Position numbers and translations under genes: made by a program. The notes below the pieces were generated by a model that had not been told where the DNA came from, did not search any database, and was given only the letters and a program-made list of their open reading frames with translations. Below, piece by piece: positions 1 through 53,113 of a stretch of 53,113 nt of DNA. Each line of letters opens with the position of its first letter. Position 1 is the stretch's first letter. This DNA is from Deltaproteobacteria bacterium (lineage in GTDB: Bacteria > Desulfobacterota > Desulfobacteria > Desulfobacterales > Desulfobacteraceae): the NCBI GenBank assembly GCA_013151635.1, contig JAADHV010000100.1, forward strand, positions 1 through 53,113, in the 5' to 3' direction.

Positions 1-2
1 GC

Positions 3-272
3 TCAGATGGGGGAACCGGTGGAGGTGCTTTTAGAAATATGTATGGGAAATTTCTTATTGAAGCTTCTGATATGTTTAATTCAAAAGAAATGGCTGATAT
101 TGGAAAAAAATTTATTCAAATAGCCAAAGCTTGGGATGCAACCGCAAATCATTTAAAAATGCTATACGAAACTGCTAATCTTAAAATCCTTGATGATGTT
201 TCAAATAGAATTAATGAAATTGCGAATAATGAAAAAGAATCATTAATAATGCTGTTAAAGACAGTTAAATAA
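3..272 (+). CDS. C-terminal part of a BtrH_N/DUF4872-like protein (5' end outside window)
   Basis: The open frame is already running at the window edge (first complete codon at base 3) and ends with TAA at 270-272, so only about 89 C-terminal residues are present. The first residues read SDGGTGGGAFRNMYGKFL, followed by an amphipathic helical tail. A glycine-rich GTGGG-x-FR segment followed by a helix resembles the C-terminal domain (DUF4872) of butirosin BtrH-type acyltransferase/peptidase-like proteins. The ATG at 39 falls inside this motif and is unlikely to be the true start. The family call is from memory of the motif and is moderate; the function of the whole protein cannot be judged from the tail. 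Confidence 0.5.
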   Translation, partial: SDGGTGGGAFRNMYGKFLIEASDMFNSKEMADIGKKFIQIAKAWDATANHLKMLYETANLKILDDVSNRINEIANNEKESLIMLLKTVK

Positions 273-391
273 TATAAAGCGTACACAAATCGTTACACCT
301 GATATTTTTCCGCTACACTCTGAAATGCAGGTGAACTCATCCGATACAACGACATTGAAGGTGCAAAATATATAACAAAAATACAGATTTT

Positions 392-721
392 TTAGTGGCT
401 TAGCTTAGAACTAGCGAGACGATTGAGGCTTACACCAGCTTCTGCTGCTTTGATGGCGAGAGCACGATGAATTTCAGGAGGTACCCGAACCATAAATTTC
501 CCACTATAGTTTTTTATAGCAATAGGCTCTGGTACTTTTTCTTTGCGGTCTCTCATATCAATTATTACATCTTCAACAACATTTCTAATGCCTTTTAGGG
601 CGCCTTCTGGTGTTTCCGCTAACCAACTTAAACCAGGAAATTCTGCACATAACCCGACATATTCATCGTCATCTGCTGACCAAGTCACACGATATGTATA
701 GTGATCATCTATTATTGCCAT
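392..721 (-). CDS. hicB: HicB-type antitoxin
   Basis: This 109-residue protein is the antitoxin of a type II toxin-antitoxin pair. Residues 1-60 have the HicB partially degraded RNase H-like fold (Y-x-V-x-W-x3-D-x-EYVG, then FPGLSWLAETPEGAL). Residues 75-109 look like a ribbon-helix-helix DNA-binding tail (GKFMVRVPPEIHRALAIKAA, then SLNRL). HicB proteins neutralise HicA and repress their own promoter through this tail. The gene follows hicA on the same strand and its start overlaps the hicA 3' end by 17 bp, which implies translational coupling. Both halves look intact. Confidence 0.88.
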   Translation of the reverse strand: MAIIDDHYTYRVTWSADDDEYVGLCAEFPGLSWLAETPEGALKGIRNVVEDVIIDMRDRKEKVPEPIAIKNYSGKFMVRVPPEIHRALAIKAAEAGVSLNRLASSKLSH

Positions 722-968
722 TTTCTACCTCCAACCTTTCAATAGCTTTTAATATCTGCCGTACTTGATAGGCTTTTGCTTTCCCTTTAGAGTTTTGTAT
801 ATTAACACGCGGATCACCTCTCCATGGGGTTTTATATACCCTGTGACTTGAGCCTGATTGTCGAGCGTCTCCAAAGTAGTAGAAATCACACACTTTGCAT
901 AATTCTGAAAATTTTGTGTCTTTAGGATTATTTTTAAACTGTTTTAATTTCTCAGTTATGCTTTTCAT
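705..968 (-). CDS. hicA: HicA-type mRNA interferase toxin
   Basis: This 87-residue protein belongs to the HicA family, small double-stranded-RNA-binding-fold RNases that cleave mRNA when not bound by HicB. The family histidine is seen in GSSHRVYK, followed by a basic strand (RVNIQNSKGKAKAYQVRQIL) typical of HicA C termini. It is slightly longer than many HicA proteins because of about 25 N-terminal residues. It is the first gene of the pair, the toxin-first order usual for hicAB. The promoter called at 975-1002 would start transcription almost on the ATG, so the message may be leaderless; no Shine-Dalgarno site is visible. Confidence 0.85.
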   Translation of the reverse strand: MKSITEKLKQFKNNPKDTKFSELCKVCDFYYFGDARQSGSSHRVYKTPWRGDPRVNIQNSKGKAKAYQVRQILKAIERLEVENGNNR

Positions 969-974
969 ATGAAT

Positions 975-1002
975 ATGATATCACTATTAGTATCAAAGTC
1001 AA
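975..1002 (-). promoter_or_regulatory. Promoter of hicAB with overlapping inverted repeat
   Basis: On the minus strand a TTGACT -35 box (1002-997) is followed after 16 bp by a TATCAT -10 box (980-975). The spacer contains the inverted repeat ACTA-T-TAGT (983-991), a possible HicB operator. The predicted transcript start is within a few bases of the hicA ATG at 968. Confidence 0.55.
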
Positions 1003-1064
1003 GTTGAAATAATCTGCAAATAAGGTTTGTAATTTGATTCTGAAAGTCTGCAGTAAAACACAAC

Positions 1065-1080
1065 GCCCGAGCTAACGGGC
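1065..1080. repeat. Short GC-rich hairpin beside the recombinase remnant, possible attC-like vestige
   Basis: GCCCG (1065-1069) and CGGGC (1076-1080) form a 5-bp stem with a 6-base loop containing GCTAAC. A TAAC core in a short hairpin next to an integron-type integrase fragment recalls half of an attC site, but no second half or R'/R'' pair can be completed here. It may be chance. Confidence 0.25.
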
Positions 1081-1089
1081 AAATTTGTC

Positions 1090-1263
1090 ATGTTCAGCAG
1101 TGCCCATACTTTTCGCCACAGCTTTGCCACTCATCTTCTGGAAAGAGGCACGGATATTCGGACAGTTCAGGCATTGCTGGGGCATAAATATATCTCAGCG
1201 ACTATGATTTACACTTCCATTCAAAGCAAGAATTTAAAAGCTTTTCAAGATCCTCCTTTGTAA
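1090..1263 (+). pseudogene. Remnant of a tyrosine recombinase (integron/XerC-like integrase), C-terminal catalytic part only
   Basis: A 57-codon frame matches the C-terminal catalytic region of tyrosine recombinases. It reads [30 protein letters not shown], then TMIYTSI. These hold the box II Arg (HTFR), the LGH histidine and the nucleophilic Tyr (IYT). The wording DIRTVQ-x-LLGH with TMIYT is closest to integron integrases in my memory. Everything upstream (core-binding domain and first catalytic Arg) is missing, and the frame upstream of 1090 has no integrase similarity. Its last codons overlap the antisense 3' end of the alcohol dehydrogenase gene (1202-1263), so a rearrangement breakpoint probably lies near 1200. 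This is a decayed mobile-element scar. Confidence 0.75.
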
Positions 1264-2275
1264 ATTTTCTGGGATTTGTGGTACTGTTGACATTGCTTGT
1301 GCTCTTTTCAACAATTGACTTGAAATGATCTTTTTCAAGCACATCCCTGGTTAAGCTTAAATTCTCAACCATCTGACCGGCTTGTGTCATAACCTGTTTC
1401 ACAATGGGTTCTATCCTCCGGTACTTATCCGGGACAGCGTCCCTGTTGAAATCACACACCGCCTCCAGTGTCTGGGCAATGAGCCACCCGTGGACAGATC
1501 CGTGATAGAATCCGCCTATGGTATTGGCCATGGCATGGGAAAGTCCCAGTCCTGCGTGCATCATGGCTGCTCCTGCAAGGAGGCTGGCCTCCTGCATATC
1601 TTTTCTGGCATCAAGGTTTCTGCCATCCTTGACTGCGGCTTTAAAGCTTCTCAGGATAAGCTGCATGCTCTCAAAGGACAACCCATCTGTAAACCCGTTG
1701 GAACTTGAAGACACATACGCTTCCACAGCATGGGAAAACGCGTCCATACCAGTGGAAAAAGTCAAAGCCGGGGGCATGGTTATCGTCAGTTGAGGGTCCA
1801 GCAGGGCAAGGTCAGGTATTCGTGTGCACAGGCTTATTTTTTCGTTGCTGCCTGCAGCCGTTATCACCGACCACGGGGAAATCTCAGAACCTGTACCGGA
1901 AGTTGTCGGAATGGTAATAAAAATAGAAGCACGGGTTTCGTCTGCAATGATCTTTGACGCATCAATGGGTGAACCGCCTCCAAACGCAATAACACCGTCG
2001 CACTCCTCGGCGCCATATACGATTTTCCCCTGTTCAATATTATCTGTGGTGGGATTAGGTTCTACACCATCAAAAACGACAGCAGTGAAGCTCTCTTTTG
2101 AAAGGTTTTGTTTCAAATCACAGATCATGGATCTGTTCCACTCCATGATCTGGCTGGTTACTAGTAAAAACCGCTTTACACTGCTGGGGGCCGTCAGGCC
2201 GGTAATTCTTTTGGCCAGGGTATCCATTGAATTTACTCCGAATACCACAGGGCATTGTAATGAAAATTCGTACAT
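1202..2275 (-). CDS. Iron-containing alcohol dehydrogenase
   Basis: This 357-residue protein belongs to the group III (Fe-dependent) alcohol dehydrogenases, which interconvert alcohols and aldehydes with NAD(P)H in the cytoplasm. Visible signatures are the dinucleotide-binding [19 protein letters not shown], the metal-ligand region [15 protein letters not shown] and the second ligand region [20 protein letters not shown]; the expected Asp and three His ligands are present. It is about 20-30 residues shorter than common members, mostly after the last ligand. The start has a good AAGGAG site within the end of the upstream oxidoreductase gene, which stops 2 bases before this ATG. The pairing suggests joint aldehyde/alcohol metabolism. 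The last few codons run into the recombinase remnant. Confidence 0.9.
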
Positions 2276-2277
2276 TT

Positions 2278-4106
2278 TTATATTCCCAGCTCCTTTAAAA
2301 CTTCCCTTCCGGGAATGCCGTTTTTATCCCATCCCCGGAAAGTGTAATAGTCGTTGATCATGGTGTCCATATCAGGACAATTTCCCTTTGTTCCCCCTTC
2401 TTTAAGGACTTCATCTGAAAGGCGGCCCGGCAGCCGGTCGTCCCTGGCTGTAATCCCGCATTCAATGTTGTACATCCGTTTCAGGTTGAACATCCGTTTT
2501 CCTGCTTTGAGCATCTCTTCCATCTCCATGCTCCACCCTGTAACAAAATTGAGGCACTCAAGCAGGTCTGTCACACTTATATCTGCATACAGGAGAAACT
2601 TGCAGGTCTTAAGAGAATCAAAAAGTCCCATGAGATCCTGCATCTTGGCAACCATCTTACCCTTTCCTTTATTGCTGAAACGATCCATTATCGTTATGAG
2701 CCCGAGTTCCGGCACTGTGAATGCTCCTTCAACTCCATGAGTCAGGCCTGCAAGATGACAGGCACCCCTGTTGGACGTGGCATAGGACAGGCCTGTGCTG
2801 AAATGGGCTCTCGGGTCGGGTCATGAGCAGGCAACTCAAGCCCCTTTACGTGAAGGGCAAAGGACAAAGATTCCACTCCTATTGCTTTTGAAGCGCTCCT
2901 TATGCCTTTTCCGAGGACCTGGCCGAATCCTTTATTTTCACCAATCTGCTTCACCATGTCAACCATGGCATCATGGTTTCCCCATGTAAGGGAAAGCCCG
3001 TCACAATCTTTTTTTGTAATCAATCCTTTTTCAAAGGCCTCCATGGCAAAAGCAATTGCGGCACCAACCGAGATGGTGTCCATGCCGTACCGGTTGCAGA
3101 GTTCATTTGCCTTGCAAACAGCTTCCAGGTTGTCCACCAGGCAGTAACTGCCGAAACTTGCCATGGTCTCATATTCAGGACCCGACCCTTCAATCCCGGC
3201 ATATTGGCCCGAGGTTATGGAAATCTTTCTCCCGCACCCTACAGGGCATGCACCACAGGCAAAACGTCCCTTGAGAAATCTTTTTGCCATAACTTCTCCT
3301 GAGAGTTTTTCAGCATTCTGCCATCTTCCCGCAGCAAAATTTTTTATGGGCAGTTCCCCTGAGGCTTCCAGGGACATGATACCGCCTGATGTCCCATAGC
3401 AGCCAAGAAAAGATGCAGCATCCTTGATCCTTGCAACCATGTTTTTTATCTTAGCTTCAAGGCTTTTTTTATCAGCCACCTCTATTTTTTTGTCACCAAG
3501 AACAACAACAGCCTTAAGGCCCTTGGAACCCATCACTGCACCCAGGCCGCACCGCCCTGCTGCACGGCTGTCTTTTCCATCGTGCATGATTGATGCTAAA
3601 ACCACCCCTCTTTCCCCTGCCTGACCAATGCAGGCGACCTGGACTCTCCTGCCCAGCTCCTTTTTCAGCATGGATGATGTGGTATGGGTATCTTTGCCCC
3701 ATAAATGGGATGCTTTTTCTATTTTTACATCAGCGCCTTTAATAAATACATACACAGGCTCTGATGATTTCCCGCTGATAATAATACCGTCAAACCCGGT
3801 CTTTTTCAGCATGGTTCCCCACCTGCCGCCAACATCACTCTCCCCCCAGATGCCTGTTAAAGGGGATTTTGCCACCACGGAATGACGACCCGAGCTGGGT
3901 ATCCCTGTGCCTGTGAACGGCCCGGTATTAAAAATCAACAGGTTATCCGGGCCAAGAGGATCTGTTTTCCTGCCTGTTCCGGTAAAAAGGGTGTGTGCCC
4001 CCAGTCCGCTGCCGCCAACGTATTTCAATACAGTTTCCCGGCTCTCCTCCCGGACATGGAAAGAACCGGAACTCAAATCAATGTTGAGATATCTGTGATG
4101 ATACAA
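2278..4106 (-). pseudogene. Aldehyde ferredoxin oxidoreductase (AOR family), frameshifted
   Basis: AOR enzymes oxidise aldehydes to carboxylates with ferredoxin, using a tungsto- or molybdo-bispterin and one [4Fe-4S] cluster. The first frame (454 codons, TTG start at 4106 after an AGGGA site) has the N-terminal pterin domain, the cluster motif CGACPVGCGR and ends at ELPAHDP followed by non-homologous residues and a stop at 2742. In the next frame homology resumes at once (AHFSTGLSYATSNRGACHL) and continues to 2278, with DSLKTC (fourth cluster Cys) and ECGITARDDRLPGR. The break is a 5-bp tandem duplication at 2811-2820; removing one unit gives a continuous frame of about 607 residues, the normal family length. 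Everything else looks conserved, so the lesion is recent, a phase-variable state, or a sequencing error. Confidence 0.88.
2811..2820. repeat. 5-bp tandem duplication (TCGGG twice) that breaks the AOR frame
   Basis: The plus strand reads TCGGGTCGGG. On the coding strand the Asp-Pro-Arg codons of the conserved HDPRA segment become GACCCGACCCGA. Deleting either 5-bp copy restores the family sequence LPAHDPRAHFS without a stop. Confidence 0.85.
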
Positions 4107-4127
4107 TTTTTTCCCTGAAAACCTGAA

Positions 4128-4161
4128 CCGGGATACCCTTTTTGTAAAAAAAGCATCCCGG
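4128..4161 (-). terminator. Hairpin between the ABC substrate-binding gene and the AOR gene
   Basis: CCGGGAT (4128-4134) pairs with ATCCCGG (4155-4161), and an inner run of T pairs with a run of A, so the whole segment can fold into one long stem-loop. It lies 45 bp past the stop of the substrate-binding protein gene and just before the AOR start. The T tract after it is weak, so it could be a terminator, a 3' mRNA stabiliser, or both. Confidence 0.5.
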
Positions 4162-4205
4162 CCGGGTCATATTTAAGGTTAAACTATCTTTTTAGGAAAT
4201 ATATG

Positions 4206-5126
4206 TTATTTTTGTTTTTTAATAATAAGCCCGACACCCTTAAGCCAGCTTTTTGCCACAGCGTCAGGTTTCTCACCGTTTACATTCACCCTGAAATTGA
4301 GCCTTGTCATGGTAGCCGTGTCAAGTGACGGACCGATCTCTCCTAATACGAATTTAAGTTTCGGGTATAGCTTAAGCACAGAGGCGCGAACAACAGGTGC
4401 AGGATTGTAGATAGGGAAAAAGTTCTTGTCATCTTCAAGAACGGTCAAATTGTAATCCTTGATCTCACCGTCCGTGGCAAATGCCATTCCGCACATGACT
4501 ATACCGTCGCGTACCGCTTTTTTCGCCAGGGGAATCTCCATCTTTTTCACGCTGCTGTCAGGGATATCCTTTCCAAACTTAAGGCCGTAGTGCTCCATCA
4601 TCCCTTTAAAGCCGTCAATCCTGGAGTAGAACTCGGCACCAACTGCAACCGTCATTTTCATAGGATTGCTTTTAATCCAGCCGGCCCAGTCTGAAAGGGT
4701 TTTGATTCCAAGTTTATCAGCAGTTTTGGTCTTCATTGTGATTGCATAGGTATTGTTGAACTTTGCAGGGGTGAGCCAGACCAGGCCGTTTTTGGCATCT
4801 TCAGCTTTTACTTTGTCATACAGGGCAGTCGCATCCCTGACAATCTCCTTTTTCTTGAACAATGAAAGCCAGGCTGTTCCGGTATATTCCATGTAAACAT
4901 CAACCTGATCCTGTTTCAGGGCTTCACGATTCACATTCGTTCCCCCTAAGCTGGTACGGTCTTCAACAGGAATCCCACGATCCTTGAGCAGGTTTACCAT
5001 AATCTTTCCAAGAATTATCTGCTCGGTAAAATTTTTAGATGCGACTTTTACAGGGGCTTTTGCAAAAGAAGGCATTGGAAGCACAATGAATGTAAGTGCT
5101 GTCATTAAAAGAACCAGTTTTTTCAT
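4206..5126 (-). CDS. Glycine betaine/choline-type ABC transporter substrate-binding protein (ProX/OpuCC family)
   Basis: This 306-residue protein binds a quaternary amine osmolyte outside the membrane and delivers it to the permeases encoded just upstream. Residues 1-22 form a signal peptide (MKKLVLLMTALTFIVLPMPS, then FAKA) without a lipobox. The mature part begins with the family pattern KVASKNFTEQIILGKI and has LGGTNVNREAL and DVYMEYTGTAW, typical of OpuAC-type periplasmic domains. Length matches the family. It is the last gene of a minus-strand set with two permeases and one ATPase, separated from the permease by 106 bp with a hairpin. The actual ligand (betaine, carnitine, choline) cannot be told from sequence. 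Confidence 0.9.
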   Translation of the reverse strand: MKKLVLLMTALTFIVLPMPSFAKAPVKVASKNFTEQIILGKIMVNLLKDRGIPVEDRTSLGGTNVNREALKQDQVDVYMEYTGTAWLSLFKKKEIVRDATALYDKVKAEDAKNGLVWLTPAKFNNTYAITMKTKTADKLGIKTLSDWAGWIKSNPMKMTVAVGAEFYSRIDGFKGMMEHYGLKFGKDIPDSSVKKMEIPLAKKAVRDGIVMCGMAFATDGEIKDYNLTVLEDDKNFFPIYNPAPVVRASVLKLYPKLKFVLGEIGPSLDTATMTRLNFRVNVNGEKPDAVAKSWLKGVGLIIKKQK

Positions 5127-5193
5127 AATAAATCCTCCAGAAAAAAATCATTTAATATTTATTGTTGCGGGCAAAATGCGCACAACGCCATAT

Positions 5194-5223
5194 GGCCGGA
5201 TATTAATTGATTCATACCCGGCC
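5194..5223 (-). other. Intercistronic hairpin between permease and substrate-binding protein genes
   Basis: GGCCGG (5194-5199) pairs with CCGGCC (5218-5223) around an 18-base AT-rich loop in the 106-bp gap. Such hairpins often adjust the ratio of binding protein to membrane subunits in ABC operons. The stem is only 6 bp. Confidence 0.35.
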
Positions 5224-5232
5224 TTTTAACGG

Positions 5233-5997
5233 TTAAGCCATTTTTACTTCATTCGTCCGGACTCCTCTTGAAACGAGAAACTTTTCAGAAACGCTCAGGC
5301 AATAGTCAAACAGCATGGCAATGAGGGCCACTGGCACGGCACCTGCCACCATGATACCCGTGTCGACCAGAGCAATTCCGGTAAATATCCAGAACCCGAG
5401 TCCGCCGCCGCCGATAAGAAATGCCAGGGGGGCTGTTCCGACAATAATGGCTGTTGCTGTCCTGACTCCGCCTGCAATAACAGGCATGGCATTGGGAAGT
5501 TCAATCTGAAACAGAATCTGTTTTCTGGTCATTCCCATTCCTGTGGCTGCCTCGATGACATCTTTGCTCACCGAATCAATCCCTGCATATGTATTCCTGA
5601 CAATGGGCGCCACTGCCTGGAGAAAAAGTGCAATCAGCGCAGGTACCATACCAATGCCTGAAAGACCGATAAGAGGCAGAAACCCGTAGGCCATGGCAAT
5701 CACACCAAGCGAGGGGACAGACTGCCAGACATTGACCACAGCCATTATGGCCGAAGACACCTTTTCCATGCTTTTCCGTGTCATCATGGTCCCAAGGCTC
5801 ACTCCCACAAGGGCTGCACAGAACATGCTGATAATGACCAGGACAAAGTGCTCATAAACCAGTTTGAAAAACTCCGGGATATTTTTGATCGTGTAGTCCC
5901 AGGCCCCGTAATAGGTATAAAGCCATACAATAAAAAGAATCGTTAAAAAGACCGGCACCAGCCTTTTGACCAGCCGTAATAGAACTCGTAAAGTCAT
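5233..5997 (-). CDS. Osmoprotectant ABC transporter permease (OpuCB/OpuCD-like)
   Basis: This 254-residue integral membrane protein has one N-terminal segment (about residues 12-28) and a five-to-six helix MetI-type permease domain. The coupling-helix EAA loop is visible as VIEAATGMGMTRKQILFQIELPNAMP, shortened here to its key EAATGMG. The segment AFLIGGGGLG is characteristic of betaine/choline permeases. The gene starts 4 bp after the ATPase stop, so it is in the same transcript. It probably pairs with the larger permease at 7126-8610 to form a heterodimeric channel. Confidence 0.88.
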   Translation of the reverse strand: MTLRVLLRLVKRLVPVFLTILFIVWLYTYYGAWDYTIKNIPEFFKLVYEHFVLVIISMFCAALVGVSLGTMMTRKSMEKVSSAIMAVVNVWQSVPSLGVIAMAYGFLPLIGLSGIGMVPALIALFLQAVAPIVRNTYAGIDSVSKDVIEAATGMGMTRKQILFQIELPNAMPVIAGGVRTATAIIVGTAPLAFLIGGGGLGFWIFTGIALVDTGIMVAGAVPVALIAMLFDYCLSVSEKFLVSRGVRTNEVKMA

Positions 5998-6001
5998 GAT
6001 T

Positions 6002-7111
6002 CTATCCTTTCAAGGTTTCTTTGATATCTTCTGTATGAAGCCAGCCAAGCACCTTTTTGACGTCATCCACTACAACCAGGAACCCATAATCATGGGTAAA
6101 AATTTCAGACAGACCGTCCTTGAGACTCGATTGTGCCGTAAGCCATGCATTGGTCGGGGCAACTGCATCTTTAACCCGGGTTGCTTTATCAGGAATACCA
6201 TGCTTGTCAATTATCCCTGTGAGTGTACCTTCTCCATCCACTGCAATAAGGTATCTGGTGTCAGTTTTTGAAAACATGTTACAGGCGGTGTCAATGGTTT
6301 CATCCTGATGAATCACCGGGGGGTTGTCTTTCATTGCCCGTTTTATAGTAAACAGGTTGAGACGTTTGAGCGTCCTGTCTCCACCCACAAAATCAGCGAC
6401 AAAATCGTTTTTCGGATAGGTCAGCACTTCTTCCGGGGATGCGAACTGGACCAGGCGGCCGTCTTTTAACAGGCAGATTTTATCTCCCATTTTTATAGCC
6501 TCATCAATATCATGGGTGACAAATACAATGGTTTTTTTAACCTTTTCCTGTATTTTTAAGAATTCATTCTGCAGATGCTCCCTGTTAATAGGGTCAATGG
6601 CGCCAAACGGTTCATCCATAAGCATGATGGGCGGGTCTCCGGCCATAGCCCTGGCAACACCGATCCGCTGCTGCTGACCGCCGGAAAGTTCATTCGGGTA
6701 CCTGTCCCGGTACTCGTCAGGGGCAAGATTGACGATTTCAAGAAGCTGCTGCACTTTTTCATCGATTTTTGCCTTATTCCATTTTAAAAGTTTCGGGATA
6801 ATGGCAATATTCTCACCAATGGTCATATTGGGAAACAGGCCGATATTCTGAATCACGTACCCGATGCTCCTTCGAAGCTCTATGGTATCGAGCCTGGAAA
6901 TATCTCTGCCGTTGATAATGATCTTTCCGCTGGTAATGAGTATCAAGCGGTTGATCATTTTCATTGCAGTGGTTTTGCCACATCCCGAAGGTCCGACGAC
7001 CGTACAGATCTCACCTTCCTCAAGATCAAAGGAGAGTTCATCGACAGCCTTGATATGCCCGGCTCCAGGATATATTTTTGTTACTTTCTGAAGGCTTAAC
7101 ATGATTCCCAT
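6002..7111 (-). CDS. Osmoprotectant ABC transporter ATPase with CBS domains (OpuCA/ProV-like)
   Basis: This 369-residue protein energises the transporter. Its ABC domain has Walker A GPSGCGKT (residues 40-47), the Q loop in VIQNIGLFP, the signature LSGGQQQR, Walker B IMLMDEPFGAIDP and the switch His in VTHD. Residues from about 265 to 369 form a C-terminal tandem CBS module, which in OpuA-type systems senses ionic strength. The start is preceded by AAAGGAG. It lies 14 bp after the large permease gene. All ATPase motifs are intact. Confidence 0.92.
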   Translation of the reverse strand: MGIMLSLQKVTKIYPGAGHIKAVDELSFDLEEGEICTVVGPSGCGKTTAMKMINRLILITSGKIIINGRDISRLDTIELRRSIGYVIQNIGLFPNMTIGENIAIIPKLLKWNKAKIDEKVQQLLEIVNLAPDEYRDRYPNELSGGQQQRIGVARAMAGDPPIMLMDEPFGAIDPINREHLQNEFLKIQEKVKKTIVFVTHDIDEAIKMGDKICLLKDGRLVQFASPEEVLTYPKNDFVADFVGGDRTLKRLNLFTIKRAMKDNPPVIHQDETIDTACNMFSKTDTRYLIAVDGEGTLTGIIDKHGIPDKATRVKDAVAPTNAWLTAQSSLKDGLSEIFTHDYGFLVVVDDVKKVLGWLHTEDIKETLKG

Positions 7112-7125
7112 AATTTTCTCCTTTA

Positions 7126-8610
7126 TTATTCTGTTGCCTGTCTGGATTTAAGCCCGGCCGGTGTAATCCATTCCTCTGCTTTTCCAAGAAAGATATCCGC
7201 CACAATGGCAAGGAGACTCATGGCAATGGCACCTGCAATTACCGAGTCATTGGTTGACATCTGAAGCCCTTCACTTACAAAAAGCCCTAATCCCCCTGCA
7301 CCGATGTATGCGGCAATGGCAGCAATGGCAATCCCCATAACCACTGCTGTTCTGACACCCGCCATAATTATGGGTGCGGAAAGGGGAAGCTGCAGTTGGA
7401 CAAGAAGCTGGAAATTTGTCATTCCCATACCCTTGCCGGCCTCAATAGTGGCAGGGTCCACACTTTTCAGTGCAATATAAGTATTTCTGATAATCGGAAG
7501 CTGGGAATACAAAGCCAATGCCGTGATTGCCGGTACAACCCCGATACCGATACCGTTGACCGCATCCCATGCATTGTCAATGGTTGAAAGAATCGGCATC
7601 ATAAACCCGAACATGGCAATACTGGGTATGGTAATAAGAATGCTTGATATATAAAGAACAATTCCTGCAGCACCCGGATGGCGTGTAATATAAACACCGA
7701 CAGGAACGCCTGTTACAATGGCTATAATCAGGGCAATACCGACAATGCGCATATGGGCGACAAGCTGAACAGATGTTTCATGAAGGTTATTTGCAAAAAA
7801 CTTTATTGGCCCGGATACAAATAACGGATGAATCAGGGTTGAATAGGCAATCACAGAAAAACCCAGTGCAAATATTACCATCCAGAAATCCTCAATAGAG
7901 CGCATGTTATAAAGAACTGCCACCAGGACAAGCAGACACGAAACTGCCAGAACCATAAAAAATCCCCAGGTTTCACTCAGCATAATGGGATCGAGCCTGG
8001 CATAGAATTTTATTGAAAGATCAGAAAGATATAGAAAAATGGAGGCCAGGATAAAAATGATTAAAATATAATAAGATATCCTGCCAAGTGTTCCTCTTTT
8101 ATAACATATCTGCAGATAATATAAAAATCCCCCGGAAAAAAGAAAGGCCGCACCCCATTGGAAAACACCCGACAGGGTTTGAAAAATAAACGTAAGCCCG
8201 GACACAAGGATACATACGACAAGAAACATACTGGGAAAGGGAGTCGTTTTCAGTTTTTCCCCAGGATAAATCATTAAAAAAAGAAGAAGTGAAAACAGCG
8301 GGACAATCAAAATCATTCTAAAAACATCATAGGACGGGAGGAATTCCACATCCAGATCCACAAGATGCAGGAGCATGTTAAGCGGGGATAAAGGATTTTC
8401 CTGCGAAAGAAATTTTCCAGGGAACCATGGCATAAAAAAAGAAATAAAAATTAGAACTGAAAAAAGAAGAAACAACCTGTCAATCCAATTCCAACTGAAA
8501 ACCGACCGGAATTCCACAGATGCAATGGACTTTGAACAATGATGACATTTACTTGAATTTAAAGGCAATTCCTTTTTGCATTCAGGACATATTGGGATTT
8601 CTATCATCAT
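7126..8610 (-). CDS. Osmoprotectant ABC permease with N-terminal zinc ribbon and extra membrane segments
   Basis: This 494-residue protein is about twice the usual permease length. Residues 8-25 form a zinc ribbon with Cys8, Cys11, Cys22 and Cys25 (CPEC and CHHC). Residues about 45-265 contain roughly seven hydrophobic segments without a family I recognise. Residues about 280-490 are a normal MetI-like permease domain with the EAA loop (TIEAGKGMGMTNFQLL) and AAYIGAGGLG. It is the first gene of the transporter operon, with a strong GGAGGTG site before tandem ATG codons. The cytoplasmic ribbon and membrane domain may have a sensory role in osmolyte uptake; that is inference. Confidence 0.85.
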   Translation of the reverse strand: MMIEIPICPECKKELPLNSSKCHHCSKSIASVEFRSVFSWNWIDRLFLLFSVLIFISFFMPWFPGKFLSQENPLSPLNMLLHLVDLDVEFLPSYDVFRMILIVPLFSLLLFLMIYPGEKLKTTPFPSMFLVVCILVSGLTFIFQTLSGVFQWGAAFLFSGGFLYYLQICYKRGTLGRISYYILIIFILASIFLYLSDLSIKFYARLDPIMLSETWGFFMVLAVSCLLVLVAVLYNMRSIEDFWMVIFALGFSVIAYSTLIHPLFVSGPIKFFANNLHETSVQLVAHMRIVGIALIIAIVTGVPVGVYITRHPGAAGIVLYISSILITIPSIAMFGFMMPILSTIDNAWDAVNGIGIGVVPAITALALYSQLPIIRNTYIALKSVDPATIEAGKGMGMTNFQLLVQLQLPLSAPIIMAGVRTAVVMGIAIAAIAAYIGAGGLGLFVSEGLQMSTNDSVIAGAIAMSLLAIVADIFLGKAEEWITPAGLKSRQATE

Positions 8611-8754
8611 CTTTCACCTCCTGATTGTAATAAATTTAACAAAATCTTTCATAATCAACATTGCTTGTCAAGCATAAAGTTGAATTTGATAGGTTTTGTT
8701 ACAGACTTTTTTTATAAAACCGGACCATCTATGAATAATCATTCTATAGTTTCA

Positions 8755-8768
8755 ATATGTTAGCATAT
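8755..8768. promoter_or_regulatory. Inverted repeat ATATG-N4-CATAT
   Basis: ATATG (8755-8759) and CATAT (8764-8768) are separated by TTAG. The site lies in the divergent region and could be an operator; the AT-rich background makes chance possible. Confidence 0.3.
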
Positions 8769-8801
8769 GTCAATCAATTTATTACCAAGGTATCAATAAA
8801 G

Positions 8802-8815
8802 TTTCAAATATGAAA
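8802..8815. promoter_or_regulatory. Candidate RpiR operator TTTCA-N4-TGAAA
   Basis: TTTCA (8802-8806) and TGAAA (8811-8815) are separated by 4 bases, about 135 bp upstream of the RpiR-family start. RpiR-type regulators often bind inverted TGAAA/TTTCA half-sites, so autoregulation is plausible. Confidence 0.4.
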
Positions 8816-8950
8816 TATCAGTTAAAATTAAATTTATTTTGCGGTCTTTGACAACTTTAAAAGCTAAAATTGAGCAGGAACTTGACATCAGAGGATAAAA
8901 ATGTAACAAATCTGCAAAATGCAATTGTTTTTAAGGTGCAGGGAATCCAA

Positions 8951-9817
8951 ATGAACAAAAAAATAACTTCTTTGAACAAGACTATCAATACACACTATCC
9001 TGAATTGACTTCCAAAGGAAAAATGCTGGCAGAATTTGTATTGTCCAACCCGGACAAAGCCGTCTTTATGACAACAAGAAAACTTGCCGCTGCCGTCGGT
9101 GCCAGTGAAGCCACGGTTGTCAGATTTGTCCGGCAATTGGGTTATGCAAGCTATGCATTGTTCATCAAGGCCTTAAGAGGGCTCATTGACACCGAGCTCA
9201 CCTTAATTGAAAGAAACAGGCTTGCCAACCCTGTTATGCGCAGTGATGATGCGGAGCTTGAAAGGATAACCAATCAGGATATTGAAAATATCAGGGCCAT
9301 GAGGAAAAATATTGATCTATCAGAAGTGAAAAAAATCAGGAAAATCTTAAAAGAATCAGAGGCCGTTTATATTATCGGTTCAAGGCTTTCTTATGCCCCG
9401 GCGTATTACATGGGCTGGACCCTGGCCAAAATAAGAAAAAATGTGAATATCTTTAAAGGAAGTGACAGAACAACCATTGACCAGTTGATATTTGCTTCTC
9501 AAAAATCTGCTGTGGTCGTTATTGCAACCTCAAGGTATCCAAACGAATTAATCAGAATGGGAAAACTTGTGAAACGCCAGAAGCTGAAACTGATACTGCT
9601 CACAGACAGTTCATCCTGCCCCCTGATCCAGTTCAGCGATCATGTTCTTATCGCACCGTTGAAAACGATTCCGTTCCTGGGAAGCCCGACATCCCTGATC
9701 AGCCTGATTAATTACCTGGTCCATACCCTGACGTCAGATATGGGAAAGATGCTCAAGAACCACCAGGAAAAACTTGAACAGGCCTATTTGGAAAATGATA
9801 TTCTGTTTAACTATTAG
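8951..9817 (+). CDS. RpiR family transcriptional regulator (HTH-SIS)
   Basis: This 288-residue regulator has an N-terminal RpiR helix-turn-helix (about residues 18-75: LTSKGKMLAEFVLSNPD, then AAAVGASEATVVRFVRQLGY) and a C-terminal SIS domain (about 125-260) that binds phosphosugars. The ATG at 8951 is chosen over an upstream TTG at 8870 because an AGGGAA site lies 7-10 bases before it and homology starts there. It is followed 80 bp later by pgi on the same strand, so it probably adjusts hexose-phosphate metabolism in response to a sugar phosphate. The ligand is unknown. Confidence 0.88.
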   Translation: MNKKITSLNKTINTHYPELTSKGKMLAEFVLSNPDKAVFMTTRKLAAAVGASEATVVRFVRQLGYASYALFIKALRGLIDTELTLIERNRLANPVMRSDDAELERITNQDIENIRAMRKNIDLSEVKKIRKILKESEAVYIIGSRLSYAPAYYMGWTLAKIRKNVNIFKGSDRTTIDQLIFASQKSAVVVIATSRYPNELIRMGKLVKRQKLKLILLTDSSSCPLIQFSDHVLIAPLKTIPFLGSPTSLISLINYLVHTLTSDMGKMLKNHQEKLEQAYLENDILFNY

Positions 9818-9897
9818 AACAGAACTTATGTTGCAAAAAACCACATCATTATAAGCCAAGCTCAGGGTCAATTCAAATTTCATTGAAGGAGAATAAT

Positions 9898-11520
9898 ATG
9901 GAAAATATATTATTTGCCAATCGAAAAGCCTGCCAGGATCTAAAGAACCTTTCAAAAACCTTTAAGGATAAAAAATTCCACCTTAAAAATTTGATTGCGG
10001 ATACAAACCGGCTTGAAAAATTCTCATTAAAATCAAAAGGTTTTTTCTACGATTTTTCAAAGCAGAGACTAAATGACCTCCTGCTCAAAAAATTATATGA
10101 ACTTGCCCGGGAAACTTGTGCAAAAGAATCTTTTTCACAAATGGTAAAAGGCCGTATGGTTAATAAAACAGAAAACAGGGCCGCCCTTCATACAGCTGCA
10201 AGGGATTTTACCCGCGATCATATTATATTGAATGACGTGGATGTTGTTTCGGAAATCTGCCGGGTGAATAAACAAATTAAAAATTTTTCTCAAAATGTCC
10301 GTCATAAAAAAATTTGTGGTACTACTGAAAAACCTTTTACCGATGCTGTTGTCATTGGGATCGGCGGCTCTTATCTCGGGGGTGAATTTATTTACACTGC
10401 CTTGAAATATTTTATTGAACCTGTTATTGACCTTCATTTTCTCCCCAATGTTGACATTGATAATTTTGGCCAGGTCATAAAATCCATTGACCCTGAAACC
10501 TGCCTCTGGATTGTTATTTCAAAATCTTTTACCACAACTGAAACCATGGCCAATCTTAACCAGGCCTTATTATTTTTAAAAAACCGCGATCTTGATCCTT
10601 CGAAACATCTTGTGACAGTCACAGCCAAGGGAAGCCCTGGTGATTCTCCTTCCGACTCAAGACTTGATTCTTTTCATATGTTTGATTTTATCGGCGGAAG
10701 ATATTCTGTAACATCCGCAGTGGGCGGGCTTCCTTTAAGCCTTGCCTTTGGCTTTGATATATTTGAGCGCTTTTTAAAAGGCTGCCATAAAATGGATTTG
10801 CATGCCAACAATGCACCAGCAGAAAAAAACATTCCTTTGACAGCAGCCTTGATCGGGATATGGAATTCCAATTTTTTGCATTACCCTGCCCAGGCCATTA
10901 TTCCATATTGCAGTGCCTTGTCCGGACTTGCCCCACATATACAGCAGCTTTATATGGAAAGCCTTGGTAAAAGTGCAAGCTTTGACGGACAGATCTTAGA
11001 CAACCAGACCGGTGTTATTATCTTTGGTGAACCAGGAACAAATGCCCAGCATTCATTTTTTCAGCTTGCACACCAGGGAAGCCCTTTCCCCATAGAATTT
11101 ATCGGGGTTATAAACCCTGTCTATAATAAAATACAGGCCAAATCAAAGGGTGTATACAATCACCAGGAATTATGGGCCAATATGATTGCACAGGCCAAGG
11201 CTCTGGCCATGGGGAAGGATGATGATGACAAGGCAAAATATTTCACCGGAAACAGGCCTTCTTCAACCATACTCATAAATGACTTGACACCGGAAAGCAT
11301 AGGTATGCTCCTTGCGTTCTACGAAGCAAGAACAGTATATGAAGGATTCATGCTGGGCATAAATCCTTTTGACCAGTTTGGTGTTGAGCTTGGTAAAATC
11401 CTTGCTTCAAACTTAAGGGAACACATAAGGGAAAAAAACAAGGATGCAAAATACGATTTTAATTCCCTTGATTCAACAAGTAAATTCTATTTTGAAATCC
11501 TCTTTAAAGGATCGTTATAA
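9898..11520 (+). CDS. pgi: Glucose-6-phosphate isomerase
   Basis: This 540-residue cytoplasmic enzyme interconverts glucose-6-phosphate and fructose-6-phosphate. Visible family blocks are IGIGGSYLGGEF, the phosphate-binding ISKSFTTTETMAN, GGRYSVTSAVGGLPLSLAFG, the catalytic-His region AQHSFFQLAHQG and the C-terminal lysine region NPFDQFGVELGK. The ATG at 9898 follows AAGGAG at a standard distance; an upstream in-frame TTG is rejected. It follows an RpiR regulator. Its 3' end overlaps the 3' end of fabH by 6 bp (convergent), so there is no room for a separate terminator. Confidence 0.95.
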   Translation: MENILFANRKACQDLKNLSKTFKDKKFHLKNLIADTNRLEKFSLKSKGFFYDFSKQRLNDLLLKKLYELARETCAKESFSQMVKGRMVNKTENRAALHTAARDFTRDHIILNDVDVVSEICRVNKQIKNFSQNVRHKKICGTTEKPFTDAVVIGIGGSYLGGEFIYTALKYFIEPVIDLHFLPNVDIDNFGQVIKSIDPETCLWIVISKSFTTTETMANLNQALLFLKNRDLDPSKHLVTVTAKGSPGDSPSDSRLDSFHMFDFIGGRYSVTSAVGGLPLSLAFGFDIFERFLKGCHKMDLHANNAPAEKNIPLTAALIGIWNSNFLHYPAQAIIPYCSALSGLAPHIQQLYMESLGKSASFDGQILDNQTGVIIFGEPGTNAQHSFFQLAHQGSPFPIEFIGVINPVYNKIQAKSKGVYNHQELWANMIAQAKALAMGKDDDDKAKYFTGNRPSSTILINDLTPESIGMLLAFYEARTVYEGFMLGINPFDQFGVELGKILASNLREHIREKNKDAKYDFNSLDSTSKFYFEILFKGSL

Positions 11521-12528
11521 AAATTTATAAATCGCACTGCCCCAGGTTAGCCCTGCCCCGAGCCCGGCAAAAAGGACGACGTCACCTGGTTTGCCAATCC
11601 GTTCCTGGTCAATTGCCTCATGAAGTGCAAGAGGAATACTTGCGGCTGTCGTGTTTCCATATTTCTGGATGTTATGGAATATTTTATTGTCATCCAATTT
11701 TAAGAACTGCCCCAAAGCCTGATTAATTCTCATATTTGCCTGGTGCGGGACAATCAGATCAATTTCACCAAGTTCCATTTTTGCTTTTTTAAGAGACTCA
11801 TTAATGACCTTGGGCAGCATTCTTATGGCTTTTTTAAATATGGCAGGCCCGTCCATGACAGGATAATATCTTACATCATTGGTTGGAACCCCTTCCGGCA
11901 GTCTCAAAGGAAGTTTTGAAGCAGGAAGTTCGGTCATTAATGCTTGTGCTAAATTACCATCTGCGTGAAGTGAAGAAGCAAGCAGTCCTGCCTTTTCATC
12001 GGTTTTTACCCCTTCTATGCAAACGGCTGCCGCCCCGTCGCCAAAAATAACAGTTACATCCCGGCCCCTTGTTGTTTTATCAAGACCGGAAGAATGGACC
12101 TCTGCACCCACAAGAAGAATTTTATTTGCAAGTCCCGATTTAATATAAGCATCTGCTGTGGCAAGGCCGTAAAGAAATCCTGTACACTGCTGCCGGATAT
12201 CAAGGGCAGGAGTTGAATCAAGGCCCAGCTTTGCCTGAAGAAGGCATCCTGAACCAGGGAACATAATATCCGGGCTCAGGGTTGCAAAAATGATGAAATC
12301 AAGGTCCCGTGATCCCCAGCCGGCTTTTTCCAAGGCCATTTCAGAAGCCTTGAGCCCTAAATCAGAAGCACCGGTTTCCCCTTCCCGGTCGATCCAGTAT
12401 CTTTGTTCAATTCCTGTTCTTTGTTTTATCCATTCATCCGAAGTTTCCATCATGTCCTCAAGGTCATGGTTGGTTATGACATTGGGCGGAACAAACATAC
12501 CCGTACTTCTTATGATGCTTTTCTTCAT
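11515..12528 (-). CDS. fabH: 3-oxoacyl-ACP synthase III (FabH)
   Basis: This 337-residue protein starts fatty acid synthesis by condensing an acyl-CoA with malonyl-ACP. The catalytic triad is visible: Cys115 in IRQQCTGFLYGLA, His in PHQANMRI and Asn in KYGNTTAASIP. The C-terminal GLGAGLTWGSAI is standard. The ATG has an AAGGAAG site. It stands alone rather than in a fab cluster, so it could be an additional FabH with its own starter unit preference (for example branched or short acyl-CoA); sequence alone does not decide this. Confidence 0.93.
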   Translation of the reverse strand: MKKSIIRSTGMFVPPNVITNHDLEDMMETSDEWIKQRTGIEQRYWIDREGETGASDLGLKASEMALEKAGWGSRDLDFIIFATLSPDIMFPGSGCLLQAKLGLDSTPALDIRQQCTGFLYGLATADAYIKSGLANKILLVGAEVHSSGLDKTTRGRDVTVIFGDGAAAVCIEGVKTDEKAGLLASSLHADGNLAQALMTELPASKLPLRLPEGVPTNDVRYYPVMDGPAIFKKAIRMLPKVINESLKKAKMELGEIDLIVPHQANMRINQALGQFLKLDDNKIFHNIQKYGNTTAASIPLALHEAIDQERIGKPGDVVLFAGLGAGLTWGSAIYKFL

Positions 12529-12569
12529 TTAGTCTTCCTTATTCTAATTATCATATTGATAAATCTTCT

Positions 12570-12598
12570 TTGGTGCTATATTATGCACGCCTTATAAT
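12570..12598 (+). promoter_or_regulatory. Sigma-70-type promoter of the Na/Ca exchanger gene
   Basis: TTGGTG (12570-12575), a 17-bp spacer and a consensus TATAAT (12593-12598) precede the TTG start at 12657 by about 55 bp. Confidence 0.5.
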
Positions 12599-12656
12599 AT
12601 TTATTTTTTATTTAGGCAAGAACCTTAACCAAAATTAACCATTTAGGTTTATATAA

Positions 12657-13589
12657 TTGTTAACGCAGACTATTATACTCATTACCGGCCTGGTCCTTCT
12701 GTATTTCGGGTCCTCAATGCTCGTTGAAGGAGCAGCATCAACTGCTATCATGTTTGCCGTAAGACCTGTCATCGTCGGCCTCACGATTGTCTCCTTTGCC
12801 ACTTCCGCCCCGGAATTACTGGTCAGCCTTGTTGCAGCTTTTAAAGGCTCAGGAGGCATATCAATTGGAAATATACTTGGCAGCAATGTAATCAACATAG
12901 CTCTTGTGCTGGGGATCAGTGCGGTTATCAGACCTGTTGTAATAAAAAAACAGATTATCCGCATTGAAATTCCTTACATGATTTTTATCTCAGTTATATT
13001 CTGGCTGCTCAGTATGGATTCAAGTATCGGGCGTACCGATGGATTTATTTTATTATCTTTATTACTTGTTTTTTTAATTTACAGTGTTACTGCCGCCAAA
13101 GATAAAACCAATAATGCTCCCAATGAAAAGCCATCTTTCTTTAATATTTCAAAAAATACTTTTCTCATGATCATCGGGATAGTCATGCTCTCATACGGTG
13201 CAAATTTTGTTGTCAAAGAAGCCATAATCATGGCACAAAAAATAGGACTTTCCCAAACTTTTATCGGTATTTCAGTGGTTGCTTTTGGAACTTCCCTGCC
13301 AGAACTTGCCACATCTGCCGTAGCGGCTGCCAGGGGTGAAAGCGATATTTCCGTTGGAAATGTTGTCGGATCCAACCTTTTTAACATCTGCCTTGTCATG
13401 GGAACCGTTGGAATCTTCAATCCAATGAAAATAGATGGCAACCTTCATTATTTTCAGTTTCCATTTATGATTTTCATTTGCTTTGTATTATGGTTTATCG
13501 CCTTTCTTAATCACGGCATGGGTAAAAGAACAGGGTTTGTCTTCATTGCATTGTTTATTTTCTATATAATAGTATCGTATATAAAATAA
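12657..13589 (+). CDS. Calcium/sodium antiporter of the CaCA family (YrbG-like)
   Basis: This 310-residue membrane protein exchanges cations across the inner membrane. It shows the two inverted alpha repeats of the family: FATSAPELLVSLVAAF with GNILGSNVINIALV in the first half, and FGTSLPELATSAVAAA with GNVVGSNLFNICLV in the second. About ten membrane segments are expected and length fits the family. The start is a TTG at 12657, because no ATG occurs before the first alpha repeat region and the hydrophobic N terminus is needed; there is no strong Shine-Dalgarno. Substrate (Ca2+ or another cation) is unproven. Confidence 0.88.
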   Translation: MLTQTIILITGLVLLYFGSSMLVEGAASTAIMFAVRPVIVGLTIVSFATSAPELLVSLVAAFKGSGGISIGNILGSNVINIALVLGISAVIRPVVIKKQIIRIEIPYMIFISVIFWLLSMDSSIGRTDGFILLSLLLVFLIYSVTAAKDKTNNAPNEKPSFFNISKNTFLMIIGIVMLSYGANFVVKEAIIMAQKIGLSQTFIGISVVAFGTSLPELATSAVAAARGESDISVGNVVGSNLFNICLVMGTVGIFNPMKIDGNLHYFQFPFMIFICFVLWFIAFLNHGMGKRTGFVFIALFIFYIIVSYIK

Positions 13590-13611
13590 TGTTGACAATT
13601 TCGCAAATATC

Positions 13612-13627
13612 TGGTTTTCTCCTTGCA
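13612..13627 (+). promoter_or_regulatory. Sigma-54-type promoter before the receiver gene
   Basis: TGG at 13612-13614 and TTGCA at 13623-13627 place GG (-24) and GC (-12) exactly 10 bases apart, as sigma-54 requires. The middle of the -24 box (TGGTTT) departs from TGGCAC. The site is about 70 bp upstream of the receiver start. Confidence 0.45.
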
Positions 13628-13695
13628 ATGTTGAATAATTCTATTATATGGAATAACAAACATAAAAACTTTCCTTTTTATTTAAGAGGCATGGA

Positions 13696-14088
13696 ATGGC
13701 AGAGCCAAGCAGACTTCTGATAGTTGACGATAATGAAGACATTCTATCAACGTTTTATGAATTTTTCAATTCAATGGGTTATGAAGTAAAAACCGCAATT
13801 GACGGGTTTGCTGCCTTAAAATTATTAAGGGATAAATCCAATTTTTTCGATTGCCTGATTACAGACCTTGTAATGCCTAATATAAGTGGTGTCGGACTTA
13901 TTTCCATTGTTAAAAAAGAATATTCACATCTCAAGATTATCGCCATGACAGGATATGGCGATCAACCAGGAGCCCTGGCTTCAGAGGCTAAAGCTGATGT
14001 TGTCCTTTTTAAACCGATTGACCTGTTTAAAATCGAAAGTACAGTTTCTGAATTGATTAATCAGGAAAATAATGAACAAGAAAAATAA
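13696..14088 (+). CDS. Single-domain response regulator (receiver protein)
   Basis: This 130-residue protein is a CheY-like receiver with no output domain. Acidic pocket Asp11/Asp12, phospho-acceptor Asp57 (LITDLVMP), Thr85 (AMTGYGD) and Lys106 (LFKPID) are all present. It lies 9 bp upstream of a sigma-54 activator that lacks a receiver, so the two look like an NtrC-type regulator split into two genes, the receiver perhaps acting in trans on the AAA+ protein. No histidine kinase is in the window. Confidence 0.9.
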   Translation: MAEPSRLLIVDDNEDILSTFYEFFNSMGYEVKTAIDGFAALKLLRDKSNFFDCLITDLVMPNISGVGLISIVKKEYSHLKIIAMTGYGDQPGALASEAKADVVLFKPIDLFKIESTVSELINQENNEQEK

Positions 14089-14097
14089 GATAAAGCT

Positions 14098-15165
14098 ATG
14101 AGTACACCTTTAATCGGCGTCAGCAAATCAATATTAAAGATAAAAGAACTGATCAACCATGTAGCCAATACCTGTTTGAATGTATTGATTACAGGAGAAA
14201 CCGGTGTCGGCAAGGAAGTTGTTGCTCAAAGCCTCTATTGTGAATCTGCCAGGTCTTCAAAGAACTTTGTCAAAATCAATTGTGCTGCATTGCCTGAAAC
14301 ACTGCTTGAAAGCGAACTCTACGGTTATGAGAAAGGAGCTTTTACAGGGGCTCATAAAAGACGCCCGGGAAAATTTCAAACCGCTGACAAAGGGGTTCTT
14401 TTCCTTGATGAAATCGGTGATATGCCAATGGCATTACAGTCAAAAATGCTTCATGTACTTCAAAGCGGGGAATTTTCCCCTCTAGGTTCGGACCAGGATT
14501 TTAAAACTGACGTATGGGTTATTGCCGCCACCAACCATAATCTTGAAGAAAGCATCTATCAAAAAACCTTTAGAGAGGATCTTTTTTACAGGCTGAATAT
14601 TATTAAGATCGATATTCCGCCTTTAAGGGAAAGAAAAGAAGACATCCCTTCACTCATTGAGTATTATTTCAGACTCTATAAATCAGAATATCCTGAAAAC
14701 AAGGGAACCAAACCCGAATCAGATACGCTTGCAAAACTCTGCAATTATCCATGGCCCGGAAATGTCAGACAGCTTCAAAATTGTATAAAAAAACAAATGG
14801 TTTTAAATTCATGGGAAAAAATTTTTGAAGAACTTCCAAAAGAACATCACGAGATATCTCCCCTTTCCAGGGCAGATAATAATACCCTTGAACAGCCAAT
14901 TGACTATCATGAATTTTCAGGCAATCGCACAAGTATAATTTCAGAATTTGTTGATTTATCCACAAGTTCCGACAAGTTATTTGAAGATATCTCCTTAAAA
15001 AAGATTAAAAAACTGGCATCAGACAAGGTTGAAAAAGAAGTCATTGCTTTTGTTCTGGAAAAAGTCGGATGGAACAGATCCCGCGCTGCCAAAATCCTTA
15101 AAATCAGTTATAAAACTCTGCTTTATAAAATGAATGAGTTTAAGGTCCACCCTCCTGTAAAATAG
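14098..15165 (+). CDS. Sigma-54-dependent activator (AAA+ and Fis-type HTH, no sensor domain)
   Basis: This 355-residue protein opens sigma-54 promoters by ATP hydrolysis. The AAA+ domain starts right at the N terminus, with Walker A GETGVGKE (residues 33-40), the sigma-54 contact loop GAFTGA (80-85), Walker B VLFLDEIGD and the arginine-finger region FREDLFYRLN. A Fis-type HTH lies at about 315-350 (VGWNRSRAAKILKISYKTL). A long variable linker (about 245-300) separates them. It is probably co-transcribed with the receiver gene just upstream, and the liv operon follows 121 bp later, but no sigma-54 promoter was found before livK. Confidence 0.92.
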   Translation: MSTPLIGVSKSILKIKELINHVANTCLNVLITGETGVGKEVVAQSLYCESARSSKNFVKINCAALPETLLESELYGYEKGAFTGAHKRRPGKFQTADKGVLFLDEIGDMPMALQSKMLHVLQSGEFSPLGSDQDFKTDVWVIAATNHNLEESIYQKTFREDLFYRLNIIKIDIPPLRERKEDIPSLIEYYFRLYKSEYPENKGTKPESDTLAKLCNYPWPGNVRQLQNCIKKQMVLNSWEKIFEELPKEHHEISPLSRADNNTLEQPIDYHEFSGNRTSIISEFVDLSTSSDKLFEDISLKKIKKLASDKVEKEVIAFVLEKVGWNRSRAAKILKISYKTLLYKMNEFKVHPPVK

Positions 15166-15187
15166 TTTCCGGCCCTTTTTATTATCC

Positions 15188-15216
15188 TTTACTTAACCCA
15201 TGATTTTACATATAGA
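15188..15216 (+). promoter_or_regulatory. Possible promoter of the liv operon
   Basis: TTTACT (15188-15193), a 17-bp spacer and TATAGA (15211-15216) lie about 70 bp before the livK start. Boxes are only moderate. A single GTAAC half-site lies at 15240-15244. Confidence 0.35.
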
Positions 15217-15286
15217 TTAAGCTCGTGCTGCGTTTTAAAGTAACTTTTTAGCTTTTAAAACTAATTTAACACTTAAAGGAGGTAAC

Positions 15287-16462
15287 ATGAAAAAGATTGC
15301 TTGTCTATTGGTTGTGGCTTTTGCCTTTGCCATGATATTTTCAACATCTGTATTCAGTGCAAGAAAGACGATTATCAAAATTGGTATCAATGCTCCTATG
15401 ACAGGAGATATCCCAAAGGTTGGCGAAGGTACTAAATACGCTGCACTGCTGTGGCTTGAAGACATTGAAAAAGCAGGCGGACTCCAGGTTGGAGACAAAA
15501 AGTATGAAGTTGAACTTGTTATTGAAGACAATGAATCAAAAGCAGAATCAGCAGTAAAGGCAAACACCAAAATGATTACCCAGGATGATGTTCTTGCCAT
15601 TGTTGGACCCCAGTCTTCCAAACAGGCAGTCCCGGCAGGAGAAGTTGCCAACAAATATAAAACCGTCATGATCAGTCCCTGGTCTACCAATCCTAACACC
15701 ACCCTTGACAGGCCCTATGTTTTCCGTGGCTGTTTCCTCGACCCGTTCCAGGGACCTGTTATAGCAAATTTTATCACCGACGAATTTGGATTTTCAAAAG
15801 CAGCTGTCCTCTATGACGTTGCCTCTGACTATCCAAAAGGACTTGCTGAAGTATTTAAAAATGCATGGGAGAAAAAACACGGTCAAGGATCTGTTGTAGC
15901 CTATGAAAGCTTTACTACAAAAGATACCGATTTTTCTTCCCAGTTGACCAAGATAGTTAAATCAGGCGCCCAGGTTCTTTTTACCCCCCAGTACTACAAT
16001 GAAGTTCCTTTGATCGTTCGACAGGCAAAAGACCTTGGGTGGAAGGGACCAATTGTAGGCTCTGACTCCTGGGGGTCTGCTGAAACTGTAGAACTTTGCG
16101 GCAAAGCATGTTACGGGCTTTATTTTTCCTCTCATTATGCTGCCGCAGGCGCCAAGGGAGCGACAAAAGTCTTTATCGACAGGTATAAAGATGCTTACGG
16201 ATATATTCCAGATGATGTTGCGGCTCTTACCTGGGATTCACTTCGTCTCGTCCAGCAGGCCATCCAGAATACCGGTAAAATTACCGGCAGGATTGAAAAA
16301 GACAGGGAAGCTGTAAAGGATTCTCTTGCAAAAATTAAAAATTTCGCCGGCATTACCGGCAATATGACCTTTACAAAAGAAGGTGATCCTATTAAATGTG
16401 CTGTTATCGTTAAAATCAATGATAAGGGTGAATACGAATTCTATAAATCCATTTGCCCTTAA
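15287..16462 (+). CDS. livK: Branched-chain amino acid-type ABC transporter substrate-binding protein
   Basis: This 391-residue exported protein captures the substrate for the LivHMGF transporter. Residues 1-24 are a signal peptide (MKKIACLLVVAFAFAMIF, then STSVFSA) with no lipobox, so the protein is periplasmic. The mature part has the type I periplasmic binding fold (IKIGINAPMTGDIPKVGEGT; VEDNESK region; IVGPQSSKQAVPAGEVAN). The Shine-Dalgarno AAAGGAGGT is nearly perfect. It is first in the operon and separated from livH by a strong hairpin. The substrate may be a branched-chain amino acid or another small carboxylate or amide. Confidence 0.92.
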   Translation: MKKIACLLVVAFAFAMIFSTSVFSARKTIIKIGINAPMTGDIPKVGEGTKYAALLWLEDIEKAGGLQVGDKKYEVELVIEDNESKAESAVKANTKMITQDDVLAIVGPQSSKQAVPAGEVANKYKTVMISPWSTNPNTTLDRPYVFRGCFLDPFQGPVIANFITDEFGFSKAAVLYDVASDYPKGLAEVFKNAWEKKHGQGSVVAYESFTTKDTDFSSQLTKIVKSGAQVLFTPQYYNEVPLIVRQAKDLGWKGPIVGSDSWGSAETVELCGKACYGLYFSSHYAAAGAKGATKVFIDRYKDAYGYIPDDVAALTWDSLRLVQQAIQNTGKITGRIEKDREAVKDSLAKIKNFAGITGNMTFTKEGDPIKCAVIVKINDKGEYEFYKSICP

Positions 16463-16496
16463 AAAGACAATAAAACTATCATAAAAAATTAACTAT

Positions 16497-16529
16497 ATGA
16501 CTGCCATGCGTCTTGTGCATGGCAGTCAT
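16497..16529 (+). other. Strong intercistronic stem-loop between livK and livH
   Basis: ATGACTGCCATGC (16497-16509) pairs perfectly with GCATGGCAGTCAT (16517-16529) around a 7-base loop, a 13-bp stem. No long T tract follows, so it more likely stabilises the livK message or reduces read-through than fully terminates transcription. Confidence 0.75.
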
Positions 16530-16554
16530 AATACTATAAAACAGGAGTTGGTGA

Positions 16555-17490
16555 ATGGAATCTTTGACAGGATTAGCACAATTTATTCTTCAAAACCTGA
16601 TTAATGCACTCCAGAGAGGCAGTTTCTACGCCGTTATATCCATTGGTTATTCAATGGTCTATGGCGTTTTAATGCTCTTTAATTTTGCCCATGGTGATAT
16701 CTTCATGGTGGGTACCTATATAGGCTTTGGGATCGCAACACTCTTCCTTGCACTGTTCGCAGGATTTTTGCCGCCCCCCATTATTTTCTTAGCCACGGTT
16801 GTTATAACCATGTTTCTTGCATCCTGGATTGGAGTTTTTGTTGAAGTCGCAGGATACAGGCCTTTAAGATCTGCACCCCGTGCATCTGCCGCTATTACTG
16901 GCTTGATGATCGGCATTATTTTTGAAACAGGTATCTTAATTTTGCTTGGCGCAAAAAGATTGAGTTTTCCTCCTTTGATGGAATCTGTTGCCTACAATAT
17001 TGGCGGGGTTTATTTTACAAACGTGAAACTTATGATCATTATCCTATCATTTTTTTTAATGCTTGCCCTTCATGCATTTATCCAGAAAACAAAATGGGGA
17101 ATGGCCATGAGAGCCATGTCTTACGATTTTCTTGCTGTCCCGTTAATGGGAGTTTCCATAAACATTATTGCCCCGTTGACGTTTGCGGTTGGTGCGGGCC
17201 TGGCCTCGGTTGCAGGAATTCTCTATGGACAGGCCTATCCGATCCTTGATCCTTATATGGGTGTGATAATTGGATGGAAAGCATTTGTAGCTGCAATTCT
17301 TGGCGGTCGCGGTTCCATAAAGGGAGCAGCACTGGCCGGATATCTTTTGGGGTTTATTGAAATATTTGTTGCAACAATTTTCCCGTCAACTTTAAGGGAT
17401 TTAATCGCTTATTCCATTATCCTTCTTATCTTAACTTTCAGACCCAGGGGATTTTTTGGAATGGAGCACAGTACTAAACTAAGACTTTAA
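16555..17490 (+). CDS. livH: ABC transporter permease LivH
   Basis: This 311-residue inner-membrane subunit has about eight hydrophobic segments. The family N terminus LQRGSFYAVISIGYSMVYGV and LMLFNFAHGDIFMVG are seen, as is the ATPase-contact region (GVSINIIAPLTFAVGAGLA) and the C-terminal AAILGGRGSIKGAALAGYL. Length is normal for LivH. It follows livK by 92 bp with an intervening hairpin and precedes livM by about 20 bp. Confidence 0.93.
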   Translation: MESLTGLAQFILQNLINALQRGSFYAVISIGYSMVYGVLMLFNFAHGDIFMVGTYIGFGIATLFLALFAGFLPPPIIFLATVVITMFLASWIGVFVEVAGYRPLRSAPRASAAITGLMIGIIFETGILILLGAKRLSFPPLMESVAYNIGGVYFTNVKLMIIILSFFLMLALHAFIQKTKWGMAMRAMSYDFLAVPLMGVSINIIAPLTFAVGAGLASVAGILYGQAYPILDPYMGVIIGWKAFVAAILGGRGSIKGAALAGYLLGFIEIFVATIFPSTLRDLIAYSIILLILTFRPRGFFGMEHSTKLRL

Positions 17491-17513
17491 TTCAATTGAT
17501 ACAGGAAAGTTAC

Positions 17514-18788
17514 ATGGAAATAACCAGAAAATTTAAAAATACCTTTTCTTGCATACCAATGCTGGGGTGGTTAGCAGGTACCTTTGTGGCAGTACTCATT
17601 GAATATTATTGGGGTTATGATTATATTTCATACTATCTTGGCCTGCCCAAAATACCGGTTTTATTCGGCACTTTAATTATGCTTAAGGACCCTTTAATGA
17701 TACCCGGTGCCATCGGGTATGATCTTATCGTATATGTTATCCCGGTGCTTTTAATTGCAAAACTAAGCTCTTCTTTCACAAACCCTTTAGCTGCCGCCTT
17801 TGAAAAAACACCTTTATGGGTATCTGCCATCTTTCATTTGATCTTATTTTACGGAATTCTCCACCTGTGGGCCGGGATCAATGATTACAGGGTTCTTGTT
17901 GTCAAGCTGACCCTGATCTCCATCATATTGACTATAAGCATTAATGTAATTAACGGGTACCAGGGGGAGTTCTCCTGCTCTCATCCTGGTTTCATGGCCA
18001 TAGGAGCCTATGTTTCTTCCATTATAACACTTTATTTTTTTGTAAATGACAAGACCTTTGGCACGGCTGTCTTACCACCGGCTCTGGGCCACTGGCTTTT
18101 CCCGTTCGCTTTGCTGGCCGGCGGGATTGCAGCGGCAATTGGTTCTCTGCTTGTAGCGATTCCTTCATTTAAAACCAGGGGGGACTACCTTGCCATTATT
18201 TCACTTGCGTTTATGTTCATTGTCAAAAGTGCTGTTGAGAACCTTGATTTTATCGGCGGGGCCCGGGGTATGGGAGGGCAGCCTGATTACGCACCCCTGC
18301 CCGTCATCTTTATATGGACCATGCTTTGTATCTGGATTGTCCACAATTTTGTTTCATCTATCATGGGTAAAGCGCTAAATGCCGTCAGGGATGATGAGGC
18401 AGCTTCGGAATCCATGACAGTTAAAACCAGGAAGACCAAAATGACAGCCTTTATGTTCGGGGCATTCTGGGCCGGCATTGCCGGTGGACTTTTTGCCCAT
18501 GTCATAGCTTACATTAACCCCGGCATGTTCAGTATCAACAGGCTTGCTGAAATACTTGCCATGGTTTATTTCGGCGGCCTTAATTCCATTGTCGGTTCCA
18601 TTGTCGGCGCTGTCAGTATCAATGTTTTAGGAGAAGCCTTAAGACCACTTGAACTCTTTAAATGGATTATAATTCCTTTGATTTTAATTTTTGTTATGAT
18701 TTTCCGCCCCTATGGTTTGATTTCTTTTAAGGAAATCAATGCAAAAAAACTATTAAGATCCAAATTTAAAAAAGAACAAGGAGTCTAA
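17514..18788 (+). CDS. livM: ABC transporter permease LivM
   Basis: This 424-residue inner-membrane subunit partners LivH. The ATG at 17514 follows CAGGAAAG and is preferred to an upstream TTG at 17496. The LivM core is visible from about residue 140 (INVINGYQGEFSCSHPGFMA, IGAYVSS, FKTRGDYLAIISLAF, GARGMGGQ) and includes the conserved ALNAVRDDEAASESM coupling region. The first 130 residues hold extra membrane segments before the core, so the protein is longer than the minimal family. It is followed 2 bp later by livG. Confidence 0.92.
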   Translation: MEITRKFKNTFSCIPMLGWLAGTFVAVLIEYYWGYDYISYYLGLPKIPVLFGTLIMLKDPLMIPGAIGYDLIVYVIPVLLIAKLSSSFTNPLAAAFEKTPLWVSAIFHLILFYGILHLWAGINDYRVLVVKLTLISIILTISINVINGYQGEFSCSHPGFMAIGAYVSSIITLYFFVNDKTFGTAVLPPALGHWLFPFALLAGGIAAAIGSLLVAIPSFKTRGDYLAIISLAFMFIVKSAVENLDFIGGARGMGGQPDYAPLPVIFIWTMLCIWIVHNFVSSIMGKALNAVRDDEAASESMTVKTRKTKMTAFMFGAFWAGIAGGLFAHVIAYINPGMFSINRLAEILAMVYFGGLNSIVGSIVGAVSINVLGEALRPLELFKWIIIPLILIFVMIFRPYGLISFKEINAKKLLRSKFKKEQGV

Positions 18789-18790
18789 TC

Positions 18791-19564
18791 ATGCCGGCAT
18801 TGCTCAATGTAAATAAAATGACACATTATTTCGGGGGGTTAAGAGCTGTACATAATTATAATTTAAATATTGAACCTGAGCAGATTACAGGCCTTATCGG
18901 ACCTAATGGTGCCGGAAAAACCACGATATTTAATTTAATCACAGGAGTTTATACGCCGACTACGGGGGCCATCACCCTTGAGAATAAAAATATCAAAGGA
19001 CTTGAAACCAATGAAATCGCTGCCAGGGGATTAGGCAGAACATTTCAGAACCTTGCCTTGTGGCGGCACATGAATGTTCTGGATCATATTAAAATGGCTC
19101 ATTATTCCCAATTATCATATGGACTGATCGGATCATTCTTTAATACCCGCAAATGCAGGCAGCAGGAATCCCTTGTGAAAGAAAATTCCTATCGGCTTCT
19201 GGAATTGTTTGATATCAAGCAGCATGCAGATCAACTGGTTACCAATCTGCCCTACGGAGCCCAACGCCGCGTGGAAATGGCAAGGGCCATGGCAACCAAC
19301 CCTAAGATTCTTTTCCTTGATGAACCGACAGCAGGCATGACACCTGATGAACTTGTCCAGATGATTAAAATTATCCGCCAGGTTCATAATGATTTTAAAG
19401 TGGCCATTTTTTTAATTGAACACAGGATGAAATTTGTAATGGAATTATGCCAGCATATCCAAACCCTGGTATTTGGTGAAATCATTGCACAAGGACCGCC
19501 GGAAAAAATTCAGAATAATCCAGAAGTCATTGAAGCATATCTTGGCAAGGAGGATCTGACCTGA
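18791..19564 (+). CDS. livG: ABC transporter ATPase LivG
   Basis: This 257-residue ATPase drives the Liv transporter. Walker A is GPNGAGKTTI, the Q loop lies in LGRTFQNLALW, Walker B is ILFLDEPTAGM and the switch His is in LIEHRMKFV. The signature loop reads LPYGAQRRVEMARA, the LPYG form typical of LivG. The C-terminal NPEVIEAYLG is also typical. Start lies 2 bp after livM and the stop overlaps livF by 1 bp. Confidence 0.94.
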   Translation: MPALLNVNKMTHYFGGLRAVHNYNLNIEPEQITGLIGPNGAGKTTIFNLITGVYTPTTGAITLENKNIKGLETNEIAARGLGRTFQNLALWRHMNVLDHIKMAHYSQLSYGLIGSFFNTRKCRQQESLVKENSYRLLELFDIKQHADQLVTNLPYGAQRRVEMARAMATNPKILFLDEPTAGMTPDELVQMIKIIRQVHNDFKVAIFLIEHRMKFVMELCQHIQTLVFGEIIAQGPPEKIQNNPEVIEAYLGKEDLT

Positions 19565-20277
19565 TGCAGCTTAAAATTAAAAATTTAAGAGTTTCCTATG
19601 GAAACATCAAGGCGCTTCACGGAATTAGTTTCACTGTTGAAGCAGGTGAAATTTTAACTATTATCGGTGCCAATGGCGCAGGGAAAAGTACCACTTTGAG
19701 GGCAATATCAAGAATGGTGCCGGCCAGTGCAGGCTCTGTCCTTGAATTTGAGGGCAAGGATATTTTAAAGTATAGTACGGATAGAGTCGTATCAAAGCTT
19801 GGTATCTCCCATGTACCTGAAGGAAGAAGAATCTTCGGCAATCTTACAGTTACGGAAAACCTTGATCTTGCCTGTTTTGCAAGGAAAGATACAGATCAGA
19901 TGGGAAAAGACAGAAGATGGGTATTTGACCTGTTCCCGCGCCTGGAAGAAAGAAAAGGCCAGCTTGCAGGAACCCTGTCCGGCGGCGAGCAGCAGATGCT
20001 GGCTGTAGGAAGGGGCTATATGAGCGGTCGCAACATTATGCTTTTGGATGAACCATCCATGGGCCTTGCCCCCCTTTTAATGCTTGAAATGTTTGATGCA
20101 TTAAAAGAAATCAACAAGCTTGGCACCACTATCCTGCTGGTTGAACAGAATGCAAGGCTTGCCTTGAAATTCGCCCAGAGGGGATATGTAATAGAAAACG
20201 GTTCTCTTGTGCTTGAAGGACCGGCAGAGGAACTTTTGAATAATCCTGAAGTTAAAAAAGCATATCTAGGCGCTTAA
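19564..20277 (+). CDS. livF: ABC transporter ATPase LivF
   Basis: This 237-residue ATPase is the second nucleotide-binding subunit. Walker A is GANGAGKST, the family loop HVPEGRRIFGNLTV is present, the signature is TLSGGEQQMLAVGR, Walker B is IMLLDEPSMGLAP and the switch His is replaced by Gln in LLVEQNARLAL, as normal in LivF. The C-terminal NPEVKKAYLGA is typical. It is the last gene of the operon; the next gene is convergent, 48 bp away, with no clear terminator between them. Confidence 0.94.
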   Translation: MQLKIKNLRVSYGNIKALHGISFTVEAGEILTIIGANGAGKSTTLRAISRMVPASAGSVLEFEGKDILKYSTDRVVSKLGISHVPEGRRIFGNLTVTENLDLACFARKDTDQMGKDRRWVFDLFPRLEERKGQLAGTLSGGEQQMLAVGRGYMSGRNIMLLDEPSMGLAPLLMLEMFDALKEINKLGTTILLVEQNARLALKFAQRGYVIENGSLVLEGPAEELLNNPEVKKAYLGA

Positions 20278-20325
20278 ATTAAACTGATAAATGTCTTGGA
20301 AGAAGATGGCCTTTCAAGGCTTTTA

Positions 20326-21714
20326 TCATTGTTTTCGCAAAGGGATGTCCCATTTTTTCATGTATTTCCATACTGAAGTCCGGCTTTTCCGGATTTGCCG
20401 GCCCACCTCGGCTTTATTCCAATTACATTTTTCAAGTAAATCCAAAAGAATGGGTTTAGTTAACCTGACCTGTTTATCCATCTGATGGCCATGGGTTTGG
20501 CCCACACCAAGGTATCCTTGTGGATGGCCTATCTCAAATGGAAGATCTTCAAGTCGAATCTGACGTGAATTACAGATGACAAAAGCATGTTCAATGGCAT
20601 TTTCAAGTTCCCTGATATTTCCAGGCCAGGGATGTTCCATCAATCTTTTCATTGCCTGGATTTCAACTTCTTTTATTGATTTATTTTCGTTTTCATTCCC
20701 TTTTTTAATGAAATGACTGACAAGGATAGGGATGTCTTCACGACGTTTTCTTAAAGGCGGAACATTTATGGGAAAAACCTTTAGTCTATAAAAAAGATCT
20801 TCCCTGAATTTTCCCTGTTGGGTCAGGTCATAAAGATTTTCATGGGTTGCAGCAATAATCCTGATATCAATTTTTCTTTTTTTTGACTCCCCTACCCGTT
20901 CGATTTCCCTTTCCTGGAGAACCCTTAAAAGTTTGACCTGCATATACGGCGTTAATTCCCCGATTTCATCCAGAAAGACAGTGCCACTGTCAGCTTCCTC
21001 GAATCGGCCGATACGGTCCCTGTGTGCCCCTGTAAATGCCCCTTTAACATGGCCGAACAGCTCACTTTCAAGCAAGGTTTCAGAAAGAGCCGAACAGTTT
21101 ACCGTTATCAAAGGATTGGAAGAAACAGCTCCATTATAATGGATGGCTCCCGCCACAAGCTCTTTTCCAGTCCCGCTTTCACCCTGGATCAAAACCGTGG
21201 CCCTGCTTTTGGCAGCAGCCCTGATTGCATCAAATACATTCTGCATCACCTGGCTTTTACCGATGATATTACCAAGCCTGTAAACTTGTTTCAGCTTCCT
21301 CTGGGCCTCTTCAGCAGTTTTTTTGATTTTTTTTAACTCAGTTAGATCAGTTATTGTTTCTACAATCCCAAGCACCTGCCCTTTCTCATCAATGGCAAGT
21401 CTTGCATTCTTTATAACAGCAACATCGTTTCCATTTTTATGGCGGATAAAACATTCCTTGGCCTCTGTTTTTCCATGCTTTATCACTCCGCATTTTTTAA
21501 TATCGGCAGGACATTTTTTACCAAAACACTGGCTGCACTCGATAAGACCGCAGGTATTGCCAACAGCTTCCTGTGCCCGGTATCCAGTGATTTTTTCCAT
21601 TGACTTGTTCCAGGAAGTGATTATACCCTGATCATCCAGGGTAAAAAGGCCCTCTGCCATTGTGTCAAGAATCTGGTTTAAAAAATTAACATTCCATAAT
21701 TCATGGGTTTTCAT
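20326..21714 (-). CDS. Sigma-54-dependent activator with cysteine-rich PAS sensor domain
   Basis: This 462-residue regulator has a PAS domain (residues about 10-125), a short coiled linker (125-145), a sigma-54 AAA+ domain with Walker A GESGTGKE (178-185), contact loop GAFTGA (225-230) and FREDLFYRLK, and a C-terminal Fis-type HTH (KCNWNKAEVGRQIRKSRTSV). The PAS core carries six cysteines (55, 60, 63, 68, 75, 88), a pattern that could bind an Fe-S cluster or metal or react with thiols. It is divergent from the thioredoxin/TusA/Qmo-like genes, and GTAAC repeats occur before it and before them, so it is the best candidate activator of that regulon. Start at 21714 is the first Met; homology starts immediately. 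Confidence 0.93.
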   Translation of the reverse strand: MKTHELWNVNFLNQILDTMAEGLFTLDDQGIITSWNKSMEKITGYRAQEAVGNTCGLIECSQCFGKKCPADIKKCGVIKHGKTEAKECFIRHKNGNDVAVIKNARLAIDEKGQVLGIVETITDLTELKKIKKTAEEAQRKLKQVYRLGNIIGKSQVMQNVFDAIRAAAKSRATVLIQGESGTGKELVAGAIHYNGAVSSNPLITVNCSALSETLLESELFGHVKGAFTGAHRDRIGRFEEADSGTVFLDEIGELTPYMQVKLLRVLQEREIERVGESKKRKIDIRIIAATHENLYDLTQQGKFREDLFYRLKVFPINVPPLRKRREDIPILVSHFIKKGNENENKSIKEVEIQAMKRLMEHPWPGNIRELENAIEHAFVICNSRQIRLEDLPFEIGHPQGYLGVGQTHGHQMDKQVRLTKPILLDLLEKCNWNKAEVGRQIRKSRTSVWKYMKKWDIPLRKQ

Positions 21715-21763
21715 TTTATACCCTTAGCTATCTATCGCCATTTGCCTTTTACTCAACCAGCAA

Positions 21764-21780
21764 GTAACGTTACCGTTACC
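21764..21780. promoter_or_regulatory. GTAAC/GTTAC repeat upstream of the PAS activator gene
   Basis: The sequence GTAACGTTACCGTTACC contains a perfect 10-bp palindrome (21764-21773) and a further GTTAC half-site (21775-21779). It lies 50 bp upstream of the activator start. The same half-site recurs at 22079-22111 and 22932-22991, so a common regulator is likely; autoregulation by the PAS activator is inferred. Confidence 0.6.
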
Positions 21781-22077
21781 TGCAAATTTCGAAATATAAT
21801 CAGCTTTTCTTTGGCATCTTTTTTTGATTTTTTTCAGTATCTGTCACCTGACAGGCATCTTTCATTCATGTAGATATCCCAATCTTGGGAAGGATATATG
21901 CCTGTACCAGGATATAAATTCCAAAAAAAATAAGAACATAAACTATATCTTCCATACGCACCTCATGGTTGCGGGTTCATAATACCATCCATAAATCGTA
22001 GAATTGCAAGGTATGTGCCATCTCTATATAATCCTATTGCCCATATAATATATATGATATGATATTTGTCAAAAAAG

Positions 22078-22112
22078 CGTTACAAACCGATACCATTTTA
22101 TTAACAGTAACG
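22078..22112. promoter_or_regulatory. Inverted CGTTAC...GTAACG pair upstream of thioredoxin
   Basis: CGTTAC (22078-22083) and GTAACG (22107-22112) form an inverted pair with centres about 29 bp apart, on roughly the same face of the helix. They lie about 115-150 bp before the sigma-54-like element, a normal distance for an enhancer site. Confidence 0.5.
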
Positions 22113-22225
22113 TTTTTCCTCTTAAAGAACAGGACTTGGGATATTAAATATCTTAATAATTCATATATAAATATCATGTATTTTCAATATATTATAAAAT
22201 TTTTCTTTATTAACTCGGTAGTTCA

Positions 22226-22241
22226 TGGCATGATTTTTGAC
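22226..22241 (+). promoter_or_regulatory. Sigma-54-like promoter before thioredoxin (imperfect -12)
   Basis: TGGCAT (22226-22231) and TTGAC (22237-22241) put GG and the -12 G 10 bases apart, but the invariant GC of -12 is GA. It lies about 55 bp before the thioredoxin start. The -24 half equals that of the better site at 23103. Confidence 0.4.
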
Positions 22242-22296
22242 TATATCTTTTTTCATAGTTGTTATTTTATCAAACCATTTCATGGAGGATAAAAAA

Positions 22297-22596
22297 ATGG
22301 GTTTGGATCAATTTGAAAAAATCATTAAAAATGGTGTTACACTCGTGGATTTTAATGCACAATGGTGTGCTCCCTGCAAAGCACAGGAACCGATTATCAA
22401 AAAACTGATCAGTACATATAAAAATCGTGCTTCCATCCTTGAAATCAATATTGACGAGCATAGAACACTTGCTACGCAATATATGGTTCAAAGCATCCCT
22501 ACGTTGATTATTTTCAAAGATGGCAAAGAATTCAAGCGTTTTGTAGGCCTTCAAGCTGAAGCTGCTATTACAAAGAGTATGGATAACGCATTATAG
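22297..22596 (+). CDS. Thioredoxin-family protein
   Basis: This 99-residue protein is a small cytoplasmic thioredoxin fold. The active site is WCAPCK (Cys24 and Cys27), a variant of the classical WCGPC. The cis-proline loop is SIPTLIIFKDG. The ATG at 22297 follows GGAGG closely; upstream in-frame extension has no support. It is the first gene of a set whose later members (TusA, DsrE, Hdr-like) handle thiols and persulfides, so it may be a dedicated reductant rather than the housekeeping thioredoxin. It is followed 33 bp later by a Cys-rich small protein. Confidence 0.92.
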   Translation: MGLDQFEKIIKNGVTLVDFNAQWCAPCKAQEPIIKKLISTYKNRASILEINIDEHRTLATQYMVQSIPTLIIFKDGKEFKRFVGLQAEAAITKSMDNAL

Positions 22597-22629
22597 GACC
22601 TGAATAATTTTAAAAAACCGGAGGCCAAA

Positions 22630-22851
22630 ATGGGCAAATGTATCAATCATCCTGATCGGGAAACCAGCTATAACTGCATGAAACATAATGTTTATCTCTG
22701 CCGGGAATGTCTTGAATGCCGGGATCCTGATATTTATTGCAAGTTCAGGCCTTCCTGCCCGATTTATTTTATTACAAAAAAAGGCTTTGACTCATCAAAG
22801 CAAAAATCCGGGGCAGCTGCCGGCGGTATTCCCGCTGCCCCTCAATTTTGA
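22630..22851 (+). CDS. Small cysteine-rich (B-box-like zinc-binding) protein
   Basis: This 73-residue protein has Cys4, His7, Cys16, His19, Cys24, Cys27, Cys30, Cys37 and Cys43 within its first 45 residues (for example CINHPDRETSYNCMKH and LCRECLECRDP). The spacing suggests one or two zinc sites, or a redox-active cysteine set. I recall similar short proteins in sulfate reducers but know of no assigned function. The C-terminal 25 residues are low complexity (Ala/Gly/Pro). It is transcribed with the thioredoxin and ends in a terminator-like hairpin overlapping the stop. The Shine-Dalgarno is CCGGAGG. Confidence 0.8.
   Translation: MGKCINHPDRETSYNCMKHNVYLCRECLECRDPDIYCKFRPSCPIYFITKKGFDSSKQKSGAAAGGIPAAPQF
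22810..22848 (+). terminator. Terminator overlapping the end of the Cys-rich gene
   Basis: GGGGCAGC (22810-22817) pairs with GCTGCCCC (22834-22841) in an 8-bp GC stem, followed by TCAATTTT. It ends the thioredoxin/Cys-rich transcript, so tusA needs its own promoter, which fits the site at 23103. Confidence 0.65.
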
Positions 22852-22931
22852 TCTGAAATATTCAATTTTCCCCACGAATCAAGCATTATAAAAGAATTAT
22901 TATTATTTTCAAAACTTATATCATTAATTCG

Positions 22932-22991
22932 GTAACGGTTGATTTACAAAAAAGTAACGCAACCATAACGTTACCTATAAACAGAAGTAAC
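22932..22991. promoter_or_regulatory. Cluster of GTAAC/GTTAC half-sites upstream of the tusA operon (possible enhancer)
   Basis: Half-sites lie at 22932-22936, 22954-22958, 22970-22974 (within TAACGTTA) and 22987-22991; one more occurs at 23066-23070. They repeat the motif found before the PAS activator and thioredoxin. The cluster is 110-170 bp upstream of a good sigma-54 promoter. The remaining 22852-23204 interval shows no gene. Confidence 0.6.
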
Positions 22992-23102
22992 TGTCAAAAT
23001 CAAATTATGAGTTGTTTGATTGTTCCCTTTTAAATCAAAACGCCCTGAATTTACAGGCATCTTCGGTTACTTTTATTCTGTTTATAATCATTTTTTAAAA
23101 AC

Positions 23103-23118
23103 TGGCATCATCTTTGCT
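23103..23118 (+). promoter_or_regulatory. Sigma-54 promoter of the TusA/Qmo-like operon
   Basis: TGGCAT-N5-TTGCT has GG and GC exactly 10 bases apart and matches the consensus TGGCAC-N5-TTGCW at nearly every position. It is about 85 bp upstream of the tusA start. Together with the upstream repeats this predicts activation by an AAA+ enhancer-binding protein. Confidence 0.7.
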
Positions 23119-23204
23119 CTTTAACAACATTAAAAAAAAGGACACAGCATCTGAATTTCATTAAAAAAGATGCAATTATTAACCTAAAAACGGAGGATAA
23201 AAAA

Positions 23205-23453
23205 ATGACAGATTTAAATTCACTGGAAGCCGCAGCCCAGGTTGACGCAAGAGGCAGTGCATGCCCCGGACCCCTTCTTGAAGCAAAAAAAGGCATCGGC
23301 AAAGTCCAGGTGGGCCAGATCCTTGAAATTTTCTCCAATGATGCAGGAACAAGAAATGATATTCCGGCATGGGCCGGGAAAGTTGGTCATGAGTATCTTG
23401 GTTTTCTTGAAGCCGACGGATATGACAGGCATTTTGTAACCCGAAAAAAATAG
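23205..23453 (+). CDS. TusA-family sulfur carrier protein
   Basis: This 82-residue protein is a TusA/SirA-like fold, which carries a persulfide on a conserved cysteine and passes it to partner proteins. The active motif CPGP is at residues 20-23 after DARGSA, and the rest (LLEAKKGIGKVQVGQILEIF) fits the family, including the D-x-G segment. The Shine-Dalgarno is CGGAGG. It is the first gene after the sigma-54 promoter and 11 bp upstream of an MvhD-like gene, so it probably donates or accepts sulfane sulfur for the Hdr-like complex. It is unlikely to be the tRNA-thiolation TusA, because no TusBCDE are here. Confidence 0.9.
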   Translation: MTDLNSLEAAAQVDARGSACPGPLLEAKKGIGKVQVGQILEIFSNDAGTRNDIPAWAGKVGHEYLGFLEADGYDRHFVTRKK

Positions 23454-23464
23454 GGGGTCATCCC

Positions 23465-23887
23465 ATGGCCACACAGGACAAAAAAAAAGAACCGAAAATC
23501 ATCATTTTTGCCACGGAAGCCTGCGCCTACCCCGGTGCCAATTCTGTGGGGCAGGCGCATTCTTCCTATCCTGCCAACACCTATATTTTAAGGGTCAGGG
23601 CCCCGGTCCTGTTTCCTGAAGAATTTTATATAGACTGTTTTAGAAAAGGGTGTGCCGGAATTATTATCATGTCCTGCGGAGAGGAATGCCCGTATGAAGG
23701 TGCATATCACGCCCTCGCAAAACGGCTGGATAATGTATACAAACTGATGAAAAAAAAAGATATTAATATCAAACGCTTGCGCCTGACATCCATCTGTACG
23801 GTCTGCAACAGGGCATTCCTCAATGAAATCAACCAGATGAATACACTTGTGCAGGAAATGGGGCCGCCTGTCATGACTGAAAATTAA
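23465..23887 (+). CDS. MvhD-like (hydrogenase/Hdr iron-sulfur subunit) protein with altered cysteines
   Basis: This 140-residue protein matches the MvhD fold, which in Mvh-Hdr complexes and in the QmoB C terminus links partner proteins to HdrA through a [2Fe-2S] cluster. Family landmarks are AYPGANSVGQ, YPANTYILRV and the GII-x-MSCGEECPYEGAYHA segment. The usual first cysteine pair (CxWC-SYAGAD) is reduced to Cys20 and the Cys in the following strand is lost (RAPVLF). Other cysteines remain at 58, 63, 71, 75, 111 and 114. The cofactor may therefore differ or be absent. Here the domain is a separate gene, unlike in QmoB. Confidence 0.8.
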   Translation: MATQDKKKEPKIIIFATEACAYPGANSVGQAHSSYPANTYILRVRAPVLFPEEFYIDCFRKGCAGIIIMSCGEECPYEGAYHALAKRLDNVYKLMKKKDINIKRLRLTSICTVCNRAFLNEINQMNTLVQEMGPPVMTEN

Positions 23888-23940
23888 AGGATCATGGAAC
23901 TTAGATTAAATGTCCGTTTTTAAAATATGCGAGGCAAGGT

Positions 23941-25230
23941 ATGAATTCAAACAAAAGCTTAAAATTTGACACCATTGTCATAGGTGGGGGGATTGCCGGT
24001 TTACAAACGAGTTTAGACCTTGCCGATCAAGGATATAAGGTGGCAATCATTGAAAAGGATGCCTCTATCGGCGGCAAAATGATCCGCCTTGCCAAGGTGT
24101 TTCCAACTCTTGATTGTGCAAGCTGCATCACAACCCCAAAGATGTCTGCCGCTGCCCATCATGATAATATTACCCTTTTTACCTATTGTACCTTAAATTC
24201 CCTTGAACGCCGGGATAATAAAGCAACCGCCTCTGTAACGCAAAAGCCAAGATATGTTGATCCGGATAAATGCATTGGCTGCCGTCAATGCGAATACAAT
24301 TGCCCGGTATATGTACCTGACGGGGAACAGGGCAATTTTACTTTGAGAAAGGCTGCATATATTCCTTTTTCTACAGCAATTCCACAGCTTGCTTTAATTG
24401 ATACCCAAACCTGCTCTTTATGCGGCAAATGCGAAAAAGTATGCCCGACTAATGCCATTGATTATTTTCAAAAACCGGAAAATTTCGTCCTGGAAGCCAA
24501 AACTGCTGTTGTGACCACCGGGTTTAACCTGACAAAGGTTGACCAGAAAAAAGAATATGGCCAGGGCAGAATTGAGAATGTGATTACATCCCTTCAAATG
24601 GAAAGGATTCTTGCCCCCCATGGTCCGTACATGAGGGTCCTCAGGCCTTCCGACGGGAAAGAGCCTGAATCCATAGCCTTTGTACAATGTGCAGGTTCCA
24701 GGGATAAATCCCTTGGTATTTCCTATTGCTCAAGAGTGTGCTGCATGTATGCCATCAAACAATGCATGCTTCTTTCAGGCGCCCTGCCCCTGGCCGACCT
24801 TACTATTTATTATATGGATATCAGGGCATTTGGAAAAGGTCATGAACAATTCTACCAGAATGCAAAAGCCATGGGCATAGAATTTGTTAAAGGGAAAATT
24901 GCATCCATCAACCAGGGTGAAAACCAGGGTGTCGCTTTAAAATACGAAGCCCAGGAAGAAGGAGGCAGACTTGCAAGCCGGGAACATGATCTTGTGGTCC
25001 TTTCTCTGGGAATTGTGCCTGAATGGGATCCTGCAGGTATCTTAGACATATCCAAAGATCAAGATGCATTCATCCAGTGCAAAATGCCTAAAATCGCACC
25101 TGCCGTTACCAGTCTTGAGGGGGTGTTCACAGCCGGTGTGGCTTCAGGGCCAAAGGATATTGCAGATACAATTGCAGAATCCGGTGCTGCTGCAATGGAA
25201 GCATCAAACTTTATGCAAAACCGTTATTAA
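23941..25230 (+). CDS. QmoA/HdrA-like flavoprotein with two [4Fe-4S] ferredoxin motifs
   Basis: This 429-residue protein has an FAD-binding Rossmann start (IVIGGGIAGLQTSLDL, residues 12-27), the HdrA-type cysteine pair Cys59 and Cys62 (FPTLDCASCITTP) near the flavin, then two clusters: Cys111/114/117/121 (CIGCRQCEYNCP) and Cys158/161/164/168 (CSLCGKCEKVCP). The later flavoprotein part includes FVQCAGSRDKSLGISYCSRVC. Length and the GSRD-x-n-CSRVCC block are like QmoA (about 410). In Qmo, QmoA passes electrons between menaquinone and APS reductase; the partner here is unknown because aprAB is not in the window. Gene spacing (53 bp from MvhD-like, 21 bp to the next) indicates one operon. Confidence 0.85.
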   Translation: MNSNKSLKFDTIVIGGGIAGLQTSLDLADQGYKVAIIEKDASIGGKMIRLAKVFPTLDCASCITTPKMSAAAHHDNITLFTYCTLNSLERRDNKATASVTQKPRYVDPDKCIGCRQCEYNCPVYVPDGEQGNFTLRKAAYIPFSTAIPQLALIDTQTCSLCGKCEKVCPTNAIDYFQKPENFVLEAKTAVVTTGFNLTKVDQKKEYGQGRIENVITSLQMERILAPHGPYMRVLRPSDGKEPESIAFVQCAGSRDKSLGISYCSRVCCMYAIKQCMLLSGALPLADLTIYYMDIRAFGKGHEQFYQNAKAMGIEFVKGKIASINQGENQGVALKYEAQEEGGRLASREHDLVVLSLGIVPEWDPAGILDISKDQDAFIQCKMPKIAPAVTSLEGVFTAGVASGPKDIADTIAESGAAAMEASNFMQNRY

Positions 25231-25251
25231 TAAATAAAGTGAGATCGAATT

Positions 25252-27150
25252 ATGAGCAATGATAATGAAAAAAAACAAAATGATGATTCCTCGGAAAATA
25301 CTGTTGCTGACACTGAAAACAAAACCGGAACTATTGATAAGGAAAAAGTGGGTGTCTACATATGCCATTGCGGGGGTAACATTTCCGATCATGTTGATGT
25401 ACATAAACTTGCCGAAAATGTAAAAGGCCTGTCAGGGGTTGCCAAGGTCCACACTAATATGTTCATGTGTTCTGATCCTGGCCAGGAACTGATCCTGGAA
25501 GATATTAAAAATGGTGAAATCAACCGTGTGGTCGTTGCATCCTGCGCCCCCAGTCTTCATGAAACCACTTTCAGGGGAGCCATAAAAAGAGCCGGGATGA
25601 ATTCCTATCTATATGAGCATGCCAATATCAGGGAACAAGTGTCCTGGGTCCATGAGGGTGATCCTGCAACAAATAAAGCCACAAAACTTGTTGAAGCAGC
25701 TATTGGAAAAGCAAAAAACCTTGAAGCCCTTGACCCCATCCTTGTGGATGCGAAAAAGCATGCCACTGTCATAGGGGGCGGCATCGCCGGCATGAGAGCA
25801 ACTCTGGATCTTGCCAAACAGGGTTTTGAAGTAACGGTTATTGAAAAGTCTGCCTTCCTGGGAGGTCAGGCTGCCAGGCTTGACAGGCTTTACCCTAGTT
25901 CGGAATATTCCGGTGAATTGATCCGGGAACTTTTCAACGCTCTTATGAAGGAAAAAAAAGTGACCCTTTACACATGTGCTAAGATGTCAGCCTTTAAAGG
26001 ATCTGTCGGCAATTTCGAATTAACGGTTACAAGAACACCTGCTGCGATGGACAAGCACAGGCAAGGCCGGTTTGTTGATAACTTAGGCATTTTTATTGAC
26101 GATATCCCAAAAAGGATAGAAGACATCACGCTGAAAACCGGGGCTGTCATCATGGCAACAGGGTTTAAAACCTATACTCCTGCCAGAGGTGAATTCGGGT
26201 TTAAGGATATTGATAATGTTACAACCCTTCAACAATTTATCCAGGATTTCAAACATGCTGAAACCAAAGACGGAATTCTGTATTTAAATAATAAAAAAAT
26301 TACTCGAATTGCGTTTATTCATTGTGTCGGAAGCCGCCAGATACCCGGCATTCATAAACCGGATAAAAATGGCAATCTCAATGAATACTGCTCCAGAACC
26401 TGTTGCAGTGCAACTATTCAGGCAGCAGGCAGAATAAAAAAGACTTGCCCCAATACAGATGTATTTGATTTTTACAGGGACATAAGAACCTATGGACGGT
26501 TTCAAGAAGACCTGTACGATGAAACATCTGAAAACGGGGTGTTGTTTTTCAGGTTTGAACCGGAATCCCAGCCCCTTGTTTCGGCAAACCAGAAAGGAGA
26601 TTTCCCAGTAAATATAAAAGTCAAAGATGTTTTAACTTTTAACGAAGAACTCGAAGCCGATGTGGATCTTGTGGTACTTTCAACCGGTATGATGCCAAAT
26701 CCCATACCTGATATGGTAGATATGATGAAACTGCCTGTGGGTGCAGACCGGTTTTTACAGGAAGTTCACCCGAAACTGCGGCCGGTTGAAGTCGCAAATG
26801 CAGGAATCCTTCTGGCCGGAACCTGCCAGGCCCCCATGGATGTAACAGAGGCCTGCACTGCTGCCCAGGCAGCTTCTGTCAAAGCCACCGCCCTTCTTGG
26901 CAAGGGATTTGTAGAGCTTGACCCTTTTGTCGCAAAGGTAAATCCGGATTTGTGCAAAGGGACTGGTGATTGTGCAGAGGCGTGTCCTGTTGACAATGCC
27001 ATTGAAATTGAAAAACATGCCAGGGTCAACCCTGCACTTTGCACGGGCTGCGGCATATGTACTGCGGTCTGCCCTGAAAATGCCATTGATGTAAAGGGGT
27101 GGTCTTTAAAACAATATGTAAAAATGGTTGATGCCATTCTTGCCGCTTAA
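25252..27150 (+). CDS. HdrA/QmoB-like flavoprotein with C-terminal ferredoxin domain
   Basis: This 632-residue protein has the HdrA N-terminal domain (CHCGGNISDHVDV with Cys38 and Cys40; Cys73; Cys98 in SCAPSLHE), an FAD Rossmann domain (ATVIGGGIAGMRATLDL, 171-187) and a C-terminal ferredoxin. The segment that holds extra cysteines next to the flavin in HdrA reads LYPSSEYSGE here, with none. The first ferredoxin cluster motif is CKGTGDC-x3-CP (568-579), with Thr571 replacing the second Cys; the second (597, 600, 603, 607) is complete. The first 30 residues are a charged, low-complexity tail. It corresponds to the HdrA portion of QmoB, with the MvhD part encoded separately upstream. Confidence 0.85.
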   Translation: MSNDNEKKQNDDSSENTVADTENKTGTIDKEKVGVYICHCGGNISDHVDVHKLAENVKGLSGVAKVHTNMFMCSDPGQELILEDIKNGEINRVVVASCAPSLHETTFRGAIKRAGMNSYLYEHANIREQVSWVHEGDPATNKATKLVEAAIGKAKNLEALDPILVDAKKHATVIGGGIAGMRATLDLAKQGFEVTVIEKSAFLGGQAARLDRLYPSSEYSGELIRELFNALMKEKKVTLYTCAKMSAFKGSVGNFELTVTRTPAAMDKHRQGRFVDNLGIFIDDIPKRIEDITLKTGAVIMATGFKTYTPARGEFGFKDIDNVTTLQQFIQDFKHAETKDGILYLNNKKITRIAFIHCVGSRQIPGIHKPDKNGNLNEYCSRTCCSATIQAAGRIKKTCPNTDVFDFYRDIRTYGRFQEDLYDETSENGVLFFRFEPESQPLVSANQKGDFPVNIKVKDVLTFNEELEADVDLVVLSTGMMPNPIPDMVDMMKLPVGADRFLQEVHPKLRPVEVANAGILLAGTCQAPMDVTEACTAAQAASVKATALLGKGFVELDPFVAKVNPDLCKGTGDCAEACPVDNAIEIEKHARVNPALCTGCGICTAVCPENAIDVKGWSLKQYVKMVDAILAA

Positions 27151-27164
27151 AGGAGATAATTTTC

Positions 27165-27452
27165 ATGGACAACAAAAAAAATCATAAAGAAAAATTAAAA
27201 TTCCTGCGCCGGCAAAGAGCTGCTTTTGTTGACCAGGCAAGAGAACAGATCAAAATAAGCAACAACCTGTTTAAAAAGATCAAATCCCAGATTAAAGACC
27301 AGGCAATGACCATTCCTCAGATTGCCCAGGCGATTGAAGAGCCGTCCTCACTGGTTCTGGTTTATGTTTCGGGCCTTAAAAAATTCGGTCTTGCAGTAGA
27401 AAAGGAAAAAGATGGCGATTATTTCAAATATCAGTTGTCTTCAACGAATTAG
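27165..27452 (+). CDS. Small winged-helix-like protein within the Qmo-like operon
   Basis: This 95-residue basic protein has a helical Lys/Arg-rich N terminus (about 1-45) and a C-terminal winged-helix pattern (MTIPQIAQAIEEPSSLVLVY, then LKKFGLAVEKEKDGDYFKYQL). The wing and recognition helix resemble small MarR- or DprA-tail-like domains, but I do not recognise a family. AAGGAG lies before the ATG. Its place between the HdrA-like and QmoC-like genes suggests either a structural/assembly subunit or a local regulator. No cysteines are present, so it is not itself a redox carrier. Confidence 0.75.
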   Translation: MDNKKNHKEKLKFLRRQRAAFVDQAREQIKISNNLFKKIKSQIKDQAMTIPQIAQAIEEPSSLVLVYVSGLKKFGLAVEKEKDGDYFKYQLSSTN

Positions 27453-27471
27453 ATAAAAATGGAGAACGGTT

Positions 27472-28626
27472 ATGAGTTCTAAGGTAAATCCCGATATCAT
27501 GAAATTAATGGGGGAATATGGTGCTGATACTGCAGTCTCCTGTTTTAATTGTGGCAACTGCACCGCTGTCTGCTCACTTTCAACTGAAAATACACCTTTC
27601 CCGAGAAAGGTGATTCGGTACCTTCAGCTGGGCCTTAGTGACAAGCTTATCCAAAGCCCGGAACCCTGGTTGTGCTATTATTGCGGGGATTGTTCCGATA
27701 CCTGTCCCAGGGAAGCAGATCCTGGTGAAGTGATGATGGGCCTTCGCCGGTACCTGACAAGTCTATATGACTGGACAGGCATATCAAAGCTCTTTTACAC
27801 CTCAAAGGTCTTTGAGGTAATGGCGATTTTAGTTGTTGCCCTGCTTGTGGGTCTGGGATTTTTTTTCTTTCACGGCCCCATGCTGACAGATCGTATAGCC
27901 CTTAATGTTTTTGCCCCCAATACAACTATTGAGATTCTTGATCTTATCATGCTTAGTGTACTTTCATTTTTTCTTCTTTCCAATGCGTTTCGGCTGGCAC
28001 AGGGCGTCATGGGAGGTGCCTCAAACCACATTAAGAATTACAAGTGGCAAAAATGCCCTGCTGTTCTGATTTTTGGCGTGCCTGTTACGATCTATTACAA
28101 AGAATTTAAAGAATTTATTCTCCATTTTTTCACCCAGAAACGATTTAATTCCTGCGAAAACAAACAGCAGAGGGTTCTCTGGATTAACCATCTTTTGATC
28201 ATGACTGGTTATTCAACTATCTTCCTGATGGTAGTCCTGGGTATCAGATGGTTCCAGCGGGATGAAATCCTTTCAATTTTCAATCCCATCAGGTTCCTGG
28301 GATATTATGCCACCTTTGCCATTTTATACGGTACAACCCATGCCATGACCGGCAGGATCAAAAAGACAGTCAGGCCCTATATGAGGACCCATTCCACTGA
28401 CTGGGCTTTTCTTATCCTATTATGGCTGACCACTTTTTCCGGCATTCTGATCCACTTTGCCCGATTGCTGGAAATGCCTTTAGCCACCTATTATATCTAT
28501 GTTCTTCACTTGATGATTGCCGTTCCCATGCTGGTCATTGAAGTCCCCTTTGCAAAATGGACCCATCAATTGTACCGGCCACTGGTATTATACCTCATGA
28601 AAGTGAAAAAAAGGGCAGCAGCATGA
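27472..28626 (+). CDS. QmoC-like membrane subunit (HdrC-type Fe-S plus cytochrome b-type domain)
   Basis: This 384-residue protein fuses an HdrC-like soluble part with a membrane part. The first has two [4Fe-4S] motifs: Cys24/27/30/34 (CFNCGNCTAVC) and Cys68/71/74/78 (CYYCGDCSDTCP). The second (from about residue 105) has about six hydrophobic segments with histidines in INHLLIM, GTTHAMTG, LIHFARL and YVLHLM that could ligate b hemes, as in HdrE/NarI and QmoC. QmoC links the quinone pool to the soluble flavoproteins. The length equals known QmoC. This makes the cluster a membrane-bound electron transfer complex. Confidence 0.88.
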   Translation: MSSKVNPDIMKLMGEYGADTAVSCFNCGNCTAVCSLSTENTPFPRKVIRYLQLGLSDKLIQSPEPWLCYYCGDCSDTCPREADPGEVMMGLRRYLTSLYDWTGISKLFYTSKVFEVMAILVVALLVGLGFFFFHGPMLTDRIALNVFAPNTTIEILDLIMLSVLSFFLLSNAFRLAQGVMGGASNHIKNYKWQKCPAVLIFGVPVTIYYKEFKEFILHFFTQKRFNSCENKQQRVLWINHLLIMTGYSTIFLMVVLGIRWFQRDEILSIFNPIRFLGYYATFAILYGTTHAMTGRIKKTVRPYMRTHSTDWAFLILLWLTTFSGILIHFARLLEMPLATYYIYVLHLMIAVPMLVIEVPFAKWTHQLYRPLVLYLMKVKKRAAA

Positions 28627-28660
28627 AAAATAAATACTTTTAATAATAAGGAAATTAAAA

Positions 28661-29038
28661 ATGATTGAAGAAAAACAAGAAAAAATAATTTATTTTGCAA
28701 CCTGCGGCGGAGAAAACCCTGAAAAAGCAAGTTTACCATTTGTACTTGCCAACGCTGCACTGGCAATGGACATTAATGCCATGGTTGTCCTCCAGGGCAA
28801 TGGAGTTTATCTTGCAAAAGCAGAATACCGGAAAAATATGCTTCCCGGAGGTGCATTCCCGGATATTGATAAACTGCTAAAAGACTTTTTGGAGCTTGGA
28901 GGTGAACTTCATGTCTGCATGCCCTGCATTAAAGAGCGAAACATTGATGAGTCAGAACTGCCGGAAGGCTCTAAAATAACGGCAGCAGGCCAGATTAATA
29001 TCGCTGCAATTAAAGCGGATGCCCTGTTTGTCTATTAG
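28661..29038 (+). CDS. DsrE-family sulfur-transfer protein
   Basis: This 125-residue protein has the DsrE/TusD-type fold start (KIIYFATCGGENPEKASLPF) and a C-terminal cysteine pair in HVCMPCIKERNI (Cys86 and Cys89), the position of the active cysteine in DsrE-like proteins. Cys15 is a further candidate. DsrE proteins pass persulfide sulfur to or from TusA. It is 34 bp downstream of the QmoC-like gene in the same operon as tusA, which supports a sulfane-sulfur substrate for the complex. The direct partner cannot be identified from the sequence. Confidence 0.82.
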   Translation: MIEEKQEKIIYFATCGGENPEKASLPFVLANAALAMDINAMVVLQGNGVYLAKAEYRKNMLPGGAFPDIDKLLKDFLELGGELHVCMPCIKERNIDESELPEGSKITAAGQINIAAIKADALFVY

Positions 29039-29123
29039 GCAAACGCTCATTTAGCAGCCACAGGTTAACAATTTTTAATGACAGGAGATGAAAAATGGAT
29101 AATGCCGCATCAGGAAGGTACAC

Positions 29124-29669
29124 ATGAAAGAGCTGGAAGAAAAAATAAAAAAACTGGAAGAAAAAATAGATTTGATAGAAAAAAATCAGCCTGAAGACAA
29201 ACTTTCCATGGTCGTATTCAGTGGTGACCTTGATAAAGTGCTGGCGGCTTTTATCATTGCCACGGGTGCCGCAGCCATGTATGAACGTGTAGTCTTGTTC
29301 TTTACATTCTGGGGTACCACTGTTTTAAGAGACCTGAAAAAGAAAATAAAAAAAGAAGACCTTATGGCGGCAATGTTCGGTAAAATGCTTCCCAAGGGTT
29401 CTTCAAAACTTGGCCTTTCCAAGATGCACATGGCCGGCATGGGTACAGCCATGATGAAAAACCTCATGAAAAAAAAAGGGGTTATGTCTTTAGAGGATCT
29501 CATTAAAATTGCCGGGGATTCAGGCGTGGAAATTGTCATATGTGAAATGTCAATGGACCTTATGGGCTTTAAGCAGGAAGAAATGATTGATTACCCCAAT
29601 GTTATCCTTGGGGGTGTTGCCAAATACCTGCAGGAAGCCGCAACCAGTAAGGTATCCTTATTTATTTAA
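29124..29669 (+). CDS. DsrE2-like (DsrE/DsrF/DrsH-like) protein with coiled-coil N terminus
   Basis: This 181-residue protein opens with a charged coiled coil (residues 1-22, KELEEKIKKLEEKID). A DsrE2-type domain follows: LSMVVFSGDLDKVLAAFIIA, FFTFWGTTVLRD, and the conserved cysteine motif VICEMSMDLMG with Cys140. DsrE2 proteins are often found with TusA in sulfur-metabolising bacteria. The start at 29124 has CAGGAAGG before it; a 10-codon frame at 29095 overlaps this start and may be only leader. A weak hairpin follows the gene. Confidence 0.85.
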   Translation: MKELEEKIKKLEEKIDLIEKNQPEDKLSMVVFSGDLDKVLAAFIIATGAAAMYERVVLFFTFWGTTVLRDLKKKIKKEDLMAAMFGKMLPKGSSKLGLSKMHMAGMGTAMMKNLMKKKGVMSLEDLIKIAGDSGVEIVICEMSMDLMGFKQEEMIDYPNVILGGVAKYLQEAATSKVSLFI

Positions 29670-29687
29670 AACACGCTGTCGCCAAAA

Positions 29688-29709
29688 TGGAATTAACCAT
29701 TCCAATATT
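29688..29709 (+). terminator. Weak terminator-like hairpin after the DsrE2-like gene
   Basis: TGGAAT (29688-29693) pairs with ATTCCA (29699-29704) around TAACC, followed by TATTTTT. The stem is only 6 bp and low in GC, so termination is probably partial. Confidence 0.35.
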
Positions 29710-29789
29710 TTTCCTGATAATATCAAGCTTGATAAAAGGTATAAAAGACTTATTTTCAAGCAAACCATAATTATACCGAGGACAAGACC

Positions 29790-29969
29790 ATGCCTATTTT
29801 TGAATACCAGTGTAATAAATGCAAGACCGATTTTACAAAGCTTATTTTTGCAGGAGAAGAAGATAAGATCAAATGCCCTGAATGCAGCAGTAAAGATATA
29901 AAAAAGAAAATGAGTATGTGCAGCAGCATAAGTTCATGCACATCTAAAACATCCAAAGGATTTTCCTGA
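29790..29969 (+). CDS. FmdB-family small zinc ribbon protein
   Basis: A 59-residue frame starts with MPIFEYQCNKC, the standard opening of FmdB-type regulatory zinc ribbons, and has the two cysteine pairs CNKC (8, 11) and CPEC (29, 32). Extra cysteines occur in the tail (MCSSISSC). A GAGGA site lies before the ATG. These proteins are common in anaerobes and their biochemical function is unclear. It is the last gene of the sulfur/redox cluster, 120 bp after the DsrE2-like gene, and faces the convergent lpd. Confidence 0.85.
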   Translation: MPIFEYQCNKCKTDFTKLIFAGEEDKIKCPECSSKDIKKKMSMCSSISSCTSKTSKGFS

Positions 29970-29987
29970 GCAAGCTAGCTTTTATAC

Positions 29988-30002
29988 ACCTCAGTTTGAG
30001 GT
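29988..30002. other. Small hairpin between FmdB-like gene and lpd
   Basis: ACCTCA (29988-29993) and TGAGGT (29997-30002) form a perfect 6-bp stem with a 3-base loop in the 88-bp convergent gap. No T tract follows; its role as a shared transcription stop is only possible. Confidence 0.3.
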
Positions 30003-30057
30003 CAGCAATATGGTGTAATGCCAGGGTATTTATGTGGCACGGTCCCAAAATACTGTC

Positions 30058-31494
30058 CTACCCATGAACAGGAGTGCCCGATGCTTTCAGGCTTAATTCT
30101 CCCATGATCTCTGCCAATGTGGGATGAGCATGGATTGTATGTGCAATATCCTTTGCACTCATGCCTTTTTGAATGGCAAGAGTTGCTTCTGCAATGAGGT
30201 CTGTTGCATGGGCTCCTATCAAATGAACACCAAGCACCTTGTTTGATTTTTTTTCAACAATCATTTTTGCTGTCCCTGCCAATTCATCTATTGCATGGGC
30301 TTTTCCAAGGGCTCTGAAATTGACAGTGAATGTCTCCACATCATAACCTTTTTTTATGGCTTCTTTTTCACTCAGACCAACCGTACCGATTTCAGGCATG
30401 GTAAAAATTGCTCCGGGGATCACATCATAGCTCATGGCACTTTCTTCTCCCATGGCATTTTGTGCGGCAATAATTCCTTCATGGGAGGCCACATGGGCAA
30501 GCATTACTTTTTGGGGTCCTAAAATATCACCAATTGCATAAACGCCTCTGACACTTGTTTCCAGCCTGTCATTTACATCAATCCACCCTTGGGCACTTGT
30601 TTTAAGATCAATATTTTCCAATCCCAAATCTGTTGATAAGGCAGTCCTTCCTATACAGACAGCCATTTTTTCTGCTTCAATCACATTGGTTTTTAATTTT
30701 TTAGGTTTCAGGTTATCTGTGAAAGGAGATATGTCAAGATGAATTGCAACAAGATCGTCTTTCCGGTCTGAAGATTTAACAATGGTATCACAATAAACCT
30801 TGATCTTCCTTTTTTTCATTTCCCTTAACAAAACCCTGGAACATTCTTCATCAACCAAAGGTAATGGAAGCAGTCTTGACATTGCCTCAACAATGGTCAC
30901 CCGGCATCCTAAAGCAGAAAATATAAATGCAAATTCACAGCCGATCACCCCACCCCCGACAATGACAATAGATTCTGGTATCTCATCCAGCTCAAGGATG
31001 TCATTGGATGACAGAATATGATGGTGGTCAAATGGGAAATCAGCAACATCTAAAGGTTCAGTGCCAGTGGCAAGGATAAGCTTATCATATTCCAGTTGTT
31101 TTTTATCCCCGTCATTATTTAATACAACCTCGACAATCCCCGAAGATTTTATCACGGCTTTACCCATTTTTACGGCAACTCCGCTTTTTTCCAGCAAAGA
31201 AGCAATCCCTTTTCTCTGGGTCTTAAGTATTTTATCCTTTTTCCCCATTAAAGCTTCCATGTCAGGACTTACACTGCCCTGAACCTTGATGCCAAAGCTG
31301 CCTGCTTTTAAAATTTTTTGAAAAATATCAGCCGAGTTTTTCATAATCTTTGACGGGATACACCCAGAGTTCAGGCAGGTGCCGCCAAGGTTATCTTGTT
31401 CAATGAGTGTAACCTTTCCCCCTAACGCTGATGCCCGGAGTGCCGCAACATATCCTCCCGGGCCTCCTCCGATTACAATGATTCTTGTTGTCAT
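30058..31494 (-). CDS. lpdA: Dihydrolipoyl dehydrogenase (E3 / glycine cleavage L protein)
   Basis: This 478-residue FAD enzyme reoxidises dihydrolipoyl groups with NAD. Landmarks are IVIGGGPGGYVAALRA, the redox disulfide GGTCLNSGCIPSK, the NAD-binding IVIVGGGVIGCEFA, YAIGDILGP and the catalytic HAHPTLAE near the C terminus. The ATG at 31494 is preferred to one 4 codons upstream, because GGGGA then sits at a normal distance. It is divergent from the lrp-gcv-lip operon, so it most likely serves the glycine cleavage complex encoded there. All catalytic residues appear present. Confidence 0.93.
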   Translation of the reverse strand: MTTRIIVIGGGPGGYVAALRASALGGKVTLIEQDNLGGTCLNSGCIPSKIMKNSADIFQKILKAGSFGIKVQGSVSPDMEALMGKKDKILKTQRKGIASLLEKSGVAVKMGKAVIKSSGIVEVVLNNDGDKKQLEYDKLILATGTEPLDVADFPFDHHHILSSNDILELDEIPESIVIVGGGVIGCEFAFIFSALGCRVTIVEAMSRLLPLPLVDEECSRVLLREMKKRKIKVYCDTIVKSSDRKDDLVAIHLDISPFTDNLKPKKLKTNVIEAEKMAVCIGRTALSTDLGLENIDLKTSAQGWIDVNDRLETSVRGVYAIGDILGPQKVMLAHVASHEGIIAAQNAMGEESAMSYDVIPGAIFTMPEIGTVGLSEKEAIKKGYDVETFTVNFRALGKAHAIDELAGTAKMIVEKKSNKVLGVHLIGAHATDLIAEATLAIQKGMSAKDIAHTIHAHPTLAEIMGELSLKASGTPVHG

Positions 31495-31532
31495 ATGATT
31501 CCCCATTTGTGTTATAGTTATAAAACAGTTAA

Positions 31533-31562
31533 AATATAATGAATTTACGATTTTTATACCAA
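31533..31562 (-). promoter_or_regulatory. Promoter of lpd
   Basis: On the minus strand TTGGTA (31562-31557), an 18-bp spacer and TATATT (31538-31533) lie about 40 bp upstream of the lpd start. Confidence 0.45.
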
Positions 31563-31598
31563 TATCTAAATGAATTACCTTAATTTTTATAAAAAAAA

Positions 31599-31694
31599 TT
31601 TATTTTTCCACAAATTTAATTAAATTTTATTTGACATTACCATTATCGTAAGGTAGTTTTCAATAATAATTTAATTAAATTTATTTTTCCACAA
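31599..31694. promoter_or_regulatory. Duplicated AT-rich palindromic operator around the lrp-gcv promoter
   Basis: The palindrome AAATTTAATTAAATTT (31612-31627) recurs as AATTTAATTAAATTT (31668-31682). TTTATTTTTCCACAA also occurs twice (31599-31613 and 31680-31694), before the first palindrome and after the second. Both sets flank the promoter at 31631-31659. AT-rich palindromes are typical for Lrp/AsnC proteins, so this is probably the operator of the adjacent regulator. Confidence 0.6.
31631..31659 (+). promoter_or_regulatory. Promoter of the lrp-gcv-lip operon
   Basis: A consensus TTGACA (31631-31636), a 17-bp spacer and TAGTTT (31654-31659) lie about 60 bp before the regulator start and between the two copies of the AT-rich palindrome. 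Confidence 0.55.
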
Positions 31695-31719
31695 TTTTTT
31701 AGCTAAAAATGAGGAGCCC

Positions 31720-32163
31720 ATGAAAATTGACGATACCAATATTGATATTATCAGAGAACTAAAACAAGGAAAAAAATCCTTTAAAAGAATTGCTGATAAA
31801 CTATCCATCACAGAAAACACTGTTCGATCAAGAGTAAACAAGCTCCAGGAAGAAGGTGTTCTCGAAATTTGCGGCCTTGTTGACCCTGCAAAGCTTCCCG
31901 GACACCGGGTTGTGATTATCGGCATCAAATTATCAGAAATGAACCTGGTTGAAAAAGGCAAAGAGATCAGCAAGCTCAAAGGGGTTATTTCAACAAGTGT
32001 TGTTACAGGAAGATATGACCTTTTGATTCTGGTTCTCTTTAAAAAAGGCTTTGGCCTGTTAGAATTTTATACAGAAGAAATCGCAAAAATCAAGGGTGTA
32101 AGATCGGTGGAAACATTTGTTGTGTATAAATCCTATAATTTAAAGGTTCCCTATATCTTTTAA
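31720..32163 (+). CDS. Lrp/AsnC-family transcriptional regulator
   Basis: This 147-residue protein has an N-terminal helix-turn-helix (residues about 5-55: IDIIRELKQGKKSFKRIADK, then ITENTVRSRVNKLQEEGVL) and a C-terminal RAM-type ligand domain (about 65-145: VVIIGIKLSEM, VTGRYDLLILVLF). The start follows GAGGAG. It heads the gcv-lip operon 26 bp before gcvT and is preceded by duplicated palindromes. It probably senses glycine or another amino acid and controls the operon and perhaps divergent lpd. The effector is not known. Confidence 0.9.
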   Translation: MKIDDTNIDIIRELKQGKKSFKRIADKLSITENTVRSRVNKLQEEGVLEICGLVDPAKLPGHRVVIIGIKLSEMNLVEKGKEISKLKGVISTSVVTGRYDLLILVLFKKGFGLLEFYTEEIAKIKGVRSVETFVVYKSYNLKVPYIF

Positions 32164-32189
32164 TAAAAAATCAAATAAGGACCGCTGTC

Positions 32190-33431
32190 ATGAACACCTG
32201 TTTAAAAACTACGCCTTTGAATGACTGGCATAAGGCTGCGGGAGCAAATATGGCTGACTTCGGAGGATTTGAGATGCCGTTATGGTATGAAACCGGGGTT
32301 AAAAATGAACACCTCTGGGTCTTAAAATCAGCAGGCATTTTTGATACCAGCCACATGGCCTGTATCAATATTAACGGGAAAGGCTCTTTTGGACTTATAA
32401 ATCATTGTTTTACAAGGGACATTACCACACTTGAAAAAAGCCGATGTGCATATGGTGCATTTTTAGATACAAACGGCCACTGCATTGATGATGCCATTGT
32501 TTACAAATTTTGGGATACTTGTTTTATGGTATGTGTGAATGCCGGAATGGGCGCAACTATTGCCCGGCACCTTGAAGCAAACGCTAAAGGCATGGATGTA
32601 ATAATTGAGGATTTATCTTTAAAAATTGCCAAGATGGATATACAGGGCATCAATTCTGCCAGGATTCTTTCTAAACTGGTCCAGAACCCCGGAAAGGTTT
32701 TTAATAAAATGCCCTATTTTTCATTTAAAGGCAATTTCAATGAATCAGAATCCCGGGTAAAACTTCTGGACGGAACGCCGGTATTATTGTCAAGGTCAGG
32801 TTATACCGGTGAATTCGGATTTGAGATTTTCCTCAACCCTGGTTCAATTGTAAAACTTTGGAAAGACATTTTATTGGCAGGAAAAGAATATGGAATTGCC
32901 GCCTGTGGTTTAGGTGCAAGGGATTCCTTAAGGGCCGGGGCATGTCTGCCCTTATCCCATCAGGACATTGGAGCATGGCAATTCATAAACCATCCGTGGG
33001 ATTTTGCACTTCCTTATAATAATGACAAAACATCTTTTACCAAGAATTTTATCGGGGCTGATTCACTTTTACCTGCCAGGGCTGATTCATTTACATATCC
33101 CTTTGCCGGTGACTCTTTAAGAAAGGTTTCTTCAACAGACAGCACCAAGGTGATAGATACAAATGGAGAACAGATAGGCAGAGTACTGACCTGCGCTACT
33201 GACATGGGTATCGGCTGGCATAAGGGAAATATTGTGAGCATATGCTCAGAAAATCTTCCCCGTGACTTTAAAATAAAAGGGATAAGTTGTGGTTTCATCA
33301 TGGTTACAAAAAAACTTGAGCCAGGCATGAAATTAAAACTTAAAGAAGGCAAAAGAACGATAACTGCGACCATTGTAACAGATATAAGACCTGACAGGAC
33401 TGCAAGAAAAAAACTTGATAATTTTATTTAA
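32190..33431 (+). CDS. gcvT: Glycine cleavage system T protein (aminomethyltransferase), divergent
   Basis: This 413-residue protein transfers the methylene group from the aminomethyl-lipoyl H protein to tetrahydrofolate, releasing ammonia. Recognised segments are ADFGGFEMPLWY, GIFDTSHM, the catalytic Asp region CIDDAIVYKF and YTGEFGFEIF. It is about 50 residues longer than typical GcvT and GLGARDSLRAGACLPL departs from the usual GLGARD-x-LR-x-EAGMPLYG, with Glu missing. The C-terminal barrel ends in a normal DIRPDRTARKKL-type tail. Its position directly before gcvH, gcvPA and gcvPB makes GcvT its role despite the divergence. Confidence 0.9.
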   Translation: MNTCLKTTPLNDWHKAAGANMADFGGFEMPLWYETGVKNEHLWVLKSAGIFDTSHMACININGKGSFGLINHCFTRDITTLEKSRCAYGAFLDTNGHCIDDAIVYKFWDTCFMVCVNAGMGATIARHLEANAKGMDVIIEDLSLKIAKMDIQGINSARILSKLVQNPGKVFNKMPYFSFKGNFNESESRVKLLDGTPVLLSRSGYTGEFGFEIFLNPGSIVKLWKDILLAGKEYGIAACGLGARDSLRAGACLPLSHQDIGAWQFINHPWDFALPYNNDKTSFTKNFIGADSLLPARADSFTYPFAGDSLRKVSSTDSTKVIDTNGEQIGRVLTCATDMGIGWHKGNIVSICSENLPRDFKIKGISCGFIMVTKKLEPGMKLKLKEGKRTITATIVTDIRPDRTARKKLDNFI

Positions 33432-33452
33432 CAATTATTATTGGAGGCTTTC

Positions 33453-33851
33453 ATGAAAGAAATTAGCGATCTAAACTTACCGGATGATATGAAATATACA
33501 AAAGACCATGAATGGGCCAGGCTTTCCGGTGACATTGTAACGGTTGGAATTAATGACTATGCCCAGGACCAGCTTGGAGAAGTTGTTTTTGTAGAACTTC
33601 CTGAAACCGGCGATACATTGTCAAAAGGAGATGAATTTGGAAGTGTGGAATCTGTAAAAGCAGTTTCGGAAATCTATATCCCGGTCTCAGGAGAGATTAT
33701 GGAAATCAATGAAGATCTTGAAGATGCACCTGAGCTTGTTAATGAATCATGTTATGAAAAAGGATGGCTCATCAAAGTAAAACCGGAAGATGTTTCCGAG
33801 CTGGATAACCTTATGGATAAAGCTGAATACCTTGATATGCTGAAAGGATAA
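33453..33851 (+). CDS. gcvH: Glycine cleavage system H protein
   Basis: This 132-residue carrier shuttles the lipoyl-bound aminomethyl group between P, T and L proteins. The lipoylation lysine is Lys69 in GSVESVKAVSEIY, and KYTKDHEWARL and DYAQDQLGEVVFVELP are canonical. The ATG at 33453 follows TTGGAGG; the upstream TTG is part of the ribosome site. The sequence matches a true GcvH, not the LbpA type of sulfur oxidisers, which keeps it with glycine metabolism. It is 5 bp upstream of gcvPA. Confidence 0.95.
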   Translation: MKEISDLNLPDDMKYTKDHEWARLSGDIVTVGINDYAQDQLGEVVFVELPETGDTLSKGDEFGSVESVKAVSEIYIPVSGEIMEINEDLEDAPELVNESCYEKGWLIKVKPEDVSELDNLMDKAEYLDMLKG

Positions 33852-33856
33852 AAGCC

Positions 33857-35191
33857 ATGCGCTATCTTCCCCATACCAAAGAAGATATCAAAACTATGCT
33901 CAAGATCACGGGGCAATCCAGCCTTGACAGCCTGTTTGAGTGCATACCCGAAGATCTTAAGACAAAACAAAGCATTGACATTCCCCAAAGCTTATCAGAA
34001 TGGGAACTCAATGCCCACATGGAAGAGCTTGCTTCTTCAAATATTGCCTGTAAAGACTACAAATGCTTTATTGGAGGCGGCAGCTATGATCACTTTATTC
34101 CCGCTATTATCCCTTATTTGATTTCAAGATCGGAATTCATGACTGCTTATACCCCCTACCAGCCGGAAGTCAGCCAGGGAACCTTACAGGGTATTTATGA
34201 ATTCCAGACCATGATAACAGAACTTTTAGGCATGGATGTTGCCACGGCATCCCATTATGATTGCGGGACCGCATTAGCAGAAGCCTGCCTTATTGCATTA
34301 AAAAAGAACAGGGAAAAAAATAAAATCGCGATTTCAGCCCTTGCACATCCGAGCCACAGGCAGATCGTTCAAACCTATATCCGTCCTACAGGATATGAAA
34401 TAATTGAAATCCCTTATACAAAAGAGGGTCTTACAGACATGAATGCCCTTGCAGGGATGGATGACCTTGCAGGAATTGCAGTTCAATCCCCGAATTTTTT
34501 CGGGAATATAGAAGATTTAAAAGCTGTAAAAGCTGTTGCAGACTCTAAAAAGGCTTTATTTATAACCTCTTTTACAGAGGCCATGTCTTATGGACTTTTA
34601 AAAAACCCGGGCCAGTTTGGTGCTGACCTTGTTGCAGGTGAAGGCCAGAGCCTTGGTATTGCCAAATCATTTGGCGGGCCTGGTTTGGGACTGCTTGCAG
34701 GAACTAAAAAACAAATGCGGAACCTTCCGGGACGGTTTATCGGGAAAACCCTGGATGCCAATGGTGATAACGGGTATGTATTGACCCTTGCCACAAGAGA
34801 ACAGCATATAAAAAGAGAAAAAGCCTCTTCCAATATCTGTTCCAATAACGGGCTCAACGCCATGACAGCTGCCATGTACCTTGCCACGGTCGGAAAAATC
34901 GGTATCAGGGAAATCGCACAGCAAAACCATGATAAAGCGGTTTACCTTAAGAAAAGTCTTGTAAATGCAGGTTTTGAACCCTGTTTTGATAAACCTTTTT
35001 TCAACGAGTTTGTCCTCAAACCACCAAAAGGGTTTGAGCAAAAAAGAGCAGCCTTGATCCAGGACAAATGCATCTTTGCCGGAATGGACCTTGAGCCTTT
35101 CTATCCTGAAATGAAGCAACACTATCTTTTCTGCTCAACAGAAACCGTTTCAAAAGATGATATTGATCAACTGGCAAAGGAGGTGCAATAA
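33857..35191 (+). CDS. gcvPA: Glycine dehydrogenase (decarboxylating) subunit 1
   Basis: This 444-residue protein is the N-terminal half of the two-subunit P protein. It shows RYLPHTKEDIKTML, GGGSYDHFIPAII, the YTPYQPEVSQGTLQGIYEFQ block, VAGEGQSLG and the C-terminal YFC-like segment (HYLFCSTETVS). PLP is bound by the partner subunit. The start follows AAGGA and the stop codon overlaps the gcvPB start (TAATG). Length is normal for the split-P type. Confidence 0.95.
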   Translation: MRYLPHTKEDIKTMLKITGQSSLDSLFECIPEDLKTKQSIDIPQSLSEWELNAHMEELASSNIACKDYKCFIGGGSYDHFIPAIIPYLISRSEFMTAYTPYQPEVSQGTLQGIYEFQTMITELLGMDVATASHYDCGTALAEACLIALKKNREKNKIAISALAHPSHRQIVQTYIRPTGYEIIEIPYTKEGLTDMNALAGMDDLAGIAVQSPNFFGNIEDLKAVKAVADSKKALFITSFTEAMSYGLLKNPGQFGADLVAGEGQSLGIAKSFGGPGLGLLAGTKKQMRNLPGRFIGKTLDANGDNGYVLTLATREQHIKREKASSNICSNNGLNAMTAAMYLATVGKIGIREIAQQNHDKAVYLKKSLVNAGFEPCFDKPFFNEFVLKPPKGFEQKRAALIQDKCIFAGMDLEPFYPEMKQHYLFCSTETVSKDDIDQLAKEVQ

Positions 35192-36648
35192 TGGATAACC
35201 AGCCTGGAGCAAGCGGCCTTATTTTCAACGAACCAAGTCTTTGGGAGAAAAGCCGCAAAGGACGATGCGCCATTTCCCTGCCAAAGGCGGATGTTGAAAG
35301 AGCAGAGCTTGACAAAGACCTTACAGGTGATGCACCGGAACTTCCCCAGCTTTCAGAGCTTGATGTGGTACGGCATTATACACGCCTTTCCCAATGGAAT
35401 TTCGGAGTTGATTCCGGCATGTACCCATTGGGTTCTTGCACCATGAAATATAATCCCAAAACCAATGAAGTGCAGGCTGCACTTAAGGGATTTGCCGGGG
35501 CCCACCCCTTTTCCGGTGATGAATTTTCTCAAGGGTCATTAAAGCTTATGTATAACCTTGAGCAATACCTGGCAAAGATAACAGGTTTTGATACGCTCAC
35601 ACTTCAACCGGCAGCGGGTGCCCACGGCGAACTTACCGGCATGCTCATGATCCATGCATATTTTGCAAAAAAAGGAAAGCAGCGTTCCAAAATTATCATA
35701 CCTGACACCGCACATGGCACCAATCCTGCGAGTGCAGCCCTTTGCGGCTATATCCCTGTCAATATCAAGTCAGGGGAAAAAGGGATTCTCGACCCTGAAA
35801 CAGTTGCAGCCGTCATGGATGAAGATACAGCAGGAATCATGGTGACCAATCCCAATACCCTGGGGCTTTTTGAATCCAACATCAGTAAAATTGCAGATAT
35901 TATACATTCAAAAGGAGGTCTTGTTTACGGCGACGGCGCTAACATGAATGCCATTATGGGCATTGTAAAGCCGGGAGAAATAGGTATTGATGTCCTCCAT
36001 CTAAACCTTCACAAGACTTTTTCAACCCCCCATGGCGGCGGCGGCCCAGGCTCCGGACCTGTTGCGGTTGGCAAAGCTCTTGAGCCTTTTTTGCCTGTCC
36101 CAAGGGTTGTAAAGGACCTGGATTCATATAAGCTTGTCAGTGACTATCCTGATACTATCGGCAAAATCCATACCTTTTACGGGCACTTCGGCATTATGGT
36201 CAGGGCCTATGCATATATTCTTTCAATGGGTGCCAAGGGACTTTTAGATTCAAGCAGGCTTGCCGTGCTTAGTGCCAATTATATCAAGGAAAGCCTGAAA
36301 GGCACGCTTAATCTTCCCTATGATATGCCGTGCATGCATGAATGTGTATTTAATGATGAGTTCCAAAGTAAAAACAACGTTACAACTGTAGATATGGCTA
36401 AAAGACTTCTGGATTACGGATTTCATCCGCCAACGATCTACTTTCCACTGGTTGTACACGGGGCATTTATGATAGAACCCACGGAAACAGAATCCAAAGA
36501 GGATATTGACCAGTTCATAGATGCTGTAAAAGCCATTGCCAGAGAAGCAGAAGAAGACCCTGAAAAACTCAGGAAAGCACCTTTTCTTACAAAAGTCACA
36601 AGGCTGGATGAAGTCACTGCTGCAAGAAAACCATGCCTTCGAGGGTAA
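35191..36648 (+). CDS. gcvPB: Glycine dehydrogenase (decarboxylating) subunit 2
   Basis: This 485-residue subunit carries PLP and decarboxylates glycine, loading the H protein. The PLP lysine is in LNLHKTFSTPHGGGGPG. Other conserved blocks are MYPLGSCTMKYNP, QPAAGAHGELTGMLMI, DTAHGTNPASAA and MIEPTETESKEDIDQF. Translational coupling with gcvPA (1-base overlap) ensures equal subunits. Its end overlaps the lipB start by 16 bp. Confidence 0.96.
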   Translation: MDNQPGASGLIFNEPSLWEKSRKGRCAISLPKADVERAELDKDLTGDAPELPQLSELDVVRHYTRLSQWNFGVDSGMYPLGSCTMKYNPKTNEVQAALKGFAGAHPFSGDEFSQGSLKLMYNLEQYLAKITGFDTLTLQPAAGAHGELTGMLMIHAYFAKKGKQRSKIIIPDTAHGTNPASAALCGYIPVNIKSGEKGILDPETVAAVMDEDTAGIMVTNPNTLGLFESNISKIADIIHSKGGLVYGDGANMNAIMGIVKPGEIGIDVLHLNLHKTFSTPHGGGGPGSGPVAVGKALEPFLPVPRVVKDLDSYKLVSDYPDTIGKIHTFYGHFGIMVRAYAYILSMGAKGLLDSSRLAVLSANYIKESLKGTLNLPYDMPCMHECVFNDEFQSKNNVTTVDMAKRLLDYGFHPPTIYFPLVVHGAFMIEPTETESKEDIDQFIDAVKAIAREAEEDPEKLRKAPFLTKVTRLDEVTAARKPCLRG

Positions 36649-37355
36649 ATCGACAAAAGCGCTCGGCTGTATTCATTGATCTTGGTCTTTTAGAATACAA
36701 AAGAGCGCTCGATCTCCAGGTAGAAACCTTACAGGCAAAAATCAATAAAAGTATTTTAGAAGACCGGGTTTTTTTTGTGGAGCACTTGCCTGTCTATACC
36801 CTTGGGAAAAGGGGCGGCAAAGAAAATCTAAGTGTTTCAAAAAAATTTTTAGATTCAAAAAATATCGATATTGTTCAAACGGATCGCGGCGGTAATATTA
36901 CTTATCACGGCCCGGGCCAGGCAGTTCTCTACCCCATTGTTGATCTTGAGAAAAATAAAATCAGGGTAAAGGATTTTGTCCATGGCTTGGAAGAGATCAT
37001 GAAACTAACTGCCATGGATTTTAACATTGATGCAGTGAGGAACCGGAGAAACCATGGCATCTGGGTTGAAAATTCAAAAATCGGCAGTGTGGGTATTTCA
37101 ATCAAAAGAGGAATATCCTTTCATGGCCTTGCCTTGAATATCAAACCTGATCTTGAGCCTTTTTCGTGGATAAACCCCTGCGGCCTTACCAATGTGTCAA
37201 TGACATCTGTTGAAAAGGAAATTCAAAAATCCCGTGATAAAAATAATGAATTCTTAAAATATGAATTATCAATGGACAAGATTAGAAATGCTTTTATTAA
37301 ACATTTTTCATCTGTGTTTAATTATTCCATTCAAATTGATAATAAGAGGTTATGA
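36633..37355 (+). CDS. lipB: Octanoyl-ACP:protein transferase LipB
   Basis: This 240-residue enzyme moves octanoate from ACP to the lysine of H protein and other lipoyl domains. Conserved blocks include RGGNITYHGPGQAVLYPIV, IGSVGISIKRGISFHGLALN with the catalytic Lys just before, and the Cys in WINPCGLTNVSMTS. The ATG lies inside gcvPB and has no strong ribosome site, so expression is probably coupled. Together with lipA it supplies lipoate to the cleavage complex encoded upstream. Confidence 0.95.
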   Translation: MPSRVNRQKRSAVFIDLGLLEYKRALDLQVETLQAKINKSILEDRVFFVEHLPVYTLGKRGGKENLSVSKKFLDSKNIDIVQTDRGGNITYHGPGQAVLYPIVDLEKNKIRVKDFVHGLEEIMKLTAMDFNIDAVRNRRNHGIWVENSKIGSVGISIKRGISFHGLALNIKPDLEPFSWINPCGLTNVSMTSVEKEIQKSRDKNNEFLKYELSMDKIRNAFIKHFSSVFNYSIQIDNKRL

Positions 37356-37365
37356 TTAAAGTACA

Positions 37366-38238
37366 GTGAAACTTAACAACAAAAGGAAAACCCAAAAACC
37401 GCCCTGGCTTAAAAAAGGCCTTCCTGAAGGCGGGGATTATCAACGGGTGAGAACCCTTCTTTCCAATGCCGGGCTGAATACTGTCTGCCAGGAAGCAAAC
37501 TGTCCCAATATGTTTGAATGTTTTTCCAAAAACACATCCACCTTTATGATTCTAGGTTCTAATTGCACCAGAAACTGCAGGTTCTGTAACATCACCTGCG
37601 AAACTCCTTTACCTGTAGATCCGGAAGAACCCATGAAGGTCGCCAGGGCAGCCCTTGATTTAAAATTAAAATATGTTGTTGTGACATCTGTTACAAGAGA
37701 TGATCTTGAAGACGGCGGTGCGTCCCATTTTGCAAAAACCATTAAAGCCATTAAGCTGACCTTGCCTTTTGATCCGAAAATCGAGGTCTTGATTCCTGAT
37801 TTCAAAGGCAATGCCAAAGCGTTAAAAACAGTTGTACATGCAAAACCAGATGTATTGAACCACAATATTGAGACGGTCCCGTCGCTCTATCCTGCAGCAA
37901 GACCGGAAGCTGACTACCGGCAATCCCTTGATCTTTTGCAAAATGTTAAAGATATTGACCCATTAATGAAGGTCAAGTCAGGGATAATGGTGGGATTAGG
38001 TGAATCTTCAGAAGAGCTTGAACTGACCATGGCTGATCTTTTTCATCACGGCTGTGATATCCTGACACTTGGCCAATATCTTCAACCCGCAAGGAAGCAT
38101 CTTAAAGTTCAAAAATATTATTCACCTGACGAATTCAAGAAGCTTTACAACAAAGCAAAATTAATCGGGTTTAAAAAAGTTGCTGCCGGCCCCTTTGTCA
38201 GAAGTTCCTATAATGCCAAGGATTTAATTAATTTTTAA
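37366..38238 (+). CDS. lipA: Lipoyl synthase LipA
   Basis: This 290-residue radical SAM enzyme inserts two sulfurs into the octanoyl chain. The auxiliary cluster motif CQEANCPNMFEC and the radical SAM motif CTRNCRFC are both seen. So are VVVTSVTRDDLEDGG, HNIETVPSLYPAARP, GLGES and the C-terminal FVRSSYNA. GTG at 37366 is the start; the only nearby ATG opens a 5-codon frame. The auxiliary cluster is normally the sulfur donor. Its stop overlaps the convergent pyk by 4 bp. Confidence 0.96.
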   Translation: MKLNNKRKTQKPPWLKKGLPEGGDYQRVRTLLSNAGLNTVCQEANCPNMFECFSKNTSTFMILGSNCTRNCRFCNITCETPLPVDPEEPMKVARAALDLKLKYVVVTSVTRDDLEDGGASHFAKTIKAIKLTLPFDPKIEVLIPDFKGNAKALKTVVHAKPDVLNHNIETVPSLYPAARPEADYRQSLDLLQNVKDIDPLMKVKSGIMVGLGESSEELELTMADLFHHGCDILTLGQYLQPARKHLKVQKYYSPDEFKKLYNKAKLIGFKKVAAGPFVRSSYNAKDLINF

Positions 38239-39650
38239 CTGCATTTTTCTTTAAAGTTTTCCGCCGTGCTGATTTCTATGAAAGATGCACCCATCTTAGT
38301 GCCGAAGCTGCCTGCAAGAACTATAATCAAGGTGTCATTTTCAAACTGCTTGTCCTCCAGCAGCCGGCATATGGACTTTTTTAAGGGTATGGTACTTGTT
38401 ACATCCATTGGAATATAATCCGGGAATACTCCAAATGACAGGGATAATTGCCGCATCACGCGTTCATCATATATCTGGGCATAGATGGGACTGTCCCCTC
38501 TGTAAGCTGCAAGGGCGCGAATTGATTTGCCGGTTAAAGAATCTGCCACAATGGCTTTTGTATTCAGCCTTAAAGAGGCTTTAACAGCAGCTTTTGCAAG
38601 GTAGGCTGTTATTTTGTTCTCAAGGGTATAAGGTACATTAATAAAACTGCTCTTTTTATTCTCAACTTCCTGTGCAATTTTTGCCATTGTCCTGACAGCC
38701 ACCTCGGGATATTTTCCATTGGCTGTTTCCCCGGAAAGCATGAGTGCGTCTGTGTGGTCAAGGCAGGCATTGGCTACATCCGACACCTCTGCCCTTGTGG
38801 GTCTTGGTGATTCAATCATGGAATGCAGCATCTGGGTTGCAACAATCACGGGTCTTCTTTTTTCAATGCATGTTTTGACGATATGTTTTTGAATCAAAGG
38901 GATTTGCTCTGTTGGAATTTCAACAGCAAGGTCACCCCTTGCAATCATCACACCATAGGCATGGTCGAGGATCTCAAAAAGGTTTTCAACTCCTTGTGAA
39001 TTTTCAATTTTTGCTATAATTTTTATGGGGGATTCTTTTTCATCAAGGATCTTCTGAACAGCTATGACATCTTTTTGGTTTCTCACAAAAGAATGGGCTA
39101 TAAAATCAAGATTATTATCCGCAGCAAACCTGATAAAACCCTTGTCCTTTTCACTTAAGGCCGGAAGTGTTACATGCACAGAAGGGATATTAATGCTTTT
39201 CCTGGCATTTATAATCCCGTCATTTTCCACATGGCAGCTTAAATAGTCATCATCCTTATCCATGACGGCAAGGGCGATGCATCCGTCATCTATCAATATG
39301 GAGCTTCCAACAGGGACATCTTTTACAAAATGCTCATATGAAACACAGATGACATCACCTTTGGATCTCCCTCCTGGTACGCCCTTGATTCTTATAATAT
39401 CACCATATTTTACCGCCAGGGGTTTTTCATTATCACAGGTTCTTATTTCAGGGCCTTTTGTATCAAGGAGAATCCCAATTTTATCAGACACCGTTCTTGT
39501 ATTTTCAATTACCTTTAAGGCATCATCATGGGTCATATGGGCCGTGTTCAAACGGACAACATTCATGCCCGCATCATATAACCTTCCAATAAATCCAGGT
39601 GAACAATTCAAACTAGAAATAGTGGCGATAATTTTTGTTTTCCTCGGCAT
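38235..39650 (-). CDS. pyk: Pyruvate kinase
   Basis: This 471-residue glycolytic enzyme transfers phosphate from phosphoenolpyruvate to ADP. Recognised parts are KIIATISS, MNVVRLNTAHM, LDTKGPEIR, the metal/substrate loop KIENSQGVENL, ARGDLAVEIP, the RPTRAEVSDVANA motif and a C-terminal allosteric domain. The ATG at 39650 follows AAGGAG; an earlier Met 21 codons upstream lies in holA and is rejected. The gene begins inside the 3' end of holA (38-bp overlap), at the end of the housekeeping operon. AHM replaces the more usual SHG after NT. Confidence 0.94.
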   Translation of the reverse strand: MPRKTKIIATISSLNCSPGFIGRLYDAGMNVVRLNTAHMTHDDALKVIENTRTVSDKIGILLDTKGPEIRTCDNEKPLAVKYGDIIRIKGVPGGRSKGDVICVSYEHFVKDVPVGSSILIDDGCIALAVMDKDDDYLSCHVENDGIINARKSINIPSVHVTLPALSEKDKGFIRFAADNNLDFIAHSFVRNQKDVIAVQKILDEKESPIKIIAKIENSQGVENLFEILDHAYGVMIARGDLAVEIPTEQIPLIQKHIVKTCIEKRRPVIVATQMLHSMIESPRPTRAEVSDVANACLDHTDALMLSGETANGKYPEVAVRTMAKIAQEVENKKSSFINVPYTLENKITAYLAKAAVKASLRLNTKAIVADSLTGKSIRALAAYRGDSPIYAQIYDERVMRQLSLSFGVFPDYIPMDVTSTIPLKKSICRLLEDKQFENDTLIIVLAGSFGTKMGASFIEISTAENFKEKCS

Positions 39651-40890
39651 AAACAAACTCTCCTTTACTGCATATATTGATAATAAAGTTTTCGATCTGT
39701 GTTTTTGCATCAAAAGATGAAGACTTCAACCGGTAATCCATATCACTTAAAAATATTAATGCATGATTCAGCTCATTTAATGAAAAATTTTCAGATTTTT
39801 GAAATATCTGGAACACAGGGTATGCGTTTTTAGGATTGGGTGCAAGGAAAAGGTCATTTGATTTTCCTTTTTTTTTCTTTGAGTCTTCCCCGGATAAATA
39901 TTCTTCCCGGCCGTTAATAAATGCTTTTAAATTTTCATCGTGAAGGATAATTTGCGGAAGCACAGCCTGCCTGAATGAATTAAAGTTTATCCTTTTCAAA
40001 TTCATGTTATTATTTTGAGAAAACTTTCTTGTAAAACATTTCACCAGGACCAGTTTCCGGATCAGATTTTCAAATGATTTTAATATCTGCAGGGGATGGA
40101 ATCCGTCTTTTAAAAGAGAATTTAAATAAAAAAGACAACTTTTTAAGTCTTTGGCCATAAAAGCATTGGTTAAATTAAATACAGGGTCTTTTTTATCCCT
40201 TTTTATTACGGCTTTTACATCTGCAATTGAAATTATCGTATTTTTCCCGGAATAGGCAACAAGCTTTGCAATATTTCTTGAAAAAAGCTCAGGATTAAAC
40301 CCGGTCAAGTCCACAAGCGCATGAAAGGCTTGACTGTCAATGCTTTTATTTGAGTTTGCCAGGAGCTTGCCTGCAATATCCTGCAATACCTTTCTTTGTT
40401 CATCCATGTCTTTTTTTCTTGCCCCGGTGGCAACAGAGCAATCAATGACAAGGCCTTGTTTCTCTATAGTCTTATATATCTTTTTTCTTTTATCGATCCC
40501 CGGTGTTGTAAGAATTAAAAAATGATCAGCCGGGATGCCTTTTTCAATAAAATCTGCCAGGTGTTCTATGTCGGATGAAGAAAAGTTTATATCAGAACTT
40601 GTTTTAGGCGTTTGAAACAGGGGAATATTTTTTACTGCCACAATTTTTCTGGGAAAAATAAATGAAAAGGTGGATACCTGCTCTATTATATCTCCTATTG
40701 AAACCAAACCGCCTTCAAGGGTTTCAAGGGTAAATTCTTTCCGGCTGTCTTGAAGCAGGAAAGAGGACAGGGACAAAAAGGCCTGTTTCACAAGATATGG
40801 CTCGCCGTAAATCAAAAACAGGTAAGGACAATCACCTTCCTTGACTGATCTAATAAATGAATCCAGTTTATTATGCAGGAGAAGAGCCAT
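39613..40890 (-). CDS. holA: DNA polymerase III delta subunit
   Basis: This 425-residue protein is the clamp-loader delta subunit, which opens the beta sliding clamp. The pattern FLIYGEPYLVKQAF near residue 25-40 and the AAA+-like three-domain layout fit HolA. The three-residue-rich LVKCFTR block in domain III and the C-terminal LLxxMDYRLKSSS also fit. It is about 80 residues longer than the E. coli protein, with a Lys-rich insert (EDSKKKKGKS) near residue 335. The start lies 20 bp within the 3' end of lgt and the 3' end overlaps pyk. No motif is lost. Confidence 0.88.
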   Translation of the reverse strand: MALLLHNKLDSFIRSVKEGDCPYLFLIYGEPYLVKQAFLSLSSFLLQDSRKEFTLETLEGGLVSIGDIIEQVSTFSFIFPRKIVAVKNIPLFQTPKTSSDINFSSSDIEHLADFIEKGIPADHFLILTTPGIDKRKKIYKTIEKQGLVIDCSVATGARKKDMDEQRKVLQDIAGKLLANSNKSIDSQAFHALVDLTGFNPELFSRNIAKLVAYSGKNTIISIADVKAVIKRDKKDPVFNLTNAFMAKDLKSCLFYLNSLLKDGFHPLQILKSFENLIRKLVLVKCFTRKFSQNNNMNLKRINFNSFRQAVLPQIILHDENLKAFINGREEYLSGEDSKKKKGKSNDLFLAPNPKNAYPVFQIFQKSENFSLNELNHALIFLSDMDYRLKSSSFDAKTQIENFIINICSKGEFVYAEENKNYRHYF

Positions 40891-41647
40891 TATAACGTCT
40901 TAAAAGTTTAATTAAAAAAATAAAGGCCACAAGGGAAATAACAAACCCGATGCCCTGTGACATGGATATAAAATCAAAAATAAAATTTCCTCTGGGATCA
41001 CCTCTGAAAAATTCAATAACAGACCTGAACAATGAATAGAGCATGACATAGATTAAAAATACCATTCCATTGAATTTTTTTCTTTTCTGCAGGTAAAGTA
41101 GAATAAAAAATAAAATAAGGTTGGAAAACACAGAATAAAGCTGGGTCGGGTGCAGGTAAACTCCCGTGGGTGCAAGACTATCCGGGTTTGTAAATTTAAT
41201 GGCAAAGGGCAGATCGCTCTCTTTTCCATAACAGCATCCGGCAAAAAAACAGCCGATTCTTCCCACGGCATGACCCAGAGCAATCCCGGGTGAAATAATA
41301 TCGGCAATTTTCCATATATTGAAATTTTTTATTTTAAGATAAACCGCTGTAGCAATAACCGAAGCTATGAATCCGCCAAAAAAGACAAGCCCCCCGTTCC
41401 AGATTTTAAATATATCCGGAAGATTGGTTTTAAAATCGCTAAAATTAATCAATACATATAAAAGCCTTGCTCCAAAAAGGGCAGATAAGAGGATAACTAA
41501 AAAAATGTCTGTAATTGCCGGACCCGGTATACCCTGTGGTCCGGCAATTTTTTGAGAGACCCTTAATGCGGTCATAAACCCAAGAGCTACAAAAAGGCCA
41601 TAGGTATAAAGATTAAATTTTCCTATATGAAAGAGGACAGGATACAT
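40871..41647 (-). CDS. lgt: Prolipoprotein diacylglyceryl transferase
   Basis: This 258-residue membrane enzyme attaches diacylglycerol to the lipobox cysteine of preprolipoproteins. Seven membrane segments are expected. The conserved GGLVFFGGFIASV, the Lgt signature GHAVGRIGCFFAGCCYG and HPTQLYSVFSN are all present. It stands 4 bp after lspA, so the lipoprotein maturation enzymes Lgt and LspA are co-expressed. The C terminus overlaps holA. Confidence 0.95.
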   Translation of the reverse strand: MYPVLFHIGKFNLYTYGLFVALGFMTALRVSQKIAGPQGIPGPAITDIFLVILLSALFGARLLYVLINFSDFKTNLPDIFKIWNGGLVFFGGFIASVIATAVYLKIKNFNIWKIADIISPGIALGHAVGRIGCFFAGCCYGKESDLPFAIKFTNPDSLAPTGVYLHPTQLYSVFSNLILFFILLYLQKRKKFNGMVFLIYVMLYSLFRSVIEFFRGDPRGNFIFDFISMSQGIGFVISLVAFIFLIKLLRRYNGSSPA

Positions 41648-41651
41648 ATGT

Positions 41652-42152
41652 TTAAAAATCAGGCGTTTTATTAAACAGGATATGATAAATCAATATGCCC
41701 ATTCCAATGCTGATCGCACTGTCGGCAACATTGAATGCCGGCCAGTGGGCAGAACCTATATAAAAATCAAGAAAATCCACAACCTTGCCATACCTGAACC
41801 TGTCTATCAGGTTTCCTACGGCACCCCCGAAAATCATGGCCAGTCCGTATGACAGGAAAACAAAATTTGCAGCACATTTTTTGTAAAACCATAAAACCAG
41901 GAGGGCGACAACAGATGATATAAAAAGAAAAATAAGTTTTCTGATTTCAGGGGACCTGGAAGCAAAAATGCCAAAAGCCCCGCCAGGATTCAGGATATGG
42001 GTAATATTAAAAAAATTTTCAATTACAATGATATTGTCATACAGACCTAAATTTATTTTTATGATATATTTTGTTGCCTGGTCAGCGAGAACAACACACC
42101 CACTGACCAGGACCAGTCTTATCAATATTTTTTTTAAATCGGCCAGTGTCAA
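41652..42152 (-). CDS. lspA: Lipoprotein signal peptidase (signal peptidase II)
   Basis: This 166-residue aspartic protease cleaves lipoprotein signal peptides. Four membrane segments are visible, with the two catalytic aspartates in NLIDRFRYGKVVDFLD and FNVADSAISIG. NPGGAFGIF matches the family NxGaAFg pattern. It starts 1 bp after the ileS stop, the classic ileS-lspA order. Length is normal. Confidence 0.95.
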   Translation of the reverse strand: MTLADLKKILIRLVLVSGCVVLADQATKYIIKINLGLYDNIIVIENFFNITHILNPGGAFGIFASRSPEIRKLIFLFISSVVALLVLWFYKKCAANFVFLSYGLAMIFGGAVGNLIDRFRYGKVVDFLDFYIGSAHWPAFNVADSAISIGMGILIYHILFNKTPDF

Positions 42153-42153
42153 T

Positions 42154-44949
42154 TTACAATACCTTTTTTAAAGCCGCAACGCATCTTGCGCAGGCAGTGG
42201 GATGTGCCGGGTCGTTGCCAATACTTTCATCAAACCTCCAGCACCTTTCGCACTTCTCACCCTTTGCCCTGTTAACTTTGATGGCAAGGCCTTCAATCTC
42301 TCTGCCCTGGTAGGCTGTATCATCAAGGGTATCTACAAGAAAAGCCTTTGATACAATAAAAATATCATTAAGGTTTTCATTTAAATCCAGAACCTGGGTT
42401 TTTAATTGAGAATCAGGCAATTTAATTTCAAGTTCCGCATCCAGGGGATGGCCGATAAGTTTAACTTTCCTTGCCTCCTCCAGGGCTTTGGTGACTTCTC
42501 CTCTCAAAGCCCTTATATTCTCCCATTTCTCAGCAAGTTCCCTGTCTTCCCATTTCCCGTCAAGCTCAACCATGGAATCAAGGTGGATACTTTCTTTTTT
42601 GTTTGAATCTTCCGGCATATGCCTGTAGATTTCTTCTGCTGTAAAAGGCAGTATCGGAGCCATTATTTTAACAATTGCGTCCAGGATAATGAACATCACG
42701 GTCTGGGCATCCCGCCTCAAAGGATCAGCAGCACAAGATGTGTAAAGCCTGTCCTTTATGATATCAAGATAGAAAGATGAAAGATCCACCACACAAAAAT
42801 TATGCAGGGTATGATAAATGGTATGGAATTCATATTTCTCATAGGATGCAAGCGAGCGTTTTACCACATGATGCAGCCTGTGGAGGATAAACCTGTCAAG
42901 CTCGGACATTTCCTTTATAATTCTTAAGTCCTTTGTGACATCAAAATCTGAAAAATTGCCCAGCATGAACCTGCAGGTATTCCTGATACGCCGGTATGCA
43001 TCCGACAATTGCTTTATAATATTATTGGAGATACTGATGTCTCCCTTATAGTCTGCAGAAGCAGCCCACAGCCTTAAGACATCAGCACCATATTGTTTAA
43101 TCACGGATTCCGGCGCCACAACATTTCCCACGGATTTGGACATTTTCCTGCCGCTTTCATCCACAACAAAACCATGGGTAAGAACAGCTTTATATGGTGC
43201 GTTAGAAGTCCTTCCCACACCGGTCAGCAAAGAAGAGTGAAACCACCCCCTGTGCTGGTCGCTTCCCTCAAGGTACAGGTCAGCAGGCCGTGAAAGACCT
43301 TCCCTTTCGTCCAGGACTGCTGCATGGCTGACACCGGAATCAAACCATACATCAAGTATATTGTGATCTTTTGTAAAATCTTGAGACCCGCATTTTTTAC
43401 ATTTTGCATCTTCTGGCATCAAAAACTTTGCATCCTTATCAAACCAGATATCAGAAGAATGCTCACTGAATAACTTATGTATTTTATCCACCGACTCTTG
43501 GGTAACATAGACCTCTTTACAGTCTTTGCAATGAAAAACAGGGATCGGAACACCCCATGAACGTTGCCTTGAGAGGCACCAGTCAGGCCTGTTTTCTATC
43601 ATGGAATAAATTCTTTCACGCCCCCAGGACGGAATCCACCGGACATTGTTGATTTCATCCAGGGCTTTTTTCCGAAGCCCCATCTTGTCCATGGATATAA
43701 ACCACTGGGGCGTGGCTCTGTATATCACCGGGTTTTTACACCGCCAGCAATGGGGATAAGAATGGGACAGGTTTTCATTTTTTAATAAAAGATTTAAACT
43801 TTCAAGTTTCTCATTGATGCTGATATTTGCTTTAAAAATAAATTCACCGCCAAAAAACTCTACATCCTTTGAAAATACCCCGTTATCTTCAATCGGCGAA
43901 TAACATTCCAACCCGTATTTTCTGCCGGCAATATGGTCGTCAGCACCATGGCCGGGCGCCGTGTGAACACAACCGGTACCTGCTTCAAGCGTAACATGGT
44001 CTCCCAGGATAATAAGCGAGTCCCTGTCATAAATCGGGTGTTTGCATTTTTTATTTTCAAGGTCACGGGACGAGAATTCCTTGAGGATTGTATAATTTTC
44101 AATTCCAAAGGTTTTCATCACCTCATCAACTAAATCCTTGGCAATAATCAAAACGCCTTGATTATCCGTCTTAACCGCAGCATAAATAAAATCAGGATGA
44201 AGGCAGACTCCCAGGTTGGCTGGAATAGTCCATGGGGTTGTGGTCCAGATTACAACAAATATATCCCCTGCAACACCGGCAATGAGTTCTGTCAAATCAT
44301 CTTTTAAAGGAAATTTTACAAAAATAGACGGTGAAGTATGCTCATGGTATTCAATCTCGGCTTCAGCAAGGGCTGTCTTGCAGCTATAGCACCAGTAAAT
44401 GGGTTTTTTACCTAAAAACATATCCCCTGAGAGTGCAAACTCGCCGCATTCTTTTGCAATCCTTGCTTCATAGGGATAGTTCATGGTGAGGTAAGGGTTT
44501 TCCCATTCACCAATAACTCCGAAACGCTGAAATTCCTGTCTTTGAATATCGACAAATTTGGCCGCATAAGCCCGGCATTCCTGTCGAACCTGAACCGGTG
44601 TCATCTCTTTTTTCTTTTTGCCCAGCTTTTTATCCACATTATGTTCAATCGGAAGCCCGTGGCAATCCCAGCCTGGAACATACGGGGCATTAAAACCCGC
44701 CATCTGTCTTGATCTTACTATAATGTCCTTTAAAATTTTATTGATTGCATGGCCCATGTGCAAATGGCCGTTTGCATAGGGAGGGCCGTCATGGAGAATA
44801 AAAGTTTCCCTGTCTTTTGACTGCTCTCTTAGTTTTTGATAAATCTTTTTTTCTTCCCATTCTTTTAACTGACTGGGTTCCCGCTGGGGCAGATTGGCCT
44901 TCATGGCAAATTTTGTTGAAGGCAGGTTCAAAGTTTTTTTATAATCCAT
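42154..44949 (-). CDS. ileS: Isoleucyl-tRNA synthetase
   Basis: This 931-residue class I synthetase charges tRNA-Ile. The HIGH motif appears as HMGH ([17 protein letters not shown]) and the KMSKS motif as [10 protein letters not shown]. The editing CP1 domain has [13 protein letters not shown], and the C-terminal zinc site is CERCWRFDE with CARC near the end. The start has CCGGAGG. It is of bacterial type (IleS1-like). It is 94 bp downstream of rsmG and upstream of lspA. Confidence 0.97.
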
Positions 44950-45042
44950 TATTCCTCCGGTATTCGGATCAATTGATATTCAATAGTTGAACTTTTGTTT
45001 GTAAGGCCAAAGTGGTAAAATGTCAAGAAATAACAAGAAATA

Positions 45043-45711
45043 TCAGCGTTTAGCAGATAATTTTAATACATACCGGTCAGATTTTTCAAAAGGCAGCCTG
45101 TAATGAAGGGTTTTTAAATTAAATTTTTTTAAAAGTTCCGGGGTAATCTCCCGGTTCCAGTTTCTCCCTTTCATGGCATAAATTCTGCCTTCATTCTCTA
45201 AGAAAGGAAGAGCAAGCCCGGCAAAACCTGAAAGTCCTGTAAAAGCGCGGGATATCACGACATCAAATTTCTTTTTATAGGCTTCCTTCCCGTGAAGATC
45301 TTCAACCCTTGAATGGACAGCCTCAATATTATCCAGGTGTAACAGGCGTATTAAATGTTTTAAAAAATTAATTTTTTTCCGGGATGCATCAATAAGGACA
45401 ATTTTTAACAAAGGATTCATAATTTTAATTGGAATCCCGGGAAATCCCCCTCCTGCCCCAAGATCAATAAGGTTTTTCTTGTTTTCGAATAAAGATATGG
45501 AAGCAATGGAATCTAAAAAATGCTTTTCTGCAATTTTTAAAGGATCCTTGATCGCGGTAAGGTTTATTTTTTTGTTCCAGACCATAAGCTCTCTTGCATG
45601 TACTGCCATCATGTCTATCTGATGGTCAAACGCCTTGATCCCCAGGTATTTTAGCCCTTTTTCCAGATGCTGTTTAAATTGCAGAAAGGATTCTTTGGAT
45701 AAATTATGCAC
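45043..45711 (-). CDS. rsmG: 16S rRNA (guanine527-N7)-methyltransferase RsmG
   Basis: This 222-residue methyltransferase modifies G527 in the decoding region of 16S rRNA. The SAM motif is LIDLGAGGGFPGIPIKI, with LLKIVLIDASRKKINFLKHL and the DVVISRAFTGL block. The N-terminal WNKKINLTAI is also typical. It is divergent from fusA and is the probable first gene of the ileS-lspA-lgt-holA-pyk set. Confidence 0.94.
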   Translation of the reverse strand: MHNLSKESFLQFKQHLEKGLKYLGIKAFDHQIDMMAVHARELMVWNKKINLTAIKDPLKIAEKHFLDSIASISLFENKKNLIDLGAGGGFPGIPIKIMNPLLKIVLIDASRKKINFLKHLIRLLHLDNIEAVHSRVEDLHGKEAYKKKFDVVISRAFTGLSGFAGLALPFLENEGRIYAMKGRNWNREITPELLKKFNLKTLHYRLPFEKSDRYVLKLSAKR

Positions 45712-45727
45712 AATTGATAATTTTTAC

Positions 45728-45759
45728 TTGACAAATTAAAGGGTTAAATATAATATAAT
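45728..45759 (+). promoter_or_regulatory. Promoter of fusA
   Basis: A consensus TTGACA (45728-45733) is followed by the AT-rich stretch TAATATAAT (45751-45759), which offers -10 boxes at 15-20 bp. The transcript leader before fusA would be about 145 bases long and begins with the palindrome at 45769. Confidence 0.55.
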
Positions 45760-45768
45760 CGCTTTCAT

Positions 45769-45782
45769 AGCTAAGTTTAGCT
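45769..45782. repeat. Palindrome in the fusA leader
   Basis: AGCTAA (45769-45774) and TTAGCT (45777-45782) are separated by 2 bases, at the expected transcript start of fusA. It could be an operator or a short leader hairpin. No tRNA or riboswitch fold was recognised in the rest of the leader. Confidence 0.35.
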
Positions 45783-45910
45783 TCGGGTACACACTAACAA
45801 AATCGCAATAATTTAGCAATATAAAAAGATACGGTAAAGCCCTTGGCAGCAATTGAGTTTGTATTTAAAATTGTGCAGGGCAAATTATATATTCAAAGGA
45901 TGATTTTAAA

Positions 45911-47995
45911 ATGATCAGAGATTTAAAAAGAGTAAGAAATATTGGAATCAGTGCCCATATTGATTCTGGTAAAACCACACTGACCGAAAGAATTCTTTTT
46001 TATACTGACAAAATCCATAAGATCAATGAAGTCAGGGGTAAAGACGGAACCGGCGCTGTTATGGATTCAATGGAACTTGAAAAAGAAAGAGGGATTACCA
46101 TTGCATCGGCTGCCACCTATTGTGAATGGGACAAGCATAATATCAATATTATCGACACCCCGGGCCATGTTGACTTTACGGTTGAAGTTGAACGTTCCTT
46201 AAGGGTTCTTGACGGTGTTGTACTTATTCTCTGCTCTGTGTCGGGTGTACAGTCCCAGTCCATTACCGTGGACCAGCAGATGAAACGGTATGAAGTCCCC
46301 TGCATTGCCTTTGTCAACAAATGTGACAGGTCCGGTGCCAACCCCATCAAGGTCAGTGACCAGCTTAGAGATAAGCTTGGGCATAATTCTGTCATGATGC
46401 AGCTTCCCATAGGACTTGAGGATAAGCATGAGGGGGTCATTGACCTTGTTGCCATGAAAGCCTGTTACTTTGAAGGTGAAAATGGTGAAAAAATGGTGGT
46501 AAAAGAAATACCGGATAATATGATGGATGATGCTCAACTGGCCCGTGAAGAAATGGTTGATGCTGTTTCTCTTTTCTCAGAAGAGCTGACCGATGCCATC
46601 CTGGAAGAAAAAGAGATAACAAACGAAATGATAATGTCGGCTGTCAGAACCGGAACCATTGCAAGGGAAATGACCCCTGTTTTTCTCGGGTCTGCTTATA
46701 AGAACAAAGCTGTCCAGCCCCTGCTTGATGCGGTAGTAAGCTATTTGCCTTCCCCTCTTGATATTCAGAATGAAGCCATTGACATTGATAACAACGAAGA
46801 AACAGTTATACTTGAGAGTAAGTTTGACAAGCCCACAGTGGCACTGGCCTTTAAACTGGAGGACGGTCAATACGGCCAGTTGACCTATATCAGGGTTTAT
46901 CAGGGGTGTATTAATAAGGGAGATACATTGATAAATTCAAGAGATGGCAAAAAATTCAAGGCCGGCCGCCTCATCAGGATGCACTCATCTCAAACGGAAG
47001 ATGTGGACGCCGTTCCGGCAGGACATATCGGTGCCATGTTCGGAATTGACTGTGCTTCCGGCGACACATTTGTATCCCCGGCAATCAATTACTCCATGAT
47101 TGCCATGCATATAATGGAACCTGTTATATCCCTTTCCATTGTCCCCAAGGACAATAAAGCCCAGATCAACATGTCAAAGGCATTAAACAGGTTTACAAAA
47201 GAAGACCCTACATTTAAAACTTATGTGGACCATGAAACCGGAGACACCATCATCCAGGGCATGGGCGAACTTCACCTCGAAGTTTATGTAGAGAGGATGA
47301 AAAGGGAATATAATGCTGAAGTCACAACCGGCCAGCCAAGGGTTGCCTACAGGGAAACCATTACAAAAAAGGCCCTCTTTAACTATACCCATAAAAAACA
47401 AACCGGCGGTGCAGGACAATACGGGCGTGTAGCAGGGTTCATGGAGCCTTGTGAAGATGAATTTGAATTTGTAAATAAGATAACAGGGGGCAGAATTCCA
47501 ACACAATATATCCCGGCCTGTAAGCAGGGGTTTGAAGCATGTATGAATAAAGGCCCCAAACTCGAGTTTCCTGTCACAGGTATTAAAGTCACCCTTAATG
47601 ACGGTGCCTTCCATGCTGTGGATTCTTCGGAGATGGCGTTTAAAGCTGCAGCAAGAGGGGGCTTTCTTGAATCTTATGCCAAAGCAAAACCGGTTATTAA
47701 AGAACCTATAATGAAAGTTGTCATTGAAACACCCAATGAATTCCAGGGCGCCTGCATGGGCCTTATTAACCAGAGAAGAGGTATTATCCAGGGTTCCCAG
47801 GAAGAAGGCGTAATGTCTGTTATTGAATCCCAGGTACCCTTGTCTGACATGTTCGGCTTTTCTACGATACTAAGGTCTGCCACACAGGGCAAAGCCCAGT
47901 TTACAATGGAATTTTCAACCTACAGACAGGTGCCCCAATCTGTTGCAGAAGAAATTGCCAGAAAAAAACAAGAAGAAAAAACAAAAAATAAATAA
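45911..47995 (+). CDS. fusA: Elongation factor G (mitochondrial EF-G1/spdEFG1 type)
   Basis: This 694-residue GTPase drives ribosomal translocation. The G motifs are AHIDSGKTT (G1), DTPGH (G3) and NKCD (G4). The wording AHIDSGKTT with HEVRGKDG-like [20 protein letters not shown] and [15 protein letters not shown] is that of mitochondrial EF-G1 and bacterial spdEFG1, rather than AHIDAGKTT of classical FusA. Domains II-V are complete, ending in a Lys-rich tail. It stands alone, not in a str (rpsL-rpsG-tufA) operon, as expected for this lineage. A second EF-G (spdEFG2 or classical) is likely elsewhere in the genome. Confidence 0.94.
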
Positions 47996-48021
47996 GACAT
48001 TTATATAAAGAGAGAGGAAAC

Positions 48022-48720
48022 ATGCTAAAAAAAGATCTCATTTCAAAAAGCCCGGCCTCAAAAACCATTGGGATTGAAAATGTTAAAGACGGCAGGTTCG
48101 GTGCAGTCCTTTCAAGGGCTGGTGTCGGAAAAACAAGTTTTCTTGTTCAAATTGCCCTTACTCAACTTTTAAACGATGAAAAAATACTCCATGTCAGCCT
48201 TGATGACCCCATGGAAAAAATAAACCTGAGATATAAAGAAGGATACACAAATCTCATTGACTATATCGGGTATATAGACCCCCAGAAAGCTGTACGGCTC
48301 TGGGAAGATATCAAGCCGAACAAAGTCGGGATAAGTTATACTGAATCAACCTTTGATACCCAGAAGATAAAGGATTACCTTAAAAGCTTTAAAAAAGCAG
48401 ACCTTACCCTTCCCTCCGTTATAATCATTGACGGGTTGAACTTTGATGAGGATGTTTCAAAATCACTTGAGGAGCTGGAAAGTTTGAACCGGGAATTTTG
48501 TGTTTTCATCTGGTTTTCAATGAAGAACCACAGGGAAGAAGATTTATGTGAAGACGGATACCCAATCCAGCTTGAAACATATAAAGACAGGTTTGATAAG
48601 GCTGTTTTCCTTCAACCTGTTGAAGACAAAATAGAGGCGGTTATCCTGAAAGACGGGGATAAAACAGATCAAAAATTCAAACTGGACCCTGCCACCATGA
48701 TGGTTATTGAAGACATATAA
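48022..48720 (+). CDS. P-loop (RecA/KaiC-like) ATPase of unknown function
   Basis: This 232-residue protein has a P-loop at residues 31-38 (SRAGVGKT) after GRFGAVL, a strand with LHVSLDDPMEKINLRYKEGY resembling RecA/KaiC-type NTPases and a Walker B-like SVIIIDGLNF near residue 130-140. The end lacks a recognised domain. It is 26 bp after fusA, with a GAGAGGA site, so it is probably co-transcribed. I do not recognise its family; a role in translation or in regulation is only suggested by its neighbour. No cysteine clusters or membrane segments are seen. Confidence 0.8.
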   Translation: MLKKDLISKSPASKTIGIENVKDGRFGAVLSRAGVGKTSFLVQIALTQLLNDEKILHVSLDDPMEKINLRYKEGYTNLIDYIGYIDPQKAVRLWEDIKPNKVGISYTESTFDTQKIKDYLKSFKKADLTLPSVIIIDGLNFDEDVSKSLEELESLNREFCVFIWFSMKNHREEDLCEDGYPIQLETYKDRFDKAVFLQPVEDKIEAVILKDGDKTDQKFKLDPATMMVIEDI

Positions 48721-48787
48721 GCCTTTTTTTGCCCGGACTTCAGAATAAAAGCCGTAAGTCAAAAGCGTTCAGGTATTATTGGGTAAG

Positions 48788-48806
48788 CCCCCGGCTTTAC
48801 CGGGGG
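48788..48806. terminator. GC-rich hairpin between convergent genes
   Basis: CCCCCGG (48788-48794) pairs with CCGGGGG (48800-48806) around CTTTA in the 102-bp gap between two convergent stops. T tracts are short on both strands, so it may act as a bidirectional stop with help from other factors. Confidence 0.5.
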
Positions 48807-48822
48807 TTATGACCTGGAAAGA

Positions 48823-50985
48823 TCAAACCCATTGCCTGATAAAATTCTCAATGGATTTGTAAACCCTTTCAACGCCCTCCCCGATCAGGATCCCATGACG
48901 TTCATAATCAAAAATATAATACTCCTTGATATTTGATCCTAATAGTTCAAATAATTTAAGGGTGCCTTTTGGATTCACTACAGGGTCTTTTCTGGACTGG
49001 ATTACCAGGGACGGTTTTTGAATGGTTCCAAGTTTAGATTCAAGGTATTCCATGAGTTTTTCAAGCTGATGGATGCCTGTAATCGGGTTTCTAACATAAT
49101 TGATATGAGGATTTTCAGGATGGTTTTCAATAAATTCCTTTGCAATGTTTTCCAGATGGATCTTTTTTATCATGGCATTCCATGCATCAATGGCAGGGAC
49201 AAAATATGATCCTAAGTCCTGAAGCCTCATGGGTGGTGCGACAGCAAAAACAGCTTTGATATCCTCAACCTTTGTGGACAATTCCAGGGCAAGCCCGGCA
49301 CCGGTTGAAAAACCGCCCACAATTATTTTCTTACACGAATGTTTCAAGACAATAAAGGCTTCTTGAACAGATTCCATCCATTGCTCATAGTGAGTCTTTG
49401 CAAGATCTTCAGGTGCTGTCCCGTGCCCTTTCAGCCTTGGCACATATACCGTAAAAGATTTTTCATGAAGATACTTTGCAAAGGGTTTCATCTCTTCCGG
49501 GGCTGCCATATATCCGTGAATCAGCAAGACTCCTGCAACTTCGTTATCATGCTTTAAAAATAACGGTCTTCCGATTCTTTTTTTCTTTGATTCTCCTTCA
49601 ATAAAGTGTTCATTATAATCCCGGGAAAAATCCACCTCTATTTTTTCAAGTATCCTGTCTTTTACAAGGTCAATTATTTCATTGTATGACTTTTGGGCTG
49701 TCTTTTTCAAAAAAGATTCAACCTCTTTTAAAGGCTCAACCTCATTTGCCATAACAAGGATGGGATTTTCAATCCTTATTGTATGAAAATTCGATCCGGT
49801 TATAAACCTTGTCTGATCTTTAAAGATTTTTCCGTCTTTTATTTCAATAACATTTGTATTCTTTGCAATGGTGAAAAAATCTTCAAATCTTTTATACCTG
49901 TCATCGGTTAAAAGATGGATCTGGTTTTCAAGAAAGTTATCAGAAACAAAATATTTCCTGTTTGACACAAGCCAGGATATTGCAAAATAAACCTTGCACC
50001 TGAATTCATACGTGTCAATTCCCTCTTTCCTGTACGGAAAATGCTTTAAGATGCATGCCATGACATGATCGTAATTCAAACTTGTCATGGCATATACTGC
50101 TGACATATATTTTTCCATTATTTCAATGGAAAAATGTCTTGAAATCTGTTTTGAGCTGATATCATCGTCAAACCTGATCTTCCTTTTAACTGTCAGCATG
50201 CTTTCAATATAAGGGTCTTTTAAATATCCTTTTATTTCAACAGGCTTTCCAAAGCGGATATTAATATCAACATTGGAAAACAGCATGGAACCCTCGGTCA
50301 TTAACTCATCCATCACCCTTTTTGAGGGTTCTTTCATCACAATCTTGCCTATTTTACTTAAAATGTTTTCTCTTGGGCTTGCAGGGTAATAGGTAATGTT
50401 AACTGGGACTATATATGTTTGCCGGGTTAAAACCCGGTCAATATCGTCAATTTCAAATTTTTGAACAAGCCTTTCAAATTCAGGTTCACCCATGTCTTTC
50501 ATCCTTCTTAAGCGCTCGCGGTAAAATTCACAGCGTAGGGCCAGGATGGCGGCACCGGTATGGGGCCTTCTTACTGCCTCATCACCTTTAAGGACAAACT
50601 TATCCTTTTTTATAAGCTTTTTATTCTTTACCATCATTCCTTCCGGAAAAATAATCCACTGGACATCTTTTGACAATAATGTTTTTAAGATGAGTTCATC
50701 CCTGTGGGGGTCTTTTGTTGATACAGCACCAAGATTATTTAAGAACCCCTGCAATACAGGTACATTGAACAATTCGGCAGCAGCAAGGGACCAAACCTCT
50801 TTTTTTGTGATGTTATGAATATGATAAGGCAAAAAAATCGTTTCTATTCTTGTAAAATGGTTGGCCGTAAAAATAACAGAGCCATCAGGAATATTATCCT
50901 GTCCCGAAATTTTGATATTTGCCTTTGAAAAACCTGAAAAGGTTTTAAGGGTATAACCTGACAATTCAAATGCAAATCTGTTCAT
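48823..50985 (-). CDS. PlsC-type acyltransferase fused to an alpha/beta hydrolase
   Basis: This 720-residue protein joins two lipid-enzyme folds. Residues about 30-230 are PlsC-like, with NHFTRIET (His43, Glu48: H-x4-E instead of the usual H-x4-D) and FPEGMM. Residues about 475-720 are an alpha/beta hydrolase with LLIHGYMAAPEEM, nucleophile Ser near residue 550 in GGFSTGAG, Asp in SRKDPVVNP and His in YERHGILIGEG. The middle (about 240-460) is helical and unrecognised. It could remodel phospholipids or make another acyl ester by combining transfer and hydrolysis. The start is standard and the gene is alone on its strand. The fusion is the main oddity. Confidence 0.85.
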   Translation of the reverse strand: MNRFAFELSGYTLKTFSGFSKANIKISGQDNIPDGSVIFTANHFTRIETIFLPYHIHNITKKEVWSLAAAELFNVPVLQGFLNNLGAVSTKDPHRDELILKTLLSKDVQWIIFPEGMMVKNKKLIKKDKFVLKGDEAVRRPHTGAAILALRCEFYRERLRRMKDMGEPEFERLVQKFEIDDIDRVLTRQTYIVPVNITYYPASPRENILSKIGKIVMKEPSKRVMDELMTEGSMLFSNVDINIRFGKPVEIKGYLKDPYIESMLTVKRKIRFDDDISSKQISRHFSIEIMEKYMSAVYAMTSLNYDHVMACILKHFPYRKEGIDTYEFRCKVYFAISWLVSNRKYFVSDNFLENQIHLLTDDRYKRFEDFFTIAKNTNVIEIKDGKIFKDQTRFITGSNFHTIRIENPILVMANEVEPLKEVESFLKKTAQKSYNEIIDLVKDRILEKIEVDFSRDYNEHFIEGESKKKRIGRPLFLKHDNEVAGVLLIHGYMAAPEEMKPFAKYLHEKSFTVYVPRLKGHGTAPEDLAKTHYEQWMESVQEAFIVLKHSCKKIIVGGFSTGAGLALELSTKVEDIKAVFAVAPPMRLQDLGSYFVPAIDAWNAMIKKIHLENIAKEFIENHPENPHINYVRNPITGIHQLEKLMEYLESKLGTIQKPSLVIQSRKDPVVNPKGTLKLFELLGSNIKEYYIFDYERHGILIGEGVERVYKSIENFIRQWV

Positions 50986-51057
50986 GATTTAAACCTTTAA
51001 AACAATATTGTTTATCTATCGCAATTATTATATAAATAAGTGATGTTAATATAAATC

Positions 51058-51086
51058 TTGACCTTGTAATCAATAATACTTAATGT
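51058..51086 (+). promoter_or_regulatory. Promoter of the ferredoxin-mnmA-mtaB operon
   Basis: TTGACC (51058-51063), a 17-bp spacer and TAATGT (51081-51086) lie about 55 bp before the TTG start. Confidence 0.5.
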
Positions 51087-51139
51087 GACTACTTTGTCAA
51101 AGATAATTATTCATATATCCAAAAATCGGAGGATAAGAA

Positions 51140-51574
51140 TTGTACTCTAAAATAGTAATACTCAATTTTCCCCAGGAAGTTGCCCAAAAGGCACTGGTCT
51201 GTCAGCTTACAAAAAAATACGACCTTTTATTTAATATTTTAAGTGCCAGGATTTCCAATAAAAAAGAGGGGTATATGGTTCTTGAAATCTCTTCCGGGAC
51301 CAAAGCAGCCTTTAACAAAGGTGTAAAATTTTTAAAAGACCAGGGTGTATCAGTATCCGGTCCTGAACATCAGATTTATAAAGATGAAGAAATATGTACC
51401 CACTGTGGGGCCTGTACGGCAGTCTGCCAGACAGAAGCACTATATATCAAACGTCCTGAAATGGAAGTTATGTTTGATAAAGAAAGGTGCAGCGTGTGTG
51501 AACTCTGTGTTGTGACATGCCCTGCAAGGGCCATGGGACTGTTCTCAGCCGAAGCCCAAGAAGTTGTTGCCTGA
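51140..51574 (+). CDS. NIL-domain 4Fe-4S ferredoxin
   Basis: This 144-residue protein combines an N-terminal NIL (ACT-like) domain (about 1-75: KIVILNFPQEVAQKALVCQL) with a C-terminal two-cluster ferredoxin (CTHCGACTAVCQTEAL and CSVCELCVVTCPARAM). TTG at 51140 is the start, after a good CGGAGG. NIL-ferredoxins partner the DUF39 protein in making homocysteine from aspartate semialdehyde in methanogens and some Desulfobacterota. Here the gene overlaps mnmA by one base (TGATG), so it might instead feed electrons to tRNA thiolation. The DUF39 gene is not in the window. Confidence 0.88.
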   Translation: MYSKIVILNFPQEVAQKALVCQLTKKYDLLFNILSARISNKKEGYMVLEISSGTKAAFNKGVKFLKDQGVSVSGPEHQIYKDEEICTHCGACTAVCQTEALYIKRPEMEVMFDKERCSVCELCVVTCPARAMGLFSAEAQEVVA

Positions 51575-52617
51575 TGAAAGCCCCGGTTATTGCAGTTGCC
51601 TTAAGTGGCGGAGTTGACTCCCTTGTTTCTGGATATCTGTTAAAACAGAAGTACAAAAATGTCTTCGGACTTCATTTTACAACCGGATATGAAAAAGACC
51701 CTACAGATGTAGCCATGCTTGAAAAACAGCTCGGGTTCCCTGTCACATGTATTGATCTTTCAAAAAATTTTGAAAAAAAAGTGATTCGATATTTTATTAA
51801 CACCTATCTTGAAGGGAAAACCCCAAATCCCTGCATTATCTGCAATAAAGAAATAAAATTCGGCGAACTTTTAAAACATGCCCAAAACATGGGGGCCGAT
51901 TTTCTGGCTACTGGCCATTATGCCACCATTGTTAATCCGGTTTTTTCCCCGGACAAAAAAATTTCCCATTGCTATCTTGAAAAAGGAATTGATCCGCTAA
52001 AAGACCAGAGTTATTTCCTGTCTCTGCTGTCCTGCAACCAGCTTGGAAAAATTATTTTTCCGCTGGCAGGCATGGTAAAAAAAGACGTTAAAAAATTTGC
52101 AAGGTCAAAGCAGATTGCTCCTGTTCACCCAAGTGAAAGCCAGGACATCTGTTTTATACACGATAAGAATTTTTCCTCTTTTATTTTAAAAAAGCAGGGG
52201 GCTGTCCCTGAGCCGGGCAATATTGTGGATTTAACCGGAAAAACAGTCGGCCATCACAAAGGGCTTCATAAATTTACAATCGGACAAAGACGCGGCATAG
52301 ACTGTCCCGCAGGCCAGCCTTATTATGTTAAGCGAATTGATATAAAAAACAACACCCTGGAAGTGTGCTTTAAAAAAGATCTGGCCAAAAAAAAATTTAC
52401 AATCGACCAGATTAATTGGAATTTTTCAAATCAGAAAACCTTCCGGGATATTATAACTAAAATCAGGTACAGCCACAAAGGCGCTGCGTCAACACTTACA
52501 TTTAAATGGCCTTTGGGAGAAGTTGTATTTGACGAACCCCAGGACGCGATCACTCCGGGACAGGCAGCAGTATTTTATAAGAACGACAGGGTCCTGGGAG
52601 CCGGCATTATTCAATGA
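51574..52617 (+). CDS. mnmA: tRNA-specific 2-thiouridylase MnmA
   Basis: This 347-residue enzyme thiolates U34 of Lys, Glu and Gln tRNAs. The ATP pyrophosphatase loop is ALSGGVDS near the N terminus; catalytic cysteines are in NPCIICNKEIKFG and SQDICFI. ATGHYATI, DQSYFL and IGQRRGI are also typical. The ATG at 51574 overlaps the ferredoxin stop; a longer in-frame start 19 codons upstream is within the ferredoxin gene and is rejected. It is followed, with a 4-bp overlap, by mtaB, another tRNA sulfur-modification gene. Confidence 0.95.
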   Translation: MKAPVIAVALSGGVDSLVSGYLLKQKYKNVFGLHFTTGYEKDPTDVAMLEKQLGFPVTCIDLSKNFEKKVIRYFINTYLEGKTPNPCIICNKEIKFGELLKHAQNMGADFLATGHYATIVNPVFSPDKKISHCYLEKGIDPLKDQSYFLSLLSCNQLGKIIFPLAGMVKKDVKKFARSKQIAPVHPSESQDICFIHDKNFSSFILKKQGAVPEPGNIVDLTGKTVGHHKGLHKFTIGQRRGIDCPAGQPYYVKRIDIKNNTLEVCFKKDLAKKKFTIDQINWNFSNQKTFRDIITKIRYSHKGAASTLTFKWPLGEVVFDEPQDAITPGQAAVFYKNDRVLGAGIIQ

Positions 52618-53113
52618 AAAAATTTTATATAGAAACACTGGGATGCAAAGTCAATCAATACGAAAGCGACGGCATTGCATTTGGCCTTGAGAAACAAGGC
52701 TGGGTAAAAGGTAAAAAAAACAAAAAAGCAGATGTTTTTATAATTAACACCTGTGCTGTCACATCAAAGGCAAGTATGCAGTCAAGACAGGTCATTCGTA
52801 AAATCATCCGGGAAAACCCGGATGCAAAAGTCATTGTCACAGGATGTCATGCCCAGACAGAACCTGAACAAATAAAAAAAATAGACCGGATTGATGAGTC
52901 AGGCCTGATTATCTGCAATAAAGACAAGACCAGGATCGCAAATCATATTAACTTAATCTGCAATAACAACTCCTCCCTGGAATTTAAAAAGACGGCTCAA
53001 GGCAAGGCAGATACTTTCCCTGGGTTTGATCACGCCGTAAAAGGTGCGATGACAAGGGCATACCTGAAAATACAGGATGGATGTAATGCTTTTTGCACCT
53101 ATTGTATTGTCCC
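52614..53113 (+). CDS. mtaB: tRNA t6A37 methylthiotransferase MtaB (3' end outside window)
   Basis: The first 166 residues of a MiaB/MtaB-family radical SAM enzyme are present. TLGCKVNQYESDGI is the MtaB (YqeV) version of the N-terminal UPF0004 motif, with Cys11, Cys47 (NTCAVT) and Cys78 (TGCHAQ) as auxiliary cluster ligands. The radical SAM CxxxCxxC motif begins in DGCNAFCTYC just before the window ends. MtaB adds a methylthio group to threonylcarbamoyladenosine 37. It overlaps the mnmA stop (ATGA), so the operon links two tRNA thiolation steps. Confidence 0.92.
   Translation, partial: MKKFYIETLGCKVNQYESDGIAFGLEKQGWVKGKKNKKADVFIINTCAVTSKASMQSRQVIRKIIRENPDAKVIVTGCHAQTEPEQIKKIDRIDESGLIICNKDKTRIANHINLICNNNSSLEFKKTAQGKADTFPGFDHAVKGAMTRAYLKIQDGCNAFCTYCIV

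Follow-up and report, generated by a model that had tools for sequence, protein, structure and literature searches.

A recurring Hdr/Qmo-type gene cluster with TusA and DsrE and its possible role in electron transfer between sulfane sulfur and menaquinone

The route by which cytoplasmic sulfane sulfur and the quinone pool are linked is an open question in sulfate reducers and in bacteria lacking Dsr and Apr, and one that is prominent for sulfur disproportionation and oxidation by 'reducers'. It is addressed here with a gene cluster from a Desulfobacteraceae genome (GCA_013151635.1), which lies in a window of 53,113 nucleotides, the whole stretch of contig JAADHV010000100.1 that was analysed.

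Gene content and putative regulation of the locus

The genes that an earlier note had named were all found on the plus strand at the positions given below, and their families were assigned with Pfam and NCBIfam models, the winged-helix, Cys-rich and FmdB-like proteins excepted. The core of the cluster starts with the sulfur carrier TusA (23205..23453; PF01206, 2.1e-18), whose Cys20 lies in a CPGP motif, and the stand-alone Fe-S subunit MvhD/FlpD (23465..23887; PF02662, 8.2e-20). These are followed by HdrA1 (23941..25230), assigned by family models and a tree, HdrA2 (25252..27150), assigned by family models and its sequence, a winged-helix (WH) protein of 95 amino acids (27165..27452), a QmoC-like membrane subunit (27472..28626), a DsrE-type sulfurtransferase (28661..29038; PF02635, 6.4e-15) and a DsrE2-like protein (29124..29669; PF13686, 1.5e-51). 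The eight genes are separated by gaps of only 11-85 nt; up to the next frame, the gaps are 11, 53, 21, 14, 19, 34, 85 and 120 nt in order. This next frame (29790..29969, 59 amino acids) encodes what we take to be an FmdB-like small protein, a name that does not derive from a family scan. FmdB-like homologues also occur farther downstream of two soluble-form clusters described below (L128 and L129). Upstream of tusA, a thioredoxin-like protein with a CAPC motif (22297..22596; PF00085, 1.1e-24) and a Cys-rich protein of 73 amino acids with seven cysteines (22630..22851) are encoded on the same strand. No family was matched by the latter, and its homologue in L050 also adjoins a thioredoxin.

Divergent from the cluster, on the minus strand, an open reading frame with homologues in other loci (20326..21714) encodes a PAS / sigma-54 activator-type protein, which is likely the regulator of the cluster. 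Homologues above 150 bits were found at any position within the locus in 16 of 39 loci, and the equivalent in L051, which was scanned in place of the protein from the window, matches PF00158, PAS and Fis HTH models. Two sigma-54 -24/-12-like sites with the exact pattern TGGCAYN5TTGCW are located upstream of the regulator (22005..22020, minus strand) and upstream of tusA (23103..23118, plus strand, starting 102 nt before the gene). Two such sites in the window compare with 0.19 expected, and at least two were obtained in 3 of 100 shuffles. In 9 of 33 loci, that of the window among them, the exact pattern lies in the 700 nt preceding tusA. A sigma-54 promoter and the PAS activator would probably switch the cluster on under a specific condition, and the gene set is probably sigma-54-controlled in Desulfobacterota.

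Relationship of the subunits to QmoABC

The earlier note had read the cluster as a Qmo paralogue in which QmoB is split. The first part of this reading holds, since the genome carries a separate canonical aprBA-qmoABC set; its single aprA match is located on contig 27 and adjoins qmoABC. The split of QmoB was rejected. In a quick-method HdrA tree, for which 17 loci of the set were dropped and eight canonical Qmo loci were used, QmoA and QmoB form one clade (support 100), and HdrA1 and HdrA2 are placed outside of it. HdrA2 clusters with the second domains of tandem HdrA proteins. A separate tree was built without 11 loci in which HdrA is partial or odd.

HdrA1 is an HdrA flavin core into which two ferredoxin motifs are inserted, and HdrA2 comprises an N-terminal domain and two C-terminal ferredoxin-type motifs. 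Both score below the cut-off of 1100 bits of the NCBIfam HdrA2 model (456.7 and 484.7 bits, respectively). In the first C-terminal motif of HdrA2, a threonine replaces one of the four cysteines (Cys 568, 574, 578), and the second is complete (Cys 597, 600, 603, 607). HdrA1 carries a lysine at the HdrA flavin-site position, which we take to be K409 in M. wolfeii HdrA, and HdrA2 has a glutamine there. This lysine was considered as a sign of electron bifurcation, but it does not discriminate, because it is also found in the QmoA and QmoB rows that have the motif. The mvhD gene stands alone, and its domain is not fused to QmoB as in canonical QmoABC.

The QmoC-like subunit consists of an HdrC-type Fe-S head and about six predicted membrane helices. 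It reaches 192.7 bits against the curated NCBIfam cut-off of 300 for the QmoC model; the QmoC of the canonical operon in the same genome scores 489.8 bits. Heme b binding can be inferred from four histidines (H240, H328, H346, H365) that are invariant in 51 sequences. In a fold search, HdrC matches were weak, with a best E of 0.07, and NarI came out at E 2.6. Syntrophobacteraceae and others also have this QmoC type in their canonical qmoABC operons. From these comparisons, the cluster looks like a separate Hdr-derived assembly, with the QmoC-like protein as the sole subunit common to some true Qmo operons.

Recurrence across phyla and a soluble sister form

The order tusA-mvhD-hdrA1-hdrA2-WH-qmoC is conserved in genomes labelled as Desulfobacterota, Chloroflexota, Bacteroidota, Zixibacteria and Planctomycetota, which indicates that the cluster is more than a chance arrangement. 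From 80 loci, 40 of the HdrA1/HdrA2/WH type or close to it were selected by hand, of which 7 end before tusA. TusA is present in 31 of the remaining 33 loci, or in 30 of 32 without L101, whose cluster is identical to that of L100 over 8.7 kb. The gene is missing from L093 and L118, which counts against the explanation preferred below. With an automatic locus rule instead of the hand selection, TusA was found in 30 of 39 loci. Four of the nine loci without it end too early (L044, L056, L105, L117), and the other five (L104, L108, L112, L114, L116) combine a tandem HdrA with the same QmoC type and were treated as another architecture; their lack of tusA likewise counts against that explanation. 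As a control, 33 loci were taken in which canonical QmoA/B accompany the same QmoC type; 9 of them are shorter than 8.3 kb. None of the 33 had TusA, WH or DsrE, and 12 had aprA. The 42-locus set used for alignments omits L101, so the 39-locus search shows L101 without matches although its TusA exists. As the best match per locus was taken, the HdrA1 and MvhD counts in the 42-locus set are upper bounds; wrong members were picked for HdrA1 in L093 and L107 and for MvhD in L043 and L081.

The carrier cysteines are highly conserved. TusA Cys20 is kept in 32 of 33 aligned rows, the exception being L053, where the aligned segment is a Cys-less TusA domain, and DsrE Cys86, located in a CxxC motif, is present in all 38 ungapped rows. 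The DsrE2-like protein, with its single Cys140, remains below the cut-off of the SulfCarrDsrE2 model (81.2 of 210 bits), and full-length DsrE2 was found in 6 of the 42 aligned loci. The neighbourhood of TusA and DsrE is conserved across phyla, in line with the persulfide relay proposed in the earlier note. As the genome also has its other, canonical qmoABC, neither of the two outcomes that the note named as refuting was obtained. Two observations weigh against the relay: qmoC and dsrE are adjacent in only 27 of 39 loci, with varying DsrE genes downstream, and four TusA-family matches in the genome imply that TusA has other uses too.

The WH protein was found in 41 of 42 loci. Among 389 genomes of the class, 54 have a match above 90 bits, 53 of them with the full membrane form or the soluble form described below; the remaining one (G235) has a partial membrane form with QmoC at contig ends. 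The alternative that it is an unrelated regulator was rejected on these counts, and by its distribution the WH protein goes with the system. Its Pfam match is below the cut-off. In the predicted model (mean pLDDT 93), one half is a winged helix with SmtB/MarR-type proteins as the nearest folds, and all matches of the fold search were to generic winged helices, with no E value below 0.001.

Beyond what the first reading could see, a soluble sister form was identified, in which HdrC and HdrB replace QmoC and the HdrB CCG domain (PF02754) is present. In the 389 class genomes, the full membrane form occurs in 13 and the soluble form in 41. No genome has both, which is weak by itself because about 1.4 would be expected by chance (13 x 41 / 389). 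Three genomes are less clear: G325 has the soluble HdrB and no WH match, G349, which was counted in neither list, has no WH match and a QmoC fragment of 69% identity at the end of a contig, and G218, which was counted as soluble, additionally shows a QmoC-like fragment of 52% identity, likewise at a contig end. We infer that the invariant MvhD-HdrA1-HdrA2-WH part would handle carrier-bound sulfur, and that QmoC would set the electron partner, menaquinone.

Proposed function and comparison with known systems

Directly visible in the sequences are the subunits and the order in which they recur, the conservation of the carrier cysteines, the occurrence without AprAB and the HdrC and HdrB sister form. 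Read from these, the cluster somewhat probably encodes a membrane-bound Hdr/Qmo-superfamily complex that moves electrons between menaquinone and sulfane sulfur on TusA (Cys20) and DsrE (Cys86). The carriers would load or unload sulfur at the MvhD-HdrA1-HdrA2-WH module, where this step is placed because the module is invariant and it is the quinone module that differs between the two forms. From the iron-sulfur chain of the HdrA proteins, electrons would reach the QmoC head and then the quinone. Midpoint potentials are about -270 mV for sulfane sulfur/sulfide and about -74 mV for menaquinone, and for this reason a slight preference over reduction is given to oxidation, in which menaquinone would accept the electrons of reduced or carrier-bound sulfur. 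The absence from the window form of the HdrB (CCG) site, where Hdr enzymes handle disulfides, counts against this explanation.

Among the alternatives, the reverse direction appears unlikely, though it is the strongest of them. Here, quinol would drive sulfide release from the TusA/DsrE persulfide, as a cytoplasmic sulfane sulfur or thiosulfate reductase, with the membrane potential possibly helping. Such a use would suit the several hosts that show no Dsr or Apr, the YeeE/YedE sulfur transporter in 5 of 39 loci, all Chloroflexota, and the CoA-disulfide-reductase/rhodanese-type protein in 2 of 39; the last two findings speak for the preferred explanation as well. By the potentials above, however, the reductive use is uphill from menaquinol. 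A variant of the sHdr pathway, in which TusA-bound sulfur is oxidised to sulfite and the electrons are taken by QmoC, is rather improbable. TusA and DsrE do stand beside Hdr-type proteins, and the soluble form has HdrC and HdrB, but no HdrB/CCG domain (PF02754) was detected in the ten window proteins scanned, and no LbpA/GcvH-like protein above 40 bits in any of the 39 loci. CCG matches occur in four of these loci, three of the tandem-HdrA kind and L081, where the match lies 6.4 kb beyond qmoC and on the opposite strand.

A quinone-linked complex for methylenetetrahydrofolate reductase (MetFV), akin to MetFV-HdrABC and with TusA and DsrE in a side role, is more doubtful still. It draws on a MetV-like gene downstream in L041, L042 and L047 (3 of 39 loci) and also in L121, L128 and L129, where it is adjoined by a presumably MetF-like gene, and these loci, which leave room for a role in C1 metabolism, count against the preferred explanation. 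Against this, 36 of 39 loci, including those of Chloroflexota, have no MetV match, although some end soon after qmoC, and TusA is near-universal. Least probable is a redundant Qmo serving AprAB. QmoC family membership and the QmoC type shared with canonical operons would fit, but aprBA adjoins the other qmoABC, HdrA1 and HdrA2 lie outside QmoAB, and the reading is largely refuted by hosts without aprA. No aprA was in view in the 39 cluster loci. The 13 Chloroflexota genomes that carry all or part of the cluster gave no aprA match, and one of them gave a dsrA match above the cut-off, so APS reductase is dispensable there. A gene missing from a draft genome can, however, reflect a gap, as dsrA was found in the L100 genome and not in that of L101, despite their identical clusters.

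Taken further, the cluster may, more tentatively, represent an undescribed respiratory TusA/DsrE-sulfane-sulfur:menaquinone oxidoreductase in five phyla, independent of Dsr/Apr sulfate metabolism. Its portable sulfur core would be joined either by QmoC towards quinone or by HdrBC towards disulfide, with one exchange inside Desulfobacterota. The conserved set, the fixed carrier partner and the two interchangeable electron outlets make the opening question directly testable, and a concrete partner is suggested for Hdr/Qmo-like proteins otherwise named just heterodisulfide reductase.

No description of the gene set was found in the literature searched, most subscription journals lying outside that search. 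The system shares two HdrA-type flavoproteins, an MvhD-type domain and a QmoC-type membrane subunit with canonical (type I) QmoABC, but differs in the placement of HdrA1 and HdrA2, the separate mvhD, the low QmoC score, the missing aprAB link and the added TusA, DsrE and WH proteins. In type II Qmo, QmoAB are described as more HdrA-like, with a second QmoC type, with or without Dsr/Apr and in a role to be clarified (PMC10504309). The HdrA proteins here likewise stand nearer to HdrA than to the QmoAB of type I, and the system may overlap with this little-studied type, as compared by description; in the parts of that source consulted, TusA/DsrE/WH neighbours and an HdrBC-swapped form of the present set are unmentioned. 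The exchange of QmoC for HdrBC resembles QmoAB-HdrBC (PMC10504309) and MetFV-HdrABC-MvhD (PMC10553843), as far as these were seen, and so does the downstream MetV of some loci, whereas the TusA/DsrE/WH core and the inconstant MetV set the present system apart. With YTD / DsrEFH type II, from the portion of the source consulted (PMC13293266), it shares TusA and DsrE-type proteins in sulfate reducers and YeeE/YedE in the five Chloroflexota versions; unlike it, an Hdr/Qmo redox complex is present, and one query protein gave no YeeE match in the window frames. The 234-amino-acid downstream protein of relatives matched no Pfam or NCBIfam model. The system recalls sHdr in that genes for Hdr-like proteins accompany those for TusA and DsrE-type partners; lbpA is said to be inevitably linked to sHdr (PMC6067878). 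Membership was rejected on the lack of CCG in the scanned window proteins and of LbpA in the loci, and the QmoC-type membrane subunit is a further difference; the GcvH of the window is part of a glycine-cleavage set that lies some 3.5 kb past the cluster. By its protein set, the system resembles both Qmo and sHdr, yet departs from each in defining features.

Gene content, regulation and the genome's own Qmo

The plus-strand gene set read in the earlier note was borne out, with assignments that agree with the family scans, apart from the winged-helix (WH) protein, the Cys-rich protein and the FmdB-like frame. A thioredoxin gene (22297-22596, plus strand) and a gene for a 73-AA Cys-rich protein (22630-22851, plus strand) are followed, after a spacing of 353 nt, by tusA, mvhD, two HdrA-type flavoprotein genes (hdrA1 and hdrA2), the WH gene, a qmoC-like gene, dsrE, dsrE2 and the fmdB-like frame (23205-29969, plus strand), with intergenic gaps of 11 to 120 nt from tusA onwards. 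For WH and the Cys-rich protein, the family scans returned nothing over cut-off. An identical 16-nt ribosome-binding/start context (GGAGGATAAAAAAATG) precedes thioredoxin and tusA (22284-22299 and 23192-23207). Downstream, beyond a dihydrolipoamide-dehydrogenase-type gene on the opposite strand, lie glycine-cleavage-type genes (32190-36645), which we take to be gcvT, gcvH and two GcvP-type genes; this link is not kept among the relatives, with GcvH in none of 39 loci.

A PAS/sigma-54-activator-type gene (20326-21714) lies divergently upstream of the cluster. The whole window contains exactly two strict sigma-54-type sites against 0.19 expected: the first lies upstream of this gene (22005-22020, minus strand), the second (23103-23118, plus strand) 102 nt ahead of tusA. 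Counting the window's, 9 of 33 loci have such a site at most 700 nt upstream of tusA, all nine being Desulfobacterota-type. Cys residues (CGLIECSQCFGKKC-type), several in number, occur in the PAS part of the regulator and likewise in the relative L121 (5591-6967); this part is possibly a redox or metal sensor.

The window cluster is a paralogue, as the earlier note had proposed, and not the genome's Qmo, since a separate canonical qmoABC was found next to aprBA. A whole-genome search with the QmoC model returned one canonical match (489.8 bits, over cut-off), the window match (192 bits, under cut-off) and weaker partial ones. The canonical match sits within aprB-aprA-qmoA-qmoB-qmoC, the operon that holds the genome's one aprA match. 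With dsrA also present, gene content marks the source organism as a sulfate reducer.

Conservation and a soluble sister form

Using the QmoC-like protein alone as bait, the best 80 of 266 relatives were fetched and their neighbourhoods read. Among these 80, 40 loci were judged to be of cluster type, 7 of which stop short of the tusA position. The association with TusA and DsrE, on which the earlier reading depended, is kept across several phyla: TusA is present in 31 of the 33 evaluable loci from these best 80 (30 of 32 without L101, which is identical to L100 across 8.7 kb), the exceptions being L093 and L118. A 42-locus set, with the window and two relatives among its members, contains HdrA1 in 42, HdrA2 in 42, QmoC in 42, WH in 41, MvhD in 36 and TusA in 33 loci, where the counts for HdrA1 and MvhD are upper bounds and absences fall mostly at contig ends. 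According to record titles, the hosts, nearly all MAGs, are Desulfobacterota/'Deltaproteobacteria', Chloroflexota, Bacteroidota, Zixibacteria and one Planctomycetota. Of 33 TusA rows, 32 keep the active-site Cys, and DsrE Cys86 is present in all 38 ungapped rows. As a control, 33 loci with canonical QmoA/QmoB and the same QmoC type, 12 of them with aprA in view, contained no TusA, WH, DsrE or activator. The evidence is comparative throughout, and a conserved gene neighbourhood shows a common function, not which reaction is carried out.

Further genes accompany the cluster in some relatives. Five of 39 loci, each from Chloroflexota, have a YeeE/YedE transporter (PF04143 verified for L095) and more sulfur-carrier genes downstream. 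Several relatives have a TusA-family protein that lacks the active-site Cys directly before the true TusA (L040:5332-5610, PF01206 at 34.8 bits; L131:5571-5873; L133:14394-14621). In 11 of 39 loci (e.g. L046:11920-12624), dsrE is followed by a conserved 234-AA protein that contains Cys and belongs to no known family; it also occurs in soluble-form clusters and was not seen in the window cluster.

WH matches above 90 bits were found in 54 of 389 genomes of the class, compared with 13 genomes with a full-length window-type QmoC. In 12 fetched WH loci lacking this QmoC, tusA-mvhD-hdrA1-hdrA2-WH is present in all 12, and a short HdrC, alignable only to QmoC residues 3-97, and an HdrB of about 308 AA occupy the qmoC position, again in all 12. 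DsrE comes next in 11 of 12 (L139 stops too early), and all four scanned HdrB proteins match the CCG domain PF02754. This soluble HdrB reaches at least 223 bits in 41 of 389 genomes, the following match having only 166 bits. The 54 WH genomes comprise 13 with the membrane form, 40 with the soluble form and one, G235, whose membrane-form QmoC is partial and lies at contig ends; no genome has the two forms together in full, with QmoC fragments in G218 and G349 set aside. Among 25 other genomes of the window's genus, one has the membrane and seven the soluble form.

In a quick, unrooted tree of the constant subunits (43 rows), one change separates the two forms, and the Chloroflexota and Bacteroidota rows are membrane-form, which makes it the simplest reading that QmoC may have been replaced once by HdrC and HdrB, in Desulfobacterota. 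The two forms also differ in the residue that stands where HdrA has its flavin-site lysine: in HdrA2 this is Q/H/R/S/Y for the membrane form and N/A/Y for the 12 soluble loci, and the sole K is that of L118. HdrA1 has Lys there in 33 of 35 motif-bearing membrane-set rows (the remaining two being mis-picks, with no motif match in 7 further rows) and in every one of the 12 soluble rows.

Phylogeny and QmoC as an exchanged module

In a quick, subsampled HdrA tree, HdrA1 and HdrA2 both fall outside the QmoA+QmoB clade (support 100). HdrA2 forms one clade across phyla (support 99), with which the second domains of tandem HdrA proteins cluster (support 100). Two changes are needed for HdrA1, whose sister group lacks resolution on this tree, since the Bacteroidales row L118, probably not of cluster type, is placed elsewhere.

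In a QmoC tree, cluster-type QmoC is intermixed with QmoC from Syntrophobacteraceae and other true qmoABC operons, and is therefore a module common to different complexes; the genome's own canonical QmoC has a very long branch. Canonical qmoA-qmoB operons, with Syntrophobacteraceae among the hosts, use the window-type QmoC (L057, L058, L060-L071, L073-L080 and others), so QmoC has been exchanged between complexes; in the loci listed it differs from the QmoC of the window genome's canonical operon. Window-type QmoC also occurs without TusA near tandem HdrA and MvhD-type genes, a further architecture (L104, L108 and L114, from Methanoperedens and an uncultured archaeon; L112; L116). Many ORFs in L023-L038, about 770 AA long (open frames 710-808 AA), resemble QmoC across their N-terminal half; the one scanned, in L024, has two CCG stretches after this half, an HdrD-like fusion.

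Proposed mechanism and known systems

By gene content, the cluster does not require Apr or Dsr. Across 34 scanned genomes with the whole or partial cluster, dsrA was over cut-off in 15 and aprA in 14; the 13 Chloroflexota genomes, including L093 with neither tusA nor hdrA1 at its locus, have no aprA and one dsrA (L100). Since dsrA is absent from the L101 genome and present in that of L100 despite identical clusters, a single absence in a draft genome carries little weight, unlike the pattern as a whole.

Both forms retain TusA, MvhD, HdrA1, HdrA2, WH and usually DsrE, and the exchanged part would be the outlet, to quinone via QmoC or to an HdrB site. Because the constant part stays while the outlet is swapped, it should be the part on which the sulfur carriers work. 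The electron route proposed for the window form joins carrier-bound sulfur to the HdrA1/HdrA2/MvhD flavin/Fe-S chain and this chain, by way of the QmoC head with its two 4Fe-4S sites, to the QmoC membrane part. The latter has about six helices in a structure model, and presumably binds heme b; H240, H328, H346 and H365 are invariant across 51 QmoC sequences. By midpoint potentials, oxidation of reduced sulfur toward menaquinone is downhill, and reduction would need added energy. On these potentials, oxidation is slightly favoured as the direction, and the product could be either persulfide or sulfite.

As homes for the cluster, canonical Qmo, sHdr and YTD/DsrEFH type II each disagree with it in one or more of the defining features tested, and for MetFV-HdrABC, MetV is inconstant in the relatives' loci. 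The available parts of PMC13293266, PMC12142623, PMC2702500, PMC10553843, PMC4911364, PMC6397845, PMC5165239, PMC5276818, PMC9751629 and PMC6067878 do not describe the gene set. The available text on type II Qmo, an HdrA-like QmoAB with a second QmoC type (PMC10504309), does not mention TusA, DsrE or WH neighbours. Going by its description, the cluster may be part of type II Qmo.
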